Below, piece after piece: positions 1 through 64,000 of a stretch of DNA of 64,000 bases. The DNA is from an uncultured Clostridia bacterium. GTDB lineage: Bacteria > Bacillota > Clostridia > UBA1381. Where the stretch lies: assembly GCA_944392335.1 (NCBI GenBank), contig CALXWJ010000038.1, positions 1 through 64,000 of the forward strand, written 5' to 3'. Under the pieces are notes generated by a model. That model saw nothing but the letters and a program-made list of their open reading frames with translations. It did no database searches and was not told where the DNA came from. Each line of letters opens with the position of its first letter. Position 1 is the first letter of the stretch. The translations under genes and the position numbers were made by a program.

Positions 1-130
1 AAGGTGTATAATGAAAACACTTTGGACGGTAAATTATTAAATATATTATAATACTTATATGTGTCTTGGCTATGATGCAAGAAATATACTGCTTTGATTA
101 AATTTCATTTTGTATGTTATGATTATCCTC
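1..130. other. AT-rich sequence without a recognisable gene
   Basis: The first 130 bases are AT-rich. I see no coding region longer than about ten codons, no hairpin followed by T residues, and no tRNA-like fold. It may be the 3' flank of the minus-strand gene that follows, or the edge of a gene outside the window. Confidence 0.4.
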
Positions 131-379
131 TCATTTCTTATTTACACTTTCTATTTCTTGCAATTCAAATCGGTATTTTTGCTTTGCTTTTGGATATTTT
201 TCATGATCAACCTCTTCCAAAAACATAGATTTAGGTCTGATCCATAAGCCTCCATCACCATACAGCTTACGGTAAACTACATAGTCTTCACCTGTTTCAG
301 AGTGCTTTGCGACATCTTCCACTAAATAAAAATCACCTTTAAAATGCTTATATATCCTTTTAAGTTTAACCTCTCTCAT
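131..379 (-). CDS. DUF1653 domain protein
   Basis: An 82-residue protein whose core (YKHFKG, then [25 protein letters not shown] and MFLE) matches the DUF1653 family, small soluble proteins of unknown function found across bacteria. A longer reading from position 397 is possible. The start at 379 is preferred because AAGGAG lies 6-8 bases before its ATG. It is the first gene in the window, on the same strand as the XRE regulator upstream but 80 bases from it. No catalytic residue can be assigned. Family assignment is firm; function is unknown. Confidence 0.8.
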
Positions 380-460
380 ATAAGTTCTCCTTATCAATCA
401 GTGCCGATTACAATAAAATATCAAAAATATCTTTTGTACACTGCATGACCGCCATACGTT

Positions 461-667
461 TCATTCCTCCGGAACAACCTCCATAATATCGCCAATATCA
501 CATTTTAAAACATGACAAATCCTTACTAATACCGATAATGCAACAAGCTCATTCTTGTTTAACTTAGTGAGTGTGACTGCAGAAATACCTACATCTGCAC
601 GAAACTTAACTTTTGAAATCTCTCTTTCGGCGAGTATTACCCATAATTTTCTGTAATTGACTAACAT
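461..667 (-). CDS. Small XRE-family (Cro/CI) transcriptional regulator
   Basis: A 68-residue protein that is almost entirely one helix-turn-helix: an N-terminal helix (NYRKLWVILAERE), the turn and recognition helix region (FRADVGISAVTLTKLNKNE) and a closing region ending in CDIGDIMEVVPEE. This is the single-domain XRE layout common on conjugative elements and phages of Clostridia. The start at 667 is chosen because GGAGG sits 8 bases upstream; the ATG at 675 directly abuts the GGAGG. It probably represses its own promoter or a neighbouring element promoter; its targets cannot be read from the sequence. Confidence 0.8.
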   Translation of the reverse strand: MLVNYRKLWVILAEREISKVKFRADVGISAVTLTKLNKNELVALSVLVRICHVLKCDIGDIMEVVPEE

Positions 668-717
668 TTTTTCATCCTCCAAAATTAGTTTTATTGGACA
701 TAATATAGTATAATTAT

Positions 718-746
718 ATTTTATCATATTCCCTTGCTCTTTTCAA
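718..746 (-). promoter_or_regulatory. Sigma-A type promoter for the XRE regulator
   Basis: On the minus strand, TTGAAA (746-741) and TAAAAT (723-718) are separated by 17 bases, about 50 bases before the regulator start. Spacing is ideal and both boxes are near consensus. No transcription data. Confidence 0.5.
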
Positions 747-957
747 TACTTGTCATTATTTTATTATGTATTATTTTAATAAAATTAAAATAAAGTATAT
801 ATTTTTTCTTGGAGTATAATATAAAATTTTTTTAAATTTAACAGTATATGTTATCATACTTACTAGAAATAATAAAAACAAAACAATATTTGTCAAATAA
901 ACAAATTGAACAACCTCAAATTATTAAAATAAAACATATCAAATAATTAAAATAAGA

Positions 958-986
958 TTGATCTGTGAGAAGATATGTGTTATAAT
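958..986 (+). promoter_or_regulatory. Sigma-A type promoter upstream of the ECF operon
   Basis: TTGATC (958-963), 17 bases, then a perfect TATAAT (981-986). Transcription would start near 993, run into the hairpin at 1031-1060 and, if it reads through, into the ECF sigma gene. Confidence 0.55.
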
Positions 987-1030
987 AAACTCAATTTATA
1001 GACAGGTATTAACAAATGAAAAACATAAAT

Positions 1031-1060
1031 GGGCTGCCTTATAACGAGGCAGTCCTTTTA
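1031..1060 (+). terminator. Leader terminator / attenuator before the ECF sigma gene
   Basis: Arms GGGCTGCCT and AGGCAGTCC form a 9-bp stem (one G-T pair) with a 7-base loop, followed by TTTTAT. It lies between the promoter at 958-986 and the sigma gene, so it either ends a roughly 70-base RNA or attenuates the operon. Confidence 0.6.
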
Positions 1061-1173
1061 TATAGTGTGGTTTTCTTTACATCTAATATATCGGAAAAAA
1101 TTCTATAGAATTAACCGCACATTTAATATGTCTTAACCGTTATACATAGTGAAAGGAGGTTTTGAGAGAGCCC

Positions 1174-1605
1174 ATGGACTTAGAAGAACAATATGAAAAA
1201 ATATATCGCTACTGCTATTTCAAAATCCACAATAGAGAGATAGCGGAAGACATAACTCAAGAAACCTTTCTTCGCTTTTTCAAAAGCAATTATGTAGACA
1301 ATGGCAAAGCAATGCAATATTTATACACTATTGCTCGCAATATGTGTATAGATGAATATCGAAAGCAAAAAGCTGAAACTTTGAAGGAGGAAGTTATTTA
1401 TAACTACTCTGAAGATAATATTATAGAACAAATTTCAGTTAAAAAGGCTTTAGCGGAGCTTGATGAGTCTGACAGAGAATTACTTTTACTTCGTTACGTA
1501 AATGAGGTACCAGTTTCTGTTATCGGAAAGCTATACCGTATTTCAAGATTTGCAGTCTATCGCAAGATTTCACAAGCAAAGAAAAATCTTAAAGATAAGC
1601 TATGA
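1174..1605 (+). CDS. ECF-type RNA polymerase sigma factor
   Basis: About 143 residues in the two-domain extracytoplasmic-function layout. Sigma region 2 is in the first half (YCYFKIHNREIAEDITQE, then YLYTIARNMCIDEYRKQ) and region 4 in the second (LDESDRELLLLRYVNEV, with the helix-turn-helix SVIGKLYRISRFAVYRKI). A TTG at 1162 in the same frame is only 2 bases from the AAAGGAGG at 1152-1159. The ATG at 1174 has a long 14-base gap, so the start is uncertain. It is followed 16 bases later by a membrane protein and then an ABC transporter. This layout is usual for ECF-controlled envelope-stress or antimicrobial-peptide transport operons. The duplicated TTAACCG upstream could be its own promoter. 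Confidence 0.85.
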   Translation: MDLEEQYEKIYRYCYFKIHNREIAEDITQETFLRFFKSNYVDNGKAMQYLYTIARNMCIDEYRKQKAETLKEEVIYNYSEDNIIEQISVKKALAELDESDRELLLLRYVNEVPVSVIGKLYRISRFAVYRKISQAKKNLKDKL

Positions 1606-1621
1606 AAGGAGCGCTTTTTAA

Positions 1622-2335
1622 ATGAATAATAAATTAAAAAAAGCATTAAGTAAGAGCTTTGAAGCTCCTGCACCTACTCGAAAGAAAGCATTTTTACGAA
1701 GTATTCAAAAACCGTCTATTGGATATTTTGATTTTGTATGTGCTCAAGCAGCATATATACGCAAATGGGTATGGTTAATTTCTACTTTGTCCTTTATAGT
1801 TGCTGTAATCGGTGCAAAGTTTATGAATCAAGATATGCTTTGGTGCGTTTCTGCCTTTATGCCGATTTTGGCTCTATCAATTCTTACCGAAAGCGGTCGT
1901 TCAGAAGTATATGGTATGTCTGAATTTGAATTGTCCACTCGTTTTTCTCTAAAGAGCGTAGTTCTGGCAAAACTGGGTATTCTGGGTTTTTCAAACTTTG
2001 TATTATTTTGTTTGTTGATTCCCTTTGCTTATATAAACAGTTGCGTCAGCGTTTTACAAACAGGCGTTTATATGGCTTGCCCATATTTACTTACAATATT
2101 TGGGGGATTATGGATAGTTCGAAAAGTTCGAGGCAAAGAGTCAATTTATATATGCTGCGGAATTGCAGCGGCTGTTAGTTTAGGGAATATTATACTTTAC
2201 CAGTCGTCTTATGTTATCTATTCAGAACAAGGTTTTATATGGTGGATCTCTGCTCTGATTTTTTCTTTAATCGGAACAGTAAATCAATGTTATAAAATGA
2301 TAAAGCAAACGGAGGAATTAGCATGGAACTCATAA
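1622..2335 (+). CDS. Multi-span membrane protein of the ECF/ABC operon
   Basis: A 237-residue protein with a polar N-terminal segment of about 45 residues (KKALSKSFEAPAPTRKKAFL) followed by roughly six hydrophobic helices. It has no enzyme motif I recognise. Its place between an ECF sigma and an ABC transporter, with a cytoplasmic-looking basic N-terminus, would suit an anti-sigma or an accessory transporter subunit; that is inference only. Its last 13 bases overlap the ABC ATPase start, so the two are translationally coupled. Confidence 0.7.
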   Translation: MNNKLKKALSKSFEAPAPTRKKAFLRSIQKPSIGYFDFVCAQAAYIRKWVWLISTLSFIVAVIGAKFMNQDMLWCVSAFMPILALSILTESGRSEVYGMSEFELSTRFSLKSVVLAKLGILGFSNFVLFCLLIPFAYINSCVSVLQTGVYMACPYLLTIFGGLWIVRKVRGKESIYICCGIAAAVSLGNIILYQSSYVIYSEQGFIWWISALIFSLIGTVNQCYKMIKQTEELAWNS

Positions 2336-3018
2336 TTGACAGGTTATCAAAGCAATATAAAAATAAAATCGCAGTTGACCGTATTTCAATTAAACTTCAA
2401 AAAGGTGTACACGGTCTGCTTGGCGCAAATGGAGCAGGAAAGACAACACTCATGCGAATGATATGCGGCATTTTAAAGCCCACCAGCGGTACAATAAGTT
2501 TTGACAATATGGATGTAACAGAAGAGAATTATCGCGCAATTCTTGGCTATCTACCGCAGGATTTTGGATATTACCCTGAATTTACGGGACAAGATTTTTT
2601 AATGTATATGGCCGCCTTAAAAGGCATTGTCAAATCACAAGCAAAACGGCAAACCAGAGAACTCTTGGAGATAGTATCTTTACAGGACGCAGCAAAAAAG
2701 AAAATCAAGACCTATTCCGGCGGAATGAAACAGCGGTTAGGTATTGCGCAAGCTCTTCTTAATGATCCAAAGCTACTCGTATTAGATGAACCAACCGCAG
2801 GGCTTGACCCAAAAGAACGTGTACATTTCCGAAACTTAATAAACGATTTAGGAAAAGACAGTGTTGTCTTGTTATCTACACATATTGTGTCTGACATAGA
2901 GCATATTGCCGATGATATTTTTATGATGAAAGATGGACAGCTTATTTTTAATGGAAAATGGGATAATGATAAGGGAGACTTAGAAGATTTTTATCTCCAG
3001 CAATTTGAGGAGGCATAA
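2323..3018 (+). CDS. ABC transporter ATP-binding protein
   Basis: A 231-residue ATPase with every diagnostic motif: Walker A GANGAGKTT (about residue 35), Q-loop LPQDFGY, signature YSGGMKQRL (about 128), Walker B with D-loop LLVLDEPTAGLD (about 148) and the switch histidine in LLSTHIV. It belongs to the CcmA/BcrA-like exporter class, which pairs with a separate permease, here the next gene 4 bases downstream. The substrate cannot be told; such ECF-linked systems often export or resist membrane-active peptides. Confidence 0.92.
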   Translation: MELIIDRLSKQYKNKIAVDRISIKLQKGVHGLLGANGAGKTTLMRMICGILKPTSGTISFDNMDVTEENYRAILGYLPQDFGYYPEFTGQDFLMYMAALKGIVKSQAKRQTRELLEIVSLQDAAKKKIKTYSGGMKQRLGIAQALLNDPKLLVLDEPTAGLDPKERVHFRNLINDLGKDSVVLLSTHIVSDIEHIADDIFMMKDGQLIFNGKWDNDKGDLEDFYLQQFEEA

Positions 3019-3022
3019 AACA

Positions 3023-4237
3023 ATGAATACCTTTAAAAGTTTATATTTCTATGAATGCAAAAAAATATGGAATCGGAAGATAGTAAAAATTTCTTTAATT
3101 TTATGTTTGATTTTAGTTGTTATTTCAGGAACAGTTCGATTATTCGGAAATTATGTTGTAGATGGAGAGATTTTAGGTTCTAACTATGATGAAATAAAAA
3201 AAGATCAAGGCTATGCACGTGAGCTCAATGGCAGAAAAATAGATCAAAATCTTTTAGAAGAGATGGTAGCTGCGTATCGAAAAGTTCCGGTAACTCCGGA
3301 AAAGCATTATACAGGCAGTCCTGAATACCAAAAATATGCCCGCCCGTATAGTGAAATATTTAATTTTACGATTGGTAATACCGACTTGCTTCCAATGGAT
3401 ATTTTTGAAAACTGGGAACCAAGTGAAGAATATTTGTATAGCCAGCGTCAGATCCAATTAGAGAAAAAATGGAAAGATGCCGGACTGTCAGATGGGGAAA
3501 TTAACTTTTGGCAGCAAAGAGAAAATCAGATTGAAAAACCTATTGTTTTTCAGGAAAATGAGGCATACAATCAAATATTCCTTGGATTTCAAACAATTGG
3601 ATTCATCGCCATTTTATTTCTTTCTATTTCGCTTTCCGGACTTTTTCCGGAGGAACATGGCAAAAGAACTGACCAATTGGTTTTGAGCAGTATTTTCGGA
3701 AAAAAGAAAGTATACTGGGCAAAAATACTATCCGGCGTAAGCTATGCAGTAGGAATAACGCTCTTGTTTATCGCAATCACAACAGCATTGACTTTTGCAC
3801 TTTATGGCTGTGAAGGGTTTAATGCTCCTTTCCAACTTCATTATAGAAGTAACTCAGACCCAATTTCCGTGGGTCAGGCCATGTTGATTTCCTATGGAAA
3901 TATGCTCGTTACCGCCGTACTCATTAGTATTATTGTGATGGTTTTATCAGAATTACTGCATAGCGGAATAGCGGCATTGGCAATTTCATCCGGTCTTCTT
4001 ATTGCTTCTATGGTAGTTTCTGTACCGGAATATTATAGGATTTTGTCTCAAATTTGGAATTGGCAGCCATGGTGTTTCCTTTTTCCTTCGACCATATTTG
4101 GAAAGTATACACTTTCTATATTTGGAATTCATTTTACTCCTTGGCAGTGTATACCTGTTATCTACATACTTACAAGTATGGCTATCGCCTGGGGCGGGAA
4201 ATTTGTTTATCAACGCTATCAAGTGTCAGGAAGATAG
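3023..4237 (+). CDS. ABC-2 type transporter permease
   Basis: A 404-residue membrane protein with one N-terminal helix (about 15-40), a large external loop of about 150 residues, then at least five hydrophobic helices. This is the layout of ABC-2 exporters with an extracytoplasmic domain. The ATG at 3023 follows GAGGAGG at 3007-3013; an in-frame TTG at 3005 lies inside that site and is rejected. It should form the membrane part of the transporter with the preceding ATPase. Substrate unknown. Confidence 0.85.
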   Translation: MNTFKSLYFYECKKIWNRKIVKISLILCLILVVISGTVRLFGNYVVDGEILGSNYDEIKKDQGYARELNGRKIDQNLLEEMVAAYRKVPVTPEKHYTGSPEYQKYARPYSEIFNFTIGNTDLLPMDIFENWEPSEEYLYSQRQIQLEKKWKDAGLSDGEINFWQQRENQIEKPIVFQENEAYNQIFLGFQTIGFIAILFLSISLSGLFPEEHGKRTDQLVLSSIFGKKKVYWAKILSGVSYAVGITLLFIAITTALTFALYGCEGFNAPFQLHYRSNSDPISVGQAMLISYGNMLVTAVLISIIVMVLSELLHSGIAALAISSGLLIASMVVSVPEYYRILSQIWNWQPWCFLFPSTIFGKYTLSIFGIHFTPWQCIPVIYILTSMAIAWGGKFVYQRYQVSGR

Positions 4238-4285
4238 ATAGTATTCTGTTTTAAATTGATAAACACCAAATTGTTTTCTACAGTT

Positions 4286-4323
4286 AAAACAGCCGAGGCA
4301 AATAATAACGTCTCGGCTGTTTT
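4286..4323. terminator. Bidirectional intrinsic terminator
   Basis: A 12-bp perfect stem (AAAACAGCCGAG / CTCGGCTGTTTT) with a 14-base loop. A-run and T-run flanks let it work in both directions. It separates the plus-strand ECF/ABC operon from the minus-strand signal peptidase gene. Confidence 0.8.
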
Positions 4324-4407
4324 AGTGTTTTACAGGATTGTCATGCTGCTATAACAAAGTTTTACAATGCTTAAATAAAGAAGTCGATCTTTTTTATAGA
4401 TAATCAG

Positions 4408-4788
4408 TTAGAATATCTTTGCTACGATATCTTTTTGTAATACATATGGATTTTCCCAATATCGAGAGTCATATGACCGGTTTGAGTTATCGCCCAATAC
4501 AATGTAACAATTATCCGGAACGTCATATTCATGCCCATTCATAAATATGGTTTCACCCGGGGTTGCTGCTACTCGTTTTACAAGCACATGTCCTGAATGT
4601 TTGAATGCTATAATATCGCCTTTGTCTATTTCATTGACAATCCTATATCCGAAAATTATATTACCCTTGTGAAGTGCCGGCTCCATTGAATCAGTAGGAA
4701 CATACCCAATAAAAACAATCGTCTTGAGAATGATAATAACTAAGATAGATATTAAAGCTGGAATGAGTATGGGAAAAACTTTTCTCAT
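4408..4788 (-). CDS. Signal peptidase I (S26 family)
   Basis: A 126-residue membrane serine peptidase. After a single N-terminal anchor (ILIPALISILVIIILKTIVF) come the catalytic serine (VPTDSMEPAL), the general-base lysine (VLVKRVAATPGETI) and the conserved C-terminal box (LGDNSNRSYDSRYW), so the Ser/Lys dyad is intact. The start at 4788 overlaps the sigma-like gene stop in an ATGA, implying translational coupling. A longer start at 4857 is rejected. It is the last gene of the zinc-finger/sigma/peptidase operon. Likely substrates are the signal peptides of the element's own exported proteins (SLH protein, 174-residue membrane protein, VirB2-like pilin). RP4 TraF, an S26 relative that matures conjugative pilin, is a possible functional parallel. 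Confidence 0.88.
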   Translation of the reverse strand: MRKVFPILIPALISILVIIILKTIVFIGYVPTDSMEPALHKGNIIFGYRIVNEIDKGDIIAFKHSGHVLVKRVAATPGETIFMNGHEYDVPDNCYIVLGDNSNRSYDSRYWENPYVLQKDIVAKIF

Positions 4789-5327
4789 GTAATATCCCCA
4801 TATAATTGCATAATGTCCGGTCGAGCTTTTAGAAATTTCCGTGCTTTTGATATCCATGCGGTTACAATATTGGCGGCAACGTCAAAACGTTCGCCAATTT
4901 CTTTGGCTGTTAATCCGTCATTCATCAGCACAAGTGCATCAATACCCCTTGATACAGTATTATTTGCGTCCTCCTTAGCATTTTTTAAGGCTTGTTCCAA
5001 ACTCACTTTTAAATCGGTTCCATTATAATTCACAAATACTATAGAGAGATCTTTTCCATCAGCTGTTGTTTCTGCTGCGCTGCGCTTAGATGCATAAATA
5101 AGTGCATCACATATTTCATTCCAGATAAGTCTATAGGCATAAGTAGAGAACACGCCGCCTTTGTCAGTAGCAGCAGCTTTACTGAGACCTATGCAACCAA
5201 TTTGGAACAGATCCTCATATGTATAGAAAAACATATTATTTAATCCATGTACCTTATCCTTAATAACTTTGCCGACTAATCCCATATTTTCTTCAACTAA
5301 CTTTTGCTGTTGTTCTGTCAGTTTCAT
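4785..5327 (-). CDS. Sigma-70-like factor of the conjugative element
   Basis: A 180-residue protein. Residues about 15-90 match sigma region 2 (ENMGLVGKVI, then YTYEDLFQIGCIGLSKAA and FSTYAYRLIWNEICDAL). Near the C-terminus a helix-turn-helix (LTAKEIGERFDVAANIVTAWI) occupies the region 4 position. The start at 5327 is taken because AAAGGAGGTG lies about 10 bases upstream, inside the end of the zinc-finger gene, which it overlaps by 35 bases. It could redirect RNA polymerase to element promoters, or act as an anti-repressor type regulator. No cognate promoter motif was identified. Confidence 0.75.
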   Translation of the reverse strand: MKLTEQQQKLVEENMGLVGKVIKDKVHGLNNMFFYTYEDLFQIGCIGLSKAAATDKGGVFSTYAYRLIWNEICDALIYASKRSAAETTADGKDLSIVFVNYNGTDLKVSLEQALKNAKEDANNTVSRGIDALVLMNDGLTAKEIGERFDVAANIVTAWISKARKFLKARPDIMQLYGDIT

Positions 5328-5790
5328 GATGCAGTTGCACCTCCTTTGAATAACGGATTGTGTTTTGATTTTTATTATGTCTGTGTAAGTAGAGTTTGCA
5401 TTGTTCAATGACCAAGCCGCAATAATATTCACCTAAATAGCCTATATGAGCCTGAGACAAAGGAGCATCAATAAGATTGGCTAGCCAAACATACGCCTCA
5501 TCTTTGGTCATAAGTCCGGTTTTGTATAACCGGTCAAAATAACTATGTGCTGTTTTTCTTAACATTCTGAGTTCGTGATTTGCCATAGTTCCAACCGGCA
5601 TTCTGGTACCTGTATGAGTTCTGACATAGGCATCACACTCAGGATAATTAGAACATACATAAAGCATGGTTCCACGACTGTTATCCTGATAAATACCATC
5701 GGCACTTCGGTATATGACCTTACCGCCGCAATATGGACATCTGCTTGGAGCAGTGTTAATTCCCTTTCTTTTTTTTGATTTTTTCTTCAT
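5293..5790 (-). CDS. Zinc-finger-containing protein (DUF3268 type)
   Basis: A 165-residue protein opening with a very basic tail (MKKKSKKRKG) followed by a four-cysteine zinc ribbon: CPYCGGK, then CSNYPECDAYVRTH. It continues into a helical part with LRMLRKTAHSYFDRLY and TKDEAYVWLANLI. This cysteine spacing and order fit the DUF3268 zinc-finger family of mobile elements, as I recall it. GGAGG precedes the ATG at 5790. It is the first gene of a three-gene operon under the structured leader RNA at 5813-6060. DNA or RNA binding is likely, but the target is unknown. Confidence 0.75.
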   Translation of the reverse strand: MKKKSKKRKGINTAPSRCPYCGGKVIYRSADGIYQDNSRGTMLYVCSNYPECDAYVRTHTGTRMPVGTMANHELRMLRKTAHSYFDRLYKTGLMTKDEAYVWLANLIDAPLSQAHIGYLGEYYCGLVIEQCKLYLHRHNKNQNTIRYSKEVQLHHETDRTTAKVS

Positions 5791-5812
5791 AAAATTTACC
5801 TCCAATGATAAT

Positions 5813-6060
5813 AAAAAAAGCCGGAAATCTGCAAAAATAGCAAAACAGAGCCAAGGTGCTGAAAATATTGGTGTCTCATTCAGCAATTGACTCTGTAAAG
5901 TATTAAGCAGCCTTTCCGGCTTTATATTCAGTTTTGGCTTGCATCATTATGGATCGCTCTGTGCGCTAAATCCGTAACGGTTCCTTATTCTGCATGAATA
6001 AGTCTAACACCGCGAATTCTTACGATGTACCGAGAGCCTGGATGCAAGCTCCTGTTACGA
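5813..6060 (-). ncRNA. Structured leader RNA with terminator ahead of the zinc-finger gene
   Basis: On the minus-strand transcript, P1 pairs GCTTGCATC (6049-6041) with GATGCAAGC (5945-5937). P2 pairs GCTCT (6037-6033) with AGAGC (5960-5956). Inside lie three hairpins: ACATCG/CGGTGT (6028-6023 with 6012-6007), CTTATTC/GAATAAG (6002-5996 with 5990-5984) and CCG/CGG (5980-5972). Downstream is a terminator with nested stems: AAAGCCGGAAA/TTTCCGGCTTT (5923-5913 with 5827-5817), ACAGAGTCAA/TTGGCTCTGT, GCTGAA/TTCAGC, then a T-run to 5813. ACAGAGC in P2 (5962-5956) can instead pair with GCTCTGT of the terminator (5851-5845), giving a possible antiterminator. A published DUF3268 RNA motif exists as I recall; identity was not tested. 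Confidence 0.7.
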
Positions 6061-6064
6061 TTAT

Positions 6065-6093
6065 AGTATAACAGAAGCGCCCTTATATGTCAA
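6065..6093 (-). promoter_or_regulatory. Sigma-A promoter of the structured leader
   Basis: Perfect TTGACA (6093-6088), 17-base spacer and TATACT (6070-6065) on the minus strand, placing the start of transcription near 6058, at the first base pairs of the leader RNA. This is one of the strongest promoters in the window. Confidence 0.8.
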
Positions 6094-6184
6094 GCCCTTT
6101 GGTAAAGTTTTGTTTATATATTACAAAAGTTTTCTTTTGGTTTTGTTTTTTGATTTTTAAAATCAGTCTGGAGATTGATTTTTG

Positions 6185-6709
6185 TTAAAAATCATCATCT
6201 TCTTCGTCATTTTGCACAGTTTGCTTATTTTTGTTAGATATATGTATAGCCACAAGAATGCCTATTGCAATCATTATTCCAACTCCAAACATAACAATAT
6301 GAGTTATGGGGATCCCGGAAACATTACTTTCCTCTTTAATAGCTTTAATGGATTCTTCGGCAACAGTTTCGGCATCAATTGTAACAGGAGCCTGCATGAT
6401 TAATTCTGGGATCGCTGCAGAAGACTGCATACATGAAAGTATGTAGCTTTTGCTTCCGCCTATTTCAAGCGACAAAACTCCGGTTTCGTCTACCGGAATC
6501 AGATCAGGATATATGCCTGCATCTGTTTTTAGCATAAACTCAACACCGGTCCATTCTGTACCAAGTTGAATTTCAAGATGCTGTGCTTCAGCCACTTGGA
6601 GCTCATCACCTTCTGTTCCTTGCGCAGGGTATGCTGAGGCTGTAGTTGCCGTTACTGTACAAACGATAAAGAGAGAAATTATTATTAGTTTTTTAATTAG
6701 TTGCTTCAT
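6185..6709 (-). CDS. Exported membrane-anchored protein of the conjugative element
   Basis: A 174-residue protein with an N-terminal signal sequence (KKLIIISLFIVCTVTATTASA, cleavage probably just after) and one C-terminal membrane helix (THIVMFGVGIMIAIGILVAI) followed by an acidic tail EEDDDF. The middle 110 residues, outside the cell, contain no motif I recognise. The ATG at 6709 fits the AAAGG upstream better than the in-frame GTG at 6718. It directly follows the giant SLH protein gene on the same strand. The pair could act together at the cell surface, for example in mating-pair contact; that is inference. Confidence 0.65.
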   Translation of the reverse strand: MKQLIKKLIIISLFIVCTVTATTASAYPAQGTEGDELQVAEAQHLEIQLGTEWTGVEFMLKTDAGIYPDLIPVDETGVLSLEIGGSKSYILSCMQSSAAIPELIMQAPVTIDAETVAEESIKAIKEESNVSGIPITHIVMFGVGIMIAIGILVAIHISNKNKQTVQNDEEDDDF

Positions 6710-6787
6710 TTGGTTCACCTTTCTTACCGCAATAGAATAGTATCTGAAAGCAACCGGAAATGATTGCTTTCAGATACATGTAAAAAC

Positions 6788-9700
6788 TTATTTTATCCAA
6801 GTTTCACCGTTATCGTTTATAACGGCTTTATGTGTATTTGCTGCCTCATTTACATCGAAAAAGTACCACAAAGTATTATCAGTTACATCGGTAAAACGAT
6901 TGAGTTTTGTAAAATTATCATTGACATATTCCTTATCTGCAGTTCTGCCTGTTGCACGGTTCACAACAGTTACGACCTCTGCGCGCGTGATGTTATTATC
7001 CCCTCTGAATGTGCCATCAGCGTAACCGTTGAGCCATCCGATATGTTTTGCATAGGCAACATCATTGTATGCCCAGTAATCTTTTTCAACATCAACATAT
7101 TCAACCGTGTATCCTGTCTTGGTGACATCGTTGAACAATTCATAATATCTAACTGCCATAGCAACAAACTCAGCTCTTGTAACTGAATTGTCCGGTTTAA
7201 ATGTACCATCGCTGTAACCATTTATAATATCATACTTAGCAAGATATCCTAAATATTCAGTATACCACTCATTATTATCCACATCTTTGAATGATGATTT
7301 GCCGCTTATCTTTTCACCTTTTTGCTCTGAAATAAGTCTTGCAAAAATAGCAGCAGCTTCGGCACGGCTCATATCATTATCAGGACGGAATGTACCATCG
7401 TCATATCCAACTATATATGCTTCATGTTCTACTGCCGGAAGAATAAGTACACCGTTTGAATCAGTTGTTCCTGTAAGTTCATTGTTGTTTCTATCTTTTA
7501 AAATAACACTATAGTCTGATTTTGCTTTACCATTTCTATCTGTTACAGTGATGGTATAATAATTATCATCCTTTGCAAGATTCTTTCCTGTAGGCAGGGT
7601 AAGCGTTACTTTGTCAGTACCGATTGATTTTGTTACGCTTACATTGTTCCCGTCTTGATCAACAACCTTTACATTTACAGAAGAGTAGCTGCTAAGGCCG
7701 CCACCACCGCCACCACCGGAGCTTCCACCTGACGATGAACCGCCGCCTCCGGAGGATTTAACCGGCAATGTAACCTGACCGTTTGAGTTTGTAATACCGG
7801 TTTTTGACGTTGTTTTATCTTTTATCGTTACGGAAACACCTTGAACAGGCTTGTCATCTTTATCTGTAATTGTTACAGTGGTTTGATTACTGGTAGTTAA
7901 TGTTTTATCTTCCGGAAGAGTAACTGTTACCTTGCCATCTTTGATTTCGACAAAAGAGCCAGTAATAATGCCTTTTGTGTCTTTGACCGATACTTTATAT
8001 GACGTAGTTATAACTTCGCCCGGCTTATCCTCAACGCCATCGCCATCTGTGTCTTCACCCTTACCGGGAGTTTCTTCACTTACGTCTGAATCACCATTAT
8101 CATCCGTAACATCTTCAGATAGAGGAGGCAATATGATCTTACCGTCTTTATTTGTAATTCCACTTAGTGTTTTAGTTTCGCTATCAGGTTTTACTAACTC
8201 TGAAACAATAACAGCCATATCCTTGACAGCTGTACCATCAGCCTTATTTATGACAGTTACAGTAATACGGTTTTCATAATCAAACTTTACATTTTCCGGG
8301 AGTTCAATAGATATGTTTTCTGCTGTTTTAATGCTTCCATCCTCGTTTTTGATCTCAGGATTATGTGTAACAAAAGCTTTTTCAATTGCACCGATCTCAT
8401 TCACGACCGTTACAATATATCCATCAACCTCTGAATAGCCGTTTACGTCAGTGTAATCTGTATTAACCGGTGGGACTGTTGCAATACCGTCAGAATTTGT
8501 TACATCCGAAACTGTTGTTCCATCTTTAGCCACAACATCAACTAACACGCCTTTTACAGGAGTTCCTTCTTTATCTGTTACGGTTACAACAATCCTGTTA
8601 TCAGAAAGTATATTCGTACCTTCCGGAAGCATTGCCTTTATTTTTCCTGTTTCCTTATCAACAGTTACAATTGTTCCGACAACAGCACCGTCATTATTTT
8701 CGACTTTAATATTATATGAATATATCGGCTGTTCAATAGGATCATCAGGTTCTTCTGTTGGATCATCAGGATTTGTAGATGGATCATCGGGTTCTTCCGT
8801 TGGATTATCAGGATCTGTAGATGGATCATCGGGTTCTTCTGTTGGATTATCTGGATTTGTAGATGGATCATCAGGTTCTTTATCTCCATCGTCTGTTGTA
8901 ACATCACCACCTGTATTGTCATCACCTATTTCATCCTCATTAAGCGGAGGAACTATGATCTGTCCTTTGAAATTTGTCATTTCGGTTCTTGTTGCTTCTG
9001 TATTGTCTTTGACCGTGACACTCATATCTTTTACAACTGTTCCATCTTTTTTTAGAACTGTTACAGTTACGCGGTTATCATAGTCTATAACACTCCCTTC
9101 AGGAAGCTCAACTGAAATTGTATTATCCTCGTTATAGGTTACGAGTGCACCGGCAATGTTTTTACTTTCGTCACTTACCAAAACGATAAAATCGCCCACA
9201 CTGACACGACCATTCTGGTCTGTATACCCAATATTTCCGTCCGGCAGCGTAACCTTTCCATCTATGTCAGTAGTTCCTTTTTCAATGAAGTCACTCATAC
9301 CGATTACAATAACATTGATATTGGGCTGAGCGTTGCCATTCTGATCCGTTACTGTTACTGTAATCCTATTGTCATTATCCATTACAGTGCCATCCGGTAA
9401 TTTTACCACAATATCATTACTTTCACCTATTGCAACTGCACATTTCGGAATAATAAGACCATTTTTATCAGTAACCGTAACTACATAGGTAAAGGTCTGT
9501 TCCTCGTTTTCGCCGCCAATGGTTCCATTATCATCTTCAGTTGATGAGCTGCTGTTTGGAACCTTAAGCTGACCGTTTTCGTCTGTTTTTCCTGTTGCGG
9601 CATTGTTATTTGTGTCATAAATAAATATCTGTAAATCTGATTTTGCTGACTGCGTATCAGTATAGATAGCCGTTATAGTTGTTTGATCTGAATAGTCAAG

Positions 9701-12346
9701 TAATCTACCGCTTGGCAGCTTGATTGTTACATTATCGTTTATGTCAATAGTGATTTCACTGTTGAATATTGGCTTGCCGTTCTTATCAGTCAAGATTATT
9801 AAATAATCTCCAACTTCGGCGTTGCCGTCCTCGTCTGAATTGTCTGTATCAATAAGCTGCGGAATCTCAACTGTCTGCAATACTGCACCGCAAACAATAC
9901 ATTCTATATGTTTTTGTCCTGGCGCCTCAATTGTTGCCGGCGTGTCAATAATCCAATCAGATACTGTATGTCCGGTTGCTTCTACATATTCACCTTTATA
10001 TGTATCGCCGCAGTCTTCGCAAGTGTAAGTTGTATATCCAAGTTCAAGACAAGTAGGCAGTGTCACTTCTTCTGTGTAACGATGTGGCTTTTTGTCTGTG
10101 TAGTTATCTTTGTATTCATCACCGCATTGTTCACATTTAAAGATAGTATACCCAATTTCAGTACAGGTCGGCTCAATGACAGTTTCAACGTAATGATGTT
10201 GCACGCAATCGGTATAATCGCCAATATATGACTTGCCGCAATCAGGGCATGTATATATCGCATAGCCGTGTTCCGTACAGGTTGGTTCTACAACTTCTTT
10301 ATTGTAATTATGTTCTGTCATATCAGTATAGTCAGCTTTATAGGTATCACCACATTGTTTACAAGTATAGGTGGTATATCCCATAGATGTACATGTAGGC
10401 TGTGTGATAACAGATTCATATTCATGAGGTAATTTTTCAGTATAATCCGAAATGTACTCTTCGCTGCAGTTTTTACAAGAATAAGTTGTAAACCCATGTT
10501 CGGTGCATGTAGGAACAGTTACCGTCATGCTATAATCGTGATCCAGCATATCAGTGTAATCACCTACATAGCTGTCACCGCAATCACATGTATAAGTTGT
10601 ATAACCCATAGAAGTACATGTGGGAGGTATTACTTCACTATGATAATGATGTCCTGTCGGCATTGCCAAAACAGTTTGACAAACTTCACATATTTGAGGT
10701 TCCGTACAGGTCGCAGCTTTTCCAGGAGTGTGTCCGGTAGCAGAATCAGCTTTTATCATTTTTTCATTGCACCCGTCATTTTGGCAATGGTATTCCGTAA
10801 CACCTTCGCTTGTGCAGGTAGAACTTGTAATGATATGTCCTTCATCCCAGTTATGTCCAGTAGGATCTGTATAGTCTGACACATAAGAGCTACCGCACAT
10901 AGTACATGTATACGTTGTGTACCCCTTGTCTTCACAGGTCGGTTTTTTTGTTATACTTTCGTATGCATGAGAAATAAGCGGTTTGATATCGGTAATGTAA
11001 TTATCACCGCATATATCACAGATGTGTTCTGTATAACCCACATTTCTGCAGGTTGGATTTATAACATTTGTTTTATAGGTATGTGCCCCGGTTGGTGTGG
11101 TTGTCTGATAAAAATCACCACAGTTTTTACAAACTGAAAGAATGAGTCCTCCTTGCATGCAGTTAGCTTCTCTTATCACTATATCTTCATGATCATGCCC
11201 AATTGCAGGAGTATAGTTTTTCTTTTCAAGTTGTCCGCACCCGCTGCATTGCCAGCGTTCATATCCCAAATTTTCGCATGTCGCTGGAACTGTTTCAATA
11301 TATCTGAAATCATGCTCATGTGCAGGGGGGATGATTATAACCGTGTCATCTCCCGACTCATCATCTGATGCACTATCATTAAGCAGCCATACATAGGAAA
11401 CACCATTCTCTACCATATCCTCGCCGGAATACGAATAGGTGATTTCATAGTATACTGTATAATATCCTGCCTTAGTGTAGTTCGGTGCGCTTGTTTGTTT
11501 GCAATTGTCAGCACTATCGCCATAACGGACTAAGGTTTTAACACCGCTGTCAGAAAGATCTGATACGGTTACCGTATGTGCTTCGCCGTCTGCTGTTCCA
11601 TAATAAGAACTTACAACTGATTTTGCTGTTACATATTCACTTTTTTCAAAATTACAATCATCACAATGCTGTAACACATAAAAACGGTTGTTGCCAATTT
11701 GACCATCTATCTGCTCATTAAAATTATGTGCTTCTCGCACAGATGATGCTTGAGCTTTTGTACCTTTACAAAATTGACAATATTTTCCCGCCTTATATAC
11801 AGTGGTGTGATAATTCTCATTATACGGAGTATAAGTGGTATTATCAAAATCCAAGAAAAAATTATGGTCACAAGAATTGAGACTATAAAGATTCTTATTA
11901 AAGTTATATGCATCCACTCCGTCAACCGCATTGATTGTCCCGCAATTCTGGCATACGCTTTTCGTCCAGTGGTTGCCTGTGTAATAAGCATCTATACCCG
12001 GCGTACCGCTGTCAAGATTACCAACCTCGGTACCATCAATATTTCTTCCGTCTGAAAACCAGACACCATGATTTTTAGCAGTTTCGCCGCTTCTTGTATA
12101 TTCAGGTACACGATACGTTAACACTGTAGTTTCTTTATCGCATACAGGGCACCATGATGTCTCGTATGTGGTCGTAGCATTAACATCTAATTCATTTGTT
12201 CTGTTGTTTGATGACAGCCAGCTGTCAGCAGGGTCTACATACTCGTTTGACTGTGCAGCAAAGGTTGTAACAGGAGCCGCGCTTATAAGCATACACATTG
12301 TCAGTAAGGCTGATAAAACTGATTTTAATTTAGATTTGTTTTTCAT
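6788..12346 (-). CDS. Giant SLH-anchored surface protein with Cys-pair repeats
   Basis: A 1852-residue secreted protein. A signal peptide ends near residue 31 (AAPVTTFAA). Four CxxC pairs lie in the first 230 residues. About twelve repeats of roughly 38 residues follow between about 360 and 830, each with a TC near its start and a CxxCG (consensus PTCTEHGYTTYTCxxCGDxY). Next are beta-rich modules of the carboxypeptidase-regulatory/Ig-like kind (VTVTDKNGxP ... TDxDGxVxLP), an acidic DDPSTNPDNPTEEP repeat block (about 1154-1202), a Gly/Ser linker (about 1530-1550) and three SLH domains (about 1640-1825) that bind secondary cell-wall polysaccharide. AAGGAGG precedes the ATG. Its place among T4SS genes suggests an adhesin or mating-aggregation factor; the Cys repeats look like small metal-binding or disulfide knuckles. 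Confidence 0.88.
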   Translation of the reverse strand: MKNKSKLKSVLSALLTMCMLISAAPVTTFAAQSNEYVDPADSWLSSNNRTNELDVNATTTYETSWCPVCDKETTVLTYRVPEYTRSGETAKNHGVWFSDGRNIDGTEVGNLDSGTPGIDAYYTGNHWTKSVCQNCGTINAVDGVDAYNFNKNLYSLNSCDHNFFLDFDNTTYTPYNENYHTTVYKAGKYCQFCKGTKAQASSVREAHNFNEQIDGQIGNNRFYVLQHCDDCNFEKSEYVTAKSVVSSYYGTADGEAHTVTVSDLSDSGVKTLVRYGDSADNCKQTSAPNYTKAGYYTVYYEITYSYSGEDMVENGVSYVWLLNDSASDDESGDDTVIIIPPAHEHDFRYIETVPATCENLGYERWQCSGCGQLEKKNYTPAIGHDHEDIVIREANCMQGGLILSVCKNCGDFYQTTTPTGAHTYKTNVINPTCRNVGYTEHICDICGDNYITDIKPLISHAYESITKKPTCEDKGYTTYTCTMCGSSYVSDYTDPTGHNWDEGHIITSSTCTSEGVTEYHCQNDGCNEKMIKADSATGHTPGKAATCTEPQICEVCQTVLAMPTGHHYHSEVIPPTCTSMGYTTYTCDCGDSYVGDYTDMLDHDYSMTVTVPTCTEHGFTTYSCKNCSEEYISDYTEKLPHEYESVITQPTCTSMGYTTYTCKQCGDTYKADYTDMTEHNYNKEVVEPTCTEHGYAIYTCPDCGKSYIGDYTDCVQHHYVETVIEPTCTEIGYTIFKCEQCGDEYKDNYTDKKPHRYTEEVTLPTCLELGYTTYTCEDCGDTYKGEYVEATGHTVSDWIIDTPATIEAPGQKHIECIVCGAVLQTVEIPQLIDTDNSDEDGNAEVGDYLIILTDKNGKPIFNSEITIDINDNVTIKLPSGRLLDYSDQTTITAIYTDTQSAKSDLQIFIYDTNNNAATGKTDENGQLKVPNSSSSTEDDNGTIGGENEEQTFTYVVTVTDKNGLIIPKCAVAIGESNDIVVKLPDGTVMDNDNRITVTVTDQNGNAQPNINVIVIGMSDFIEKGTTDIDGKVTLPDGNIGYTDQNGRVSVGDFIVLVSDESKNIAGALVTYNEDNTISVELPEGSVIDYDNRVTVTVLKKDGTVVKDMSVTVKDNTEATRTEMTNFKGQIIVPPLNEDEIGDDNTGGDVTTDDGDKEPDDPSTNPDNPTEEPDDPSTDPDNPTEEPDDPSTNPDDPTEEPDDPIEQPIYSYNIKVENNDGAVVGTIVTVDKETGKIKAMLPEGTNILSDNRIVVTVTDKEGTPVKGVLVDVVAKDGTTVSDVTNSDGIATVPPVNTDYTDVNGYSEVDGYIVTVVNEIGAIEKAFVTHNPEIKNEDGSIKTAENISIELPENVKFDYENRITVTVINKADGTAVKDMAVIVSELVKPDSETKTLSGITNKDGKIILPPLSEDVTDDNGDSDVSEETPGKGEDTDGDGVEDKPGEVITTSYKVSVKDTKGIITGSFVEIKDGKVTVTLPEDKTLTTSNQTTVTITDKDDKPVQGVSVTIKDKTTSKTGITNSNGQVTLPVKSSGGGGSSSGGSSGGGGGGGLSSYSSVNVKVVDQDGNNVSVTKSIGTDKVTLTLPTGKNLAKDDNYYTITVTDRNGKAKSDYSVILKDRNNNELTGTTDSNGVLILPAVEHEAYIVGYDDGTFRPDNDMSRAEAAAIFARLISEQKGEKISGKSSFKDVDNNEWYTEYLGYLAKYDIINGYSDGTFKPDNSVTRAEFVAMAVRYYELFNDVTKTGYTVEYVDVEKDYWAYNDVAYAKHIGWLNGYADGTFRGDNNITRAEVVTVVNRATGRTADKEYVNDNFTKLNRFTDVTDNTLWYFFDVNEAANTHKAVINDNGETWIK
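8735..8890 (-). repeat. In-gene 42-bp tandem repeat (Asp/Pro-rich linker)
   Basis: About three and a half copies of a 42-base unit encode DDPSTNPDNPTEEP-like 14-residue blocks in the giant surface protein. The copies differ by a few bases. It is an extended acidic spacer whose copy number could vary by slippage. Confidence 0.8.
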
Positions 12347-12527
12347 TTGGAAATTCCTCCTTATGATTTTTTACTTCTTCCTCTTTTTTCAAAGGTTCAT
12401 ACATATTGCAAGCAATTCCATTGTTTAGGTGCAGATACGGGCAGAATGGCTCTCTTGGATCAAGCATGTATGTTTGTTTGCCTGTTTCACAAGAAGAACA
12501 TATCTGCCCCTGCACAATTCTTTCCAT
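12330..12527 (-). CDS. Small cysteine-containing protein
   Basis: A 65-residue protein with the pairs CSSC (residues about 10-13) and FCPY plus a further cysteine (GIACNMY), then a charged tail (LKKEEEVKNHKEE). Cysteine spacing would suit a small zinc- or iron-sulfur-binding fold. GGAGGG lies 5 bases before the ATG at 12527, and its stop overlaps the start of the giant surface protein by 17 bases, so the pair is coupled. I do not recognise the family. It could help fold or regulate the cysteine-rich neighbour; that is guesswork. Confidence 0.6.
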   Translation of the reverse strand: MERIVQGQICSSCETGKQTYMLDPREPFCPYLHLNNGIACNMYEPLKKEEEVKNHKEEFPNEKQI

Positions 12528-12559
12528 AACATCCCTCCATAAAATGTCTATATATTAAA

Positions 12560-12973
12560 TCAGACCGCAAGACAGGCATAGCCTCTATCGGCTTCGTCAA
12601 TGCAGCGGTCAAGGATTTCAAAAAATCTGGATACCCCAAGTTCATTATCGAGCCAATGTGTTGCTCTGTAAGAATAACAGCCCACATCCTTGTTAATGGA
12701 ATGACTGCCGAGAACGCTTTTTAGGTTCAGGCTGTTGAGCGTATCCAGTTGTTTTAGTCCTCCGGTATGGTTTAGTTTTTTTGCAAGACAGAATACCATT
12801 AACGGGTGCAGATCAGAAAAAGAGATCTGCAAGTAATAGTTCCTGTATCCGGTCATAACAGAGGTCTCATCCTGTTCTTCTATAGTCAGTCTGGACTGAA
12901 TCATTTTCCTGGTGTTTTCGGAAATCTTTTTACGACGCTTTTGTTCTTCGACGTTTAGTTCATAATAGGACAT
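12560..12973 (-). CDS. Uncharacterised conjugative-element protein
   Basis: A 137-residue soluble protein with a basic N-terminus (VEEQKRRKKISENTRKMIQ) and a mixed helical remainder (HPLMVFCLAKKLNHTGGL, then NELGVSRFFEILDRCIDEA). No membrane segment or known motif is visible. A strong AAAGGAGG precedes the ATG at 12973. It sits between the S1-domain gene and the small cysteine protein, all on the same strand, so it probably belongs to the element's transfer operon. Function unknown. Confidence 0.6.
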   Translation of the reverse strand: MSYYELNVEEQKRRKKISENTRKMIQSRLTIEEQDETSVMTGYRNYYLQISFSDLHPLMVFCLAKKLNHTGGLKQLDTLNSLNLKSVLGSHSINKDVGCYSYRATHWLDNELGVSRFFEILDRCIDEADRGYACLAV

Positions 12974-13002
12974 AAAGCATTCCTCCTTTCATAAATGTAA
13001 CC

Positions 13003-14382
13003 TTATCTTGCTGCCGCTATATGTGTGATAGCACCCCAAATTCGGTTTGTATTGTAATTGATACCAAGAATTCTTACGGTGACTCTTGCGCCTCTTGGCG
13101 GACGACCACGTTTAGGATAGTTGCAAAGACAATCGATACCGCCATCCAATGACACAAAGACGCCATTGGTATCAACCATACTAACCGTTCCTACATACCG
13201 GTTTCCTACCGAATATTTTTTTAAAGCTTTATCGTATGGATTTTCACCGGCTTGCTTTACAGATGCTCTAACTTTTATATTTCTTCGGTCGGTTCTGTCA
13301 ATATCAAGTATTTTGACAAGTGTCCTCTGTCCGGGTGTGAAATACTTTTCAGCATCCATCAATCTTTGATAACTGAGTTCACGCAAAGGAATAAATACCT
13401 CCAGGCCAAACAAGTCCACAAATATTCCAGAACGAACTACAGAAACCACGCGTACTTCTGCACATAAATCAGGATATAATAGATTATTGCCATCCCTATC
13501 AGTGCCGAAATAATATGTTTTACGTTTATTACGCATTGCTTCAATGCGGCTTCCAACAGCTATTTTTTCTTTTGCGTCAATGCCCTTAATTATGTAGTCA
13601 ACTTCTGCACCAAGGCGTTTGTTTAACATATAGTTCAAAACATAATCAAGAGGCTGACCTTTTAAATCTTCGGGTGGTTCAACTGCCTCTGCCAGAGGGA
13701 TAATGACTTTGTACTCACCATAATAAAGGACTGCAAGAGTCTTTGATGGATCGCCACTCGGGTTTTCAATTCCCTGGATGGATCCCGATAGATGTTTTTT
13801 TCCTCGATATGACTCCAGTAAATCAAGTAATTCGTTTCTTGCCTTGTCAGCGTCAGTTATAACTCCAAGTTCATCATCAATGGATAAGATTGCACTAGAT
13901 TTGGGAGTGGGTATTCTTATTTTGGATTTACTCGCTTTTTCGACGCCGTCGTTTGACTCATCAGGCTCAGCTTTTGTTTCATTGTCAGACTGAATTTGAT
14001 TTTCTTCCGGAAGCTTTCTTCGCCTTCGACTTCTCTTTGGTTTTTCTGAATCAAGCTGGACATCTTCTGGATTTTCAGAATTATCCAAGATCTCTTCAGC
14101 CGAATCATTAGAATTCTGATTAGATTCATTGGCTTCATTTCCAGTCTGATGATCAATAGGTTTTTCTTCGAAATTTAGTGTGTCTTCAATGCCGGCGGCA
14201 GATAAAGAGTCATCATTTGATTCAGTTTGAGAAATTTGCTCCGAAACAGTTGCTGTCTCAATCGCGCCTTCCGAAGGGTTGGAATCCGAATCAGTTTCCA
14301 AATCGGTATAGGGTGGATCAGTGTCTGTAGTTAAGCTTACGATTGTCTCTTCTGCAGTGCTGTCTGTTTTTTTAATTGCCAT
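13003..14382 (-). CDS. S1 RNA-binding-domain protein of the conjugative element
   Basis: A 459-residue protein in two halves. Residues 1-160 are low-complexity and acidic, rich in Ser, Glu, Asp and Asn, with a basic patch KPKRSRRRRK. The C-terminal half contains S1-type OB folds, seen in CAEVRVVSVVRSGIFVDLFGLEVFIP and YVGTVSMVDTNGVFVSLDGGIDCL. A LLDLLESYRGKKHLSG segment lies before them. S1-domain proteins of this size recur in Clostridia conjugative elements downstream of VirD4; what they bind is not established. GGAGG precedes the ATG at 14382; the earlier ATG at 14421 is rejected. A terminator separates it from virD4. Confidence 0.75.
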   Translation of the reverse strand: MAIKKTDSTAEETIVSLTTDTDPPYTDLETDSDSNPSEGAIETATVSEQISQTESNDDSLSAAGIEDTLNFEEKPIDHQTGNEANESNQNSNDSAEEILDNSENPEDVQLDSEKPKRSRRRRKLPEENQIQSDNETKAEPDESNDGVEKASKSKIRIPTPKSSAILSIDDELGVITDADKARNELLDLLESYRGKKHLSGSIQGIENPSGDPSKTLAVLYYGEYKVIIPLAEAVEPPEDLKGQPLDYVLNYMLNKRLGAEVDYIIKGIDAKEKIAVGSRIEAMRNKRKTYYFGTDRDGNNLLYPDLCAEVRVVSVVRSGIFVDLFGLEVFIPLRELSYQRLMDAEKYFTPGQRTLVKILDIDRTDRRNIKVRASVKQAGENPYDKALKKYSVGNRYVGTVSMVDTNGVFVSLDGGIDCLCNYPKRGRPPRGARVTVRILGINYNTNRIWGAITHIAAAR

Positions 14383-14411
14383 GTTTTTACCTCCTAAATT
14401 AAAATTGGTAT

Positions 14412-14438
14412 AAAAAAGCACCTCATTTTTCGAGATGC
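14412..14438 (-). terminator. Intrinsic terminator between VirD4 and the S1 gene
   Basis: Read on the minus strand, GCATCTC and GAGGTGC pair around a 7-base loop and are followed by TTTTTT. It lies after the VirD4 stop and before the S1-protein start, so it probably tapers expression of the downstream surface genes. Confidence 0.65.
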
Positions 14439-14465
14439 TGATTTTTGCATATATGTTTTATAAAT

Positions 14466-16373
14466 TTAAAATTCGCTTGGTGGCGATGCTGAACTGTACA
14501 ATTTTCGTTTAGATGTCGGTTTGGTAAAAGAAGATTCCTTTGATGTTTCTATGCATTCTGAAGGCTCGACCGGGCTCTCATTCTGATAAACAGTGGATTT
14601 GTAAATATCAGTATGGAGGAAAGAACTCGATTTATAATCCATAATTGAAACCCTGTTAATTTTTTTGCTCATTGGATGCTTTGTGTAATCCAGTTTATTA
14701 AGCTTTAGTACATTGTACCCTCTTATGATACACAGAAGTTCTTCGTTTGGAAGTCTGAGTACCTCATCAGGAGTCAATAGCTTTCTGCGTCCTTGTCCTT
14801 CGGTATGACGATACTGCGGAATAACCTGTGCAACCGCCATCGTTTGCCTTACTGTCATAGTAGTATTGATTTGTATACTCATATCACCTGCACGATCAGA
14901 ATAAAACGATGCTGTTTCACTATCTGAGCAGCCGAGCATAAGCTGAATATCTGCATTGCCGAGTATTTCGAGCCACAAATTGTTGGGATATCGGTTCTGC
15001 AATTGTCCCAAACTTTGCACTGCCATCATTACTCGAATTTCTCGAGAACGAATTACGCTTAGTGTTCTCGCAAAATCACTTCCATCTGCCGCACCTCCGA
15101 TTTTTCCAATATTATTAAATTCATCTAAGATTAGATTAACTGGCACTTTACAGCGCTGTTCCGGTGTGGAGTCTGCATACCGTGTCAGTTTGGTAAACAG
15201 GAATGAGAAAAAAAGTGAGGAAAGGAATGCCATTGTAGTATTCTGGTCACTTAATATAATAAAATATGCACACTTTTGCTTACCCGGAGCTGTAAGGTCA
15301 ATGTCAGACCGACTTGTAATCGCTGCGACGGATTTGTTTTGAAGAACCTGAAGTCTGGTGCCCAGCCCAATTATAATACCGGAGCGAACCGTGTCGCTTG
15401 CTTGAGCAAATAAATTATATGGAGCCCTTGCCGGATGATCTAATGGCAGCTTTTCAAACATCGCTGTAAGCTGCCGTTCACTATACTGAGTCAATAACTG
15501 GTACACTGCCGGCAGATTCTTCATCTCCGGCGTTCTTGTAGGATCAAAATCCACATATAATACCAACGCTTTTAACAGATTGCTCTCACCATTGTCCCAG
15601 AAATGATCACCTTTACCGCTGCTTGTGTTGCCGATTATAATGTTCGTTAAATCCTGTGCAAGGAGAGTGTCACCATGTAAATCAGACATACAGTTCCACG
15701 AATCACCATGTTCAGGATGCACTAAATTAAATACTTTTACCTCATATCCATTATTTTTAAACAGCATAGCAGTGTCAGAGTAAAGTTCGGCTTTTGGGTC
15801 AGTGATTACCACTGATTCATTTCTTTTTATTGCCTGAAAAAGTGCGTTTCGAATAATCGCTCGAGATTTCATTGTTCCTGATGCACCAAAAATCGCTATA
15901 TGACGATTCAGTTTGGTATCCTTAGGCATACACACGGCATTTCCTTTATATTCACCCAAAATAACACCGTCCGCCTTCCCGGGTGCTGCAACCTCCAAAA
16001 CCTCTTTCATTTCTTTTTCAGTCATCCATGATGCTGTTCCGTAAACACCTGTTTTACTTTTAACAAACCCTCTTGGGTCATAGTCTTTGCCATCAAATTT
16101 ATCATGAAGTTTGATATATGCAAAAATAGCAGCACCGATTGCTATGATGATAAGCATTGCTTTCATTCCACTTGCTGTAAATGACTGCCGAAAACATTGT
16201 ATCATGCCCCAATTCACCATGCTCATTGGACTATCACCAGATATCCCACCAGACTCAAGCCAGTTTGCATAATTGTTTAGCAATTGCCCCAGTAAACCGG
16301 ATAGATACACTAAAGCTGTCAATCCCAGTATGACAATAAGAGCGATTCCCGCAACTCTTCGTTTATCATCCAC
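14466..16373 (-). CDS. VirD4/TraG-type conjugative coupling ATPase
   Basis: A 635-residue type IV coupling protein. Two N-terminal membrane segments (IALIVILGLTALVYLSGLLG and AMLIIIAIGAAIFAYI) precede the RecA-like motor with Walker A FGASGTMKS (about residue 168) and Walker B VNLILDEFNNIG (about 413). TDPKAELY and SREIRVMMAVQSLGQL are also typical of the VirD4 family. It links the relaxed DNA to the secretion channel at the membrane. The GTG at 16373, 8 bases after AGGAGG, is preferred to the GTG at 16382, which overlaps that site. The C-terminal 60 residues are Ser/Thr-rich. The gene starts 16 bases after the preceding one. Confidence 0.93.
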   Translation of the reverse strand: MDDKRRVAGIALIVILGLTALVYLSGLLGQLLNNYANWLESGGISGDSPMSMVNWGMIQCFRQSFTASGMKAMLIIIAIGAAIFAYIKLHDKFDGKDYDPRGFVKSKTGVYGTASWMTEKEMKEVLEVAAPGKADGVILGEYKGNAVCMPKDTKLNRHIAIFGASGTMKSRAIIRNALFQAIKRNESVVITDPKAELYSDTAMLFKNNGYEVKVFNLVHPEHGDSWNCMSDLHGDTLLAQDLTNIIIGNTSSGKGDHFWDNGESNLLKALVLYVDFDPTRTPEMKNLPAVYQLLTQYSERQLTAMFEKLPLDHPARAPYNLFAQASDTVRSGIIIGLGTRLQVLQNKSVAAITSRSDIDLTAPGKQKCAYFIILSDQNTTMAFLSSLFFSFLFTKLTRYADSTPEQRCKVPVNLILDEFNNIGKIGGAADGSDFARTLSVIRSREIRVMMAVQSLGQLQNRYPNNLWLEILGNADIQLMLGCSDSETASFYSDRAGDMSIQINTTMTVRQTMAVAQVIPQYRHTEGQGRRKLLTPDEVLRLPNEELLCIIRGYNVLKLNKLDYTKHPMSKKINRVSIMDYKSSSFLHTDIYKSTVYQNESPVEPSECIETSKESSFTKPTSKRKLYSSASPPSEF

Positions 16374-16389
16374 TGAATTCACCTCCTAA

Positions 16390-17520
16390 TCATAATCCAA
16401 GCTCGGTTTCTACCAGACTCATTTCAAGAACTTTGATCTTTGCAAGCCCGTCCAGAAATGCGCGTAAATAATCCGCTTGGAATTCAAAGCATATAACCTC
16501 ACTGTCATACTGATTTACGGAAATAGCTTCTTTAAATCGGATAAGTCTGGCAACGTCGCCATCCAAATGGCATAAAATATATTTATTGTTTATATAAGCG
16601 TCATACTCAAATGAACCCAAACCATTTGCCAAACTGTCAGACTCAAACAGAATATCAATAAACATTTTACTTGCATCTTTCATGCATATAAGCTTTAATA
16701 ATCTAATCCCGTATTCGTTTAACGGTACAAAATGTATATGCCTATAGATACCGTCAAATCGAAACTCCAATCTATGATTTGTCTCGTTGACCATTAACGT
16801 ATCCAATAATATTTTATCAGACTGGCCAAACAGAATGGCAGAGTCTACATCGTTGATTCCGGCATTCATCCTGGCGATTTCAATTAAATTGTGCCGAGCC
16901 TTAAATTCTCCCATACCATTCCATTTCATAACAGAATTGCGAGTATTATAAACTGCAAAACACTTATGATTTGAAAATATTGCACCAACCATGCGGGTGA
17001 ACATTGTTTTGTTCATCTCAGAATGACCTATTGATTTCAGGCATCTGGACATATAAAATATAGGTTCACTCGGTATGACAGAAATGATCATTTCATTCTG
17101 AAGCTTAGGGACCTTGTACGGTTTATACTCCATACCCATTCTCATACACATCGCTGCAGATTCTGCAATCCGATGATTCCGCTCTATATGTGCAGAATCA
17201 CCGGAAAACTTATGGTTGTTATAAAGGTCCAGATACATCACCAGCGCTTTGGGCGAAATCCATTCCAGTATGGGGAAGGCTGCTTTTGTTAATCTGATTG
17301 TTTTCCCGGATCCTTTTCCGGATAGATTAAGGAGTTTACAGGTTATTCTTGCACCAGACTCAGAATTATACAAAGTCTGCCGATTTGTAAGCTTATGAAC
17401 CATTGCCCTGAGCCAACGCTCATTTCCTAACAGCCGAAGTGATGAATATGGAAACTCACCTGTAGCTGAAAGAATGTTAAGCAGACTGCCCGCGTGACTG
17501 TCTGGTCGAATATGTATCAT
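16390..17520 (-). CDS. Uncharacterised conjugation protein, possible winged-helix (Replic_Relax-like)
   Basis: A 376-residue soluble protein directly before virD4. The N-terminal 90 residues resemble a winged helix: GEFPYSSLRLLGNERWLRAMVHKL, a wing-like stretch, then RLTKAAFPILEWISP, the layout of replication-relaxation family proteins. The rest is mixed and contains no Tyr-His-His relaxase signature I can identify. Its start overlaps the small gene before it by 4 bases (ATGA). Because no classical relaxase is seen elsewhere, this is one candidate for DNA processing at oriT, but the assignment is weak. Confidence 0.55.
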   Translation of the reverse strand: MIHIRPDSHAGSLLNILSATGEFPYSSLRLLGNERWLRAMVHKLTNRQTLYNSESGARITCKLLNLSGKGSGKTIRLTKAAFPILEWISPKALVMYLDLYNNHKFSGDSAHIERNHRIAESAAMCMRMGMEYKPYKVPKLQNEMIISVIPSEPIFYMSRCLKSIGHSEMNKTMFTRMVGAIFSNHKCFAVYNTRNSVMKWNGMGEFKARHNLIEIARMNAGINDVDSAILFGQSDKILLDTLMVNETNHRLEFRFDGIYRHIHFVPLNEYGIRLLKLICMKDASKMFIDILFESDSLANGLGSFEYDAYINNKYILCHLDGDVARLIRFKEAISVNQYDSEVICFEFQADYLRAFLDGLAKIKVLEMSLVETELGL

Positions 17521-17714
17521 AGCTTTTCACCATCGCTTTGGAGAACTTTTGCGCCATCATGACTGCTCTCTTTGGCGCATCCTCGTGTCGCATATCGCCC
17601 CCAAAATGCTGAGTTCATGCGATTTTGACGCTGATCAAAACAAGTGTAATTTTTTTTACCCGAAAATCTTCGTTTTTTACACTCGTTTTTCCTGTGCGAA
17701 GAACGGTGTTTCAT
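17517..17714 (-). CDS. Small basic protein, uncertain
   Basis: A 65-residue reading frame, strongly basic (MKHRSSHRKNECKKRRFSGKK), that fills the 156-base gap between its neighbours. It overlaps the upstream gene by 38 bases and the downstream one by an ATGA. GAGGGGG lies about 9 bases before the ATG at 17714. The tight fit argues for a real nucleic-acid-binding accessory protein, but the composition is odd and no family is recognised. Confidence 0.4.
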   Translation of the reverse strand: MKHRSSHRKNECKKRRFSGKKNYTCFDQRQNRMNSAFWGRYATRGCAKESSHDGAKVLQSDGEKL

Positions 17715-18381
17715 ACAGCTTCACCCCCTCATCCGGCATCGTTTTTTCTAACGATAGCCACAATATGAAATCTTTCTTAGGAATGACATATATTTCTGTT
17801 CGATCACTACATCCCTGTGCACTACAGTAGTAATGAGTACATATTTCTGGTCCGTCATCTGGCATCACATAGAGTGCCACAATATCTGACGCCATATTGA
17901 TTTCTATATTGTCATGATCACGTTTTTTTCGGTCACTTCTGTTTTTATCATAAACATGTCGATATATTAAAACGCAATCTGTATACCGAACAGGTGGAGC
18001 AGTTTTGAAAAAATCATACATTGCCGGATATAAAATGGAGCGTATGTAATCAGCTGATCCAGCACTTTTCTTAGGTAACAGAGCAGGGATTCGTACCGAA
18101 AACCAGCCTTTAAATGTAAATCCTATTTCAACAGGCGTACAAATCTTAATGATATTTTCAATTTCTAAACACGCCTGAGGTTTGCCTGTATATGCAGGTA
18201 AAACACGTGTAAGTAAAACAGCTTTTTCAGAAGTCTCCTCAAGCTGCATTGCCTTTTCGTATGCTTCATCCATTTTACCGTTATCATATAAAAAGCGAAC
18301 ATTTTTTATCTGTTCGCCCATTAAATCTATTTTCTTTTCTGCTTTATCCAGCGTTTTTAGAAATGAATTGTTTTGTCTCAT
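17677..18381 (-). CDS. Uncharacterised conjugative-element protein
   Basis: A 234-residue soluble protein. The first 65 residues are a likely coiled coil (FLKTLDKAEKKIDLMGEQIK and DNGKMDEAYEKAMQLEETSE). The rest is mixed alpha/beta with no motif I recognise (RVLPAYTGKPQACLEIENII, then VALYVMPDDGPEICTHYYC). The start at 18381 is preferred to 18450 because AGGGAG lies 9 bases upstream; it overlaps the preceding gene by 38 bases. Sizes and order recall DUF6100-type genes of gut Clostridia elements, but I am not certain of that name. Confidence 0.6.
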   Translation of the reverse strand: MRQNNSFLKTLDKAEKKIDLMGEQIKNVRFLYDNGKMDEAYEKAMQLEETSEKAVLLTRVLPAYTGKPQACLEIENIIKICTPVEIGFTFKGWFSVRIPALLPKKSAGSADYIRSILYPAMYDFFKTAPPVRYTDCVLIYRHVYDKNRSDRKKRDHDNIEINMASDIVALYVMPDDGPEICTHYYCSAQGCSDRTEIYVIPKKDFILWLSLEKTMPDEGVKLYETPFFAQEKRV

Positions 18382-18904
18382 CAGCAATATCTCCCTCTGA
18401 ATAGAATAATACTTCCGGTTCATCTTTGCCGCCGTACTCGATAGTAGCAAAAAGACACGGAGCTTTCGGCAGTTTTAGATTTGCTGCCATTCCTATATGT
18501 GGTACTACAATGATATATTTTAAGTCTTCATCAGGTCTAAGAAGCTTTAACAGATGCTCTTCGCCCTCAAAAAGCGTTACTATTTCATAGCCTATGTTTT
18601 CCTTTAAGAAAAATATTTGTGATGGATATACTGCAGGATAGTGGGCCATTGGATCAACTTGGTCTATAAATTTCAGCAATACCCATACAGCAAGTATAAT
18701 CCTTTGATCCGGCTGACACATAGAGTCAAGACCTAAATAATAACCACCTTTCACATCATCAATCTGATGCTGCTTTTTTAAATTTTTTATAATCTTCAGA
18801 GCAACATCAGGTTTCTTTCTTAACATTTTGGTTATCTGAGTTATAGGCAACGCTCCATACTGTGACAGCCATTTGATTACATATTTCTCATCTTCAAGTA
18901 ACAT
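18344..18904 (-). CDS. Winged-helix protein of the conjugative element (DUF5697-like)
   Basis: A 186-residue protein with an N-terminal DNA-binding-like segment (DEKYVIKWLSQYGALPITQI, then TKMLRKKPDVALKIIKNLKK) followed by a small alpha/beta domain (GYEIVTLFEGEEHLLKLLRP, YIIVVPHIGMAANLKLPKA). The layout matches what I recall of the DUF5697 family. The ATG at 18904 is 8 bases from AAAGGAGG; the GTG at 18913 is too close. It starts a cluster of small genes between virB4 and virD4. Its role in transfer is unknown. Confidence 0.6.
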   Translation of the reverse strand: MLLEDEKYVIKWLSQYGALPITQITKMLRKKPDVALKIIKNLKKQHQIDDVKGGYYLGLDSMCQPDQRIILAVWVLLKFIDQVDPMAHYPAVYPSQIFFLKENIGYEIVTLFEGEEHLLKLLRPDEDLKYIIVVPHIGMAANLKLPKAPCLFATIEYGGKDEPEVLFYSEGDIADETKQFISKNAG

Positions 18905-19057
18905 TTTTTGCACCTCCTTTTGTGAACCAAAAATCTTTATTTATATCAAACTGCATACCTAACTGAATGTCTGCCGCACGTATTTTAATGATAATGCGTA
19001 TTTTTATGACTATACGTTTTTAGCAATATCAGTGGTTGCTTGTTTGGAAATTTTATT

Positions 19058-21586
19058 CTATGGCTTTTTACTTTTCTTTCTGTCCTTTAGAATTGCCTCA
19101 AGTTCGGCACGGTCTGTTGTAATCATTTCCTGTTCTTCCTTTGAGGCCTTAATCACCACAGGAACCTTGTTGTTATTAGAATATACCAATGCCTCGCCTC
19201 GCTCAAAACGTGTGATGGAACGCATTTCTGTTTTGGTTAGCTTCAAAACATCCTGAACATACCTTGCTTCATCAGGTTCAAGATTCAAAATAATCTTATT
19301 TTTTGAATTGTTAACAATGGCTCTGCCATATTTTCCATCTTCCAGACTAAAAAAGTCCGATAAGTCTTGTGTTGCCGAAATTGCTGCTCCTCCAAAACCT
19401 CGTATGGTTTTAAATATGGTCAAACAGAAATCAGCAGCCTGTTTATTAGAAGACGCACCGATTAATTGCCATATCTCATCAATTAAAATAGCTTTTTTCT
19501 TTGTTCTATCTGCTTTGATATTATCCCATACATAATCAAGAGCTATCATCATTCCTACAGGCAGTAATTTTCCTTTTAGCTCTGATAAGTCAAGCACTAT
19601 ATATTTATTAGATAAATCCACATTTGTTTGCCGATTAAATGATTGAGCAGAGCCGGTTACAAATCGGCTTACAATGACTGCAATACGTTCAGTCATTGGA
19701 TTACCCAAAAGATTTTTATGCAAATCGCCGAGTATTGGCATCTTCTTCATTTTTGGAGGAGAAGCAGACGCATCAACATAAAGTGACTCATTGTCATGTG
19801 TGATACCAAACTCGGCATATGTCTTAATCAACGCTTCGTCTAACATTTGTTCTTCTTCATTTGACATATCAGGGATAAGCAATGAGAAGAAAATCATTAA
19901 CTGCTGAATCTTTCGGGCCAGCATGGAATCCATTTCGCTATAATCAATCTCATCAATTAACTCCATCTCGGGAGTAATCGTATGACGTATCTCCATAACA
20001 TTGATACAGTGTGGAGAACCGGGAGCAATTTTAATATACTGTCCGCCTATATGATTACAAGCTCTTCTGAATTCATGTCCTTTTATAGGAGCTAATATAT
20101 AGCACTGAATACCTCTCATACGCATACGCAGTGCTAAAAGCTGCATTGTAAAAGTTTTACCTGCTCCGCTTGTACCCAGCAGGTTTAAATTTGCGTTTTT
20201 GTTTTTCTTTGTGTTAAACAAATCCACAATACAAAGTGAATTGTTATGGCGGTTTACACCAAGCAATACTCCTGTATCATCTGACATTTCAAAGCTTGTG
20301 AACATATATGTGGAAGCAGCACCGCTTGTTAAAACATTTCTGCGAGATTTCTTCTCAAGAAATGGCACGATACTCAAAAAAGGCATAACTGATTTTAATG
20401 CAGCCTCTTGCTTAAAACGGCAATCGCTTGTATACATATCCATTGATTTGAGCATATCTGTCATTTGCTGTTTTCGCCACATAAGTTCTTCATAGCTTTT
20501 TGCCGAAATGGTGATGAATATAGACATATAGAATAAATCCTCATTATTATTTGCAATACCGTTTTTTATAAAATAACCTGATTGAATTGAGTTGGTTAAT
20601 TCCTCAAAATCGGTACTGGTATCCTGCATACTCTTTAACTTGGTACGGTTCAGTCTGATACGCTGCGCAACCTTATCAATGGTCTTGCTTCTATTTTCTC
20701 GCCGCAGATGTACATCAACATCAATTCCTTCGCCAGCATTTATGAGAGATGACATCCACCCAGCACGAACTGCACTTGGATATCCATCACCTTTTATGTA
20801 AAGGAAAGAGTAGTATAAGCCATCCATAATAATGTAATTACTGTGATTCAGTGCAATTCCCCTTGGAGCTATAAAGTTCACCATTTTTATATGTGGAACA
20901 GGATCAATTCCTATAACTTTATTTTTTGCTGCCATAGTATCTATTACAACACGATTGACTCTCGATGAAAATGGTTCGTCAACACATGATCTGCGGTTGA
21001 AAAACATATATAGTATCTCGGCAACTGCTTCATCAGGATCTTTGGGTTGGAGTATGGTATTTCCGCACTGCAAAAAATATGCTCTTGCTGTTTGTTCAGC
21101 AGTTTGCAGTGCGCCATATATTTTCCCTAAATCATCGCTGTCAGTACGATGAAGTTCCTCATACTGAAATATAAGAAAAAAACGTCGTGTTAAAGCTTCA
21201 CGGCTTCCGACGTCTTTAATTAACTTGATATAACCTTCACCAAGATGTTTGCATTGTTCATTATCTTCAGATTCAAGTTCTTTTGTCACCATGGAAACGT
21301 GCTTGTCGGAGTCAGCTTTCCTTGTAATACTCTTAAACTGAAGCTGCATTGGTGAAATTTTAAGCCAACTTGCAAATGAGGAAATAATTCCAAATTGTTC
21401 TTCACTTGAACGGAGCATAAAATTGATTGGCTCTATTTCTAAAATTTTTATGTATCTTCCATCGGTGGTTTTTATGACACCGTAATTTATATCTTTAACA
21501 GGTATAAAATCTTGTACAAACTCAAGTTTTTCCGGCTTCCTTTTTTGTTTTGCCTTTTTTTCTCTTTTTGGGCCGGTCTTGGCCAT
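19058..21586 (-). CDS. virB4: VirB4/TraE-type conjugation ATPase
   Basis: An 842-residue cytoplasmic motor of the type IV secretion system. After a basic N-terminus (KTGPKREKKAKQKRKPEK) comes the VirB4 N-terminal domain, then the ATPase with Walker A LLGTSGAGKTFTMQLL (about residue 469), Walker B KKAILIDEIWQLIGAS (about 699) and a downstream ISATQDLSDFF. Length and motif order are usual for the TraE/VirB4 family of Firmicutes. The ATG at 21586 is chosen by its upstream AGAAGGG; the reading frame to 21676 lies inside the previous gene. It overlaps the PrgI gene by 65 bases. It energises channel assembly and pilus handling. Confidence 0.93.
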   Translation of the reverse strand: MAKTGPKREKKAKQKRKPEKLEFVQDFIPVKDINYGVIKTTDGRYIKILEIEPINFMLRSSEEQFGIISSFASWLKISPMQLQFKSITRKADSDKHVSMVTKELESEDNEQCKHLGEGYIKLIKDVGSREALTRRFFLIFQYEELHRTDSDDLGKIYGALQTAEQTARAYFLQCGNTILQPKDPDEAVAEILYMFFNRRSCVDEPFSSRVNRVVIDTMAAKNKVIGIDPVPHIKMVNFIAPRGIALNHSNYIIMDGLYYSFLYIKGDGYPSAVRAGWMSSLINAGEGIDVDVHLRRENRSKTIDKVAQRIRLNRTKLKSMQDTSTDFEELTNSIQSGYFIKNGIANNNEDLFYMSIFITISAKSYEELMWRKQQMTDMLKSMDMYTSDCRFKQEAALKSVMPFLSIVPFLEKKSRRNVLTSGAASTYMFTSFEMSDDTGVLLGVNRHNNSLCIVDLFNTKKNKNANLNLLGTSGAGKTFTMQLLALRMRMRGIQCYILAPIKGHEFRRACNHIGGQYIKIAPGSPHCINVMEIRHTITPEMELIDEIDYSEMDSMLARKIQQLMIFFSLLIPDMSNEEEQMLDEALIKTYAEFGITHDNESLYVDASASPPKMKKMPILGDLHKNLLGNPMTERIAVIVSRFVTGSAQSFNRQTNVDLSNKYIVLDLSELKGKLLPVGMMIALDYVWDNIKADRTKKKAILIDEIWQLIGASSNKQAADFCLTIFKTIRGFGGAAISATQDLSDFFSLEDGKYGRAIVNNSKNKIILNLEPDEARYVQDVLKLTKTEMRSITRFERGEALVYSNNNKVPVVIKASKEEQEMITTDRAELEAILKDRKKSKKP

Positions 21587-21914
21587 ATTTATATCCCACC
21601 CTTCTGAAATGTAATATTCTTCTACTGAGTAAATAACGGAATATGTGCCCGGTATACTGAAATAAAGAATCTCCATCGATTCCCATCATTGCAATAACTG
21701 CCAGTGGGATTATTGTGATTGTCATAACAACAATACGAATTGTCCCAGGCATAGGAATAAGCATTAATTCCGGATAGCCTATAAGAATAACCACTATAGC
21801 TGCTTCAATTGCATTTCTCGGTTCAAGCATTCCTCCAAATATTTTTCCTGAATCAGTATAGTTTGCCGGTATGGCATAAATATTGTTATATTCTTTTTCT
21901 TCCAATTTATTCAC
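21522..21914 (-). CDS. PrgI/VirB3-like membrane protein
   Basis: About 130 residues: a soluble start (EEKEYNNIYAIPANYTDSG), two adjacent membrane helices (AAIVVILIGYPELMLIPM and IRIVVMTITIIPLAVIAMM) and a very basic tail (KYGQDRPKKRKKGKTKKE). This is the PrgI layout, the Gram-positive equivalent of VirB3, nearly always next to virB4 as here. The start is uncertain: GTG at 21914, 5 bases after the preceding stop, or TTG at 21905. The TTG at 21938 would overlap the upstream gene. Confidence 0.82.
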   Translation of the reverse strand: MNKLEEKEYNNIYAIPANYTDSGKIFGGMLEPRNAIEAAIVVILIGYPELMLIPMPGTIRIVVMTITIIPLAVIAMMGIDGDSLFQYTGHIFRYLLSRRILHFRRVGYKYGQDRPKKRKKGKTKKEAGKT

Positions 21915-21918
21915 CTGC

Positions 21919-23685
21919 TTACCTGTAAATTGTGGCAATTATTTTATATCGTCCTAATTTAAGAGCTTCAGAGTGTGTTTTTACAAATATGTCCACACGA
22001 TGTATGTCATTAAATTCCGGACCGCCACGATCTTCCACGGTATATATATTCCCGTTAATCATAAGCTTTGTACCAAATGGATACTGAGAAGACATTGCAA
22101 CCATCCCAACAGCCAAAGGTTTTCCGCTTGCTGACATAGCTAAACTATTCCCATTACACTGATAGCATGGACAATAATGCGTTACTTCTACCTCAAGTGT
22201 ATAAGAATCACCTTGAGGCAGATCCATTCCTCCAGAAACAGCAGCATTATAATCTACATTTTTAGGTCGCCGCAAAACAAGTGATGATTCATAACTTGGA
22301 CTATTTAAAACAACGCCGCTGCCACTGGATGAATGAACCCACATTCGTTCACCGTTTGTACCGTAACCTGCAAACATAAGAACATGATTCCAACCTCCGC
22401 CTCCGGAGCCTGCTAAGAAACCCAGATCTCCGATTTGCAGATCGGATGAAGAAACAGCGGTTGTCTTAGGATACTGTCCACCGGTGCCATCGCCGATATG
22501 TATGCCGAGTGCTGTATCATAGATCCATGTTGTAAATCCACTGCAATCCAATCCGAATGGTCGGATTGTACCTGAACTTGATGAGCCGGCAGCTGTAACC
22601 AATTTAGGAGTATTCCATTCATCGTTCCAGCCTGCAGGGCTTTTCCCGCCCCAAAAGTATGGGACTTTCCCAACAAGCGAAAGACCCGTTTCAAGGAGAA
22701 GTCTTCGCACTCCTGTTACATTTTGACTATTTACATAGGCAATTAGTTCAGCATCGGTTAAAGGTACACTCTGACCTGTTCCTAAAGACCCATATAGTGT
22801 CTTTTTTAAAGCGTTTGCCATATTGTTTATTACTTCACCATATGTTGTATTAAACTGATTGTAAGCCGCATTTTCATCAATCCCAAATGCCTCGGTAATA
22901 ACTGTATTGTCAAATGGATGAATTGTACATTCAACATAAGTTACAGTCTGGGGTGTTTCTGAACCATCTGATCCTGTTATGGTTTTTTCTCCTGTTTTCT
23001 CTTCGTATGTAACAGGGAACATACGATCAGCAACAGCATTCATTTTCGAAATCATATCTTCTTTACTTGTATTTCTTTGCTGCATAGAAGCGGAGTAAGC
23101 TGAAAGTATATAACATGTATCATAACCCGCAGAACTTTGAGCATAGTTTATAAGTGCTTCCATGGATAAATCATAATCATATCCACCGGAAGAAATAATG
23201 TTTTCAACTTTGGAAAATGACGTGTTATAACCATTTTCAATCACCTCTGAAACTACAGGTACAAGCTCATTGTAGCTTGAATCAATTGTTGCGCCCTCCG
23301 CTGGTTTGGTACCATTTGTACCAAATACACTATCAGTAACGATAGAGGGAAGGGAAACAATCAATACTATAAAAAAAACAAGACACAAGCATATACAAAT
23401 CAATACTTTAAATAAGGTGTGCCGCATAGACCATGCCGCAGCAATCGCCGCACCAACAGGTCCGCCTGCGGCTGTGCCTGTTGCAATTTCAGCAACTGCT
23501 TTTCCACCCTCAACACCTGCTTTAACAGTTGCCGCGGCAGCGGTGGCTGTTGCCTCTGCACCTTTAACCGCCGTTTCCTTTGCTGCTGTTTTCCCAGCCT
23601 GTTTTGCAGCATTTGCCATTTGTTTAGCCGCCCCGGCATAATTATCGGAGCCTTCGCCAAACTGATTTTTTTGTTCATCTGCCAT
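21919..23685 (-). CDS. Conjugation cell-wall hydrolase: NlpC/P60 plus 3D domain
   Basis: A 588-residue VirB1-type wall enzyme. Residues 1-75 are Ala/Lys-rich and probably cytoplasmic; one membrane helix follows (VLICICLCLVFFIVLIVSL). The NlpC/P60 peptidase has its catalytic Cys in FGLDCSGFTTWIY (about residue 375) and His in WNHVLMFAGYG (about 434). A C-terminal 3D domain runs from about 500 with THYCPCYQCNG, GTKLMINGNIYTVEDRGG and HRVDIFVKTHSEA. Together they can cut stem peptides and possibly glycan, opening peptidoglycan for the mating channel. AAAGGAGGTG precedes the ATG at 23685. It lies between the VirB6 and PrgI genes. Confidence 0.9.
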   Translation of the reverse strand: MADEQKNQFGEGSDNYAGAAKQMANAAKQAGKTAAKETAVKGAEATATAAAATVKAGVEGGKAVAEIATGTAAGGPVGAAIAAAWSMRHTLFKVLICICLCLVFFIVLIVSLPSIVTDSVFGTNGTKPAEGATIDSSYNELVPVVSEVIENGYNTSFSKVENIISSGGYDYDLSMEALINYAQSSAGYDTCYILSAYSASMQQRNTSKEDMISKMNAVADRMFPVTYEEKTGEKTITGSDGSETPQTVTYVECTIHPFDNTVITEAFGIDENAAYNQFNTTYGEVINNMANALKKTLYGSLGTGQSVPLTDAELIAYVNSQNVTGVRRLLLETGLSLVGKVPYFWGGKSPAGWNDEWNTPKLVTAAGSSSSGTIRPFGLDCSGFTTWIYDTALGIHIGDGTGGQYPKTTAVSSSDLQIGDLGFLAGSGGGGWNHVLMFAGYGTNGERMWVHSSSGSGVVLNSPSYESSLVLRRPKNVDYNAAVSGGMDLPQGDSYTLEVEVTHYCPCYQCNGNSLAMSASGKPLAVGMVAMSSQYPFGTKLMINGNIYTVEDRGGPEFNDIHRVDIFVKTHSEALKLGRYKIIATIYR

Positions 23686-23746
23686 GCGGTACACCTCCTT
23701 TATATATAAACAGACAGCCAAAGTTCAGTTTGACTGTCCGATTGTT

Positions 23747-26554
23747 TTAGCGTCTGCGTTTAGGCGCTTTTATTTCTGTCTTTTCACGTCGCTTGGGTTT
23801 GCTAAATTTTGATGGCGTATTTTTATAACGAACCGTTTCAACGGTCTTCGTTTTTACAGTATTCTGATCATCATAAACCGGCTTTCCATTTGCATCATAA
23901 ACCGGTTTTCTTTCAACTGCAGTGTCACCACGAATTGCATACCACTGACTTCCATTCACATCCTCATATACTTGATAGTTTCCGCGAGGAGCAGTATATT
24001 GAGCTGTATCATAAAACATCGTACCGCTGCCGTCTTTATGTCGAACCTCAAAATAACCATCTTGTCGTCCTCCGCCATCAACAGAAGAAACCTGCTGTTC
24101 ATATCCAGGCATAAATGCCTGAAACTGTGCTTGATTATATGCTCCTGCAGCTTCTCCGGATTCAAACTCAGGAGAATTTGCATGAGGCTGCATAGCATAC
24201 CAATCAACACCATTGGCTGATTGCATAACCGTATGAGGTGCATCAGGTTCTTCATAATTTGCGCTGCTGTACCAAAGTGTGTTATTGCCGGGTTCTCCTG
24301 TTGCCTCAACAACACCATTTCCAACAGATGAATATGTTGTCCCATCTGACATTTCAGGGAAACTAACTTCTGTTTGCTGAGCATCTGCTGTATTTCCTAT
24401 ATACTGTGGAACCGAAACAGTTCCATCTGCAATGTCTGCTGATGACATTTGATACCAGTTGCTTCCATCATCTGCTGTTACAACCGTATGTTCACCTTCG
24501 GGTTCCGCATACATTGCACTATTATACAGCATAGAATTTCCGTCAGCAGAACTTGCTTCAATGACACCGCTACCGTTTTGGCTAAATTCTGTACCTTCCG
24601 GCATAGAAGAGAACGAAACGCCATTATCTCCGGTAAACTGAGGTGGTATATCTGTACCGGACATTTGATACCATGCATTACCGTCCGCATCTGTAACCAC
24701 AGAATAATCACATTCAGGTTCTGCATACATCGAACTATTATATAACATTGAACTTCCGTTGGTATCATTTGCCTCAACAACACCATCGCCAATAGCTGTA
24801 AACGAAGTAGTATCGTCCATTTCAGGGAATGAGAAAGGTTGATTTTCACTGCCCGTATATAACGGTGCTGCAATAGTACCATTTGCAATTTCTTCAGCCG
24901 ACATCTGATACCATGCATTTCCGTTTTCATCTGTAAGAACAGAATGTGGTCCTTCTGGTTCAGTATACATATTGCTGTTAAATAACAGTGAGCGTTCTCC
25001 AGGAGAACTTGCCTCAATAATACCTTCATCCGCAGTTCTGAGCATTGTCCCATCAGCTGCATCCGGAAATGTCGCTGAAACCTTTGCCTTTTCGGAAATG
25101 TCTCCGCTGAACTCTGGTACAGAATAATACGAACTTGCACCATCACCGCTCGCCATTTGAAACCATTGACTCCCATCTGATGCTTTCACAACAGAATGGG
25201 GAACATTGGGTTTTTCATATTGAGCTGCATTAAACATTTCAACATTTGCCTGTTTACCGTCCGAACCGGTAGAAGTTGTAGAGATTCGTCCGCCAGTAAT
25301 CTGAGTATTAGAAAGTTTTCTGCCCTCCATATGCGGCATATAATTTTTAAGACTACGGTCAGCAATGTTTCCGGCAATTGTTCCTGATACATCTGCTGTT
25401 CTTGATGCAACTGAAGATATAGATTCTCCGTTTAATACAGCACCTCCACGAGCAGCTATACCTCCAAAAGCTCTGCCGACGAAACCTATGGTTCCACCCA
25501 TGCCCATTCGAGTACCGCCATTTACAACAGCATCTCGAACATAACTATTTCCCTTGAATTTATTAGCAAAACCGCTTGCAAATCCTGCGGATGCAGCACC
25601 GGTTCCGGTTGCGGAACTTCCGCCTCTGAATACATTCCCGGCACTTCTTGCTCCACTGCCAATACCACTCACAACTCTCGCTGCCATAAGTAGTTCCATT
25701 CCCATGCTACTTCCGGTCTGCGAAACATTAAGTCCAAGTGATGCAAGGTAGCTGTCGAATTTTTGTGCTGTTTTAAGAAATGCTAGTGCACAAAACATCC
25801 AAAGAAAGATGCTGCCCTGACCTGTGGAAAGAGCACCGCCATTGCCAATGTATTGTCCCATTGAGCTGTTAAATGCTCTTAAAAACCAAACATTCATTAC
25901 AAGCAGTAGAAGCTGCGATCCAACCATGTGACACCATGATTTGAACACATTACTTGTAGTTTTCGAGGCTCCCATTGCATATGCAAGAGGTGAAGTGTAG
26001 CACAAAACTCCGACAACAATATATCGCTCAACTGTTTCAAGCAGAAGTTTAAAATAATTCCAACCAAGAGCAATTTCCAGTATGACAAGTAACAGCAATC
26101 CTACCACCGATACTACTGAAACAATGGTAGTTAACCCATTACTTAATGCTTGTTCCACACCGGCGAAGGTAAAGTCTTCACCTGTCATTGAAATATCCAT
26201 CAGTGCAGTATAAGGAGCTGTTGCAATATCCAGCACAAGAGAAAACATAGGTTTGGCATAACCTATCAGTAATGCAAACAGAGAGCTTCGAGCCATAAGC
26301 GTTAACGGGTTTTCTGCTTCTGTTATCGGTCCTCCGAAAATTCTGAATAATTGCCATACTGTTATCAAAAATAAAATAGCCCAAGCTGTATATTGCATAA
26401 CAGTAAAAGCTTTTTCGACAAAAGGAAAATATTCTTCCATTGCCGTCATATCTGTACCAAGAGCATTTAAAAACAATCCGGATACAGCATCCATTATGTC
26501 TGTTACAACACTGCTGATCCAAGTTACAATGCCCTCAAAAATCCAGTCAAGCAA
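23747..26554 (-). CDS. VirB6/TrbL-like channel protein with six C-terminal repeats
   Basis: A 935-residue protein. Residues 1-290 contain about six membrane helices (for example YTAWAILFLITVWQLFRIF, then TIVSVVSVVGLLLLVILEIA), as in the VirB6/TrbL channel subunits. A Gly/Ala-rich linker (about 290-420) follows. From about 440 to 880 come six tandem repeats of some 80 residues, each with a core of the form MYAEPEGxHxVVTDxDGNxWYQM and an acidic spacer (GVVEA, SFPEM). The C-terminus is basic (SKPKRREKTEIKAPKRRR). Such repeats are not part of ordinary VirB6. They may extend from the channel as a binding or scaffold domain. It follows the VirB2-like gene by 39 bases. Confidence 0.85.
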   Translation of the reverse strand: MLDWIFEGIVTWISSVVTDIMDAVSGLFLNALGTDMTAMEEYFPFVEKAFTVMQYTAWAILFLITVWQLFRIFGGPITEAENPLTLMARSSLFALLIGYAKPMFSLVLDIATAPYTALMDISMTGEDFTFAGVEQALSNGLTTIVSVVSVVGLLLLVILEIALGWNYFKLLLETVERYIVVGVLCYTSPLAYAMGASKTTSNVFKSWCHMVGSQLLLLVMNVWFLRAFNSSMGQYIGNGGALSTGQGSIFLWMFCALAFLKTAQKFDSYLASLGLNVSQTGSSMGMELLMAARVVSGIGSGARSAGNVFRGGSSATGTGAASAGFASGFANKFKGNSYVRDAVVNGGTRMGMGGTIGFVGRAFGGIAARGGAVLNGESISSVASRTADVSGTIAGNIADRSLKNYMPHMEGRKLSNTQITGGRISTTSTGSDGKQANVEMFNAAQYEKPNVPHSVVKASDGSQWFQMASGDGASSYYSVPEFSGDISEKAKVSATFPDAADGTMLRTADEGIIEASSPGERSLLFNSNMYTEPEGPHSVLTDENGNAWYQMSAEEIANGTIAAPLYTGSENQPFSFPEMDDTTSFTAIGDGVVEANDTNGSSMLYNSSMYAEPECDYSVVTDADGNAWYQMSGTDIPPQFTGDNGVSFSSMPEGTEFSQNGSGVIEASSADGNSMLYNSAMYAEPEGEHTVVTADDGSNWYQMSSADIADGTVSVPQYIGNTADAQQTEVSFPEMSDGTTYSSVGNGVVEATGEPGNNTLWYSSANYEEPDAPHTVMQSANGVDWYAMQPHANSPEFESGEAAGAYNQAQFQAFMPGYEQQVSSVDGGGRQDGYFEVRHKDGSGTMFYDTAQYTAPRGNYQVYEDVNGSQWYAIRGDTAVERKPVYDANGKPVYDDQNTVKTKTVETVRYKNTPSKFSKPKRREKTEIKAPKRRR

Positions 26555-26593
26555 ATTCCATCACCTCCATATACTGCCTGACAAGAGAAGCTA

Positions 26594-26953
26594 TTAACCT
26601 GTGTAATTTCCGCCTTGGATAAGGGGCTGCAGGTAAGCCACTACAAAACCAAGTGAATTAAGAACAATCCAGGTAATTATAATTCTTTTCAGCCAACTGG
26701 TTGCTTCATCAACTGCACGCTGATTTCTGGAAACCATTCTGACAACTAAAGCAATAGCTGCAACTGTTACTGCAACAATTGTGCTTATTGCAACGATTTC
26801 TCCGTAAACATCTTTCATGATTGTCGAAAAACGATTCCAAATTGTATCTGCGGCCAAAGTAGGCTGAATCGATACAATGATGCCGGATAGCAATGCCACC
26901 GCTGACCAGTATGCAGTTTGCAGCTTATTGCTTATACTTAACTGCTTGTTCAT
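26594..26953 (-). CDS. VirB2/TrbC-like pilin
   Basis: A 119-residue membrane protein in the conjugative pilin layout: a long signal sequence with a likely cut after PTLAA (about residue 35), then two hydrophobic helices (IVAISTIVAVTVAAIALVV and RIIITWIVLNSLGFVVAYL) separated by a short basic loop (RMVSRNQRAVDEATSWLKR). It heads the T4SS gene block. An element-encoded signal peptidase (4408-4788) could mature it. Sequence identity to classical VirB2 cannot be judged by eye; the call rests on topology and gene order. Confidence 0.75.
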   Translation of the reverse strand: MNKQLSISNKLQTAYWSAVALLSGIIVSIQPTLAADTIWNRFSTIMKDVYGEIVAISTIVAVTVAAIALVVRMVSRNQRAVDEATSWLKRIIITWIVLNSLGFVVAYLQPLIQGGNYTG

Positions 26954-26983
26954 GCTAATAACCTCCTCTCATATTTTCGGCAA

Positions 26984-27028
26984 TAAAAAACGCTGCCTTT
27001 ATCAGCTACAAAAGCTTTAAAAGCAGCG
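26984..27028 (-). terminator. Leader terminator / attenuator before the VirB2-like gene
   Basis: On the minus strand CGCTGC (27028-27023) pairs with GCAGCG (26996-26991), with an inner AGCT/AGCT pairing, followed by TTTTTT. It lies between the promoter at 27062-27090 and the pilin gene, so the whole T4SS block would be attenuated here. A small GTCC/GGAC hairpin precedes it. Confidence 0.65.
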
Positions 27029-27061
27029 CTTTATTGTCCGGTCCCACTTTTGGACGATACC

Positions 27062-27127
27062 ATTATAACACTTTTCCATTTGCTTGTCATCGGCATAAGT
27101 GTGCCAATTTTGTGCCAATTTCATGCC
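27062..27127 (-). promoter_or_regulatory. Promoter and 11-bp iterated operator of the transfer operon
   Basis: On the minus strand ATGACA (27090-27085), 17 bases, then TATAAT (27067-27062). Just upstream, about 27100-27127, the motif GGCA recurs three times at an 11-base period (GGCATGAAATT, GGCACAAAATT, GGCACACTTAT), in phase with one turn of the helix. The arrangement suggests cooperative binding of a regulator next to the -35 box. Confidence 0.6.
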
Positions 27128-27138
27128 ACAAATATTTT

Positions 27139-27774
27139 TCAACCTAACCCCTCCAGCAAAGTAAGCATTTCAAGCCAAAAATCAACATCTTTATCAGGAG
27201 CTGACCACAACCGAATTGAAAGAATTGTAATTGCCTGCGAACGAAGTCTGTAATAATGACGGGGAGAGATATCAAGCCTGTATAAAATATCCGTGAGTAC
27301 TAATTTTTCGGGCGTTATGTATGTTTGATAAATTAAATTATACAACATATCACCGTTTTCCGGCTTTTTCTTAAGAACTGATAGGGCTTCATTCACCCTG
27401 TCCAATAAAATACGTGATTTCTGTATACCCTCAATTCGGCTTTCCAGTTTCTTATTGCCCATAGAAACCTCAATGTCAATACTTTCAATCAGCTCATCCA
27501 ATTCTTCAAACGGACGATCAAGTTCTGCAGCAACATCATTCGGGAAACACTCTAGCATCCATGCTATCGTCCTGTAGTTTTTTAGAAGCACAAGTGTATT
27601 ATGATATGTGTTTCTTTGCTTTTCCTGTCTTGCTGATCTTATTTTTTCATCATCAATTTGATGATCGCCCAGTATCCCTCTTTTCGTCAAAAGCGTAATG
27701 AACGCATCTGATTGCACTCGAAGAAAATCTTCCTGCTGTTCATACATGGATTTATTGTCTTTCTTGTTACTCAT
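27139..27774 (-). CDS. ArpU-like / sigma-region-4-like regulator
   Basis: A 211-residue soluble protein. The middle is helical and charged (ELDRPFEELDELIESIDIEV). The last 60 residues (LIYQTYITPEKLVLTDILYR, then LDISPRHYYRLRSQAITILS) have the helix-turn-helix layout of ArpU/DUF1492 phage-type regulators, which resemble sigma region 4. It ends about 12 bases before the iterated GGCA sites and the transfer-operon promoter, making it a natural candidate for the protein that binds there. It starts 2 bases after the replication-type protein ends. Confidence 0.6.
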   Translation of the reverse strand: MSNKKDNKSMYEQQEDFLRVQSDAFITLLTKRGILGDHQIDDEKIRSARQEKQRNTYHNTLVLLKNYRTIAWMLECFPNDVAAELDRPFEELDELIESIDIEVSMGNKKLESRIEGIQKSRILLDRVNEALSVLKKKPENGDMLYNLIYQTYITPEKLVLTDILYRLDISPRHYYRLRSQAITILSIRLWSAPDKDVDFWLEMLTLLEGLG

Positions 27775-27776
27775 AT

Positions 27777-28817
27777 CTAAATTCTCCTTTTGATTTTCTT
27801 AGTATGTTCGTGATTACAAGGTCCACGAATATTTGTTAAGTATATGACTGAAGTATACCCCTTATATACATTACCGCAGTCATATATACAGTTCTTACAA
27901 TTCCAACAGTGAGAAATATACGCGCGTATTATAGGGTTAAAATCTGCAACGCGATTTTCTAAGATATTAGAAACTATTTCTTGTGTAATCCTTTTACTAT
28001 ACCACGCAACAAGTTTATTGATGTGTTCATGATCTCTTGTGGTTTTATATGTATTTGTTCCTAAAATACGTATTTTATTCAGTATACGTATAATCTCGTT
28101 TTCTGTTGGAAGTGAAACCTCTTTATTTGTAGGATAAAGTTTATTATAAATGAGACATCCAAAAGAGCCGGGTAAACGATATAGAGAGAAGACATCCCCA
28201 TGTTTTTTTATAAATCTCCATACTTTTGTTTTTTCCCAGCCCCAACGCTGTCCCAAGGTTTCCAATGTCAATATAGCACCGTATTTTCCATACTGAACAC
28301 TTGGTGCTAAAAAAGAAAACGCATTATTTGGATCTTCAAATACCGTGTGACACCATAAATCCAACCATGCGTCTGATTCTTCAAATATATAGTTTTTTTC
28401 TGTGAGTCGCTCTGTTATATTACGAGGAAGGCAAAGGAATCCATAATTTTGTGTAGCATACACATTTCCACCCATGCATTCTTCGCCTGAGCATTTCATT
28501 ACCCAGTCACATATTTTATATGTAAGTTTCTTTGTAGTTTCATCAAGCGTGTATGTAATATAACCAAATGCAGATAGCCTTTTAAGTGCTGTAATCGCTT
28601 CTGAGCGCCTTTTTACACCAAGTATACTCTTTACGCCTACAATGCCTCCTGACCATTCACCGGCGTTTACATCGTTTGTATAGCCACAATATTGAGTTTG
28701 TCCCTTACGAAATGCTGCACGAGATGCAAGACGTGCCCATGCACCCATTAACCCCTTGCCCTGAGGAAGGTGAGAACGCATCAGTTTCACCCAATTATAT
28801 TTCATTAAGCATTTCAT
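27777..28817 (-). CDS. Replication-initiation / winged-helix protein of the ICE
   Basis: A 346-residue protein whose N-terminal 110 residues carry a helix-turn-helix region (GGIVGVKSILGVKRRSEAI, TALKRLSAFGYITYTLDE). A second winged-helix-like segment lies near residue 190 (ILTLETLGQRWGWEKTKVWR). Four cysteines near the C-terminus (CWNCKNCIYDCG) could bind zinc. The two-winged-helix architecture and the position beside the integrase fit a replication initiator or element regulator. GAGGAGG precedes the ATG. I cannot name the family with certainty. Confidence 0.55.
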   Translation of the reverse strand: MKCLMKYNWVKLMRSHLPQGKGLMGAWARLASRAAFRKGQTQYCGYTNDVNAGEWSGGIVGVKSILGVKRRSEAITALKRLSAFGYITYTLDETTKKLTYKICDWVMKCSGEECMGGNVYATQNYGFLCLPRNITERLTEKNYIFEESDAWLDLWCHTVFEDPNNAFSFLAPSVQYGKYGAILTLETLGQRWGWEKTKVWRFIKKHGDVFSLYRLPGSFGCLIYNKLYPTNKEVSLPTENEIIRILNKIRILGTNTYKTTRDHEHINKLVAWYSKRITQEIVSNILENRVADFNPIIRAYISHCWNCKNCIYDCGNVYKGYTSVIYLTNIRGPCNHEHTKKIKRRI

Positions 28818-28886
28818 GTGAGACCTCCTCTTTATATAAAAATAGAGTAATGTTTCAAAACATTACTCTACAGTTAGTTATAATAT

Positions 28887-30098
28887 TTAATTTACTACCA
28901 ATACTGGTTTAATGTTGTCATCCGTGAATTGATTAAAAGTAACTGAAGATTCAAGTGCATTTTTGGCTATAACTCCCATTTTCTCCGTTACATGTGTATA
29001 ATACCTTAATGTAAATTCAAGTTTTGAGTGTCCGAGCATTTCTTGAACATATCGTGGGCTTATTCCGCTTTCTGCCAATATAGTGGCATATGTATGTCTC
29101 AGATTATGAAATTTGAAATCAATGCCTAACTCAGCTTTTATTGTACGTGACATAAATTTAATACTATTTGTGGTCAACATTTCTCCATTGACTTTTACGT
29201 TTACAAAATCAGTTACTTCAATAAGTTTTTCCTTATTTTTAATTAATCTTTCAGTGACAAAATTTCTTTTATACCCATCTTTGTAAAGACTTTTGTTTTC
29301 TTCGTGAGCATTCTTTAACTTTTTCAAATAATTGCAAAAGCTGTCAGTGATATTCACACTTCTATACGCATTTTTTGTTTTTAATGGACAGAAGCACCAC
29401 TTTTTATCTTGAAAAAGAAGTTGCTTTGATATTTTAATTTTTTTATTTTCAAAATCTATATCTTCCCATCGTAATGCAAAAACCTCGCTCTCTCTTAATC
29501 CTGTATTTAATGCTATATAGTATGATACAATTATATTGGTACTTTGTAATCTTTCTTCCATAGCCTTAAGTTCTTCGCAGCTATACGCTCTGATATCACC
29601 TACATGTCTCGGATCGGGAGGAGCTATAACATCCGAAAAGATATTTTTCTTTGTATATTTTCGCTTATATGCAAAGCTAAATAAAACCTTTAAAAACTTA
29701 AAAAATCCTTTTACATATTCTTCACTATAACAAATAGATTTCTCATTTATAAAGTCATTAATCATGCTTGCACTTATTTGATAGACATAATATTTCCCGA
29801 ACGCAGGATGTAAGTGGTTTTTGTATAAGGATTTATACCTGACTATTGTTGCATATGCTCTTGTCGCTGGAGCTTCTTTTTCAATAAATTCATTATACAC
29901 TTCCTCAAATGTAATTTTCTTATTTTCAACATAGTCACCTGTGCAATTATAATTATATATAACCTCATGCATAGCAGCGGTAGCTTCCTTTTTGGTTTTG
30001 TATCCACTGCGTTCTATTTGACTGCGTTTTCCGTTAATAACACCTAAATCAATTCTGTATGACCATGTTGCACCTTTTTTTCGTACACTTCCTTTCAT
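28887..30098 (-). CDS. int: Tyrosine recombinase (ICE integrase)
   Basis: A 403-residue phage-type integrase. An N-terminal arm-binding domain (MKGSVRKKGATWSYRIDLG) is followed by a SAM-like core-binding domain (TFEEVYNEFIEKEAPATRAY) and the catalytic domain with Arg in NTGLRESEVFALRW (about 200), the HxxR box HNLRHTYATI (about 335), His in LGHSKLEF (about 358) and the nucleophile Tyr in LRYYTHV (about 367). All catalytic residues are present. AGGAGG precedes the ATG. It integrates and excises the element; repeated TTTCCCACG sites upstream look like its arm sites. It marks the right end of the ICE. Confidence 0.93.
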   Translation of the reverse strand: MKGSVRKKGATWSYRIDLGVINGKRSQIERSGYKTKKEATAAMHEVIYNYNCTGDYVENKKITFEEVYNEFIEKEAPATRAYATIVRYKSLYKNHLHPAFGKYYVYQISASMINDFINEKSICYSEEYVKGFFKFLKVLFSFAYKRKYTKKNIFSDVIAPPDPRHVGDIRAYSCEELKAMEERLQSTNIIVSYYIALNTGLRESEVFALRWEDIDFENKKIKISKQLLFQDKKWCFCPLKTKNAYRSVNITDSFCNYLKKLKNAHEENKSLYKDGYKRNFVTERLIKNKEKLIEVTDFVNVKVNGEMLTTNSIKFMSRTIKAELGIDFKFHNLRHTYATILAESGISPRYVQEMLGHSKLEFTLRYYTHVTEKMGVIAKNALESSVTFNQFTDDNIKPVLVVN

Positions 30099-30441
30099 AG
30101 TAAGACCTCCTATGTATATTCTTTATAAATTATTTTATCAAATTAGTAGCAGAGATCTTAAGTTTTGATAGAAAAATTTTTTCCCACGAAAAAAAACATT
30201 TTGACACCCCTCAAACCCGCATAAACACTGGGGTTTCAGGGGTTTTTGTGGGAAAAATCAGAAACGCGGTCAATTTTGATAGCTTTTCCCACGGATTTCC
30301 CACGAAACAAAAAAATACAGAAAAATATAAAAAAACACGATTAGCGAAAATTTACTAATCGTGTTTCAAGACCAAGTATCATAAAGCCTTATTTTAAGCC
30401 ATTCTCAGAGTATATCTAATCGTATTTATTTGTATCTACGA
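30099..30441. other. ICE right end: arm-type repeats and probable attachment region
   Basis: Four copies of TTTCCCACG occur: direct at 30179-30190, 30284-30295 and 30295-30307, inverted at 30243-30257. Between the first two is an inverted repeat ACCCCTCAAACCC (30206-30218) with GGGTTTCAGGGGT (30231-30243), one mismatch. A terminator hairpin (30333-30366) and a second inverted repeat (TAATCGTA 30417-30424 with TACGATTA 30437-30444) follow; both carry the motif ACGATTA. The strand-exchange site is probably among them, near the rubrerythrin 3' end. No matching copy is seen in the left part of the window. Confidence 0.6.
30326..30366 (-). terminator. Intrinsic terminator after rubrerythrin
   Basis: AAACACGATTAG and CTAATCGTGTTT form a 12-bp perfect stem with a 10-base loop. 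On the minus strand the stem runs into a T-run. It lies 75 bases after the rubrerythrin stop. Confidence 0.75.
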
Positions 30442-30993
30442 TTAACCAAAATATCTCTTTAAAAGACCTTCAAAGCCTTTTCCATGTCTTGCTTCGTCTT
30501 TAGCCATTTCATGAACTGTATCATGAATCGCATCATATCCGAGTTCTTTGGCTCTCTTTGCAATTTCAAATTTACCGGCAGTAGCACCTGCTTCAGCTTC
30601 TGCGCGCATCTGAAGATTCTTCTTTGTTGAAGTAGTAACAACTTCACCAAGCAATTCAGCAAACTTAGCAGCGTGTTCAGCCTCTTCCAAAGCGGCTCTC
30701 ATATAAAATTCACCTATTTCAGGATATCCTTCTCTTATAGCTTGTCTTGACATAGCTATATACATACCAACTTCAGTACATTCACCCTCAAAGTTAGCCT
30801 TTAAGCCTTCATAAACATCAGCCTCGATCTGATCTTTAGCGCCAACACCGATAACATGCTCACAAACAAAGTTCAGGTTATCTGATTCCATAACAGTAAA
30901 TTTTGAACCGGGAACACCGCATTGAGGGCATTTTTCCGGAGGAGTATCTCCTTCATGAACATAACCGCAAACAGGACAAACAAATTTTTTCAT
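30442..30993 (-). CDS. rbr: Reverse rubrerythrin (rubredoxin domain first)
   Basis: A 183-residue peroxide-scavenging protein. The rubredoxin-type iron site ([11 protein letters not shown], then CPQCGVPG) is at the N-terminus, followed by the diiron four-helix bundle with [25 protein letters not shown] and [14 protein letters not shown]. This order is the reverse of classical rubrerythrin and is typical of oxygen-exposed Clostridia, where the protein reduces hydrogen peroxide with NADH-derived electrons. It lies 42 bases after perR on the same strand, so it is very likely co-transcribed with and controlled by that regulator. Confidence 0.94.
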
Positions 30994-31035
30994 AATAATA
31001 CCTCCAAAAATATAATTTTTAATTAAGACAAAGTC

Positions 31036-31413
31036 TTATTTGCATTTTGTACACAGTCCGTGAAAAACAAGACTGCTGTCTGTAACGATAACATCATTGA
31101 GACTGTTGACTTCATCATTTAGCTTTTGTGCATACGGGACATTGATATCAATTATGTTTTTACAACTGTTACATATAAAGTGACAGTGAGGAGTAACTGT
31201 TGCATCATAATGATCCGTACCGTCTCCGACTTCAATTTTAATAATCTCCCCGCATTGGCATAATAGATTTAAATTCCTGTAAACCGTTGCCAAACTCAAA
31301 TTAGAATAATCTTTTTTTAATTCTTGATATATCCATTCTGCTGTAGGATGATTTTTAACACTCTTTAAAAGCCGGAATATAGCATCTCTTTGTTTAGAGT
31401 GTTTAAGCTTCAT
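31036..31413 (-). CDS. perR: PerR/Fur-family peroxide-responsive repressor
   Basis: A 125-residue Fur-family regulator. A winged helix fills residues 1-75 (HSKQRDAIFRLLKSVKNHPTA, SLATVYRNLNLL). Regulatory metal ligands are visible in DHYDATVTPHCHFIC, and structural zinc cysteines in CNSC and CTKC. The start at 31413 is set by AAGGAGG upstream; the reading frame extends to 31587 but runs through a promoter and a perfect Fur/Per box. The adjoining rubrerythrin gene supports PerR rather than Fur or Zur. It probably represses its own operon until peroxide oxidises a metal-ligand histidine. Confidence 0.88.
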   Translation of the reverse strand: MKLKHSKQRDAIFRLLKSVKNHPTAEWIYQELKKDYSNLSLATVYRNLNLLCQCGEIIKIEVGDGTDHYDATVTPHCHFICNSCKNIIDINVPYAQKLNDEVNSLNDVIVTDSSLVFHGLCTKCK

Positions 31414-31440
31414 TTTTGTTGCATCCTCCTTAATAATGAT

Positions 31441-31453
31441 GATAATCATTATC
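31441..31453. promoter_or_regulatory. Fur/Per box
   Basis: GATAATCATTATC is a perfect 6-1-6 palindrome matching Fur-family operators. It sits 10 bases downstream of the perR -10 box, so a bound repressor would block transcription of perR-rbr. Confidence 0.75.
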
Positions 31454-31462
31454 GTTATTAAT

Positions 31463-31491
31463 ATTATAACATTACTAAATTTGTTTGTCAA
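31463..31491 (-). promoter_or_regulatory. perR-rbr promoter
   Basis: Perfect TTGACA (31491-31486), 17 bases and perfect TATAAT (31468-31463) on the minus strand, immediately before the Fur/Per box. Confidence 0.8.
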
Positions 31492-31555
31492 TACTTTTTT
31501 TATTTTTTTATAAAAAAAGTGAAATAAACTTTTAGGGTTTATTTCACAGATCGTC

Positions 31556-32872
31556 TTATATATCTTCCTCAGGATTATTTTGTTCAATCTTACAAACTAA
31601 AGCCTCATCAATTCTATGATCAGATATTTTTGTGACCTTTATCTGAAGACCGTAGGCTTCAATTTCAGCAGTCTCCCCATCATCCGGTATAGCGCCCAAA
31701 TTGCCTAAGATCATGCCTGCAAATGTATTATATTCCTCAATGGGAAGATCAATATTCAAGGCTTTTGAAACTGTTTCAATATCTGTAGATCCTAAAATCT
31801 TCCAGGTATTGTTATCGATTTGAGTTATCTCTTCTTCCTCAACGGCTTCAGTATCATTATCAAGATTTCCCACTATTTCTTCCAACAGGTCTGACATCGT
31901 AATAATTCCTGCAAGACCGCCGTATTCATCAAGCACAATGGCAAAATGGTTTTTGGATTTTTGCATCTGCCGGAACAGATCATTCGCCTTTATTGTTTCC
32001 GGAACAAGATACGGGCTTTTGATAATAGGATCAATATCGATATTTTCATCATTATCGGAATTTCTCAACAGCTTATAAAAATCGGTTGCTTTAATGAGTC
32101 CTATAATATCGTCGACCGATTCTCCGCATAAAGGAAAGATAGAATGATTTGCAGTCGATATAGTATTTTCCATATCATTAATGCTGTCCTCTTTCCATAA
32201 AAACTCAATATCTGTTCTGTGCGTCATAACATCGCGTACAGGAGTATCGTCAAGTTCAAATATATTGTGGATCATTTCTTTTTCATCAGGATCAATAGCT
32301 CCCGATTCACTGCCCACGTCAACCATAAATCTTATTTCTTCTTCTGTTACCTCATCCTCTTCCTTTTCATTTGAACCGACACCGAAAGGACGAAGGAGAA
32401 ATGCTGTTATCCCATATAAAACATTTTCGATTGGCATACATATAAAGCATACGGTTTTTATAAGCCACATCATTGAAAACAAAACTTTTTCCGCTTGTTT
32501 TGACGTTGCTTTTCTTGGCATATAAACGCAGAAAACCTGCATGATAAAGGACAATATCAACATACCGATTATAAGCAGCAGAGTATGAAATGAAGTTATT
32601 TGTTTGCTTTCTATTATTATGATCAACATTAAGGTAACCGTACATGCAGCACATAACTCCGTAAATACGCTTATTATTTTTAAACAATTATAAACCCTTA
32701 CATCTTTTTCAAGAAGTTTTAAAGCAGACTTTGCTTTTTTATCACCTTTATCAGCAAGACGGGTAAGCTTTGCCTCACTTGCATTATTTACGGCAGCCTG
32801 AGCAAATCGTACAAGCATAGTTATAAGTAAAAAAATAATCGTAGTTAATAACCGGGAAGGGAACGAGTCCAC
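31556..32872 (-). CDS. CNNM/CBS-domain transporter (HlyC/CorC family)
   Basis: A 438-residue membrane protein. The N-terminal 165 residues form the CNNM (DUF21) membrane domain with about four helices (for example LLTTIIFLLITMLVRFAQAA). A pair of CBS domains follows (RDVMTHRTDIEFLWKEDSI and NDLFRQMQKSKNHFAIVLDE), then a C-terminal CorC/HlyC domain (WKILGSTDIETVSKALNID). The family, older name hemolysin C, is linked to magnesium/cobalt efflux. A GTG start at 32872 is used after AAAGGATG. The motif GGLAGIITMSDLLEEIVG is intact. It has its own promoter at 32912-32940. Confidence 0.9.
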   Translation of the reverse strand: MDSFPSRLLTTIIFLLITMLVRFAQAAVNNASEAKLTRLADKGDKKAKSALKLLEKDVRVYNCLKIISVFTELCAACTVTLMLIIIIESKQITSFHTLLLIIGMLILSFIMQVFCVYMPRKATSKQAEKVLFSMMWLIKTVCFICMPIENVLYGITAFLLRPFGVGSNEKEEDEVTEEEIRFMVDVGSESGAIDPDEKEMIHNIFELDDTPVRDVMTHRTDIEFLWKEDSINDMENTISTANHSIFPLCGESVDDIIGLIKATDFYKLLRNSDNDENIDIDPIIKSPYLVPETIKANDLFRQMQKSKNHFAIVLDEYGGLAGIITMSDLLEEIVGNLDNDTEAVEEEEITQIDNNTWKILGSTDIETVSKALNIDLPIEEYNTFAGMILGNLGAIPDDGETAEIEAYGLQIKVTKISDHRIDEALVCKIEQNNPEEDI

Positions 32873-32911
32873 AAACCATCATCCTTTCGTATACACACAC
32901 AAATATGAGAT

Positions 32912-32940
32912 ATTGTATCAGATATTTCTGTAAATGTCAA
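32912..32940 (-). promoter_or_regulatory. Promoter of the CNNM/CBS gene
   Basis: TTGACA (32940-32935), 17 bases, TACAAT (32917-32912) on the minus strand, 40 bases before the GTG start. Confidence 0.65.
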
Positions 32941-32956
32941 ACAATGTAATCAATAT

Positions 32957-34501
32957 TTAATGTTTTTTCTTAATTTTATATGCTATCTTTGTCATAACAT
33001 TATTTACCAAGTCATACAGTTCCCTGCATTTTAAAACATACAGGCAAATCAAATACACAATTCCGGCAGCCGATGCAGACAAAATAAATCGTATATACAA
33101 TACATCAGGTGCTATATTTTTTACAAGCTGGGAAGCCGCGAAGGCAGCTATGCACGAAATTAATACTTTTATCATCAAAGGCAGCATCGTTGATAATTTA
33201 AAACTCGGAATATATTTTTTTACTGATTTATTTAATAATATGATCGCAAATATAACCGATATACTCGTCGCAAACGAAATACCGAAAATGCCTATATATT
33301 TTGCCAGTATAATGCTTAAAACGGCATTTATCGCAACTGACAAAATATTCGCGATCATCGGGAATTTTGTGTCTTGGTAAGAAAAATGCAAACGCATATA
33401 CATTTCCCGGAAAGCAACCAATGCAAAACCAAAGCCAAAACCTATCAGTGCATAAGAAGTTTGAATTGCATCTGCCTGAGTGTATTGATTTCTCAAATAT
33501 ACTATACATACAATATCATATGACAAAGAACAGACAACAGCCGTTATGGGAGCTAAAATGATCAAAAGCCCGCTCAATGATTCCTTAAAGGTCTTAATTA
33601 CCATTTCAGTATTATTTTCAGAAACATATGTTGCATACTGTGAAAGCAGTATCAAACTCAGGGTGGCGGTTATTGTAGCTGAAATAAATTGTTCCAGCGT
33701 ATATGCATACAGATAATTGGAAGCAAAGCCCTCTCCCAAAAAAGAACAGATGGACTTATCTATGATTGAATTAAGCTGAATGAATATATTGCTTACCAGC
33801 AAAGGAAGCGACATCCATATTAACTTTTTAATATTTTCATCATCAAACTCAATCGACGGTTTAAAATTAAATGTTCTGCTGCAAAAAAATCTGAGCAGGA
33901 GCGTCTGAATAATGTTTCCCAGAAAATATGCAATGACCAACGCTTTTGTTCCAAGCTGCACGGAAAACAGCAATACCATAAAGATAGCAATGGGATTATA
34001 CACTATTCCGTACAATTTGCCGGGGACAAAGGATTGATTCGCATTCAATACCGCGGCATAAATCGACTGAAATGCAGTAAAAACAAATGTTACGGAAAAA
34101 ATTCTCAAATACAGTATAAGTCTGGAAAGGGTCTCGCCGGTATATGACGGTGCAAGAAATTTTGCAACATATGGCGCAAACAGATTTATGAGAATAATAA
34201 AAACGCCGCTTGCCATAAGAAAAAGGGTAAGCATTTTTGATGCGATCTTATTTGCGCAGGCTCTGTTCTTTTTTACAGCTACATCTATATAAATGGTTAT
34301 AAGAGCAGTTGTAAGGGAGGATAAAAGCGCTCCCGATAATCCTATCATAAAATCACTTGAAACAAAATATATATCGGTATTTACATCGGAACCGTAATAT
34401 GCGGCGATAACCGTTTGTCTTATAAAGCCCAAAAATTTTGAACCCAGCATAACGGCAATCACCATTATTGAGGAACCGATTATTGATTTATTTTTTTTCA
34501 T
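32957..34501 (-). CDS. murJ: Lipid II flippase MurJ (MviN)
   Basis: A 514-residue integral membrane protein with about 14 helices, the size and layout of MurJ, which moves the peptidoglycan precursor lipid II across the membrane. The N-terminus (MVIAVMLGSKFLGFIRQTVI, with AAYYGSDVNTDIYFVSSDF) and the repeated Arg/Asp positions in TM1-2 are characteristic. GAAGGGAG precedes the ATG. Its promoter appears to lie nearly 400 bases upstream at 34898-34926, so the mRNA would carry a long leader that includes repeat copy A. Confidence 0.9.
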   Translation of the reverse strand: MKKNKSIIGSSIMVIAVMLGSKFLGFIRQTVIAAYYGSDVNTDIYFVSSDFMIGLSGALLSSLTTALITIYIDVAVKKNRACANKIASKMLTLFLMASGVFIILINLFAPYVAKFLAPSYTGETLSRLILYLRIFSVTFVFTAFQSIYAAVLNANQSFVPGKLYGIVYNPIAIFMVLLFSVQLGTKALVIAYFLGNIIQTLLLRFFCSRTFNFKPSIEFDDENIKKLIWMSLPLLVSNIFIQLNSIIDKSICSFLGEGFASNYLYAYTLEQFISATITATLSLILLSQYATYVSENNTEMVIKTFKESLSGLLIILAPITAVVCSLSYDIVCIVYLRNQYTQADAIQTSYALIGFGFGFALVAFREMYMRLHFSYQDTKFPMIANILSVAINAVLSIILAKYIGIFGISFATSISVIFAIILLNKSVKKYIPSFKLSTMLPLMIKVLISCIAAFAASQLVKNIAPDVLYIRFILSASAAGIVYLICLYVLKCRELYDLVNNVMTKIAYKIKKKH

Positions 34502-34693
34502 ATTTATAAATATAAACTCCCTTCAAAAATCCGCGCAAAAAACATACTGAATATTCATCTTTCAAATATTTACGTAAAATGATCCCGAATACTGTATTTT
34601 TTACACTGATATAAAAACGTTTATACGATATAAACATCTTTAACCCGAAAAAGGCAAGGGATTAAAGCATCTCCATAAATATCCATATGTACA

Positions 34694-34798
34694 TTCAATA
34701 AGGGCTTGTCCCGCCGTTAAATGACAACAAGACTCTAACTGATCACAAATATGGAATCCGCCTCCTACAGAGGCGGGGCATCTTGTCCGCAGTTATAT
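34694..34798 (+). repeat. Dispersed structured repeat, copy A
   Basis: A 105-base copy starting TTCAATAAGGGCTTGTCC and ending CATCTTGTCCGCAGTTATA, shared at both ends with the copies at 49505-49641 and 52986-53123. It retains the GC-rich hairpin CCGCCTC/GAGGCGG and the ATATGGAA tract but lacks the central GTAATCAGTG hairpin. It lies in the predicted murJ leader, antisense to this orientation. Confidence 0.75.
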
Positions 34799-34897
34799 TT
34801 TTCCATAAACATTACAATCGGTTTTTACTTGTCTTCCAACAGACTTGAAAAATGCCATCAAATCTACATTTATTTCCATTCCGGTAATTCAAGATAG

Positions 34898-34941
34898 ATT
34901 TTAACATATATATATTATTTTGTCAAATGATATGACAAAAT
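34898..34941 (-). promoter_or_regulatory. murJ promoter with overlapping palindrome
   Basis: TTGACA (34926-34921), 17 bases, TAAAAT (34903-34898) on the minus strand. The -35 box is inside an inverted repeat ATTTTGTCA / TGACAAAAT (34917-34941, 7-base centre), which could be an operator. Confidence 0.6.
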
Positions 34942-34993
34942 GTTTCAGAAATGTTAATTTTTATTTATAAATTTATTTATGCATTATCATTAC

Positions 34994-35022
34994 TTGTAAT
35001 TTTAAAAATTACGTGTTATAAT
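34994..35022 (+). promoter_or_regulatory. Promoter of the Eis-like gene
   Basis: TTGTAA (34994-34999), 17 bases, perfect TATAAT (35017-35022), 72 bases before the ATG. It may drive the first genes of the long plus-strand series. Confidence 0.6.
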
Positions 35023-35093
35023 AGTTACATTGATTCTGACAAATTTTTTGAAGAATTAAAATTATGTAAATTATCTGAAGGGAGTATGCCTCC

Positions 35094-36242
35094 ATGTTGA
35101 ATACGAGAGTTGCCAATAAAGCCGATATAAAAACAATAAGGGAATTATGGGATGAATTTTACGGATATTCCGAAAATTTTACCGAATGGTTTTTTAACAG
35201 GGCTTTTTACAGCCAAAACAGTATTGTCGGGACGGATGATGCAAAAATTGCGGCAAGCTCAGGATTTATTCCGTATAAAATTAAAATGAATAATGAAACG
35301 GTAAATTGTGCTTATATAGCAGGGCTTGTGATAATGCCTGAATACAAAGATGAAAACAACATAAGACAAATGATCGCGGATACCGTTTTAACCATTAACG
35401 CGTCAGATGCCCCCATAAGCCTTGTTATGCCCCATAACTATAAATTATACGAAAAATACGGCTTCAGCACATGTTATAATTTTAAACAATATAATATAAT
35501 ACCTGAAGACATACCTGATTTTAAAATAAAAGGTCACATTGAAAGACATAAAATAAGCGATAAGACCATTGCCGAACTGAATGAAATATATGAAATATTT
35601 ATGGAAGATAAAAATGCATGGCTTATCCGCAGCGAAGACAACTGGAAATTGATCCTGGAAGATCTGATAGGGAATTTTGGCGGAAAGGTTGCCGTACACT
35701 ATAACGATGAAAACATTGCCGATGGATATGTTTTGTATGTGATAAGAGACGGGCAAATGGGCGTTTATGAAATGGCATATAAAAACAGGAGTTCATATGA
35801 AAGTCTTATGGGATATATAAAGGCTCATGATACCCAGGTACGGAAAATATCAATGAAAGTAAGCAGCAATGATTTATCTTATCTTGATTTTTGCGATAAC
35901 AGGAATGCCGCAGGTATATATCCATTTGTTATGGCAAGAATCAATAATGCGGGTATGATTCTTGAACAAATATCCCAAAATGCCGATATAAATATCAAAC
36001 TGCAAATCATTGACAGGTTAATAGAGGATAACAATCAGACCTTTTTGATCACACAGGAAGGCGTGAGCATTACGGAAGAAGAAGCGGACGCTGTGACCGA
36101 CATAGGCACGCTTGCAATGCTCGTTTTGGGATTTATAAGCACAGAAGAAGCAAAAAAGCTTAATTTGATAAGCAAAAATGCCGATGTTCTGAAAGATTTG
36201 TTTAATAAGAGAGATAATTATATCAATATGCTGTGTTTCTAA
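35094..36242 (+). CDS. Eis-like GNAT acetyltransferase
   Basis: A 382-residue protein with the enhanced-intracellular-survival (Eis) layout: an N-terminal GNAT domain (RVANKADIKTIRELWDEFYG, then AYIAGLVIMPEYKDENNIRQM, where the acetyl-CoA loop usually lies), a second degenerate GNAT domain (about 150-280) and a C-terminal helical SCP2-like domain. Eis proteins acetylate amines on aminoglycosides, peptides or polyamines; the substrate here cannot be told. GGGAG lies 9 bases before the ATG. It starts the plus-strand cluster with its own promoter. Confidence 0.75.
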   Translation: MLNTRVANKADIKTIRELWDEFYGYSENFTEWFFNRAFYSQNSIVGTDDAKIAASSGFIPYKIKMNNETVNCAYIAGLVIMPEYKDENNIRQMIADTVLTINASDAPISLVMPHNYKLYEKYGFSTCYNFKQYNIIPEDIPDFKIKGHIERHKISDKTIAELNEIYEIFMEDKNAWLIRSEDNWKLILEDLIGNFGGKVAVHYNDENIADGYVLYVIRDGQMGVYEMAYKNRSSYESLMGYIKAHDTQVRKISMKVSSNDLSYLDFCDNRNAAGIYPFVMARINNAGMILEQISQNADINIKLQIIDRLIEDNNQTFLITQEGVSITEEEADAVTDIGTLAMLVLGFISTEEAKKLNLISKNADVLKDLFNKRDNYINMLCF

Positions 36243-36316
36243 TTAAAAGACATGTTTTTTATCAAATATGAATTTGAAAACTAATATAGTATAACAACGA
36301 AATGGAGAATGATATT

Positions 36317-36850
36317 ATGATTTATGTATTGTTAGCGGACGGCTTTGAAGAAATTGAAGCGATTGAACCAATAGATATAATGAGACGGGCAGGCTTGATG
36401 GTTACTACAGCAGGAGTAAACGGTCAGCTTGTAAAAGGGGCGCACGGCGTCACTGTTAAAGCCGATATTCTTATTGAAGGTGTGATCAAAACCGATATGG
36501 AACTTTTAATGCTCCCCGGCGGGCCGGGACATGTTAGTCTTGACGAAAATGAAAATGTACAGGAACTGATAGATTATGCAAACGAAAATGATCTATACAT
36601 TGCCGCAATTTGCGCTTCTCCTTCAATTATAGGAAGAAAAGGGCTGCTGAAAGGGAAAAAAGCAACCTGCTTTCCGGGATATGAACAATATTTGATCGGA
36701 GCAACATATGTCCCCGACAAAGCGGTTATCGACGGGAAAATTATTACCGCAAGAGGCGCGGGAGCAGCATCCGATTTCGGTTTTCTTATCGTAGAGACCC
36801 TGAGAAAAAAATCTGATGCAAAAGAGCTAAAGGAGAATATGCAGTATTGA
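36317..36850 (+). CDS. DJ-1/PfpI family protein
   Basis: A 177-residue protein of the DJ-1 family. The N-terminal MIYVLLADGFEEIEAIEPID carries the conserved acidic residue, and AAICASPSIIG supplies the nucleophilic cysteine at the elbow (about residue 99). ARGAGAASDFGF near the end is also typical. These proteins are protein/nucleotide repair or glyoxalase-type enzymes. The ATG at 36317 fits the GGAG upstream better than the one at 36302. Its stop overlaps the TTG start of the next gene. Confidence 0.9.
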   Translation: MIYVLLADGFEEIEAIEPIDIMRRAGLMVTTAGVNGQLVKGAHGVTVKADILIEGVIKTDMELLMLPGGPGHVSLDENENVQELIDYANENDLYIAAICASPSIIGRKGLLKGKKATCFPGYEQYLIGATYVPDKAVIDGKIITARGAGAASDFGFLIVETLRKKSDAKELKENMQY

Positions 36851-37404
36851 TTAAATCCGAACTCAGAAAAAGCCTGAAGGAATTGAGAAATAAAATGCCC
36901 CAAAAAGAGGCCGCACAGCTCAGCTTGTCTGCCGCAAAGCGTTTTATCTCTTCAGAGCTTTATAAAAATTCAAAAATAATAATGCTCTACTGGCCGATCG
37001 GTAATGAAACGGATACGCGGTATATATTGGAAGAAATTTACAAGGATAAAAAAATTGCCGTTCTTCCTGTCACCGACCCCCAAACCGATTCCATTTTGCC
37101 GGTTTGTATAAATAAATATACCGAAATGGCCGAGGGAGCGTATAAAATACAAGAACCAAAAGATAAAATAACAATAAAAAAAGAGGATATCGATGTTGTG
37201 ATAGTCCCCGGAATAGCCTTTGACAGAACAGGTGCGCGTGTAGGGTTCGGAAAAGGCTGTTATGACAGATTTTTAAAAAACACAAAAGCTAAAAAAATAG
37301 GATATTGTTATGCTTATCAAATAACCGATAAAATTTTATCTGATGATTTTGATATAAACATGGACTGTCTTATTACGGAGAAGGAGCTGGTAATTTGTGA
37401 ATAA
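36847..37404 (+). CDS. 5-formyltetrahydrofolate cyclo-ligase
   Basis: A 185-residue folate enzyme that converts 5-formyl-THF to 5,10-methenyl-THF with ATP. The diagnostic C-terminal motif is PGIAFDRTGARVGFGKGCYDRFL in its parts PGIAFDRTG and GFGKGCYDRFL. The N-terminal KSELRKSLKELRNKM and MLYWPIGNETDTRYIL also fit. It begins with TTG overlapping the previous stop (TTGA), with AAGGAG about 12 bases upstream, and its end overlaps the CPBP gene by 8 bases. Confidence 0.9.
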   Translation: MIKSELRKSLKELRNKMPQKEAAQLSLSAAKRFISSELYKNSKIIMLYWPIGNETDTRYILEEIYKDKKIAVLPVTDPQTDSILPVCINKYTEMAEGAYKIQEPKDKITIKKEDIDVVIVPGIAFDRTGARVGFGKGCYDRFLKNTKAKKIGYCYAYQITDKILSDDFDINMDCLITEKELVICE

Positions 37405-38272
37405 AGGGTTTCAGGTTGGTTGGTGGCTGATAATAGTAACTATTGCATCCATGTATCTGGTATCGCTTCCGCTGATTTATATGAACCCGAACATAAATGA
37501 ATATGTGCTGTCGCTTGCGGGCGAAATCGGCATAATCATCCCGATCGTAATAGGAGTTTTATATTCCAAAAGATATTCAAACAGTATACATGATACCCTT
37601 GGCATAAAAAAATTCTCACCTGTTTTGATACCGCTTTGTATTCTTATGGTGATCGGTGCGCAGTATTTTATTACATATGTGACAATGCCCGCACAAATGA
37701 TTTTGGTTATCATGTTCGGTTTGGAAACTTCAACATCTCAAATGCTGATTCCGGGCGATGCTCCTTCCTTCCTTCTTGCATTTTCCGTTTTGTGTATTGC
37801 AGCGCCTGTTTTTGAGGAGTTATTATGCAGAGGGGTTTTAATAAAACTGTTTGAGAAATACGGATTTACCGTATCGGTCATTTCAAGTGCATTGGCTTTT
37901 GCGCTTTTGCATATGGAATTGCGGAGTTTTATTCAAATTTTTTTCATGGGATTGCTTTTTGGAGTTATACGAATATGTTCCGGTTCGGCATTATTGACCA
38001 TTATTATGCACGCGGCAAATAATTTTTTGAGTTTGTGTCAGCTTACATTTCTCGATCCCAATACCCCGGGATATGAATTTTTTATATTGATTTTAACGGC
38101 AGCATTATTTCCGGGTGTGATTTATATAACTTTTGTAACCTGCGGCAAACACTTGGATTATAGCATGGTAAACACAGCCGAAAAACAACAAATGGGGATA
38201 TCCGTTGCAGCCATAATTTGTATAACGGCTTTTTTGGGCTTTAATATGACATTGTTTATAAACAGACTTTAA
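37397..38272 (+). CDS. CPBP family intramembrane metalloprotease
   Basis: A 291-residue membrane protein with about eight helices and the three CPBP/Abi motifs: EELLCRG (EExxxR, about residue 140), ALLHMELRS (FxxxH-type, about 170) and IMHAANNF (HxxxN). Members cleave prenylated or other membrane substrates, or serve in bacteriocin self-protection. It starts with GTG at 37397, 8 bases inside the previous gene. The role is not assignable from context. Confidence 0.88.
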   Translation: MNKGFQVGWWLIIVTIASMYLVSLPLIYMNPNINEYVLSLAGEIGIIIPIVIGVLYSKRYSNSIHDTLGIKKFSPVLIPLCILMVIGAQYFITYVTMPAQMILVIMFGLETSTSQMLIPGDAPSFLLAFSVLCIAAPVFEELLCRGVLIKLFEKYGFTVSVISSALAFALLHMELRSFIQIFFMGLLFGVIRICSGSALLTIIMHAANNFLSLCQLTFLDPNTPGYEFFILILTAALFPGVIYITFVTCGKHLDYSMVNTAEKQQMGISVAAIICITAFLGFNMTLFINRL

Positions 38273-38312
38273 TAAGGGTTTGTCCGCGGTTTTAAACCGA
38301 CAATGTCTGTCC
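38271..38312 (+). repeat. Remnant of the dispersed repeat (fused ends), copy D
   Basis: AATAAGGGTTTGTCC followed directly by GCGGTTTTA joins the left end of the repeat family to its right end through the shared TTGTCC, with the middle missing. It begins inside the CPBP stop codon. It looks like a deletion product between the two TTGTCC copies of a full repeat. Confidence 0.55.
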
Positions 38313-38359
38313 GAACTGACCGGATTATTCATCTATATGTATAAAGAAAGGATGCTAAT

Positions 38360-39127
38360 ATGTTTTTTGATTCTCATGCCCATTACAATGACATAAAATT
38401 TAATGAAGATGCAGACGTTTTGCTTGACAGCATGCAGAAAAACAATGTGGGATATATAATGAATGCATGTTCTTCAATCGAAGAAATCCCATATATTTTG
38501 AAGCTCTGCAATAAATTTCCTTTTGTGTATGCGTCGGTGGGGGTTCATCCTCACGAGGTTGAAAATATGACCGAAAATGATATCGATATTTTGAGAAAAT
38601 ACTCCAAAGAACAAAAGGTCCGTGCCATTGGAGAGATAGGACTTGATTATTTTTATAACAATGCGCCGAGAAGCCTGCAAAAAAAGTGGTTTGCAAAACA
38701 AGTCGAATTGGCACGAGAGCTCGATATGCCGGTCATAATACATGACAGAGATGCGCATAAAGACTGCATGGATATTTTAAAAGCAGAAAAGGTTTATGAT
38801 TGCGGGGGCGTATTTCATTGCTATTCGGGAAGCGCGCAGATGGCAAAGGAAGTACTTGATTTGGGAATGTATATAGCTTTTGGCGGAAGTTTGACATTTA
38901 AAAAGTCTCAAAAACCGGTTGAAGCCGCAGCCGCGGTGCCTCTTGACAGGCTTCTTATAGAAACGGATTGTCCATATCTTGCGCCGGAACCTCACAGAGG
39001 AAAGCGGAACAGCTCATTGTATATACATTATGTTGCCGAAAAACTTGCCCAAATAAAGGGTGTATCGGTTGCAGAAATAGAAAAGGCAACGGAAGAAAAT
39101 GCAAAAAAATTATTCAGAATAAATTAG
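38360..39127 (+). CDS. tatD: TatD family metal-dependent hydrolase
   Basis: A 255-residue TIM-barrel metallohydrolase with the family motifs in order: SHAHYND (metal His pair), VGVHPHEV, EIGLDYFYN (Glu ligand), PVIIHDRDAH, VFHCYSGS and IETDCPYLAP (Asp ligand). TatD enzymes have DNase and possibly D-aminoacyl-tRNA deacylase-like activity. AAAGGATG precedes the ATG. It is followed 17 bases later by a TatD-linked radical SAM protein, a conserved pairing. Confidence 0.93.
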   Translation: MFFDSHAHYNDIKFNEDADVLLDSMQKNNVGYIMNACSSIEEIPYILKLCNKFPFVYASVGVHPHEVENMTENDIDILRKYSKEQKVRAIGEIGLDYFYNNAPRSLQKKWFAKQVELARELDMPVIIHDRDAHKDCMDILKAEKVYDCGGVFHCYSGSAQMAKEVLDLGMYIAFGGSLTFKKSQKPVEAAAAVPLDRLLIETDCPYLAPEPHRGKRNSSLYIHYVAEKLAQIKGVSVAEIEKATEENAKKLFRIN

Positions 39128-39144
39128 GAATGGGAATGATATAA

Positions 39145-39750
39145 ATGGCAGCTATGAATGTTGTATATAAATATCAGAATGCTTTGTACATTAATCTTAC
39201 AAACAGATGTACAAACAAATGTAGATTCTGTATAAGATTTACTCCGTCGGGAGTCGATCATATGGACTTATGGCTTGAACATGAACCGAAAGCCGATGAA
39301 GTAATAAAGGCGTTGGAAGAAAATGATTTCAGGGATTATAAGGAAATTATCTTCTGCGGATACGGAGAGCCGACAATGGCATTTGATATTTTGATCGAAA
39401 CCGCAAAATATATAAAAGAAAATTCAGATTGTAAAATAAGAATAAATACCAACGGACACGGCAATAGAATTGCCGGGTATGATATTACGCCGAAAATGAA
39501 AGAACTGATAGATTGTGTTTCAATAAGCCTGAACGCCGAAAACGCGAAAAAATATAACGAGATATGTGTATGTGATTACGGCGAAGAAGGCTTTTATGAA
39601 ATGCTTGATTTTGCGAAAAAAGCAAGCCGGTATGTTCCTGATGTTATATTGAGCGTTGTGGATGTGATAGGAAAAGATGAAATAGAAGAATGCAGAAAAA
39701 TCGCAGAAAAGACAGGCGTAAAATTCAGGGTCAGGAAATATTCGGAATAA
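39145..39750 (+). CDS. TatD-linked radical SAM protein
   Basis: A 201-residue minimal radical SAM enzyme. The cluster motif is CTNKCRFCIR (CxxxCxxC, residues about 22-29), followed by EIIFCGYGEPTM, the GEP SAM-binding segment, and RINTNGHGN. It ends soon after the barrel core, with no accessory cluster domain. It matches the family described only by its linkage to tatD (TIGR04038, from memory). The reaction is unknown. The start could be at residue 1 or 4. Confidence 0.88.
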   Translation: MAAMNVVYKYQNALYINLTNRCTNKCRFCIRFTPSGVDHMDLWLEHEPKADEVIKALEENDFRDYKEIIFCGYGEPTMAFDILIETAKYIKENSDCKIRINTNGHGNRIAGYDITPKMKELIDCVSISLNAENAKKYNEICVCDYGEEGFYEMLDFAKKASRYVPDVILSVVDVIGKDEIEECRKIAEKTGVKFRVRKYSE

Positions 39751-39782
39751 ATCCCGGACACAAAAGAAAAGGTGAAAACGTT

Positions 39783-40970
39783 ATGATAAGAAAATCCTTG
39801 ATATCATTAATTTATGAAACGGTATCCATACAGCGATGGAATGACCACATAAGACCTTCATGCGGATTTACCGAGCTTGATAAGCAGGCTCACAAAATGG
39901 TTTTTGCATATGTTCTCGGGAAATGTGAAGGTGATGATAAATTTGATCCCCTTTTGCTTGTTGAAGGCGGCATATTCGAATTTTTGCACCGTGAAATCCT
40001 TACCGATATTAAACCGCCTATTTATCACAGTCTTATGAGAGAAAAGGGCGAACAAATAAACGCATGGGTTTTGAATCAGCTAAAATCCACCCTTGAATGT
40101 TTAAAAGGCGGCTTCTTTAACAGGATGACAAAATATTTTACCGATCCCGATTACGCGAAAAAAGAAAAGCAAATATTAAAAGCCGCTCATTATTATGCCA
40201 CCGACTGGGAATTTAAGGTTATATATCCTCTCAATTCAACTACATACGGTATAGATCAGGTTAAAGCCGAGGTCGCAAAAGGCCTTTCAGCATGCAATAC
40301 CTTTGAAGGATATAACCGGTATGCGGAAAATGACAATTTGCAGAAATTTTTATCCATTATAGGAAAGCTGAGATATCAGCAAAGGTGGTCAAGAGCCGTT
40401 CGGATGCCTGAGACATATGTTATGGGGCACATGCTTGTTGTGGCAATTTTATCATATTTGTGCGGGCTGGAAATAGGAGTCTGTAAAAAAAGGGCCGTTA
40501 ATAACTTTTTCGGCGGTTTATTCCATGATTTGCCCGAAGTGATGACAAGAGATATAGTTTCCCCGGTCAAGGCGTCGGTGGAAGGGCTGGATAACCTGAT
40601 CAAGGAGATCGAAGAGGAACAAATGCGAAAAGTAATATTCCCATTGATCCCCGATGAATGGAAAAAAGAGATAGAATATTTTACACAGGATGAATTTGAC
40701 TCAAAAATAACGGTAGACGGAGAAATAAGAAAAGTAACCTCCACCAGCATAAACAATAAATATAACAGGGATTGCTATAACCCCATTGACGGGCAGATAA
40801 TAAGAGGATGCGATCATCTGTCGGCATATCTTGAAGCATATCTTTCTATTAAATACGGCGTCCAGTCGGAGAGTATACAATCGGGTTATCATAATCTTTT
40901 TAATAAATATGAAAACAAAATCATTGCCGGGGTGGACTTCGGACAGCTATTCGACTATTTCAGAATTTAA
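39783..40970 (+). CDS. HD-domain hydrolase (YfbR-like)
   Basis: A 395-residue protein of the YfbR-like HD class. Metal-binding motifs are GHMLVVAILSYL (His, about residue 215) and FFGGLFHDLPEVMTRDIVSP (HD pair, about 242). The HD family contains nucleotide phosphohydrolases; this longer version has an extra N-terminal helical region (RWNDHIRPSCGFTELDKQAH). AAAGGTG precedes the ATG at 39783; the reading frame from 39690 overlaps the radical SAM gene and is rejected. Substrate unknown. Confidence 0.82.
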   Translation: MIRKSLISLIYETVSIQRWNDHIRPSCGFTELDKQAHKMVFAYVLGKCEGDDKFDPLLLVEGGIFEFLHREILTDIKPPIYHSLMREKGEQINAWVLNQLKSTLECLKGGFFNRMTKYFTDPDYAKKEKQILKAAHYYATDWEFKVIYPLNSTTYGIDQVKAEVAKGLSACNTFEGYNRYAENDNLQKFLSIIGKLRYQQRWSRAVRMPETYVMGHMLVVAILSYLCGLEIGVCKKRAVNNFFGGLFHDLPEVMTRDIVSPVKASVEGLDNLIKEIEEEQMRKVIFPLIPDEWKKEIEYFTQDEFDSKITVDGEIRKVTSTSINNKYNRDCYNPIDGQIIRGCDHLSAYLEAYLSIKYGVQSESIQSGYHNLFNKYENKIIAGVDFGQLFDYFRI

Positions 40971-40981
40971 CAGGTGATAAA

Positions 40982-41452
40982 ATGCAGTATGGTGAAACAA
41001 AACCCTTAAATTACGAAGAAGCAAAGGAAAAAGCATTAAAATATCTGGAATTTAAAAGCTATTGCGAAAAAGAGCTTTCGGATAAATTAAGACGTTCCGG
41101 GGCAGATGAAGAAATTGTAAGCCAAGTAGTAAGCTTTTTAAAAGAATATAAGCTGATAAATGATCTTGACTATGCAAGACGGTATTCAAGGGATTTACAA
41201 AATTTAAAAAAATTAGGAAAGAACAGGATAATAACAGAGCTGAAAATTAAAGGGCTTTCTTCCGGGATAATAGATACGGTAATTTCCGAATTACCCGTAC
41301 AGGAGGAAAATATTCTTGAGGAAATGATAAATAAAAGGCTCAAGGGTAATTTTGATAAAAAAAACAAAGATAAGACGATTCGTTATTTTATATACAGGGG
41401 TTACAGCTTAGACGAAATAAAGGATTGTATAAATAAATTAGAACAAGCTTGA
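40982..41452 (+). CDS. recX: RecX family regulatory protein
   Basis: A 156-residue all-helical protein in the RecX layout of repeated three-helix units (ALKYLEFKSYCEKELSDKLR, then FLKEYKLINDLDYARRYSRD, and LGKNRIITELKIKGLSSGII). RecX binds RecA filaments and restrains recombination. The gene begins 12 bases after the HD gene and is well separated from any recA, as is common in Clostridia. Confidence 0.88.
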   Translation: MQYGETKPLNYEEAKEKALKYLEFKSYCEKELSDKLRRSGADEEIVSQVVSFLKEYKLINDLDYARRYSRDLQNLKKLGKNRIITELKIKGLSSGIIDTVISELPVQEENILEEMINKRLKGNFDKKNKDKTIRYFIYRGYSLDEIKDCINKLEQA

Positions 41453-41499
41453 TATGAGACAAGCTCTGTTTGTTTCAGTGATTTGAAAGGAAATAAATA

Positions 41500-42828
41500 A
41501 TGGGATATAATATTGGAATGGTATCTCTGGGATGCGCGAAAAATCAGACCGATGCGGAAATCATGCTGGGAATTTTAAAGGAAAAGGGACATAGGATCGT
41601 ATCCGATCCCGAAAATGCCGATGTAATTATCATAAATACCTGCGGATTTATAGAATCGGCAAAAAAGGAGTCGATCGAATCAATCCTTGAACTGGCAGAG
41701 TATAAAAGAGGTCGATGCAAGATACTCATTGCTTCGGGATGTCTTGCGGAAAGATACAATAAAGAGCTTTTAGAAGAAATGCCGGAGGTGGATGCTGTTG
41801 TCGGTACGGGTGACTATCATAAAATCGCAGAAGTAATAGACGATTGCCTGAAAGGTGACAGGCCGGCTTTATACGGAAATAAGGACTACACCCCCGATGA
41901 GGATCTTCCAAGGCTATTGTCAACACCGTTTTATACCGCGTATTTAAAAATCGCGGACGGCTGTGACAATAACTGTACTTATTGTGCCATCCCGAAAATA
42001 AGAGGAAAATTCCGCAGCAGAAAAATTGAGGACATTTATAATGAGGCGTTAAAGCTTGCCGCAGCAGGTGTAAAGGAACTTATTCTCATCGCACAGGATA
42101 CCACAAGATACGGAAAAGATATTTACGGCAAGTATTCACTGTGTGAGCTGCTGGAAAAACTTGTGACAATCGAAGGGATAAAATGGATAAGAGTGCATTA
42201 TTATTACCCCGAGGCAGTGACCGATGAATTAATTGAAACAATGGCAAAATATGATAAGATCTGCAGCTATATCGACATGCCGATACAACACATAAACGAC
42301 AGAATACTGAGACGAATGGCACGCCGCACAAACAGAGCGGAAATTGAGAAAACAATAAATAAAATAAGAACCGCGATGCCCGACTCAGTAATACGCACCT
42401 CAATAATTGTAGGTTTTCCCGGAGAAACACAGGGAGAATTTGAAGAACTATATGATTTTATCCGTGATATAAAATTCGACAGAATGGGTGTATTTGCATA
42501 TTCACGCGAAGAAGATACCGCCGCCGCGGAATTTGACGATCAGATAGATGAAGATATAAAACAAGAAAGATTGGATATACTTATGAGCTTGCAGCAGCAA
42601 ATTTCTCTTGAAAAAAATAAGTCCAAGATCGGTGAAACAATTGAAGTTCTTGTTGAAGGGTATGAAGAAGAAAGTTACCTGTTCTTCGGAAGAAGCCGCG
42701 GCGACAGCATCGGCGTTGACTCTACGGTATATTTTGCCGCAAATGATGAAATAGAATTCGGCGACATTGTAAAGGTTGAAATTCTTGATGCGGATGAGTA
42801 TGACCTTACGGGGAAACAGACAGATTAA
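41500..42828 (+). CDS. rimO: Ribosomal protein S12 methylthiotransferase RimO
   Basis: A 442-residue radical SAM methylthiotransferase. The N-terminal UPF0004 domain holds three cluster cysteines (SLGCAKNQTDAE, NTCGFIESAKKES, ASGCLAERY), the radical SAM motif is CDNNCTYCAIPKIRGKFRSR, and a TRAM domain closes the protein. The IRGKFRSR segment and short length favour RimO over the tRNA enzyme MiaB. It modifies an aspartate of ribosomal protein S12; the S12 gene is at 57.5-57.9 kb. GAAAGG precedes the ATG. Confidence 0.93.
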   Translation: MGYNIGMVSLGCAKNQTDAEIMLGILKEKGHRIVSDPENADVIIINTCGFIESAKKESIESILELAEYKRGRCKILIASGCLAERYNKELLEEMPEVDAVVGTGDYHKIAEVIDDCLKGDRPALYGNKDYTPDEDLPRLLSTPFYTAYLKIADGCDNNCTYCAIPKIRGKFRSRKIEDIYNEALKLAAAGVKELILIAQDTTRYGKDIYGKYSLCELLEKLVTIEGIKWIRVHYYYPEAVTDELIETMAKYDKICSYIDMPIQHINDRILRRMARRTNRAEIEKTINKIRTAMPDSVIRTSIIVGFPGETQGEFEELYDFIRDIKFDRMGVFAYSREEDTAAAEFDDQIDEDIKQERLDILMSLQQQISLEKNKSKIGETIEVLVEGYEEESYLFFGRSRGDSIGVDSTVYFAANDEIEFGDIVKVEILDADEYDLTGKQTD

Positions 42829-42863
42829 CCGTTATTTTCAAACATTTTGAAGGGAGCGTAAAT

Positions 42864-43949
42864 ATGAGCAAAAAGGCAATTATTGCCATGAGCGGCGGAG
42901 TGGATTCAAGTGTTGCCGCATATATTATGAAAAGCAAGGGCTACGAATGTATCGGCGCAACAATGAAACTTTTTGACAATGAAGACACAGGCATTTCAAA
43001 AGAGCACTCCTGCTGTTCTCTTGAGGACGTGGAAGACGCGCGCAATGTTGCCGCTATCCTTGATATACCCCACTACGTTTTTAATTTTTCGGATAAATTT
43101 AAGGAATGTGTTATAGATAAATTTATTGATGATTATGAACACGGCAGAACCCCTAACCCATGTATCGAATGTAACAGGCATCTTAAATTTGAAAAACTGT
43201 TTCAACGCGCAAAGGAGCTTGATTACGACTATGTTGTAACAGGACACTATGCTCAAATCGAATACGATAAAAATTTAAATCGATACCTTTTAAAAAAAGG
43301 GGCAGACGATACAAAGGATCAGGGATATGTTTTATATTCCCTCACCCAGGAACAATTGGCACATACCCTTTTCCCTTTGGGTAATATGAAAAAAAGCGAA
43401 GTAAGAGAAATTGCACAAAAGCATAATTTTATAAATGCGAAAAAACACGACAGTCAGGATATTTGCTTTGTCCTAAACGGCAAATATGCAGAGTTTATTG
43501 AAAATTATACCGGCAAGAAATACCCCGCCGGAAACTTTGTGGATTTAAACGGAAACGTTTTGGGGCAGCACAAAGGAATAATACGCTATACCATAGGTCA
43601 GAGAAAAGGTCTTGGGCTTGCACTCCCGAAACCTGCTTATGTGTGCGCAATAGATACCGAAAAAAATGAAGTGATCTTAGGAGACAACAAGGATCTGTTC
43701 ACAACAGCTCTGATTGCTGATAATATCAACCTCATTTCGGTGGAAAGCATTGAACAACCCATGCGGTGCAAGGCAAAGGTACGTTACAGTCAGACTGAAG
43801 AAGACGCTGTAGTAACACAGATTGATGACAACAAAATAAAAATCGAATTTGATAAGCCGCAGCGTGCCGTAACCTGCGGACAGGCGGCAGTTTTATATGA
43901 CAATGATATAATTGTCGGCGGAGGAACGATTAATAAAATATTAAAATAA
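42864..43949 (+). CDS. mnmA: tRNA-specific 2-thiouridylase MnmA
   Basis: A 361-residue enzyme that thiolates U34 of Lys, Glu and Gln tRNAs. The ATP PP-loop AMSGGVDSSVAA is at residue 8-19, the catalytic cysteines lie in NPCIECNRHLKF (about 100) and DSQDICFVLNGKYAEF (about 197), and YTIGQRKGLGLA marks the central domain. Length is standard. The gene follows rimO by 35 bases and ends before a hairpin. Confidence 0.95.
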   Translation: MSKKAIIAMSGGVDSSVAAYIMKSKGYECIGATMKLFDNEDTGISKEHSCCSLEDVEDARNVAAILDIPHYVFNFSDKFKECVIDKFIDDYEHGRTPNPCIECNRHLKFEKLFQRAKELDYDYVVTGHYAQIEYDKNLNRYLLKKGADDTKDQGYVLYSLTQEQLAHTLFPLGNMKKSEVREIAQKHNFINAKKHDSQDICFVLNGKYAEFIENYTGKKYPAGNFVDLNGNVLGQHKGIIRYTIGQRKGLGLALPKPAYVCAIDTEKNEVILGDNKDLFTTALIADNINLISVESIEQPMRCKAKVRYSQTEEDAVVTQIDDNKIKIEFDKPQRAVTCGQAAVLYDNDIIVGGGTINKILK

Positions 43950-43988
43950 CAAATATCTGCCGTATGTTAAATTTATGGCAGATATTTG
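43950..43988 (+). terminator. Probable terminator after mnmA
   Basis: CAAATATCTGCC (43950-43961) and GGCAGATATTTG (43977-43988) form a perfect 12-bp stem with a 15-base loop. The T-run after it is broken (CTGTTTGC), so it may be leaky into the Nudix gene. Confidence 0.5.
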
Positions 43989-44015
43989 CTGTTTGCATGA
44001 TTTTTGGGAGGGAAA

Positions 44016-44591
44016 ATGGAATATCTTGATATTGTGGATGAACACGGTGAACCTACCGGAAAGACTATTGAAAGAACAATTGCGCATGAACAAGGAATAT
44101 TGCATAGAACCTCTCATGTATGGATATGCAGAAAGCACGGCTCAAATATACAGCTTCTTCTCCAGAAAAGAAGCCAAAACAAAGACTCCCATCCCGGTTG
44201 CCATGACATATCAAGCGCCGGACATATCCCGGCAGGAAGCGGTTTTTTGGAATCGGCAATAAGAGAGCTTTATGAGGAGCTTGGAATATATGCTGATAAA
44301 AGCGAACTTATTTACTGCGGTCAAAGACGTTTTCTTTACAAAAACAAATTCCACGGCAAGGCTTTTATAGACAATCAAATAAGCAATGTATATCTGTTAA
44401 AACGCGATATTGATGCCGAAAAAATAAATTTTCAGATAGAAGAAATCGAAAGTGTTATATGGATGAATTTTTATGAATGTATTGAAAAAGTCAGAAAAAA
44501 CGAAATACCACATTGTATTGTTTTGGAGGAGCTTGAAATGCTCAAGGCTAATATAGATAAAATATTTAATCAGGAAGGAATTATAGAATGA
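44016..44591 (+). CDS. Nudix hydrolase
   Basis: A 191-residue protein of the isopentenyl-diphosphate-isomerase-like Nudix group. The box reads AGHIPAGSGFLESAIRELYEELGI in its parts GHIPAGSGF and LESAIRELYEELGI. REL and EE are intact, but serine stands where the first Nudix Glu usually is. The N-terminal EYLDIVDEHGEPTGKTI is typical of this subgroup. The ATG at 44016 follows GGGAGGG. Its end overlaps azlC by an ATGA. Substrate unknown. Confidence 0.85.
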   Translation: MEYLDIVDEHGEPTGKTIERTIAHEQGILHRTSHVWICRKHGSNIQLLLQKRSQNKDSHPGCHDISSAGHIPAGSGFLESAIRELYEELGIYADKSELIYCGQRRFLYKNKFHGKAFIDNQISNVYLLKRDIDAEKINFQIEEIESVIWMNFYECIEKVRKNEIPHCIVLEELEMLKANIDKIFNQEGIIE

Positions 44592-45322
44592 ATAAAACGG
44601 CAGAAATAAAAAAAGCCTTTCGTTCGGCTTTCCCCAACACCATACCCATCCTGACGGGATTTTTGGTACTGGGAATGGCATACGGGGTCCTAATGCAGGT
44701 AAAGGGATACGGAACTTTATGGTCGGTGCTTATGAGTGTAATGGCATTTTGCGGAAGTATGCAGTTTGTTGCAATTACCCTGCTCACAACTGCCTTTGAT
44801 CCCATTCAGGCATTTTTATTGAGTATTATGGTCAATGCAAGGCATTTATTTTACGGAATATCCATGCTTAACAAATTCAAGGGTCTGGGGAAAATAAAAT
44901 ACTTTCTGATATTTGGATTATGTGACGAAACTTTTTCTATTGAGTCAAGCGTAAGTGTTCCGGAGAATATTAACAAAAAATATTTTTATTTTGCCATTTC
45001 TTTGCTTGATTATTTATATTGGATTATCGGAACTCTTTTAGGTTCTATAATAGGGAAATTCATTAAATTTGATACAAACGGGCTTGATTTTGCGCTTACC
45101 GCTTTATTTATTGTATTATTTGTTGAACAGATCAAAAGCAAAGAAAAAATATTTCCCGGCGTCATAGGCTTTTTTGCAGCCGCGGCAGCATTATTGCTAT
45201 TCGGTGCGGATGACTTTGTTATACCTGCAATGGTGCTTATTATGGCAATATTGCTTGTTAAAAATATTTCAGACAAGAAATCTTTTTCGTCTGAAAACGA
45301 ATTTTCAAATCATTCTGAATAA
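44588..45322 (+). CDS. azlC: AzlC family branched-chain amino acid exporter subunit
   Basis: A 244-residue membrane protein with about seven helices and the AzlC segments IPILTGFLVLGMAYGVLMQV, FCGSMQFVAI and MVNARHLFYGISML. With the small AzlD partner encoded 14 bases downstream it exports branched-chain amino acids or analogues such as azaleucine. The start overlaps the Nudix stop (ATGA). Confidence 0.92.
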   Translation: MNKTAEIKKAFRSAFPNTIPILTGFLVLGMAYGVLMQVKGYGTLWSVLMSVMAFCGSMQFVAITLLTTAFDPIQAFLLSIMVNARHLFYGISMLNKFKGLGKIKYFLIFGLCDETFSIESSVSVPENINKKYFYFAISLLDYLYWIIGTLLGSIIGKFIKFDTNGLDFALTALFIVLFVEQIKSKEKIFPGVIGFFAAAAALLLFGADDFVIPAMVLIMAILLVKNISDKKSFSSENEFSNHSE

Positions 45323-45336
45323 AGGACAGATAAACT

Positions 45337-45672
45337 ATGTATCTTACAAACGTACAGACATTTATTATAATATTGGTTATAGCTTTAGGGACTATGATAA
45401 CAAGGTTTACCCCCTTTCTCCTGTTTCCCGACGGTAAAAAATATCCGCGGATAATAGATTATCTGGGAAAGGTACTTCCGCCTGCCATGATGGGTCTGCT
45501 TATCGTATATTGCTTTAGAAATATATCTTTTGTTTCCGTTAATCACGGATTACCCGAAATATTGGCGGCATTAATTACACTGGTGCTTCATCTTTGGAAG
45601 AAAAATGTTCTTATAAGCATTTGCGGTGCAACTGCCGCATACATGATTTTAATACGTTTTTTGCCTATATAA
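45337..45672 (+). CDS. azlD: AzlD family branched-chain amino acid exporter subunit
   Basis: A 111-residue protein with four hydrophobic helices and the AzlD signature GTMITRFTPFLLF near residue 20, followed by LGKVLPPAMMGLLIVY. It is the partner of the preceding azlC; both are needed for transport in known systems. Confidence 0.92.
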   Translation: MYLTNVQTFIIILVIALGTMITRFTPFLLFPDGKKYPRIIDYLGKVLPPAMMGLLIVYCFRNISFVSVNHGLPEILAALITLVLHLWKKNVLISICGATAAYMILIRFLPI

Positions 45673-45697
45673 AATTATACAGAAATGAGATTTTGCC

Positions 45698-46270
45698 ATG
45701 AATGTTTACGATTTTGACAACACAATTTATAACGGTGAAAGCAGTCTTGATTTTTTTCTGTTCTGTGCGGGAAAAAACAAAAAAGTAATAAGGTATATTT
45801 TCCCTGTTATAATTGTACTTATTAAATACAAAATGTGCCGTATAACTTCTGAGGAACTTATATCAAAAGGGGAAAAGTACATGGAAAAGTTCTTGTCCTG
45901 TCTTAGTTCTCCCGACTTAATGATAAAAGAATTCTGGAATAAGCACCAGCATAAAATAAAGGACTTTTACCTGAAAATCAAACAGCCCGACGATATTATA
46001 ATTTCTGCCTCAAGCAGTATAATTCTTGAGGAAATATGCAAAAGACTTGGTATAAAACATCTTCTGGCATCATCAATTGACTTTGAAAATCATAAAATTA
46101 AATATCTGTGTTACGGTGAAAACAAAGTCAGCCTTTTTAAAAAATTTTTCCCTGATGCAGTTATAGATAATTTCTATTCCGATTCCTTAAATGATCTGCC
46201 CATGATGAAATTAGCAAAAAAATCCTATATTGTAAAGGGCAATAAAATCCGTGAATACACAAAAATATAA
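45698..46270 (+). CDS. HAD-superfamily phosphatase
   Basis: A 190-residue HAD-IB type hydrolase: motif I VYDFDNTIYNG with the nucleophile Asp, motif II SASSS, and motif IV YSDSLNDLPMM. A helical cap lies between motifs I and II (YIFPVIIVLIKYKM region). Related proteins dephosphorylate small metabolites or lysophospholipids. It is the last gene of the plus-strand series and ends at a strong terminator. Confidence 0.85.
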   Translation: MNVYDFDNTIYNGESSLDFFLFCAGKNKKVIRYIFPVIIVLIKYKMCRITSEELISKGEKYMEKFLSCLSSPDLMIKEFWNKHQHKIKDFYLKIKQPDDIIISASSSIILEEICKRLGIKHLLASSIDFENHKIKYLCYGENKVSLFKKFFPDAVIDNFYSDSLNDLPMMKLAKKSYIVKGNKIREYTKI

Positions 46271-46272
46271 AT

Positions 46273-46316
46273 GGACTGCCGCAATCTCGCCGAGTTTTGC
46301 GGCAGTCCGATTTTTT
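46273..46316. terminator. Intrinsic terminator between HAD and pfk
   Basis: GGACTGCCGCAA (46273-46284) pairs with TTGCGGCAGTCC (46297-46308), followed by TTTTTT. It ends the plus-strand series; the convergent pfk stop overlaps its T-run. Confidence 0.85.
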
Positions 46317-47529
46317 AACGAATTTCAAAATCAAGAATTCCGTCTTTATAAATCAAATCCGGTTCTCCTTCGATTAAAGGACGTCCGTATTCAATGTATT
46401 TATCTGTAACACTCATGCCGTCTTCCCCTATCATGAAGTCGGGGATGAGTTTTTCAATATTGGCAATCTTGCATACATCCTCAAATATTGTTTTTATTCT
46501 GTAAGGATTGTCCGATATTCTCTCAAAACCTGCCATAAAGCCTGTATTCCCGTCAAGCATATGTTCAGTTCCCTCAAAACCAACCTTAAAAGCCTCTTCA
46601 TAATCACAAAGAGAAATATTCTGTGCGGAACATCTTTGCATGGTGCTGAACTCTATGCTTCTTGTTTTTATTGGAATATTTTCCTTTATTATGTGCTCTA
46701 TTATCTTCCCAACACCGCCTAACGCGGCATGACTGAATCCGTCCTCCATAAGAGTGGCTGCCGATTCTCCTATATATTTGCCGTTTTTATCTTTTATCCC
46801 TTCAGATACGGCAATAATACTTGAATTTTTTGTTTTTATAACATCTTTTACCCTGTCGATAAACTTATCCTTATCAAATACAACTTCAGGAAGCAAAATA
46901 ATATCAACAGGTGTTATTTTATCACAATTTGCCAATGCTGCTGCTGCGGTAAGCCACCCTGCATTACGTCCCATTATTTCTGTAACGACAATTGACTTCA
47001 TATTGTATACGGAAGTATCCATTGCAAGCTGTCTTATGGAATTAGCTACATATTTTGCCGCAGATCCGTATCCCGGAGTATGGTCTGTAACCGCCAGATC
47101 ATTATCTATTGTCTTAGGGATACCCGCAATGTTTACATTTATGCCTTTTTCTTTTCCATACAGTGAAAGCTTCTTAACCGTATCCATAGAATCATTTCCG
47201 CCAATATAAACAAAATATCCTATATTGTATTTTTTGAACAATTCAAATATCTTATTGTATACTTCTTCATTACCTTCAATTTCAGGTAATTTTCTGCGGC
47301 AGGAACCAAGAAAGGATGATGGTGTCTGTTTCAGAAGATTAAGCCGTTCCTCCGATACAAAGCGGGACATATCGACAAACTCTTCCTTCATAAATCCGTC
47401 TATCCCGTTTATCATTCCATAAACTTTATCTACTTTATCCGATTCCAATGCTTTTTTTACAACGCCTGCCAGCGATGAATTTATGGCAACTGTGGGGCCT
47501 CCCGACTGTCCTACTATTAAATTTTCCAT
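46315..47529 (-). CDS. 6-phosphofructokinase, probably pyrophosphate-dependent
   Basis: A 404-residue phosphofructokinase. The N-terminal VGQSGGPTVAINSSLAG, the site GGNDSMDT (Asp where ATP enzymes have Gly in GGDGS) and GIPKTIDNDL (Lys where ATP enzymes have Gly in GTIDND) together point to the PPi-using class. EIMGRNAGWLTAA also fits the longer clade. It would make glycolysis pyrophosphate-linked and reversible. The ATG at 47529 follows AAAGGAT; the one at 47553 lies within the upstream gene's end. It is 16 bases after tcdA. Confidence 0.87.
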   Translation of the reverse strand: MENLIVGQSGGPTVAINSSLAGVVKKALESDKVDKVYGMINGIDGFMKEEFVDMSRFVSEERLNLLKQTPSSFLGSCRRKLPEIEGNEEVYNKIFELFKKYNIGYFVYIGGNDSMDTVKKLSLYGKEKGINVNIAGIPKTIDNDLAVTDHTPGYGSAAKYVANSIRQLAMDTSVYNMKSIVVTEIMGRNAGWLTAAAALANCDKITPVDIILLPEVVFDKDKFIDRVKDVIKTKNSSIIAVSEGIKDKNGKYIGESAATLMEDGFSHAALGGVGKIIEHIIKENIPIKTRSIEFSTMQRCSAQNISLCDYEEAFKVGFEGTEHMLDGNTGFMAGFERISDNPYRIKTIFEDVCKIANIEKLIPDFMIGEDGMSVTDKYIEYGRPLIEGEPDLIYKDGILDFEIR

Positions 47530-47545
47530 TTTTTTATCCTTTCTG

Positions 47546-48262
47546 TCAATCAACTTGCCTGTTTATAATATCGGTTACCATTTCTTTTGCAATTAACAAT
47601 CCTGCCACCGACGGAACAAATGCAATGCTTGCCGGCGTCTGTTTTCGTGATGCGGTTTTTCCACTTTCAAACAGCGGTTTTTTCGGCACTTCATCAGACC
47701 ACAGAACCTTTAATTTTGTTATCCCCCTGTTTTTTAATTCCCTGCGCATCACACGGGCGAGAGGACATACCGAGGTTTTTGAAATGTCCGATATTTTAAA
47801 ACGCATTGGATCTAACTTGTTTCCCGTTCCCATTGAACTGATTATGGGAATACCTGCTTTATATGTATTTTCTATAAGGCACAGCTTTGACGTAACGGTA
47901 TCTATGGCATCTATTATATAGTCATATTCCGAAAAATTTATAATCTGTGCATTTTCATGAGAATAAAAAGCATTCACAGCAGTTACTCTGCAATTCGGAT
48001 TTATGTCCTTTATCCGTTTTTCAGCAACCTCGGTTTTATAACGTCCGATCGTTGAGTGAAGTGCAATGAGCTGTCTGTTAATATTGGATTGGGAAACGGT
48101 ATCATTATCTATTAACGTGATACTTCCGATGCCGCATCGTGCAGCCGCTTCACATACATATGAACCCACTCCTCCGATTCCAAAGACCGCAACCGAAGAA
48201 TTTGCAAGTTTATCAAGTGCGGCTTTTCCTATTAACATTTCCGTCCGTACAAATTCCGACAT
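47546..48262 (-). CDS. tcdA: tRNA threonylcarbamoyladenosine dehydratase (TcdA/YgdL)
   Basis: A 238-residue ThiF/E1-like enzyme that cyclises the t6A base of ANN-decoding tRNAs. The nucleotide-binding motif GIGGVGSYVCEAAARCGIG and DNDTVSQSNINRQ are present, with the SSMGTGNKLDPMRF and VWSDEVP-type segments of the family (LWSDEVPKKP). The ATG at 48262 follows AAAGGTG. It is transcribed with pfk, which starts 16 bases later. Confidence 0.9.
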   Translation of the reverse strand: MSEFVRTEMLIGKAALDKLANSSVAVFGIGGVGSYVCEAAARCGIGSITLIDNDTVSQSNINRQLIALHSTIGRYKTEVAEKRIKDINPNCRVTAVNAFYSHENAQIINFSEYDYIIDAIDTVTSKLCLIENTYKAGIPIISSMGTGNKLDPMRFKISDISKTSVCPLARVMRRELKNRGITKLKVLWSDEVPKKPLFESGKTASRKQTPASIAFVPSVAGLLIAKEMVTDIINRQVD

Positions 48263-48352
48263 TAAATCACCTTTTATCATTTATGATTAACTATATTATA
48301 CATTTTATAAATCGTTTTGTCAATTTATTTGGATAAATATGAAAGCCCATCA

Positions 48353-48381
48353 TTGACTTTAAATTTTTTAAATGCTATAAT
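48353..48381 (+). promoter_or_regulatory. Promoter of the LysR gene
   Basis: TTGACT (48353-48358), 17 bases, TATAAT (48376-48381), 40 bases before the ATG. Confidence 0.65.
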
Positions 48382-48421
48382 TAGATAAATTTTATCATAT
48401 GTATTAAGGAGAGTAAGGAAT

Positions 48422-49309
48422 ATGGAGTTGCGCGTTTTAAGATATTTTCTTGCTGTTGCAAGGGAGCAAAACATTACTGCCGCCGCCAATTTTCTCCATA
48501 TCTCACAGCCGACACTTTCCCGCCAGCTGATGGATTTGGAGGAGGAGCTTGGAAAAACGTTAATGATACGGGGAAAGAGGAAAGTCACGCTTACCAGCGA
48601 CGGACAGCTCCTGCGGAAACGGGCGGAGGAGCTGATCGCGCTTGCTGATAAAACAGAAGCGGAAATGACATTTTCGGATACCGAGATAGGCGGCGATATT
48701 TATATCGGCGGCGGAGAGGCGGACGCCGTCCGTTTGGTGGCACAGCTTGCAAAGGATATTCAAAAGCAGTATCCAAACATTCACTATCATTTGACAAGCG
48801 GAGATGCAGATGATATGCAGGAAAAGCTGGATAAAGGGCTGATTGATTTCGGGATTTTTGTAGAACCGGCAGATGTATCTAAATATGAATATGTCAGGCT
48901 TCCCGCTACGGAACGTTGGGGGATTTTAATGCGCAAGGACAGCCCCCTTGCTGAGAAGACGATTCTTTACCCGGAGGATATATGGGACTTGCCGTTAATT
49001 ATTTCCCGGCAGACAACGCAGGACAAAACAATTCAAAAATGGATGCGGCGTGATATGGACAATCTGAATATAACTGCGACGTACAACCTATTTTATAACG
49101 CCTCACTAATGGTAGAAGAAGGTATCGGATATATGGTTGGTATCGATAAGCTCGCCAATACGTCAGAGAGCAGCAAACTTTGCTTTGTGCCGCTTGCTTT
49201 GGATTATCGCATACATTTTGATTTGGTATGGAAAAAATATCAAACCTTTTCAAGAGCCGCGGAACTGTTTTTAAGTAAAGCACGGGAAAAATTTGAAAAG
49301 ACAATGTAA
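48422..49309 (+). CDS. LysR family transcriptional regulator
   Basis: A 295-residue regulator. The winged helix is in residues 1-60 (LRVLRYFLAVAREQNITAAA, then HISQPTLSRQLMDLEEELGK), followed by the periplasmic-binding-like effector domain. No divergent target gene is adjacent; the neighbours are tcdA (minus) and argH (minus). Its base composition is richer in G+C than the flanking genes and resembles the aldo/keto reductase at 61-62 kb, suggesting recent acquisition. It ends at an intrinsic terminator (49467-49497). Confidence 0.9.
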   Translation: MELRVLRYFLAVAREQNITAAANFLHISQPTLSRQLMDLEEELGKTLMIRGKRKVTLTSDGQLLRKRAEELIALADKTEAEMTFSDTEIGGDIYIGGGEADAVRLVAQLAKDIQKQYPNIHYHLTSGDADDMQEKLDKGLIDFGIFVEPADVSKYEYVRLPATERWGILMRKDSPLAEKTILYPEDIWDLPLIISRQTTQDKTIQKWMRRDMDNLNITATYNLFYNASLMVEEGIGYMVGIDKLANTSESSKLCFVPLALDYRIHFDLVWKKYQTFSRAAELFLSKAREKFEKTM

Positions 49310-49466
49310 GCAAATTTCCAAATAAAAAAGGAAAACAACAAAAAGTACAGAAAAATTCTCATAAAAACTCTAAATGATCTCATTTTGAGAGTCTTTTTGA
49401 GCTTTAGAGATTTTATAAACAGCTCCTTACCTTTTGAGTTGTTAGTTCAGTTTCCTTAAAAATCAA

Positions 49467-49497
49467 GGATACCAAAAAATTTCCGGTATCCCTTTTT
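49467..49497 (+). terminator. Intrinsic terminator after the LysR gene
   Basis: GGATACC (49467-49473) and GGTATCC (49485-49491) pair around an 11-base loop and are followed by CTTTTT. A weaker AAAACTCT/AGAGTCTTTT hairpin precedes it near 49365-49400. Confidence 0.75.
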
Positions 49498-49504
49498 AAA
49501 TATA

Positions 49505-49641
49505 TTCAATAAGGGCTTGTCCCGTCTTGGGCGAGGACAAGAGCGCCAGCTGCGCTGTAATCAGTGGGAGATTGTACTCTCACTGATTACAAATATGGAA
49601 GCCGCCGATTACGGCGGGAGACATCTTGTCCGCGGTTATAT
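49505..49641 (+). repeat. Dispersed structured repeat, copy B (most complete)
   Basis: A 137-base copy with three hairpins: CTTGTCC/GGACAAG, TGTAATCAGTG/CACTGATTACA (11-bp arms), and CCGCC/GGCGG. It starts TTCAATAAGGG and ends CATCTTGTCCGCGGTTATA. It lies between the LysR terminator and the argH 3' end. Confidence 0.8.
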
Positions 49642-49649
49642 ATAATTAA

Positions 49650-51029
49650 TTATACAGTTTTTAAAAAATCCAGTGCTTTTTTTATTGCCTTTTCAACTGT
49701 TCCCTTTGCAGGTCCGCCCGGGATTTTTCTTTCGTTTACACAGCTTTCCATGCTAATGGCATCGTAAATATCATCCTTTATAATATCTGAAAAACTCTGC
49801 ATTTCTTCCAAAGACATTTCATCAAGGCTTTTATTTTGTTCGATGCAATAATAAACCATTCTTCCGGAAACACCGTGAGCCTCTCTAAACGGCATACCTT
49901 TTTTTACAAGATAGTCTGCCAGATCGGTAGCATTTGTAAATCCCCCTCTTGCACCATTTCTCATATTATCCTTGTTTATTTTCATGGTAGCTATCATATC
50001 GCAGAATACGGGAATACAAAGTTTAACGGTATCCACAGCATCAAAAATGGGTTCTTTATCTTCCTGCATATCTTTGTTGTATGCCAGCGGTATACCTTTC
50101 ATTATTGTTAATAAGCCCATTAAATGACCGTAAACACGTCCGGTTTTCCCTCTTATAAGTTCTGCCACATCGGGATTTTTCTTTTGCGGCATTATTGAAG
50201 AGCCCGTTGAATATGCGTCGTCCATCTCAACAAAGGAAAATTCATGACTTGACCATAAAATCAGTTCTTCACAAAATCTTGATAAGTGCATCATAATAAT
50301 AGATAATACACTTGCAAGCTCAATTACAAAATCCCTATCCGAAACCCCGTCAAGAGAATTATAAGTAATATCGGAAAATCCCAGCTGCTTTGCAACAAAT
50401 TCCCTGTCAAGCGGATATGTTGTAGCCGCCAATGCGCCTGATCCCAAAGGCATAATATTCATTCTCTCTCTGCAGTCTGCCAAACGCTGAATGTCCCTTT
50501 TAAACATCTCAAAATATGCCATAATATGATGAGCAAAAGTAATCGGCTGTGCTTTTTGCAAATGAGTATATCCCGGCATAATTGCTTCGGTATTTTTCGT
50601 TGCTATTTCGACTATTACCTCCAGCAAATGTTTTATCATTACATGAATTTCATCTATTTCTTCCATAAGGTACATTCGGATATCTAAAGCAACTTGATCG
50701 TTTCTGCTTCTGCCGGTATGAAGCCTCTTTCCGGCATCTCCGATTTTTTCGGTAAGAAGCTTTTCAATATTCATATGTATATCTTCGGCATCTATATCAA
50801 ATTTTACTTGCCCATTTTCAATTTCAACAAGGATTTCTTTTAATCCGGCAACAATTTTTTCTGAATCCTCAAGTGAAATAATGCCTTGTTTTCCAAGCAT
50901 AGACGCATGGGCAATGCTGCCTTTAATATCTTGTTTATACATACGTTTGTCAAAACGTATTGATGAATTAAAATCATCTACTTTTTCATCGGTATTTTTT
51001 TGAAAACGACCGCCCCATAGTTTTGCCAT
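49650..51029 (-). CDS. argH: Argininosuccinate lyase
   Basis: A 459-residue fumarase/aspartase-superfamily enzyme that releases arginine and fumarate in the last step of arginine synthesis. The signature [20 protein letters not shown] is present, with the N-terminal [29 protein letters not shown] and [21 protein letters not shown] precedes the ATG at 51029. It follows argG on the same strand with a terminator and an ARG-box-like palindrome between them. Confidence 0.96.
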
Positions 51030-51051
51030 AATCAATCTCCTTCTTTCTTTA

Positions 51052-51087
51052 AAAAAAACGAAAGGAAGGCATAGGAGTTTCCTTTCG
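51052..51087 (-). terminator. Intrinsic terminator between argG and argH
   Basis: On the minus strand CGAAAGGAA and TTCCTTTCG pair around an 11-base loop and are followed by a run of eight T. It should reduce argH relative to argG unless antitermination or a local promoter acts. Confidence 0.75.
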
Positions 51088-51095
51088 TCTTTTTA

Positions 51096-51109
51096 TGCAT
51101 AATTATGCA
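51096..51109. promoter_or_regulatory. ARG-box-like palindrome in the argG-argH gap
   Basis: TGCATAATTATGCA is a perfect palindrome and fits the ArgR half-site rule TGNAT-N4-ATNCA exactly. It shares AATTATGCAATAT with the site upstream of argG at 52415-52428. Confidence 0.5.
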
Positions 51110-51112
51110 ATA

Positions 51113-52330
51113 TCATTCATCTTGATGCTTTTTCATCATCATCGCACGAACCTTTAAGGGCAAACCAAATAGGTTTATAAAGCCTTCTGAATCTTTGTGG
51201 CTGTACAATTCATGACTGTCACCGAAGCTTGCAATATCTTCATTATATAATGAATAAGGACTCTTTGAGCCTGCAGGCGTTACACTGCCCTTATATAACT
51301 TTAATCTTACCTCGCCGGTAACGGTTTCTTCCATAGAATCAACCATTGCAGAAAGAGCCTCTCTCAAAGGCGTATACCATTTGCCGTCATATACAAGCTC
51401 GGCAAACTTAATAGCTGCCTGTCTTTTAAAGCTTTGTGTGTCACGATCCAGGCATAAATATTCAAGTTCTTCCAATGCTTTGTAAAGGATCGTACCTCCC
51501 GGTGTTTCATATACGCCCCTTGATTTCATGCCGACCAATCTGTCTTCGACTATATCCGCAATACCTACACCGTATGCACCGCCGATCTCGTTAAGTTTTT
51601 CAACCAATGGACGCGGGTCCAATTTTTCACCGTCAACAGATACCGGAATACCTTTTTCAAAACCGATCGTAATATATTTTGCTTCGTCCGGAGCTTTGTA
51701 TGGAGGAACAGACAACTTAAGAAGATTATCCAGCTGAGGTTCGTTTGCGGGATCTTCAAGATCCATTCCTTCGTGGCTTATATGCCATATATTTCTGTCA
51801 CGTGAGTATAAATCTTTTTTGGTAACCGGAATTTCAATATTATGAGCCTGTGCATAGTCAACAGCGTCTTCTCTTGATTTAATGTCCCATATTCTCCATG
51901 GAGCAATAATTTTCAGCTGCGGGGCCAATGCTTTTATTGTTAATTCAAATCGAACCTGGTCGTTTCCTTTTCCTGTTGCACCGTGACAAATTGCAGTTGC
52001 GCCCTCTGCCAACGCGATCTCAACAAGTCTTTTTGCAATAATGGGACGGGCATGAGATGTACCCAAAAGGTATTTACCCTCGTAAACAGCGCCTGCCTTT
52101 AAAGTAGGGAATATAAAGTCCTTTACATATTCATCTCTCAAATCTTCTATGTAACATTTTGAAGCGCCTGTCCTTAATGCTCGTTCCTCAAGACCGTCAG
52201 TTTCCTTACCTTGCCCCACATCACCGCATACAGCAATAACTTCGCAATCGTAATTTTCTTTTAACCATGCAATAATGATTGATGTATCAAGACCGCCGGA
52301 ATAAGCCAGAACAATTTTTTCTTTAGCCAT
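51113..52330 (-). CDS. argG: Argininosuccinate synthase
   Basis: A 405-residue ligase that joins citrulline and aspartate using ATP. The PP-loop [16 protein letters not shown] is at residues 8-23. [30 protein letters not shown] and [19 protein letters not shown] are characteristic. AAGGAGG precedes the ATG. Its promoter carries an ARG-box-like operator overlapping the -35 region, so arginine repression by ArgR is likely. Confidence 0.96.
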
Positions 52331-52400
52331 CTTGCATTTCCTCCTTAAATAGTGTAAAATATATATGTATTTTATTTTTATGTAATGTAAATATGTGTTT

Positions 52401-52429
52401 ATTATACATCAAAGTTAATAATTATGCAA
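52401..52429 (-). promoter_or_regulatory. argG promoter with ARG-box-like operator
   Basis: On the minus strand TTGCAT (52429-52424), 17 bases, TATAAT (52406-52401). An ARG-box-like sequence TTAATAATTATGCA (52415-52428, one mismatch to TGNAT-N4-ATNCA) covers the -35 and spacer. Confidence 0.55.
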
Positions 52430-52473
52430 TATATTAATATGATAAAAATTCATAAAATGTAAGGAGCTTTTTT

Positions 52474-52974
52474 GTGATAATTTTAGGAATTGACCCGGGA
52501 TATGCCATTGTAGGCATTGGTGTAATTGAATATAAAGGGAATAAGTTCAGACCCCTTGAGTATAACGCCATAACGACCAATGCTCATACAATGACATCGC
52601 ATCGGTTAAAAATAATATATGATGAAATTAATTTATTTTTGGATAAATATAAACCCGATGCTGTTGCCATTGAAGAATTGTTTTTTAACAGTAATGCAAA
52701 GACGGCAATCGCCGTTGCACAGGCAAGGGGAGTGTTGGTTGTAGCTTGTGTAAATAAAGGAATACCAATATATGAATATACACCTCTTCAAATCAAGCAG
52801 GCGGTGACAGGATATGGTCGAGCTGACAAAAATCAAATTCAGCAAATGGTAAAAATGCTTCTTAATCTTAATGCTGTCCCAAAGCCCGATGATGCAGCCG
52901 ATGCTCTTGCTGTTGCAATATGTCATGCACATTCAGGCGCGATGAATGATAAATTGGGAATAGGACAATTATAG
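52474..52974 (+). CDS. ruvC: Holliday junction resolvase RuvC
   Basis: A 166-residue endonuclease that resolves recombination junctions. Catalytic acidic residues are visible in ILGIDPGYAIVGIGV (Asp7), IEELFFNSNAKTAIAVAQARG (Glu about 68) and PDDAADALAVAICHAH (Asp pair about 140). Length is standard. It is alone here, divergent from argG, rather than beside ruvAB. Repeat copy C follows it. Confidence 0.95.
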   Translation: MIILGIDPGYAIVGIGVIEYKGNKFRPLEYNAITTNAHTMTSHRLKIIYDEINLFLDKYKPDAVAIEELFFNSNAKTAIAVAQARGVLVVACVNKGIPIYEYTPLQIKQAVTGYGRADKNQIQQMVKMLLNLNAVPKPDDAADALAVAICHAHSGAMNDKLGIGQL

Positions 52975-52985
52975 TAATTACATAA

Positions 52986-53123
52986 ATCATTGCGGACAAG
53001 ATGTCCAGCGTTTGTTTAGTTGAGTTCCATATCTGTAATCAGTGAGTATAATATCCCACTGATTACAATGCAGCTATGCAGCGCCCTTGTCTTCATTGAA
53101 TGACTGGACAGTCACTTATTGAA
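52986..53123 (-). repeat. Dispersed structured repeat, copy C (reverse orientation)
   Basis: A 138-base copy on the minus strand starting TTCAATAAG and ending GACATCTTGTCCGC. The central hairpin (TGTAATCAGTG / CACTGATTACA) is intact, while the GC-rich third hairpin of copy B is replaced by unrelated bases. It lies between ruvC and tuf. Confidence 0.78.
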
Positions 53124-53267
53124 TCTCCCGCTGAAACGCTGAGAAGCTAACGCTCCTGTTGCCGGTTACAGCTTTTTCAAACCCTGTTCCAAAATATCAA
53201 CTCCCTTGAAAAACGTTTTTCACTAATATTGTACCGTGAGGCAAGAAAATGTTAATGTTTTTTGAAT
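53124..53267. other. Intergenic sequence after repeat copy C
   Basis: No coding region is seen. A short CGCTGAGAAGCTAACGCT imperfect palindrome occurs near 53138-53155. The rest is plain AT-rich sequence leading to the tuf terminator. Confidence 0.4.
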
Positions 53268-53306
53268 AAAAAAACTTGGTTATACAGTATAAACTGTATA
53301 ACCAAG
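53268..53306 (-). terminator. Terminator of the str operon (after tuf)
   Basis: CTTGGTTATACAGT and ACTGTATAACCAAG form a perfect 14-bp stem with a 4-base loop. On the minus strand it is followed by seven T residues. It lies 18 bases after the tuf stop. Confidence 0.9.
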
Positions 53307-53323
53307 CTGCTATTTAAAATTAA

Positions 53324-54529
53324 TTAATTATCAATAATATCTGAAACAACGCCTGAACCAACTGTTCTGCCGCCTTCACGAATAGCGAAACGCAAACCCT
53401 TTTCAATAGCGATCGGAGTTATAAGCTCAACAGTCATCTTTACGTTATCACCGGGCATACACATTTCTGTACCTTCAGGTAAAGAAATAACACCTGTAAC
53501 GTCAGTTGTTCTAAAATAGAACTGAGGTCTGTAGTTATTAAAGAAAGGAGTATGACGTCCGCCTTCTTCCTTAGTTAAAACGTAAACCTCACCGGTAAAC
53601 TTTGTATGCGGATGAATTGAACCCGGTTTAGCTAAAACCTGTCCTCTTTCAATTTCTGTTCTCTGAACACCACGAAGAAGAGCACCGATATTATCTCCGG
53701 CTTCTGCATAATCAAGAAGCTTTCTGAACATTTCGATTCCTGTTACAACAACTTTTCTTGCTTCATCTGTTAATCCAACAATTTCAACTTCTTCTGAAAG
53801 CTTTAATTGTCCTCTTTCAACTCTACCTGTAGCAACCGTACCACGACCTGTAATTGAGAAGATATCTTCGATAGGCATCAAGAACGGTAAGTCAGCTTTT
53901 CTGTCAGGTGTCGGGATGTAGCTGTCAACAGCGTCCATTAACTTATGAATACATTCATATTCAGGAGCATTAGGATCCGTTGAGGTTGATTCAAGAACTT
54001 GTAAAGCTGAGCCTACAATAATAGGAGTATCATCACCGGGGAATTCGTATTCATTTAACAAATCTCTGATTTCCATTTCAACCAATTCCAGCAATTCAGG
54101 ATCGTCAACCTGGTCAGCCTTGTTCATAAATACTACAATGTAAGGAACGCCAACCTGTCTTGACAGCAGGATGTGTTCTCTTGTCTGAGGCATAGGACCG
54201 TCAGCAGCCGAAACAACAAGGATAGCACCGTCCATTTGAGCAGCACCTGTGATCATGTTTTTAACATAGTCAGCGTGTCCCGGACAGTCAACGTGAGCAT
54301 AGTGTCTACTGTCTGTTTCATATTCAACGTGAGCCGTTGAGATCGTAATACCTCTTTCTCTTTCTTCCGGAGCTTTATCGATCATATCGTAAGCTTCGTA
54401 TTGAGCTTGGCCTTTCAGAGCTAATACTTTTGTAATAGCTGCAGTTAATGTGGTTTTACCATGGTCAACGTGGCCAATTGTACCAATGTTAACATGTGGC
54501 TTATTTCTTTCAAATTTAGCTTTTGCCAT
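53324..54529 (-). CDS. tuf: Translation elongation factor Tu
   Basis: A 401-residue GTPase that delivers aminoacyl-tRNA to the ribosome. G motifs: GHVDHGKTT (residues 19-27), [13 protein letters not shown] (81) and NKAD (136). It ends the str operon after fusA, with AAAGGAGG before the ATG and a strong terminator after it. Codon use looks highly biased, as expected for an abundant protein. Confidence 0.98.
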
Positions 54530-54626
54530 TTTAAATTTCCTCCTTTAAATTACTTTAAAAAGCTATAACTATATTTTACAATTTTTTTGGTAAAAAATCA
54601 AGTCTTTTTTAAAATTTAACCAATAA

Positions 54627-56735
54627 TTAATTGTTTTTTGATCTTTCACTGATGATCTTCTCCTGAATCGACTTAGGAACTTCGGAATAATGGGACGGCT
54701 CCATAGAATACTGTCCTCGGCCCTGTGTTCTTGAACGCAATTCTGTTGCATAACCAAACATTTCAGAAAGCGGAACATAGGCAGTAATTCTTTGAGCACC
54801 TGTAACAGCTTCCATTTCCTTGATCATACCGCGTCTTGAGTTCAGGTCTCCCATAACATCACCCATATATTCATCAGGCATAATTACGTTTACAAGCATA
54901 ATAGGCTCCTTAATAACAGGATCAGCCTTCTTCATGCCTTCTTTAAATGCCATTGACGCGGCAATTTTAAATGCCATTTCGGATGAATCGACTTCATGAT
55001 AAGAACCGTCATAAAGCGTAACTCTTACGTCAACAACATTATAACCTGCAAGTACACCGGACTGCATAGCACCCTGAACACCCGCGTCAACGGCCGGGAT
55101 ATATTCCTTAGGGATAACACCGCCCACTATGGCATTGACAAACTCGTAGCCTTTTCCTTCTTCCAACGGCTCAAGCTTTAATAATACATGTCCATACTGA
55201 CCCTTACCGCCGGATTGACGCGCATATTTATGCTCAACATTAACGGTTTTTCTTATTGCCTCTCTGTATGAAACCTGAGGCTCGCCCACGTTTGCTTCAA
55301 CTTTGAATTCTCTTAACAATCTGTCAACAATAATTTCAAGATGAAGCTCGCCCATACCGGCGATAATTGTTTGCCCGGTTTCCTCATCGGTATAGGTTTT
55401 AAATGTAGGATCTTCTTCAGCAAGCTTTGCCAAAGCAATACCCATCTTTTCCTGACCTGCTTTGGTTTTAGGCTCAATAGCGACACGTATAACAGGTTCC
55501 GGGAAATCCATTGATTCAAGTATGATAGGATGTTTTTCGTCACAAAGCGTATCTCCGGTTGTTGTATTCTTTAAACCAACAGCTGCAGCGATATCTCCCG
55601 AATATACAACAGGGATATCTTCTCTGTGATTGGCATGCATTTGAAGAATTCTTCCCATACGTTCTTTGTTGTCTTTGCAAGCATTCAATACGTATGAGCC
55701 TGCTTCAACGGTACCCGAATATACTCTAAAGAAACAAATCTTTCCTACAAACGGGTCGGTTGCAATTTTAAATGCCAATGCAGCGAACGGAGCATCATCT
55801 GATGATGGTCTTTCATCTTCTTCACCGGTATCCGGATTAACACCTTTGATGTTTGGTATATCTGTAGGAGCCGGCATATAATCAATTATAGCATCCAACA
55901 ATAATTGAACACCTTTATTTCTGTAGGATGTTCCGCAAAGGATAGGAACAATTTCATTATTTATGGTAGCTTTTCTCAAAGCCTTCTTCAGATCTTCCAT
56001 AGGAATTTCTTCGCCTTCAAGATAAGCCATCATCAAATCCTCATCTGTTTCAGCAATTGCTTCTATCATATTTGCTCTGTATTCTTCAGCAAGGTCCTTC
56101 ATATCCTCAGGGATTTCTTCTTCTCCGTATTGTGTTCCCATTTCATCATAATAGATTTCTGCCTTCATAGTCATCAGGTCAACAATACCTTTAAAGCTGT
56201 CTTCAGCACCGATAGGCAGCTGAACGGGAATACCGTTTGCATGAAGTCTTTCTTTAACCATTTTTACAACGTTAAAGAAGTCAGCACCCATGATATCCAT
56301 TTTGTTAACATAGATCATACGAGGAACATTGTAGTCGTTTGCCTGACGCCATACCGTTTCCGACTGAGGTTCAACACCGCCCTTGGCACACATAACCGTA
56401 ACGGAACCGTCAAGGACTCTTAATGAACGCTGAACCTCAACGGTAAAGTCAACGTGTCCGGGTGTATCAATGATGTTGATCCTGTGCTTTATGCCTGCTT
56501 TGGAGCCTTCTTTTTTTGCCCAAAAACAAGTTGTTGCAGCGGAAGTGATCGTGATACCTCTTTCCTGTTCCTGAGCCATCCAGTCCATTGTAGCGGCACC
56601 TTCATGGGTTTCACCGATTTTATGATTAATACCTGTATAATACAGGATTCTTTCTGTAGTAGTAGTTTTACCGGCGTCAATATGAGCCATGATACCGATA
56701 TTTCTTGTATTCTCCAACGAATACGCTCTACCCAT
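54627..56735 (-). CDS. fusA: Translation elongation factor G
   Basis: A 702-residue translocase GTPase: [15 protein letters not shown] (G1, residue 17), [12 protein letters not shown] (G3, about 87), NKMD (G4, about 141), and the EF-G specific domains IV-V, including [28 protein letters not shown] precedes the ATG. It lies between rpsG and tuf in the str operon. Confidence 0.98.
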
Positions 56736-56878
56736 AATTATGTTTCCTCCTTTCTAACGTTTTTTAAACGAAAGAACAAATAGTATTTGACTGTTTGTAA
56801 ATGTCTGAATTTTGTACGGTATTATTACCGAATAAGATAAGATTCATACAAAAATGTGCAAAAATCTTATTTAACGGA

Positions 56879-57370
<492 letters not shown>

Positions 57371-57508
57371 TTATGCGAATAAAATTCGTAGTTAATGAAT
57401 ATCACCGGTACTCTGAGTAAAAAACTCAGTCTGTGCGTATACGATTTATATAATAATGATATAACCCGATATGCACCAATAATGTGTGATATGCTTCAAG
57501 AAACAATA

Positions 57509-57931
57509 TTATTTCTTGTCGCCCTTTGGCTTCTTAGCGCCGTATTTTGAACGGGATTGAAGTCTGTTTGCAACTCCCTGTGCGTCAAGAGTACCTCTGA
57601 TAATATGGTATCTTGTACCGGGCAAGTCCTTAACTCTTCCGCCTCTGATCAAAACAACGCTGTGCTCCTGCAAATTATGACCGATGCCCGGAATATATGC
57701 AGTTACCTCAATACCGTTTGTAAGTCTTACTCTGGCTATTTTTCTTAAAGCTGAGTTAGGCTTTTTAGGTGTTGCTGTTCTAACAGCCGTGCAAACACCT
57801 CTTTTTTGCGGTGAGCTGTGATCATTAGTTTTCTTCTTTAAAGAATTTAAACTCTTTTGAAGAGCCGGAGCGGTTGACTTCTTTACAGATGTCTGTCTGC
57901 CCATTCTTACTAATTGATTAAATGTTGGCAT
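57509..57931 (-). CDS. rpsL: 30S ribosomal protein S12
   Basis: A 140-residue decoding-centre protein. [11 protein letters not shown] and [13 protein letters not shown] carry the lysines whose replacement gives streptomycin resistance; both are the wild-type residue here. The segment between, [17 protein letters not shown], is standard. RimO, encoded at 41.5 kb, methylthiolates an Asp in the KDLPG region. Confidence 0.98.
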
Positions 57932-58021
57932 ATCGTGTTACACCTCCTCATTTCTTGATTTAATTTATATTATAACACATTTTCATGTGAAATAACCAAA
58001 AAGCAGCAGCTTGTACTAAAA

Positions 58022-58264
58022 TCACTTTAAAACAACCGCGCATGATGCGGCAATGTTTATTTCGCAGAGCTTTCCCAGCTCTTTCATTGAAGCGATATGA
58101 TAAACTTCAGTGTCTATTGGGTCTAATGCGGCTTCAATGGTTTTTTTGATCTTATCATCACAGTCATCAGCAATATAAACCTTCTGAGCTATCCTATTAT
58201 TAACAGCCTTCATTGTTTGTTTGTATCCGGCTTTCAGTCTGTTTTTGTCAGCTTCAAAAAACAT
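58022..58264 (-). CDS. L7Ae-family ribosomal protein (YbxF type)
   Basis: An 80-residue L7Ae/L30e-family protein, the size of B. subtilis YbxF/YlxQ, which bind kink-turn RNA. Visible features are AGYKQTMKAVNNRIAQKVYI, ADDCDDKI and the C-terminal AASCAVVLK. It is the first gene of the str operon here, 90 bases before rpsL, with its own promoter at 58305-58334. Confidence 0.85.
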   Translation of the reverse strand: MFFEADKNRLKAGYKQTMKAVNNRIAQKVYIADDCDDKIKKTIEAALDPIDTEVYHIASMKELGKLCEINIAASCAVVLK

Positions 58265-58304
58265 TATATCACTCCCCTGTATAAATTTTTGCCAAGCATA
58301 TACT

Positions 58305-58334
58305 ATTATATCAAATGAAATGCTGCTGTGTCAA
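58305..58334 (-). promoter_or_regulatory. Promoter of the str operon
   Basis: TTGACA (58334-58329), 18 bases, TATAAT (58310-58305) on the minus strand, 40 bases before the L7Ae gene. Both boxes are perfect consensus. Confidence 0.75.
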
Positions 58335-58581
58335 TAGTTTCTTGATATTTTTAACACTCAATATGTAACAAATTTTGGTTTTTTTCGGCATTTGCTTTGT
58401 GTATATTTATGAAATGCCCGTATATTGAACAATTTGATGAGTAAATCGGTATAATAAAACGGAATATAAATATTTTATATTAATAATTCCTAAAAATTAT
58501 ATAATTATACTATAAATTGGGCTTTACAAAACATAAAAATTAACAAAATATAAAAAAACGATAATTTTTTAACATAAACTA
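58335..58581. other. AT-rich divergent spacer between the str operon and gap
   Basis: About 250 bases of very AT-rich sequence with long A and T tracts. No open frame or hairpin-plus-T-run is seen. It may hold upstream activating A-tracts for the two strong flanking promoters. Confidence 0.4.
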
Positions 58582-58610
58582 TTGTATATTTTTTAATTTT
58601 GAGGTAAAAT
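58582..58610 (+). promoter_or_regulatory. Promoter of gap
   Basis: TTGTAT (58582-58587), 17 bases, TAAAAT (58605-58610), 63 bases before the gap ATG. Confidence 0.5.
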
Positions 58611-58673
58611 ATTACATGATAAGCAATGTACATGCTATTGCTTAAAATAATTGAATTTATGGAGGAATTTATT

Positions 58674-59687
58674 ATGTCAGTAAAAGTTGCAATTAACGGT
58701 TTCGGACGTATCGGTCGTCTTGCATTCAGACAAATGTTTGGTGCAGAAGGTTATGAGGTAGTGGCAATTAACGATTTAACAGACCCCAAAATGCTTGCAC
58801 ACCTTTTAAAGTATGATTCATCACAAGGCAGATATGACGGTCACACTGTTGAAGCCGGTGAAAATTACATTTTGGTTGACGGTAAAAAAATTACGATCTA
58901 CAGTGAACCAAAGGCTGCTGATCTTCCTTGGGGCGAAATCGGTGTAGACGTTGTATTGGAGTGTACAGGCTTTTATTGCTCAAAAGAAAAATCACAGGCT
59001 CACATTGATGCCGGCGCTAAAAAGGTTGTTATTTCAGCTCCTGCGGGAAATGACCTTAAAACAATCGTTTACAGCGTAAATGAAAATACACTGACAGCTG
59101 ATGATAAAATTATTTCTGCAGCTTCTTGTACAACAAACTGTCTTGCTCCTATGGCAAAGGCTCTTAACGATTATGCACCGATCCAGACAGGTATCATGGC
59201 TACTATCCATGCATATACAGGCGATCAGATGATTCTTGACGGCCCTCACAGAAAAGGTGATCTGAGACGTGCAAGAGCAGGCGCTGTTAATATAGTTCCT
59301 AACTCTACAGGTGCTGCAAAGGCTATCGGTCTTGTTATTCCTGAACTGAACGGAAAATTAATCGGTGCTGCACAGAGAGTTCCTGTTCCTACAGGTTCAA
59401 CAACAATCTTAACAGCAGTTGTTAAGGGTAAGGATATTACAAAAGAGTCGATCAATGCCGCTATGAAGGCTGCTTCTTCGGAATCTTTCGGTTATAATGA
59501 AGATATGATCGTTTCTTCTGATATTATTGGTATCAAGTATGGTTCATTGTTCGATGCCACACAGACAATGGTTGCTCAAATTTCTGATGATTTATATGAA
59601 GTACAAGTTGTTTCATGGTATGATAACGAAAACTCATATACAAGCCAGATGGTTAGAACGATCAAGTATTTCGCTGAATTGAACTAA
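58674..59687 (+). CDS. gap: Glyceraldehyde-3-phosphate dehydrogenase
   Basis: A 337-residue glycolytic enzyme. NAD-binding start [18 protein letters not shown], the catalytic cysteine in [15 protein letters not shown] (about 153) and histidine in TIHAYTGDQ (about 180) are present, and [12 protein letters not shown] closes it. GGAGG precedes the ATG at 58674; an upstream ATG at 58626 gives an unlikely hydrophobic extension. It stands alone between divergent and convergent genes, with strong codon bias. Confidence 0.97.
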
Positions 59688-59711
59688 TCGTAATTTAATT
59701 TAAAATAATCG

Positions 59712-59741
59712 GGCAGTACGATAGAAATCGTACTGCCTTAT
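59712..59741. terminator. Terminator between gap and the GNAT gene
   Basis: GGCAGTACGAT (59712-59722) and ATCGTACTGCC (59727-59737) form an 11-bp stem with a 4-base loop followed by TTATTT. The convergent acetyltransferase stop begins directly after the stem. Confidence 0.8.
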
Positions 59742-60505
59742 TTGTTCATTTTTTCAACATATTCTGTCGGTTTAACAGTCATTTCCACCCATGTGGGACG
59801 AAATCCGCTTTTTATTGCGTTGCGTGCAGATATAATATTTGACCATGCGCAACAATAAAATGGAACTTTTCCTCTGTTTATAATTTCTGTGGAAAGCCTG
59901 CTTGTCAGTGCGGCGGCAATTCCCTGATGTCTTTCTTCCGGAAGCACATCTATGCCTATTTGCCACATTGTATCGCAGTCTGCCGAACAACCGGCCAATC
60001 CGACCAGTTGATTATTTTTGTACGCGCCGACACCCAATACATCCAGATGCTTTCTTTCCTTACACAATGCATTGGACCATTGAGGCAAATACAGATCATC
60101 AAAATCGGACCGGTCCAAAATTCTCAGTTCGTATTTACATTCGATTTCAGGAATTTTATTTATATCTGGAAGAAAATATTCTGCCATAAAACAAATCTGC
60201 ATATCGTGTTTTTTAAATTCGTCGTTTAATATATGCATATTGGGCGTCTCAAAACAATGTACAACAGGATATTTATTTATGTATTTTTCAACAATATCCT
60301 TATACTGCATGTCAATGGACGCGACAATATTTGTCCCATAGGATATTAAATGACAAGCCATCGGCAGCTGAAGGTATTTTCTGGCATTCGGGTTTTTTAT
60401 GGATTCAACGATAACATTATGATTTTTTTTGAAATCATCTGCGCTGCAGTTTGCATCTGCGGCAGATTGATTGATAGCGGTTTCCAAAATATATTTATTT
60501 GTCAT
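59738..60505 (-). CDS. GNAT family N-acetyltransferase
   Basis: A 255-residue protein with a C-terminal GNAT fold: GVGAYKNNQLVGLAGCSADC, WQIGIDVLPEERHQGIAAAL (acetyl-CoA loop ERHQGIA) and SGFRPTWVEMTVKP. The first 110 residues are an extra domain of unknown role. AAGGAG precedes the ATG at 60505; the reading frame back to 60622 passes through the promoter. Substrate unknown. Confidence 0.85.
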   Translation of the reverse strand: MTNKYILETAINQSAADANCSADDFKKNHNVIVESIKNPNARKYLQLPMACHLISYGTNIVASIDMQYKDIVEKYINKYPVVHCFETPNMHILNDEFKKHDMQICFMAEYFLPDINKIPEIECKYELRILDRSDFDDLYLPQWSNALCKERKHLDVLGVGAYKNNQLVGLAGCSADCDTMWQIGIDVLPEERHQGIAAALTSRLSTEIINRGKVPFYCCAWSNIISARNAIKSGFRPTWVEMTVKPTEYVEKMNK

Positions 60506-60539
60506 TTTCTTAGTCTCCTTATTATGAAATGATAATAAT

Positions 60540-60568
60540 AGTATAGCATATTTATTTATAGTGTTCAA
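60540..60568 (-). promoter_or_regulatory. Promoter of the GNAT gene
   Basis: TTGAAC (60568-60563), 17 bases, TATACT (60545-60540) on the minus strand, 35 bases before the ATG. Confidence 0.6.
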
Positions 60569-60652
60569 GCATATAGATGAATTATTTGATATTAAAATTA
60601 TAAAATTCTTTATCATAATCAAACTGAATTATTTATTATTTAACATAAGCAT

Positions 60653-60681
60653 TAGACATTTTCAAAGGTGCGTGTTATACT
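60653..60681 (+). promoter_or_regulatory. Promoter of the redox island
   Basis: TAGACA (60653-60658), 17 bases, TATACT (60676-60681), 36 bases before the first small helical protein. It probably drives that gene and the aldo/keto reductase. Confidence 0.55.
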
Positions 60682-60716
60682 ATAAGCGTGAAAGGATTAA
60701 ACAAGAGGTGAAAAGA

Positions 60717-60974
60717 ATGGATTCCATGAACGATGCAAAGGTATGGAAAAATTTAATAGACGCCGGATGTGACAGCACTATAATAAATGATTTTTTTAAA
60801 ATCGCCGGTACTGACCAGCTTACAAAGCGGCTTATGTTGCTGCAAAAGCACAGAAAAAGATTGCTGGACGGCATTCATAAATGTCAGTATGAGATTGATT
60901 GTTGGGTAAATCTGTTGAAGTACAGACATAAAATTAACATAAAATGGATTTTATCAATAGGAACGGAGGAATAA
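60717..60974 (+). CDS. Small helical protein, first paralogue
   Basis: An 85-residue helical protein (VWKNLIDAGCDSTIINDFF, then LLQKHRKRLLDGIHKCQYEI and DCWVNLLKYR). It is clearly related to the protein at 63167-63403, sharing DAGCD, an LLxxHRxxxLD core and a second-half DC. The second half resembles the dimerisation helix of MerR-type regulators, but no DNA-binding domain is present. AGAGGTG precedes the ATG at 60717. It ends 3 bases before the reductase gene. Function unknown; regulation or assembly of the redox genes is possible. Confidence 0.65.
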   Translation: MDSMNDAKVWKNLIDAGCDSTIINDFFKIAGTDQLTKRLMLLQKHRKRLLDGIHKCQYEIDCWVNLLKYRHKINIKWILSIGTEE

Positions 60975-60977
60975 AAC

Positions 60978-62336
60978 ATGAAAAAAATATTGTCTATGCT
61001 GCTGATCTTTTGTCTGACGACAGTCTTTACAACAGGCTGCAACGCGGCACCGCAGCCTGAGGAGAACTCAAGTGATCCGGTGATTACGCTGCAAATCGGC
61101 AAACCTATGATGACAGTAAACGGCATCGAGCAGGAAATTGATCCCGGATGCGGTACTGTACCGGTGATTAAAAATGACCGGACGCTTCTTCCCGTCAGGG
61201 CGGTTGTGGAAGCAATGGGCGGCGCAGCGGCATGGGATGAGGAAACACAGACGGCGGTGTTGACAAAGGACAATATCCGCCTTCTGCTTACCATCGGCAG
61301 CAAAACTGCTTTTGTAAATGAAGAAGAGCGCACCCTCGATATCGCCCCAGTCATTATAAATGATAGGACTATGCTTCCCATACGGTTTATTGCGGAAGAA
61401 TTTGGATATGCGGTCGGCTGGGATGGAGTGGCACAAACCATCACCTTAACGTCAGTCGAGGTGTCGGCACCGTCTGAAACTATGGAGGTAACTATGAACA
61501 ATCCGGGAAATTTTAATTTTGAAGCAAGAACCGTTATGTTAAACAGCGGCTACGAAATGCCGATTAACGGCATTGGAACCTACAGCCTGCACGGCGATAC
61601 CTGTATCAATTCGGTAAAATCCGCCTTGGCTGCGGGCGTGCGGCTGATTGACACCGCTTCCGTTTACGGCAACGAGGCGAAAGTCGGTCAGGCAGTCCGT
61701 GAGGCAATGGAGGAATACGGCATTGACCGTGAAGAAATTTTTGTTACCACAAAGATATATCCCGGCAGCGAGATGGAAAATCCGGAAGAGTCGATACAGG
61801 CGTGCATTGACCGGCTGAACATCGGTTATGTGGATCTGATGCTGCTGCACCATCCCGACCCGAATGACGTTGAGGCTTATAAGGCAATGGAAAAATTTGC
61901 GGCAGAGGGCAAAATCCGTTCCATCGGTCTGTCAAACTGGTATGTAGAGGAATTAGAAGAATTTTTGCCGCAGGTGGACACAAAGCCTGCTCTGGTGCAG
62001 AATGAGATACACCCCTATTATCAGGAAAACGACGTGATCCCATACATCCAGTCCCTCGGCATTACCGTGCAGGGCTGGTATCCGCTGGGCGGCAGGGGCC
62101 ATACAGCGGAGCTTCTGGGCGACCCGGTTATTTCTGAAATTGCCGAGGCGCACGGGGTGTCCTCCGCGCAGGTCATTTTAAGATGGAACCTGCAAAAAGG
62201 CGTGGTGGTCATTCCCGGCTCCAGCAACCCCGAGCACATCAAGGAAAACAATGAGCTGTACCATTTCAGCCTGACCGATGACGAAATGCAGCGGATCAAC
62301 GCCCTTGACCGGAATGAAAAGCATGATTGGTATTGA
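60978..62336 (+). CDS. Lipoprotein aldo/keto reductase fused to copper-amine-oxidase-N domain
   Basis: A 452-residue protein. A lipoprotein signal (MKKILSMLLIFCLTTVFTTGC, lipobox TTGC at residue 21) is followed by a copper-amine-oxidase N-terminal stalk domain in two halves (NDRTLLPVRAVVEAMGG and NDRTMLPIRFIAEEFGYAVG). From about 175 a complete aldo/keto reductase begins, with Asp and Tyr in LIDTASVYGNE, Lys in VTTKIYPG, His in LLHHPDPND, and the NADP-binding VVIPGSSNPEHIKEN near the end. All four catalytic residues are present. Export of an NAD(P)H enzyme is unusual. G+C content is clearly higher than the surroundings, implying transfer. Confidence 0.85.
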   Translation: MKKILSMLLIFCLTTVFTTGCNAAPQPEENSSDPVITLQIGKPMMTVNGIEQEIDPGCGTVPVIKNDRTLLPVRAVVEAMGGAAAWDEETQTAVLTKDNIRLLLTIGSKTAFVNEEERTLDIAPVIINDRTMLPIRFIAEEFGYAVGWDGVAQTITLTSVEVSAPSETMEVTMNNPGNFNFEARTVMLNSGYEMPINGIGTYSLHGDTCINSVKSALAAGVRLIDTASVYGNEAKVGQAVREAMEEYGIDREEIFVTTKIYPGSEMENPEESIQACIDRLNIGYVDLMLLHHPDPNDVEAYKAMEKFAAEGKIRSIGLSNWYVEELEEFLPQVDTKPALVQNEIHPYYQENDVIPYIQSLGITVQGWYPLGGRGHTAELLGDPVISEIAEAHGVSSAQVILRWNLQKGVVVIPGSSNPEHIKENNELYHFSLTDDEMQRINALDRNEKHDWY

Positions 62337-62356
62337 TAAAATAAACGGAGGCTGCT

Positions 62357-62448
62357 ATAGATATTTTTGAGCGGGATTTGGCGGGAGAGGCTATTTCTAT
62401 TCACAATCCCGAATTTTATAAAATCAATGAGGTAATCCAACAAACACA
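62357..62448 (+). pseudogene. Remnant of a sugar O-acetyltransferase
   Basis: The frame reads DIFERDLAGEAISIHNPEFY, then KINEVIQQTQ, which fits the N-terminal Mac domain of maltose/sugar O-acetyltransferases. There is no start codon in place, and the frame runs out after about 30 residues. The rest of the enzyme is gone. Confidence 0.55.
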
Positions 62449-62457
62449 ATATTATTA

Positions 62458-62553
62458 CCGAAAATTATTGTTATCCTGCTGTTTATCATATTTGCATGGC
62501 TGACGGTCGGGAAGAACGGAAAAGTACTGCTGTCTGTACAGGCTTCGGAATAA
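62458..62553 (+). pseudogene. Short fragment with one membrane helix
   Basis: An open frame gives PKIIVILLFIIFAWLTVG followed by KNGKVLLSVQASE and a stop. It has no start codon or ribosome binding site. It may be the exported N-terminus of a cyclophilin-like protein whose other parts lie downstream; that link is a guess. Confidence 0.35.
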
Positions 62554-62704
62554 TTGACGCATATGGATATGAAGAAGTGGAGCTATAGTCTAACATTCAT
62601 TTTAATTATAGATAAGTATAACATATAAGTATTTGCTATTTTACGAATAAAGTGATATAATATAAATGAAAAGAAAAATAGTTATGGAGAAGAGATGATT
62701 TTAA

Positions 62705-62830
62705 ATGGAACAACAAATGTTGAAAGATAAAGCTGTAATTATTAAGTGGGCCAGCTGCGGTATGGGTCTGACAATGGCGGAACTGTTCGCCGAAGAAGGC
62801 ATTGTGGCGGTGCTGACGGACCGCGAATAA
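62705..62830 (+). pseudogene. Truncated short-chain dehydrogenase
   Basis: Forty-one residues beginning MEQQMLKDKAVIIKWASCG continue GMGLTMAELFAEEG and end at a premature stop. This is the first beta-alpha-beta of an SDR enzyme, but the glycine motif TGASSGMG is damaged to KWASCGMG and the catalytic Tyr-Lys part is absent. Confidence 0.7.
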
Positions 62831-62831
62831 G

Positions 62832-63073
62832 AATTGCAGTTGTCGGGACAGCCGAATGTAATCTGCTGGTATACAGATACGATGGGTCTGATGTGATAGA
62901 GTATTATGATATCCCCGGCTGATATAAAAACCCCGATAACAGTAAAACAAGCGCATGCGGGAGATGTTTTTTATCCCGATCCCAACCGCAGTGTCCTTTA
63001 TTATCAGGATACTAAAATTAATGAAGAGTATACCAAAGTCAGATATTTCGATGCGACAGAGGAGTTGGTGTAA
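62832..63073 (+). pseudogene. Frameshifted cyclophilin-like protein remnant
   Basis: The first frame reads LLVYRYDGSDVIEYYDIPG and stops. A shift of one base restores ADIKTPITVKQAHAGDVFY, then PDPNRSVLYYQDTKINEEYT and a normal end at 63073. The second part, with AGDVFY and a YT-type ending, resembles the cyclophilin-like domain found beside oxidoreductases in Clostridia. No intact start is visible. Confidence 0.5.
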
Positions 63074-63166
63074 TCCGGTGCTGGAGGACTGGTGCAATTA
63101 GCTTGTAATTATCTGCGGCGAAGAATAAAATATATGTCAAACTATTTTGGAGAGATGGCGAAAAAT

Positions 63167-63403
63167 ATGACAAACAATACTTCTGTTCAGAAAATGATTC
63201 AAAATTTAAAGGATGCCGGATGCGATCCTAAGACGGTAGAACAGTTCATGGAACTGGGCGAAGAAGGGAAAACAAAGGAACAGCTGCATCTGCTTTCCGT
63301 TCACAGGCGGCGGATTTTAGACCGGCTGCATCGGGAAGAAAAGCGGCTTGACTGCCTGGATTATCTGGTTTACCAAATGCAGAAAAAGAAGCCGGCAATA
63401 TAG
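63167..63403 (+). CDS. Small helical protein, second paralogue
   Basis: A 78-residue helical protein (VQKMIQNLKDAGCDPKTVEQ, then HLLSVHRRRILDRLHREEKR and LDCLDYLVYQMQ) related to the one at 60717-60974. The start at 63167 is uncertain: GGAGAG lies 12 bases upstream, and in-frame ATGs exist at 63134 and 63155. It directly precedes the DUF3737 gene, so each paralogue sits next to a different metabolic gene. Function unknown. Confidence 0.6.
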   Translation: MTNNTSVQKMIQNLKDAGCDPKTVEQFMELGEEGKTKEQLHLLSVHRRRILDRLHREEKRLDCLDYLVYQMQKKKPAI

Positions 63404-63425
63404 ATAATGAAATGGAGGTTTCAAT

Positions 63426-64000
63426 ATGAGAACAATTCAAAATAAAACTTTTGATGAAGAAAGGGCACTTTACGGCAGCATGGATATTCTCGTAAAAGAC
63501 TGTTCGTTTGACGGACCGGCGGACGGTGAAAGTGCATTTAAGGAATGTTCAAACGTACAGGCCGAGCGCTGTTTTTTCAATTTGCGTTATCCTTTCTGGC
63601 ATGACCACGGGCTGAAGATCAGCAACTCGGAGATGACAGAGCTTTGCCGCGCGGCATTGTGGTATTCTGACCATATTGAGATCACCGATACCCGGCTGCA
63701 TGGTATCAAGGCTCTTCGCGAATGCAGTGAAGTAACAATGCGGGGCTGCGACATAGTATCCCCGGAATTTGGATGGTCGGTGCAGGATATCGAAATGGAA
63801 GACTGCACAGCCGAGAGCGAATATTTTATGATGCGCTCTTCAAAACTGCATTTTAACAATGTACGCATGAAGGGAAAATATTCCTTCCAGTACATTGAGG
63901 ATTCAGTTTTTGAAAACTGTGTGTTCGATACGAAAGACGCATTCTGGCATGCAAAAAATATTGTGATCCGTAACAGTGTGGTCAAGGGAGAATATCTGGC
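63426..64000 (+). CDS. DUF3737 family protein, cut by the window end
   Basis: The first 191 codons are open to the window edge with no stop. The text is Cys-rich and repetitive (VKDCSFDGPADGESAFKEC, AERCFFNLRYPFWHDHGLKI, VFENCVFDTKDAFWHAKNI), typical of DUF3737, a predicted right-handed parallel beta-helix family. GGAGG lies 7 bases before the ATG at 63426. Function unknown; members often sit beside oxidoreductases and LysR regulators, as this island suggests. Confidence 0.85.
   Translation, partial: MRTIQNKTFDEERALYGSMDILVKDCSFDGPADGESAFKECSNVQAERCFFNLRYPFWHDHGLKISNSEMTELCRAALWYSDHIEITDTRLHGIKALRECSEVTMRGCDIVSPEFGWSVQDIEMEDCTAESEYFMMRSSKLHFNNVRMKGKYSFQYIEDSVFENCVFDTKDAFWHAKNIVIRNSVVKGEYL

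Follow-up and report, generated by a model that had tools for sequence, protein, structure and literature searches.

Organisation of the locus

The leader of the DUF3268 operon in the analysed window, a 64,000-nucleotide stretch of DNA from an uncultured Clostridia bacterium, probably acts as a cis-acting conditional transcription attenuator, a reading to which we assign a probability of about 0.62. On the minus strand, the window carries in this order a promoter, a structured RNA, a short linker, a hairpin followed by a U-tract, a Shine-Dalgarno (SD) sequence, and the ATG of the DUF3268 gene at position 5790. The promoter, the RNA, the terminator, and the gene are conserved together in relatives, and helices of both the RNA and the terminator covary. 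The features of the leader are as follows:

6065-6093, minus strand: sigma-A type promoter, with -35 TTGACA at 6093-6088, an extended TG-n element, and -10 TATACT at 6070-6065
5936-6056, minus strand: DUF3268 RNA domain (Rfam RF02966)
6041-6050, minus strand: 5' strand of P1, pairing with 5945-5936
5978-6032, minus strand: three-way k-junction with C helix CGGU/ACCG, NC helix, T helix, and GA/GA linkers (RF02966 alignment)
5951-5973, minus strand: P3 hairpin with the conserved GAGC (RF02966 alignment)
5936-5945, minus strand: 3' strand of P1 (cmscan alignment)
5813-5923, minus strand: long nested intrinsic terminator, with outer arms at 5923-5907 and 5832-5817 and a U-tract at 5819-5813
5909-5921, minus strand: small alternative hairpin AGCC-loop-GGCU, formed by the terminator 5' arm alone and excluding the outer terminator stem; a candidate antiterminator
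5845-5896, minus strand: covarying inner terminator stem ACAGAGUCAA (5896-5887) / UUGGCUCUGU (5854-5845) with an apical hairpin
5799-5803, minus strand: SD sequence GGAGG of the DUF3268 gene, read from the sequence

In the proposed mechanism, RNA polymerase would start at the dedicated promoter and at once make the DUF3268 RNA, in which P1 closes the k-junction and is accompanied by the P3 hairpin, before moving through a short linker into a very strong terminator hairpin. The stretch from the terminator to the SD sequence is too short for another promoter, so that the operon, comprising genes for the DUF3268 protein, an optional sigma-like protein, and an S26 signal peptidase, would be made from this promoter only upon terminator readthrough. 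We infer regulated readthrough with the RNA domain in control; most likely, the domain would sense a small molecule or a protein and thereby alter the chance of passing the terminator. Stabilisation of the small hairpin in the 5' arm would block the outer terminator stem. The few tens of nucleotides that lie between the U-tract and the start codon make a role in cis difficult to escape, whether or not the terminated RNA has other functions.

The promoter, TTGACA-17-TATACT, has a 17-nt spacer, an extended -10 element, and 11 of 12 consensus matches, so that the "perfect" promoter of an earlier sequence-only reading of this DNA is real, but good rather than perfect. In 28 of 30 leaders, 22-25 nt, and mostly 24 nt, separate the end of the -10 element from the CAGGC motif in the RNA, which places the start of the RNA at about +1. 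The same reading had described a structured leader with a strong nested terminator ahead of the ribosome binding site, and folding supports both elements, with z-scores against shuffled sequences of -5.9 for the whole leader and -7.85 for the terminator. A small membrane-anchored protein without a Pfam match is encoded at 6185-6718 on the minus strand, and most relatives have conserved its gene immediately ahead of the promoter.

The DUF3268 RNA domain

A cmscan search against Rfam identified the structured RNA as RF02966, with a score of 110 bits against a gathering score of 65.3, an E-value of 3e-22, and complete coverage of model positions 1-121; it is the sole Rfam match in the 64-kb window at the gathering score. 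The name "DUF3268 RNA motif", given in the earlier reading, was thus the right one. In the RF02966 alignment, the window RNA has P1, the three-way junction, and P3 (the P2 of the earlier reading), along with the conserved stretches CAGGCUYUCGG, CGUUACGG, and GAGC, the last being invariant within P3 in our alignment A1. The sequence elements of the k-junction are present as well; the k-junction fold, with its sheared G:A pairs, was shown for the family (PMC10573300). Judged by this full-length match, with the same helices, conserved loops, and neighbouring gene, the window locus adds a member to an orphan RNA family that was already known.

The family was one of 224 candidate RNAs of a 2017 survey; its three-way junction is a k-junction, for which metal-ion-induced folding and a crystal structure (PDB 8ITS) are described in a paper that also calls the family one without an assigned function (PMC10573300). 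The k-junction architecture is shared with the TPP riboswitch, from which the DUF3268 RNA differs in sequence, in associated genes, and in having no known ligand; the junction can be swapped only as a piece of architecture (PMC10573300). The Rfam model ends at P1, leaving outside it the terminator, the near-fixed promoter spacing, and the operon. What is added here is the terminator module, its covariation, and a census of the operon; the 2017 discovery survey may already have noted the terminator.

The terminator and its conservation

The terminator at 5923-5813 folds at -45.2 kcal/mol, compared with -21.2 +/- 3.1 kcal/mol for shuffled sequences. A simple terminator scan misses it because its loop exceeds 8 nt. 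The U-rich stretch at 5844-5833 behind the inner stem could act as a second U-tract, and direct reading of the relatives revealed an inner stem followed by its own U-rich stretch ahead of the outer 3' arm in most leaders. This layout suggests that the structure may consist of two terminators nested in one.

A terminator with a U-tract lies between the RNA and the next ribosome binding site in 28 of the 30 leaders examined. RNAalifold, applied to 24 aligned leaders, recovered P1, parts of the junction, P3, and both terminator stems unprompted, with two-sided changes in 25 of 46 pairs. When the terminator was analysed alone, based on the structure of a single row, pairing held in 89.0% of cells and two-sided changes occurred in 16 of 34 pairs (7.2 +/- 1.9 in shuffles), while pairing fell to 47% or less when the partner was slid by one column. 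In one control for these stems, the segments were chosen by hand, with a bias in favour of the stems; the shuffle and slide test is the fairer one. Compensatory changes in homologues, for which the earlier reading had asked, were found both for the terminator and for P1, where they affect 7 of 9 pairs. For example, the inner stem ACAGAG/CUCUGU is replaced by GCAGAG/CUCUGC in L003 and L040, by ACAGAA/UUCUGU in L053, and by GCAAGAUG/CAUCUUGU in L050, and the outer stem GCCGGAAG/CUUCCGGC becomes GCCGAAAG/CUUUCGGC in L002 and GCCGAAAA/UUUUCGGC in L040.

Several leaders depart from this pattern. L018 and L034 have an unrelated terminator sequence at the same place, the terminator of L026 is a short simple stem, and about 60 extra nucleotides separate the RNA from the terminator in L053. 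In L047 and L049, the U-tract is lost and a long hairpin directly abuts the SD sequence upstream of the DUF3268 gene; without a U-tract, this hairpin cannot be an intrinsic terminator. The hairpins of these two leaders differ from each other by a compensatory change of A-U to G-C.

RNAs such as put, EAR, and conAn2 make polymerase pass whatever terminator follows. The replacement or displacement of terminators behind an unchanged RNA in L018, L026, L034, and L053 would suit an RNA of this kind, namely a compact ICE-borne antiterminator that binds polymerase while nascent and behind which terminators are interchangeable. The position of the RNA at about +1 with nearly fixed spacing, the lack of a conserved pairing between RNA and terminator, and the presence of nested terminators, hard to defeat by one refolding, point the same way, and an ICE precedent exists in canT of Tn916 (PMC11658703). 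However, RNA and terminator are on one transcript, and constitutive action would make the terminator pointless unless it were conditional or depended on a 5' end at +1. The simple scan, which misses loops of more than 8 nt, detected no further same-strand terminator within the short operon, and among the families that Rfam models, none other than RF02966 was matched in the window at the gathering score. Overall, we regard direct action on polymerase as unlikely.

Like the DUF3268 RNA, canT is an ICE-encoded, cis-acting, complex folded RNA paired with a terminator controlling element genes; it comprises a region of 341-452 nt that was shown to act on heterologous terminators, and its terminators lie downstream of it only after excision (PMC11658703). 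For the DUF3268 RNA, the natural terminator swaps support such action only indirectly. If this RNA did act on polymerase, canT would be joined by another antiterminator RNA from an ICE, whose core has already been crystallised.

Alternative pairings

The sequence-only reading had proposed a mutually exclusive switch, in which the 3' strand of P3, ACAGAGC (5962-5956), pairs with GCTCTGT of the terminator (5851-5845) as an antiterminator. Both strands occur at these positions and form a perfect 7-bp complement in the window. Across 24 leaders, however, 77.4% of cells were paired against a shuffled mean of 77.3%, and two-sided changes numbered 1 against 0.6 expected. The pairing is complete (7/7 pairs) in 2 of 19 leaders checked by hand, L001 and L009; in L002, L005, L021, and L050 the terminator strand is altered without a matching change in the RNA strand. 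What pairing is left is explained by GAGC and GCUC each being conserved for other reasons. Moreover, the switch would leave closed the outer stem that ends in the U-tract. It was therefore rejected as a conserved mechanism for want of covariation, and we consider it very improbable.

When all four-pair helices that could join the RNA to the terminator were scanned, none showed clear covariation, and no covarying antiterminator sharing an aptamer strand, as expected of a riboswitch, emerged from the same comparison. Unlike in classical riboswitches, P1 did not consistently overlap a terminator arm in the leaders. Pairing of the P1 3' strand with the terminator 5' arm was also considered as an antiterminator; it is good in many leaders and was rejected after it failed by inspection in L018, L020, L034, L040, L047, and L053. 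The pairing of CAGGCU with AGCC of the terminator 5' arm is present in more than 90% of cells but is invariant, so covariation cannot decide on it. Leader-peptide attenuation was rejected, since no conserved open reading frame with an SD sequence was found in the leaders.

The small hairpin in the terminator 5' arm is the sole alternative fold that persists in nearly all relatives. It is paired in 96.9% of cells, with too little variation for a covariation test, which leaves it weakly supported, and it is the minimum free energy state of the 5'-arm segment in 26 of 30 nascent leaders, that is, with the outer 3' arm not yet made. Its loop is mostly GNRA across leaders and has five bases in the window. 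The folding calculations make it the best candidate antiterminator, and no more than a candidate. ANTAR and BglG-type systems employ protein-bound antiterminator hairpins. By analogy with ANTAR (PMC3369936) and BglG-type systems, the small hairpin, which shares sequence with the terminator 5' arm, might serve as an antiterminator, but the DUF3268 operon encodes no such protein and the role of the hairpin is putative.

The case for a conditional attenuator thus draws on the covarying terminator between promoter and SD sequence, with L047 and L049 as exceptions, and on the retention of a U-tract terminator even where its sequence is unrelated or short. Further support comes from the near-fixed spacing of promoter and RNA, the lack of a conserved leader peptide, the self-folding of the 5' arm, and the occurrence of the same RNA-terminator-SD module ahead of a different gene in L025. 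Against it stand the lack of a covarying pairing between RNA and terminator, the loss of the U-tract in two leaders, the insert in L053, the near invariance of the small hairpin, and the filing of the family as sRNA by Rfam.

Operon genes

The operon was predicted to encode the following proteins:

5293-5790, minus strand: DUF3268 zinc-ribbon protein of 165 aa (PF11672, 4e-50; AlphaFold mean pLDDT 86)
4785-5327, minus strand: sigma-70 region 2-like protein (PF04542, 6.9e-8), an optional operon member
4408-4857, minus strand: S26 signal peptidase (PF10502, 2.2e-21), a nearly constant operon member

The first gene had been correctly recognised as coding for a DUF3268 zinc-finger protein. The sigma-like factor and signal peptidase, named earlier as the genes under control, are both present in the window, but the former is not a defining target, its gene being absent from seven relatives (L020, L026, L034, L037, L043, L047, and L049). 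The signal peptidase is present in all intact operons with enough sequence except L050. Where enough sequence is available, the DUF3268 gene directly follows the leader in all relatives except L019, where it is deleted and a remnant of the sigma-like gene is left, and L025, where an intact RNA-terminator-SD module (4222-4458, minus strand; RNA score 104.7 bits) precedes a gene for a secreted lipoprotein. The L025 module has a different promoter.

As a sub-case of attenuation, the DUF3268 zinc-ribbon protein could bind its own leader and act as the trigger. The RNA and the DUF3268 gene are usually adjacent, and DUF3268 proteins encoded behind the RNA (L002-L053) have a Lys/Arg-rich N-terminal tail that is missing in two RNA-less relatives, L074 and L075. 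The N-terminal ribbon resembles topoisomerase I zinc ribbons, with a Pfam match (5e-6) that falls short of the cut-off, and a weak match of the model to 4rul (VIA Z 4.5, rmsd 2.7 over 47 residues); a Foldseek search with the DUF3268 fold returned nothing at E <0.001. Apart from the weakness of the structural match, autogenous control is at odds with the genome of L025, which has the intact RNA module and no DUF3268 gene, bearing in mind that this genome is a MAG and may be incomplete. DUF3268 proteins without the RNA were found in four genomes (G134, G332, G423, and G430). We consider autogenous control unlikely.

Relatives and distribution

About 40 relatives were gathered from conjugative elements of Clostridia. 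When 84,980 species genomes were scanned with a pattern, 43 matches were obtained, of which 38 are real and belong, according to record titles, to Clostridia and related Firmicutes; the pattern matches L014, L015, L016, L028, and L046 and the weak match L066 were dropped as unrelated DNA. Whole-genome searches added further relatives, including the divergent L050, L051, and L053. The RNA is rare, being present in 5 of 393 genomes of the class; no copies were found in phages and plasmids by blastn or in viral contigs by the pattern scan.

Two genomes, G743 and G1114, carry the RNA and no DUF3268 gene. They could be taken to favour a trans-acting sRNA, the product being a terminated RNA of about 240 nt and the downstream genes living on leaky readthrough; the sRNA type given to RF02966 in Rfam and the combination of its own promoter with a strong terminator would agree with this. 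On the other hand, nearly every copy lies directly ahead of an SD sequence and a gene, another gene is in place in G743, and L047 and L049 have no intrinsic terminator. Both copies in G1114 are decayed, L019 being followed by the sigma-like remnant and L044 being truncated. A function primarily in trans thus seems quite unlikely. In L044 and L067, a truncated DUF3268 RNA is joined to an apparent relaxase reading frame.

Conjugative element context

The surroundings of the operon in the window represent a conjugative element, in agreement with its earlier description as an ICE operon. The following genes were identified nearby:

14466-16382: VirD4-like coupling protein
19058-21676: VirB4/TraG-like ATPase
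21919-23721: NlpC/P60 protein
28887-30098: tyrosine integrase

In the three elements examined over 40 kb, the operon is at the same end of the transfer module. The DUF3268 RNA can be recast as the 5' half of a module of promoter, RNA, and terminator, which is conserved in conjugative elements of gut Clostridia and would gate an operon located at one of their ends. This links the RNA to the way in which ICEs are known to employ terminators and antiterminators, as in canT of Tn916.

No direct repeat of the right end was found in this contig that could mark the left end of the ICE, and the contig seems to start inside the element. A 49-nt match with 80% identity, involving DNA at the right element edge, connects positions 30393-30441 of the window with positions 35316-35364 of another contig (C15) of the same genome; it is possibly an att-like site. 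A surface protein of 1852 aa, encoded at 6788-12346 on the minus strand, contains three SLH domains, Big_1 domains, and many repeats of the YTCxxCG type, and might be processed by the S26 signal peptidase of the nearby operon.
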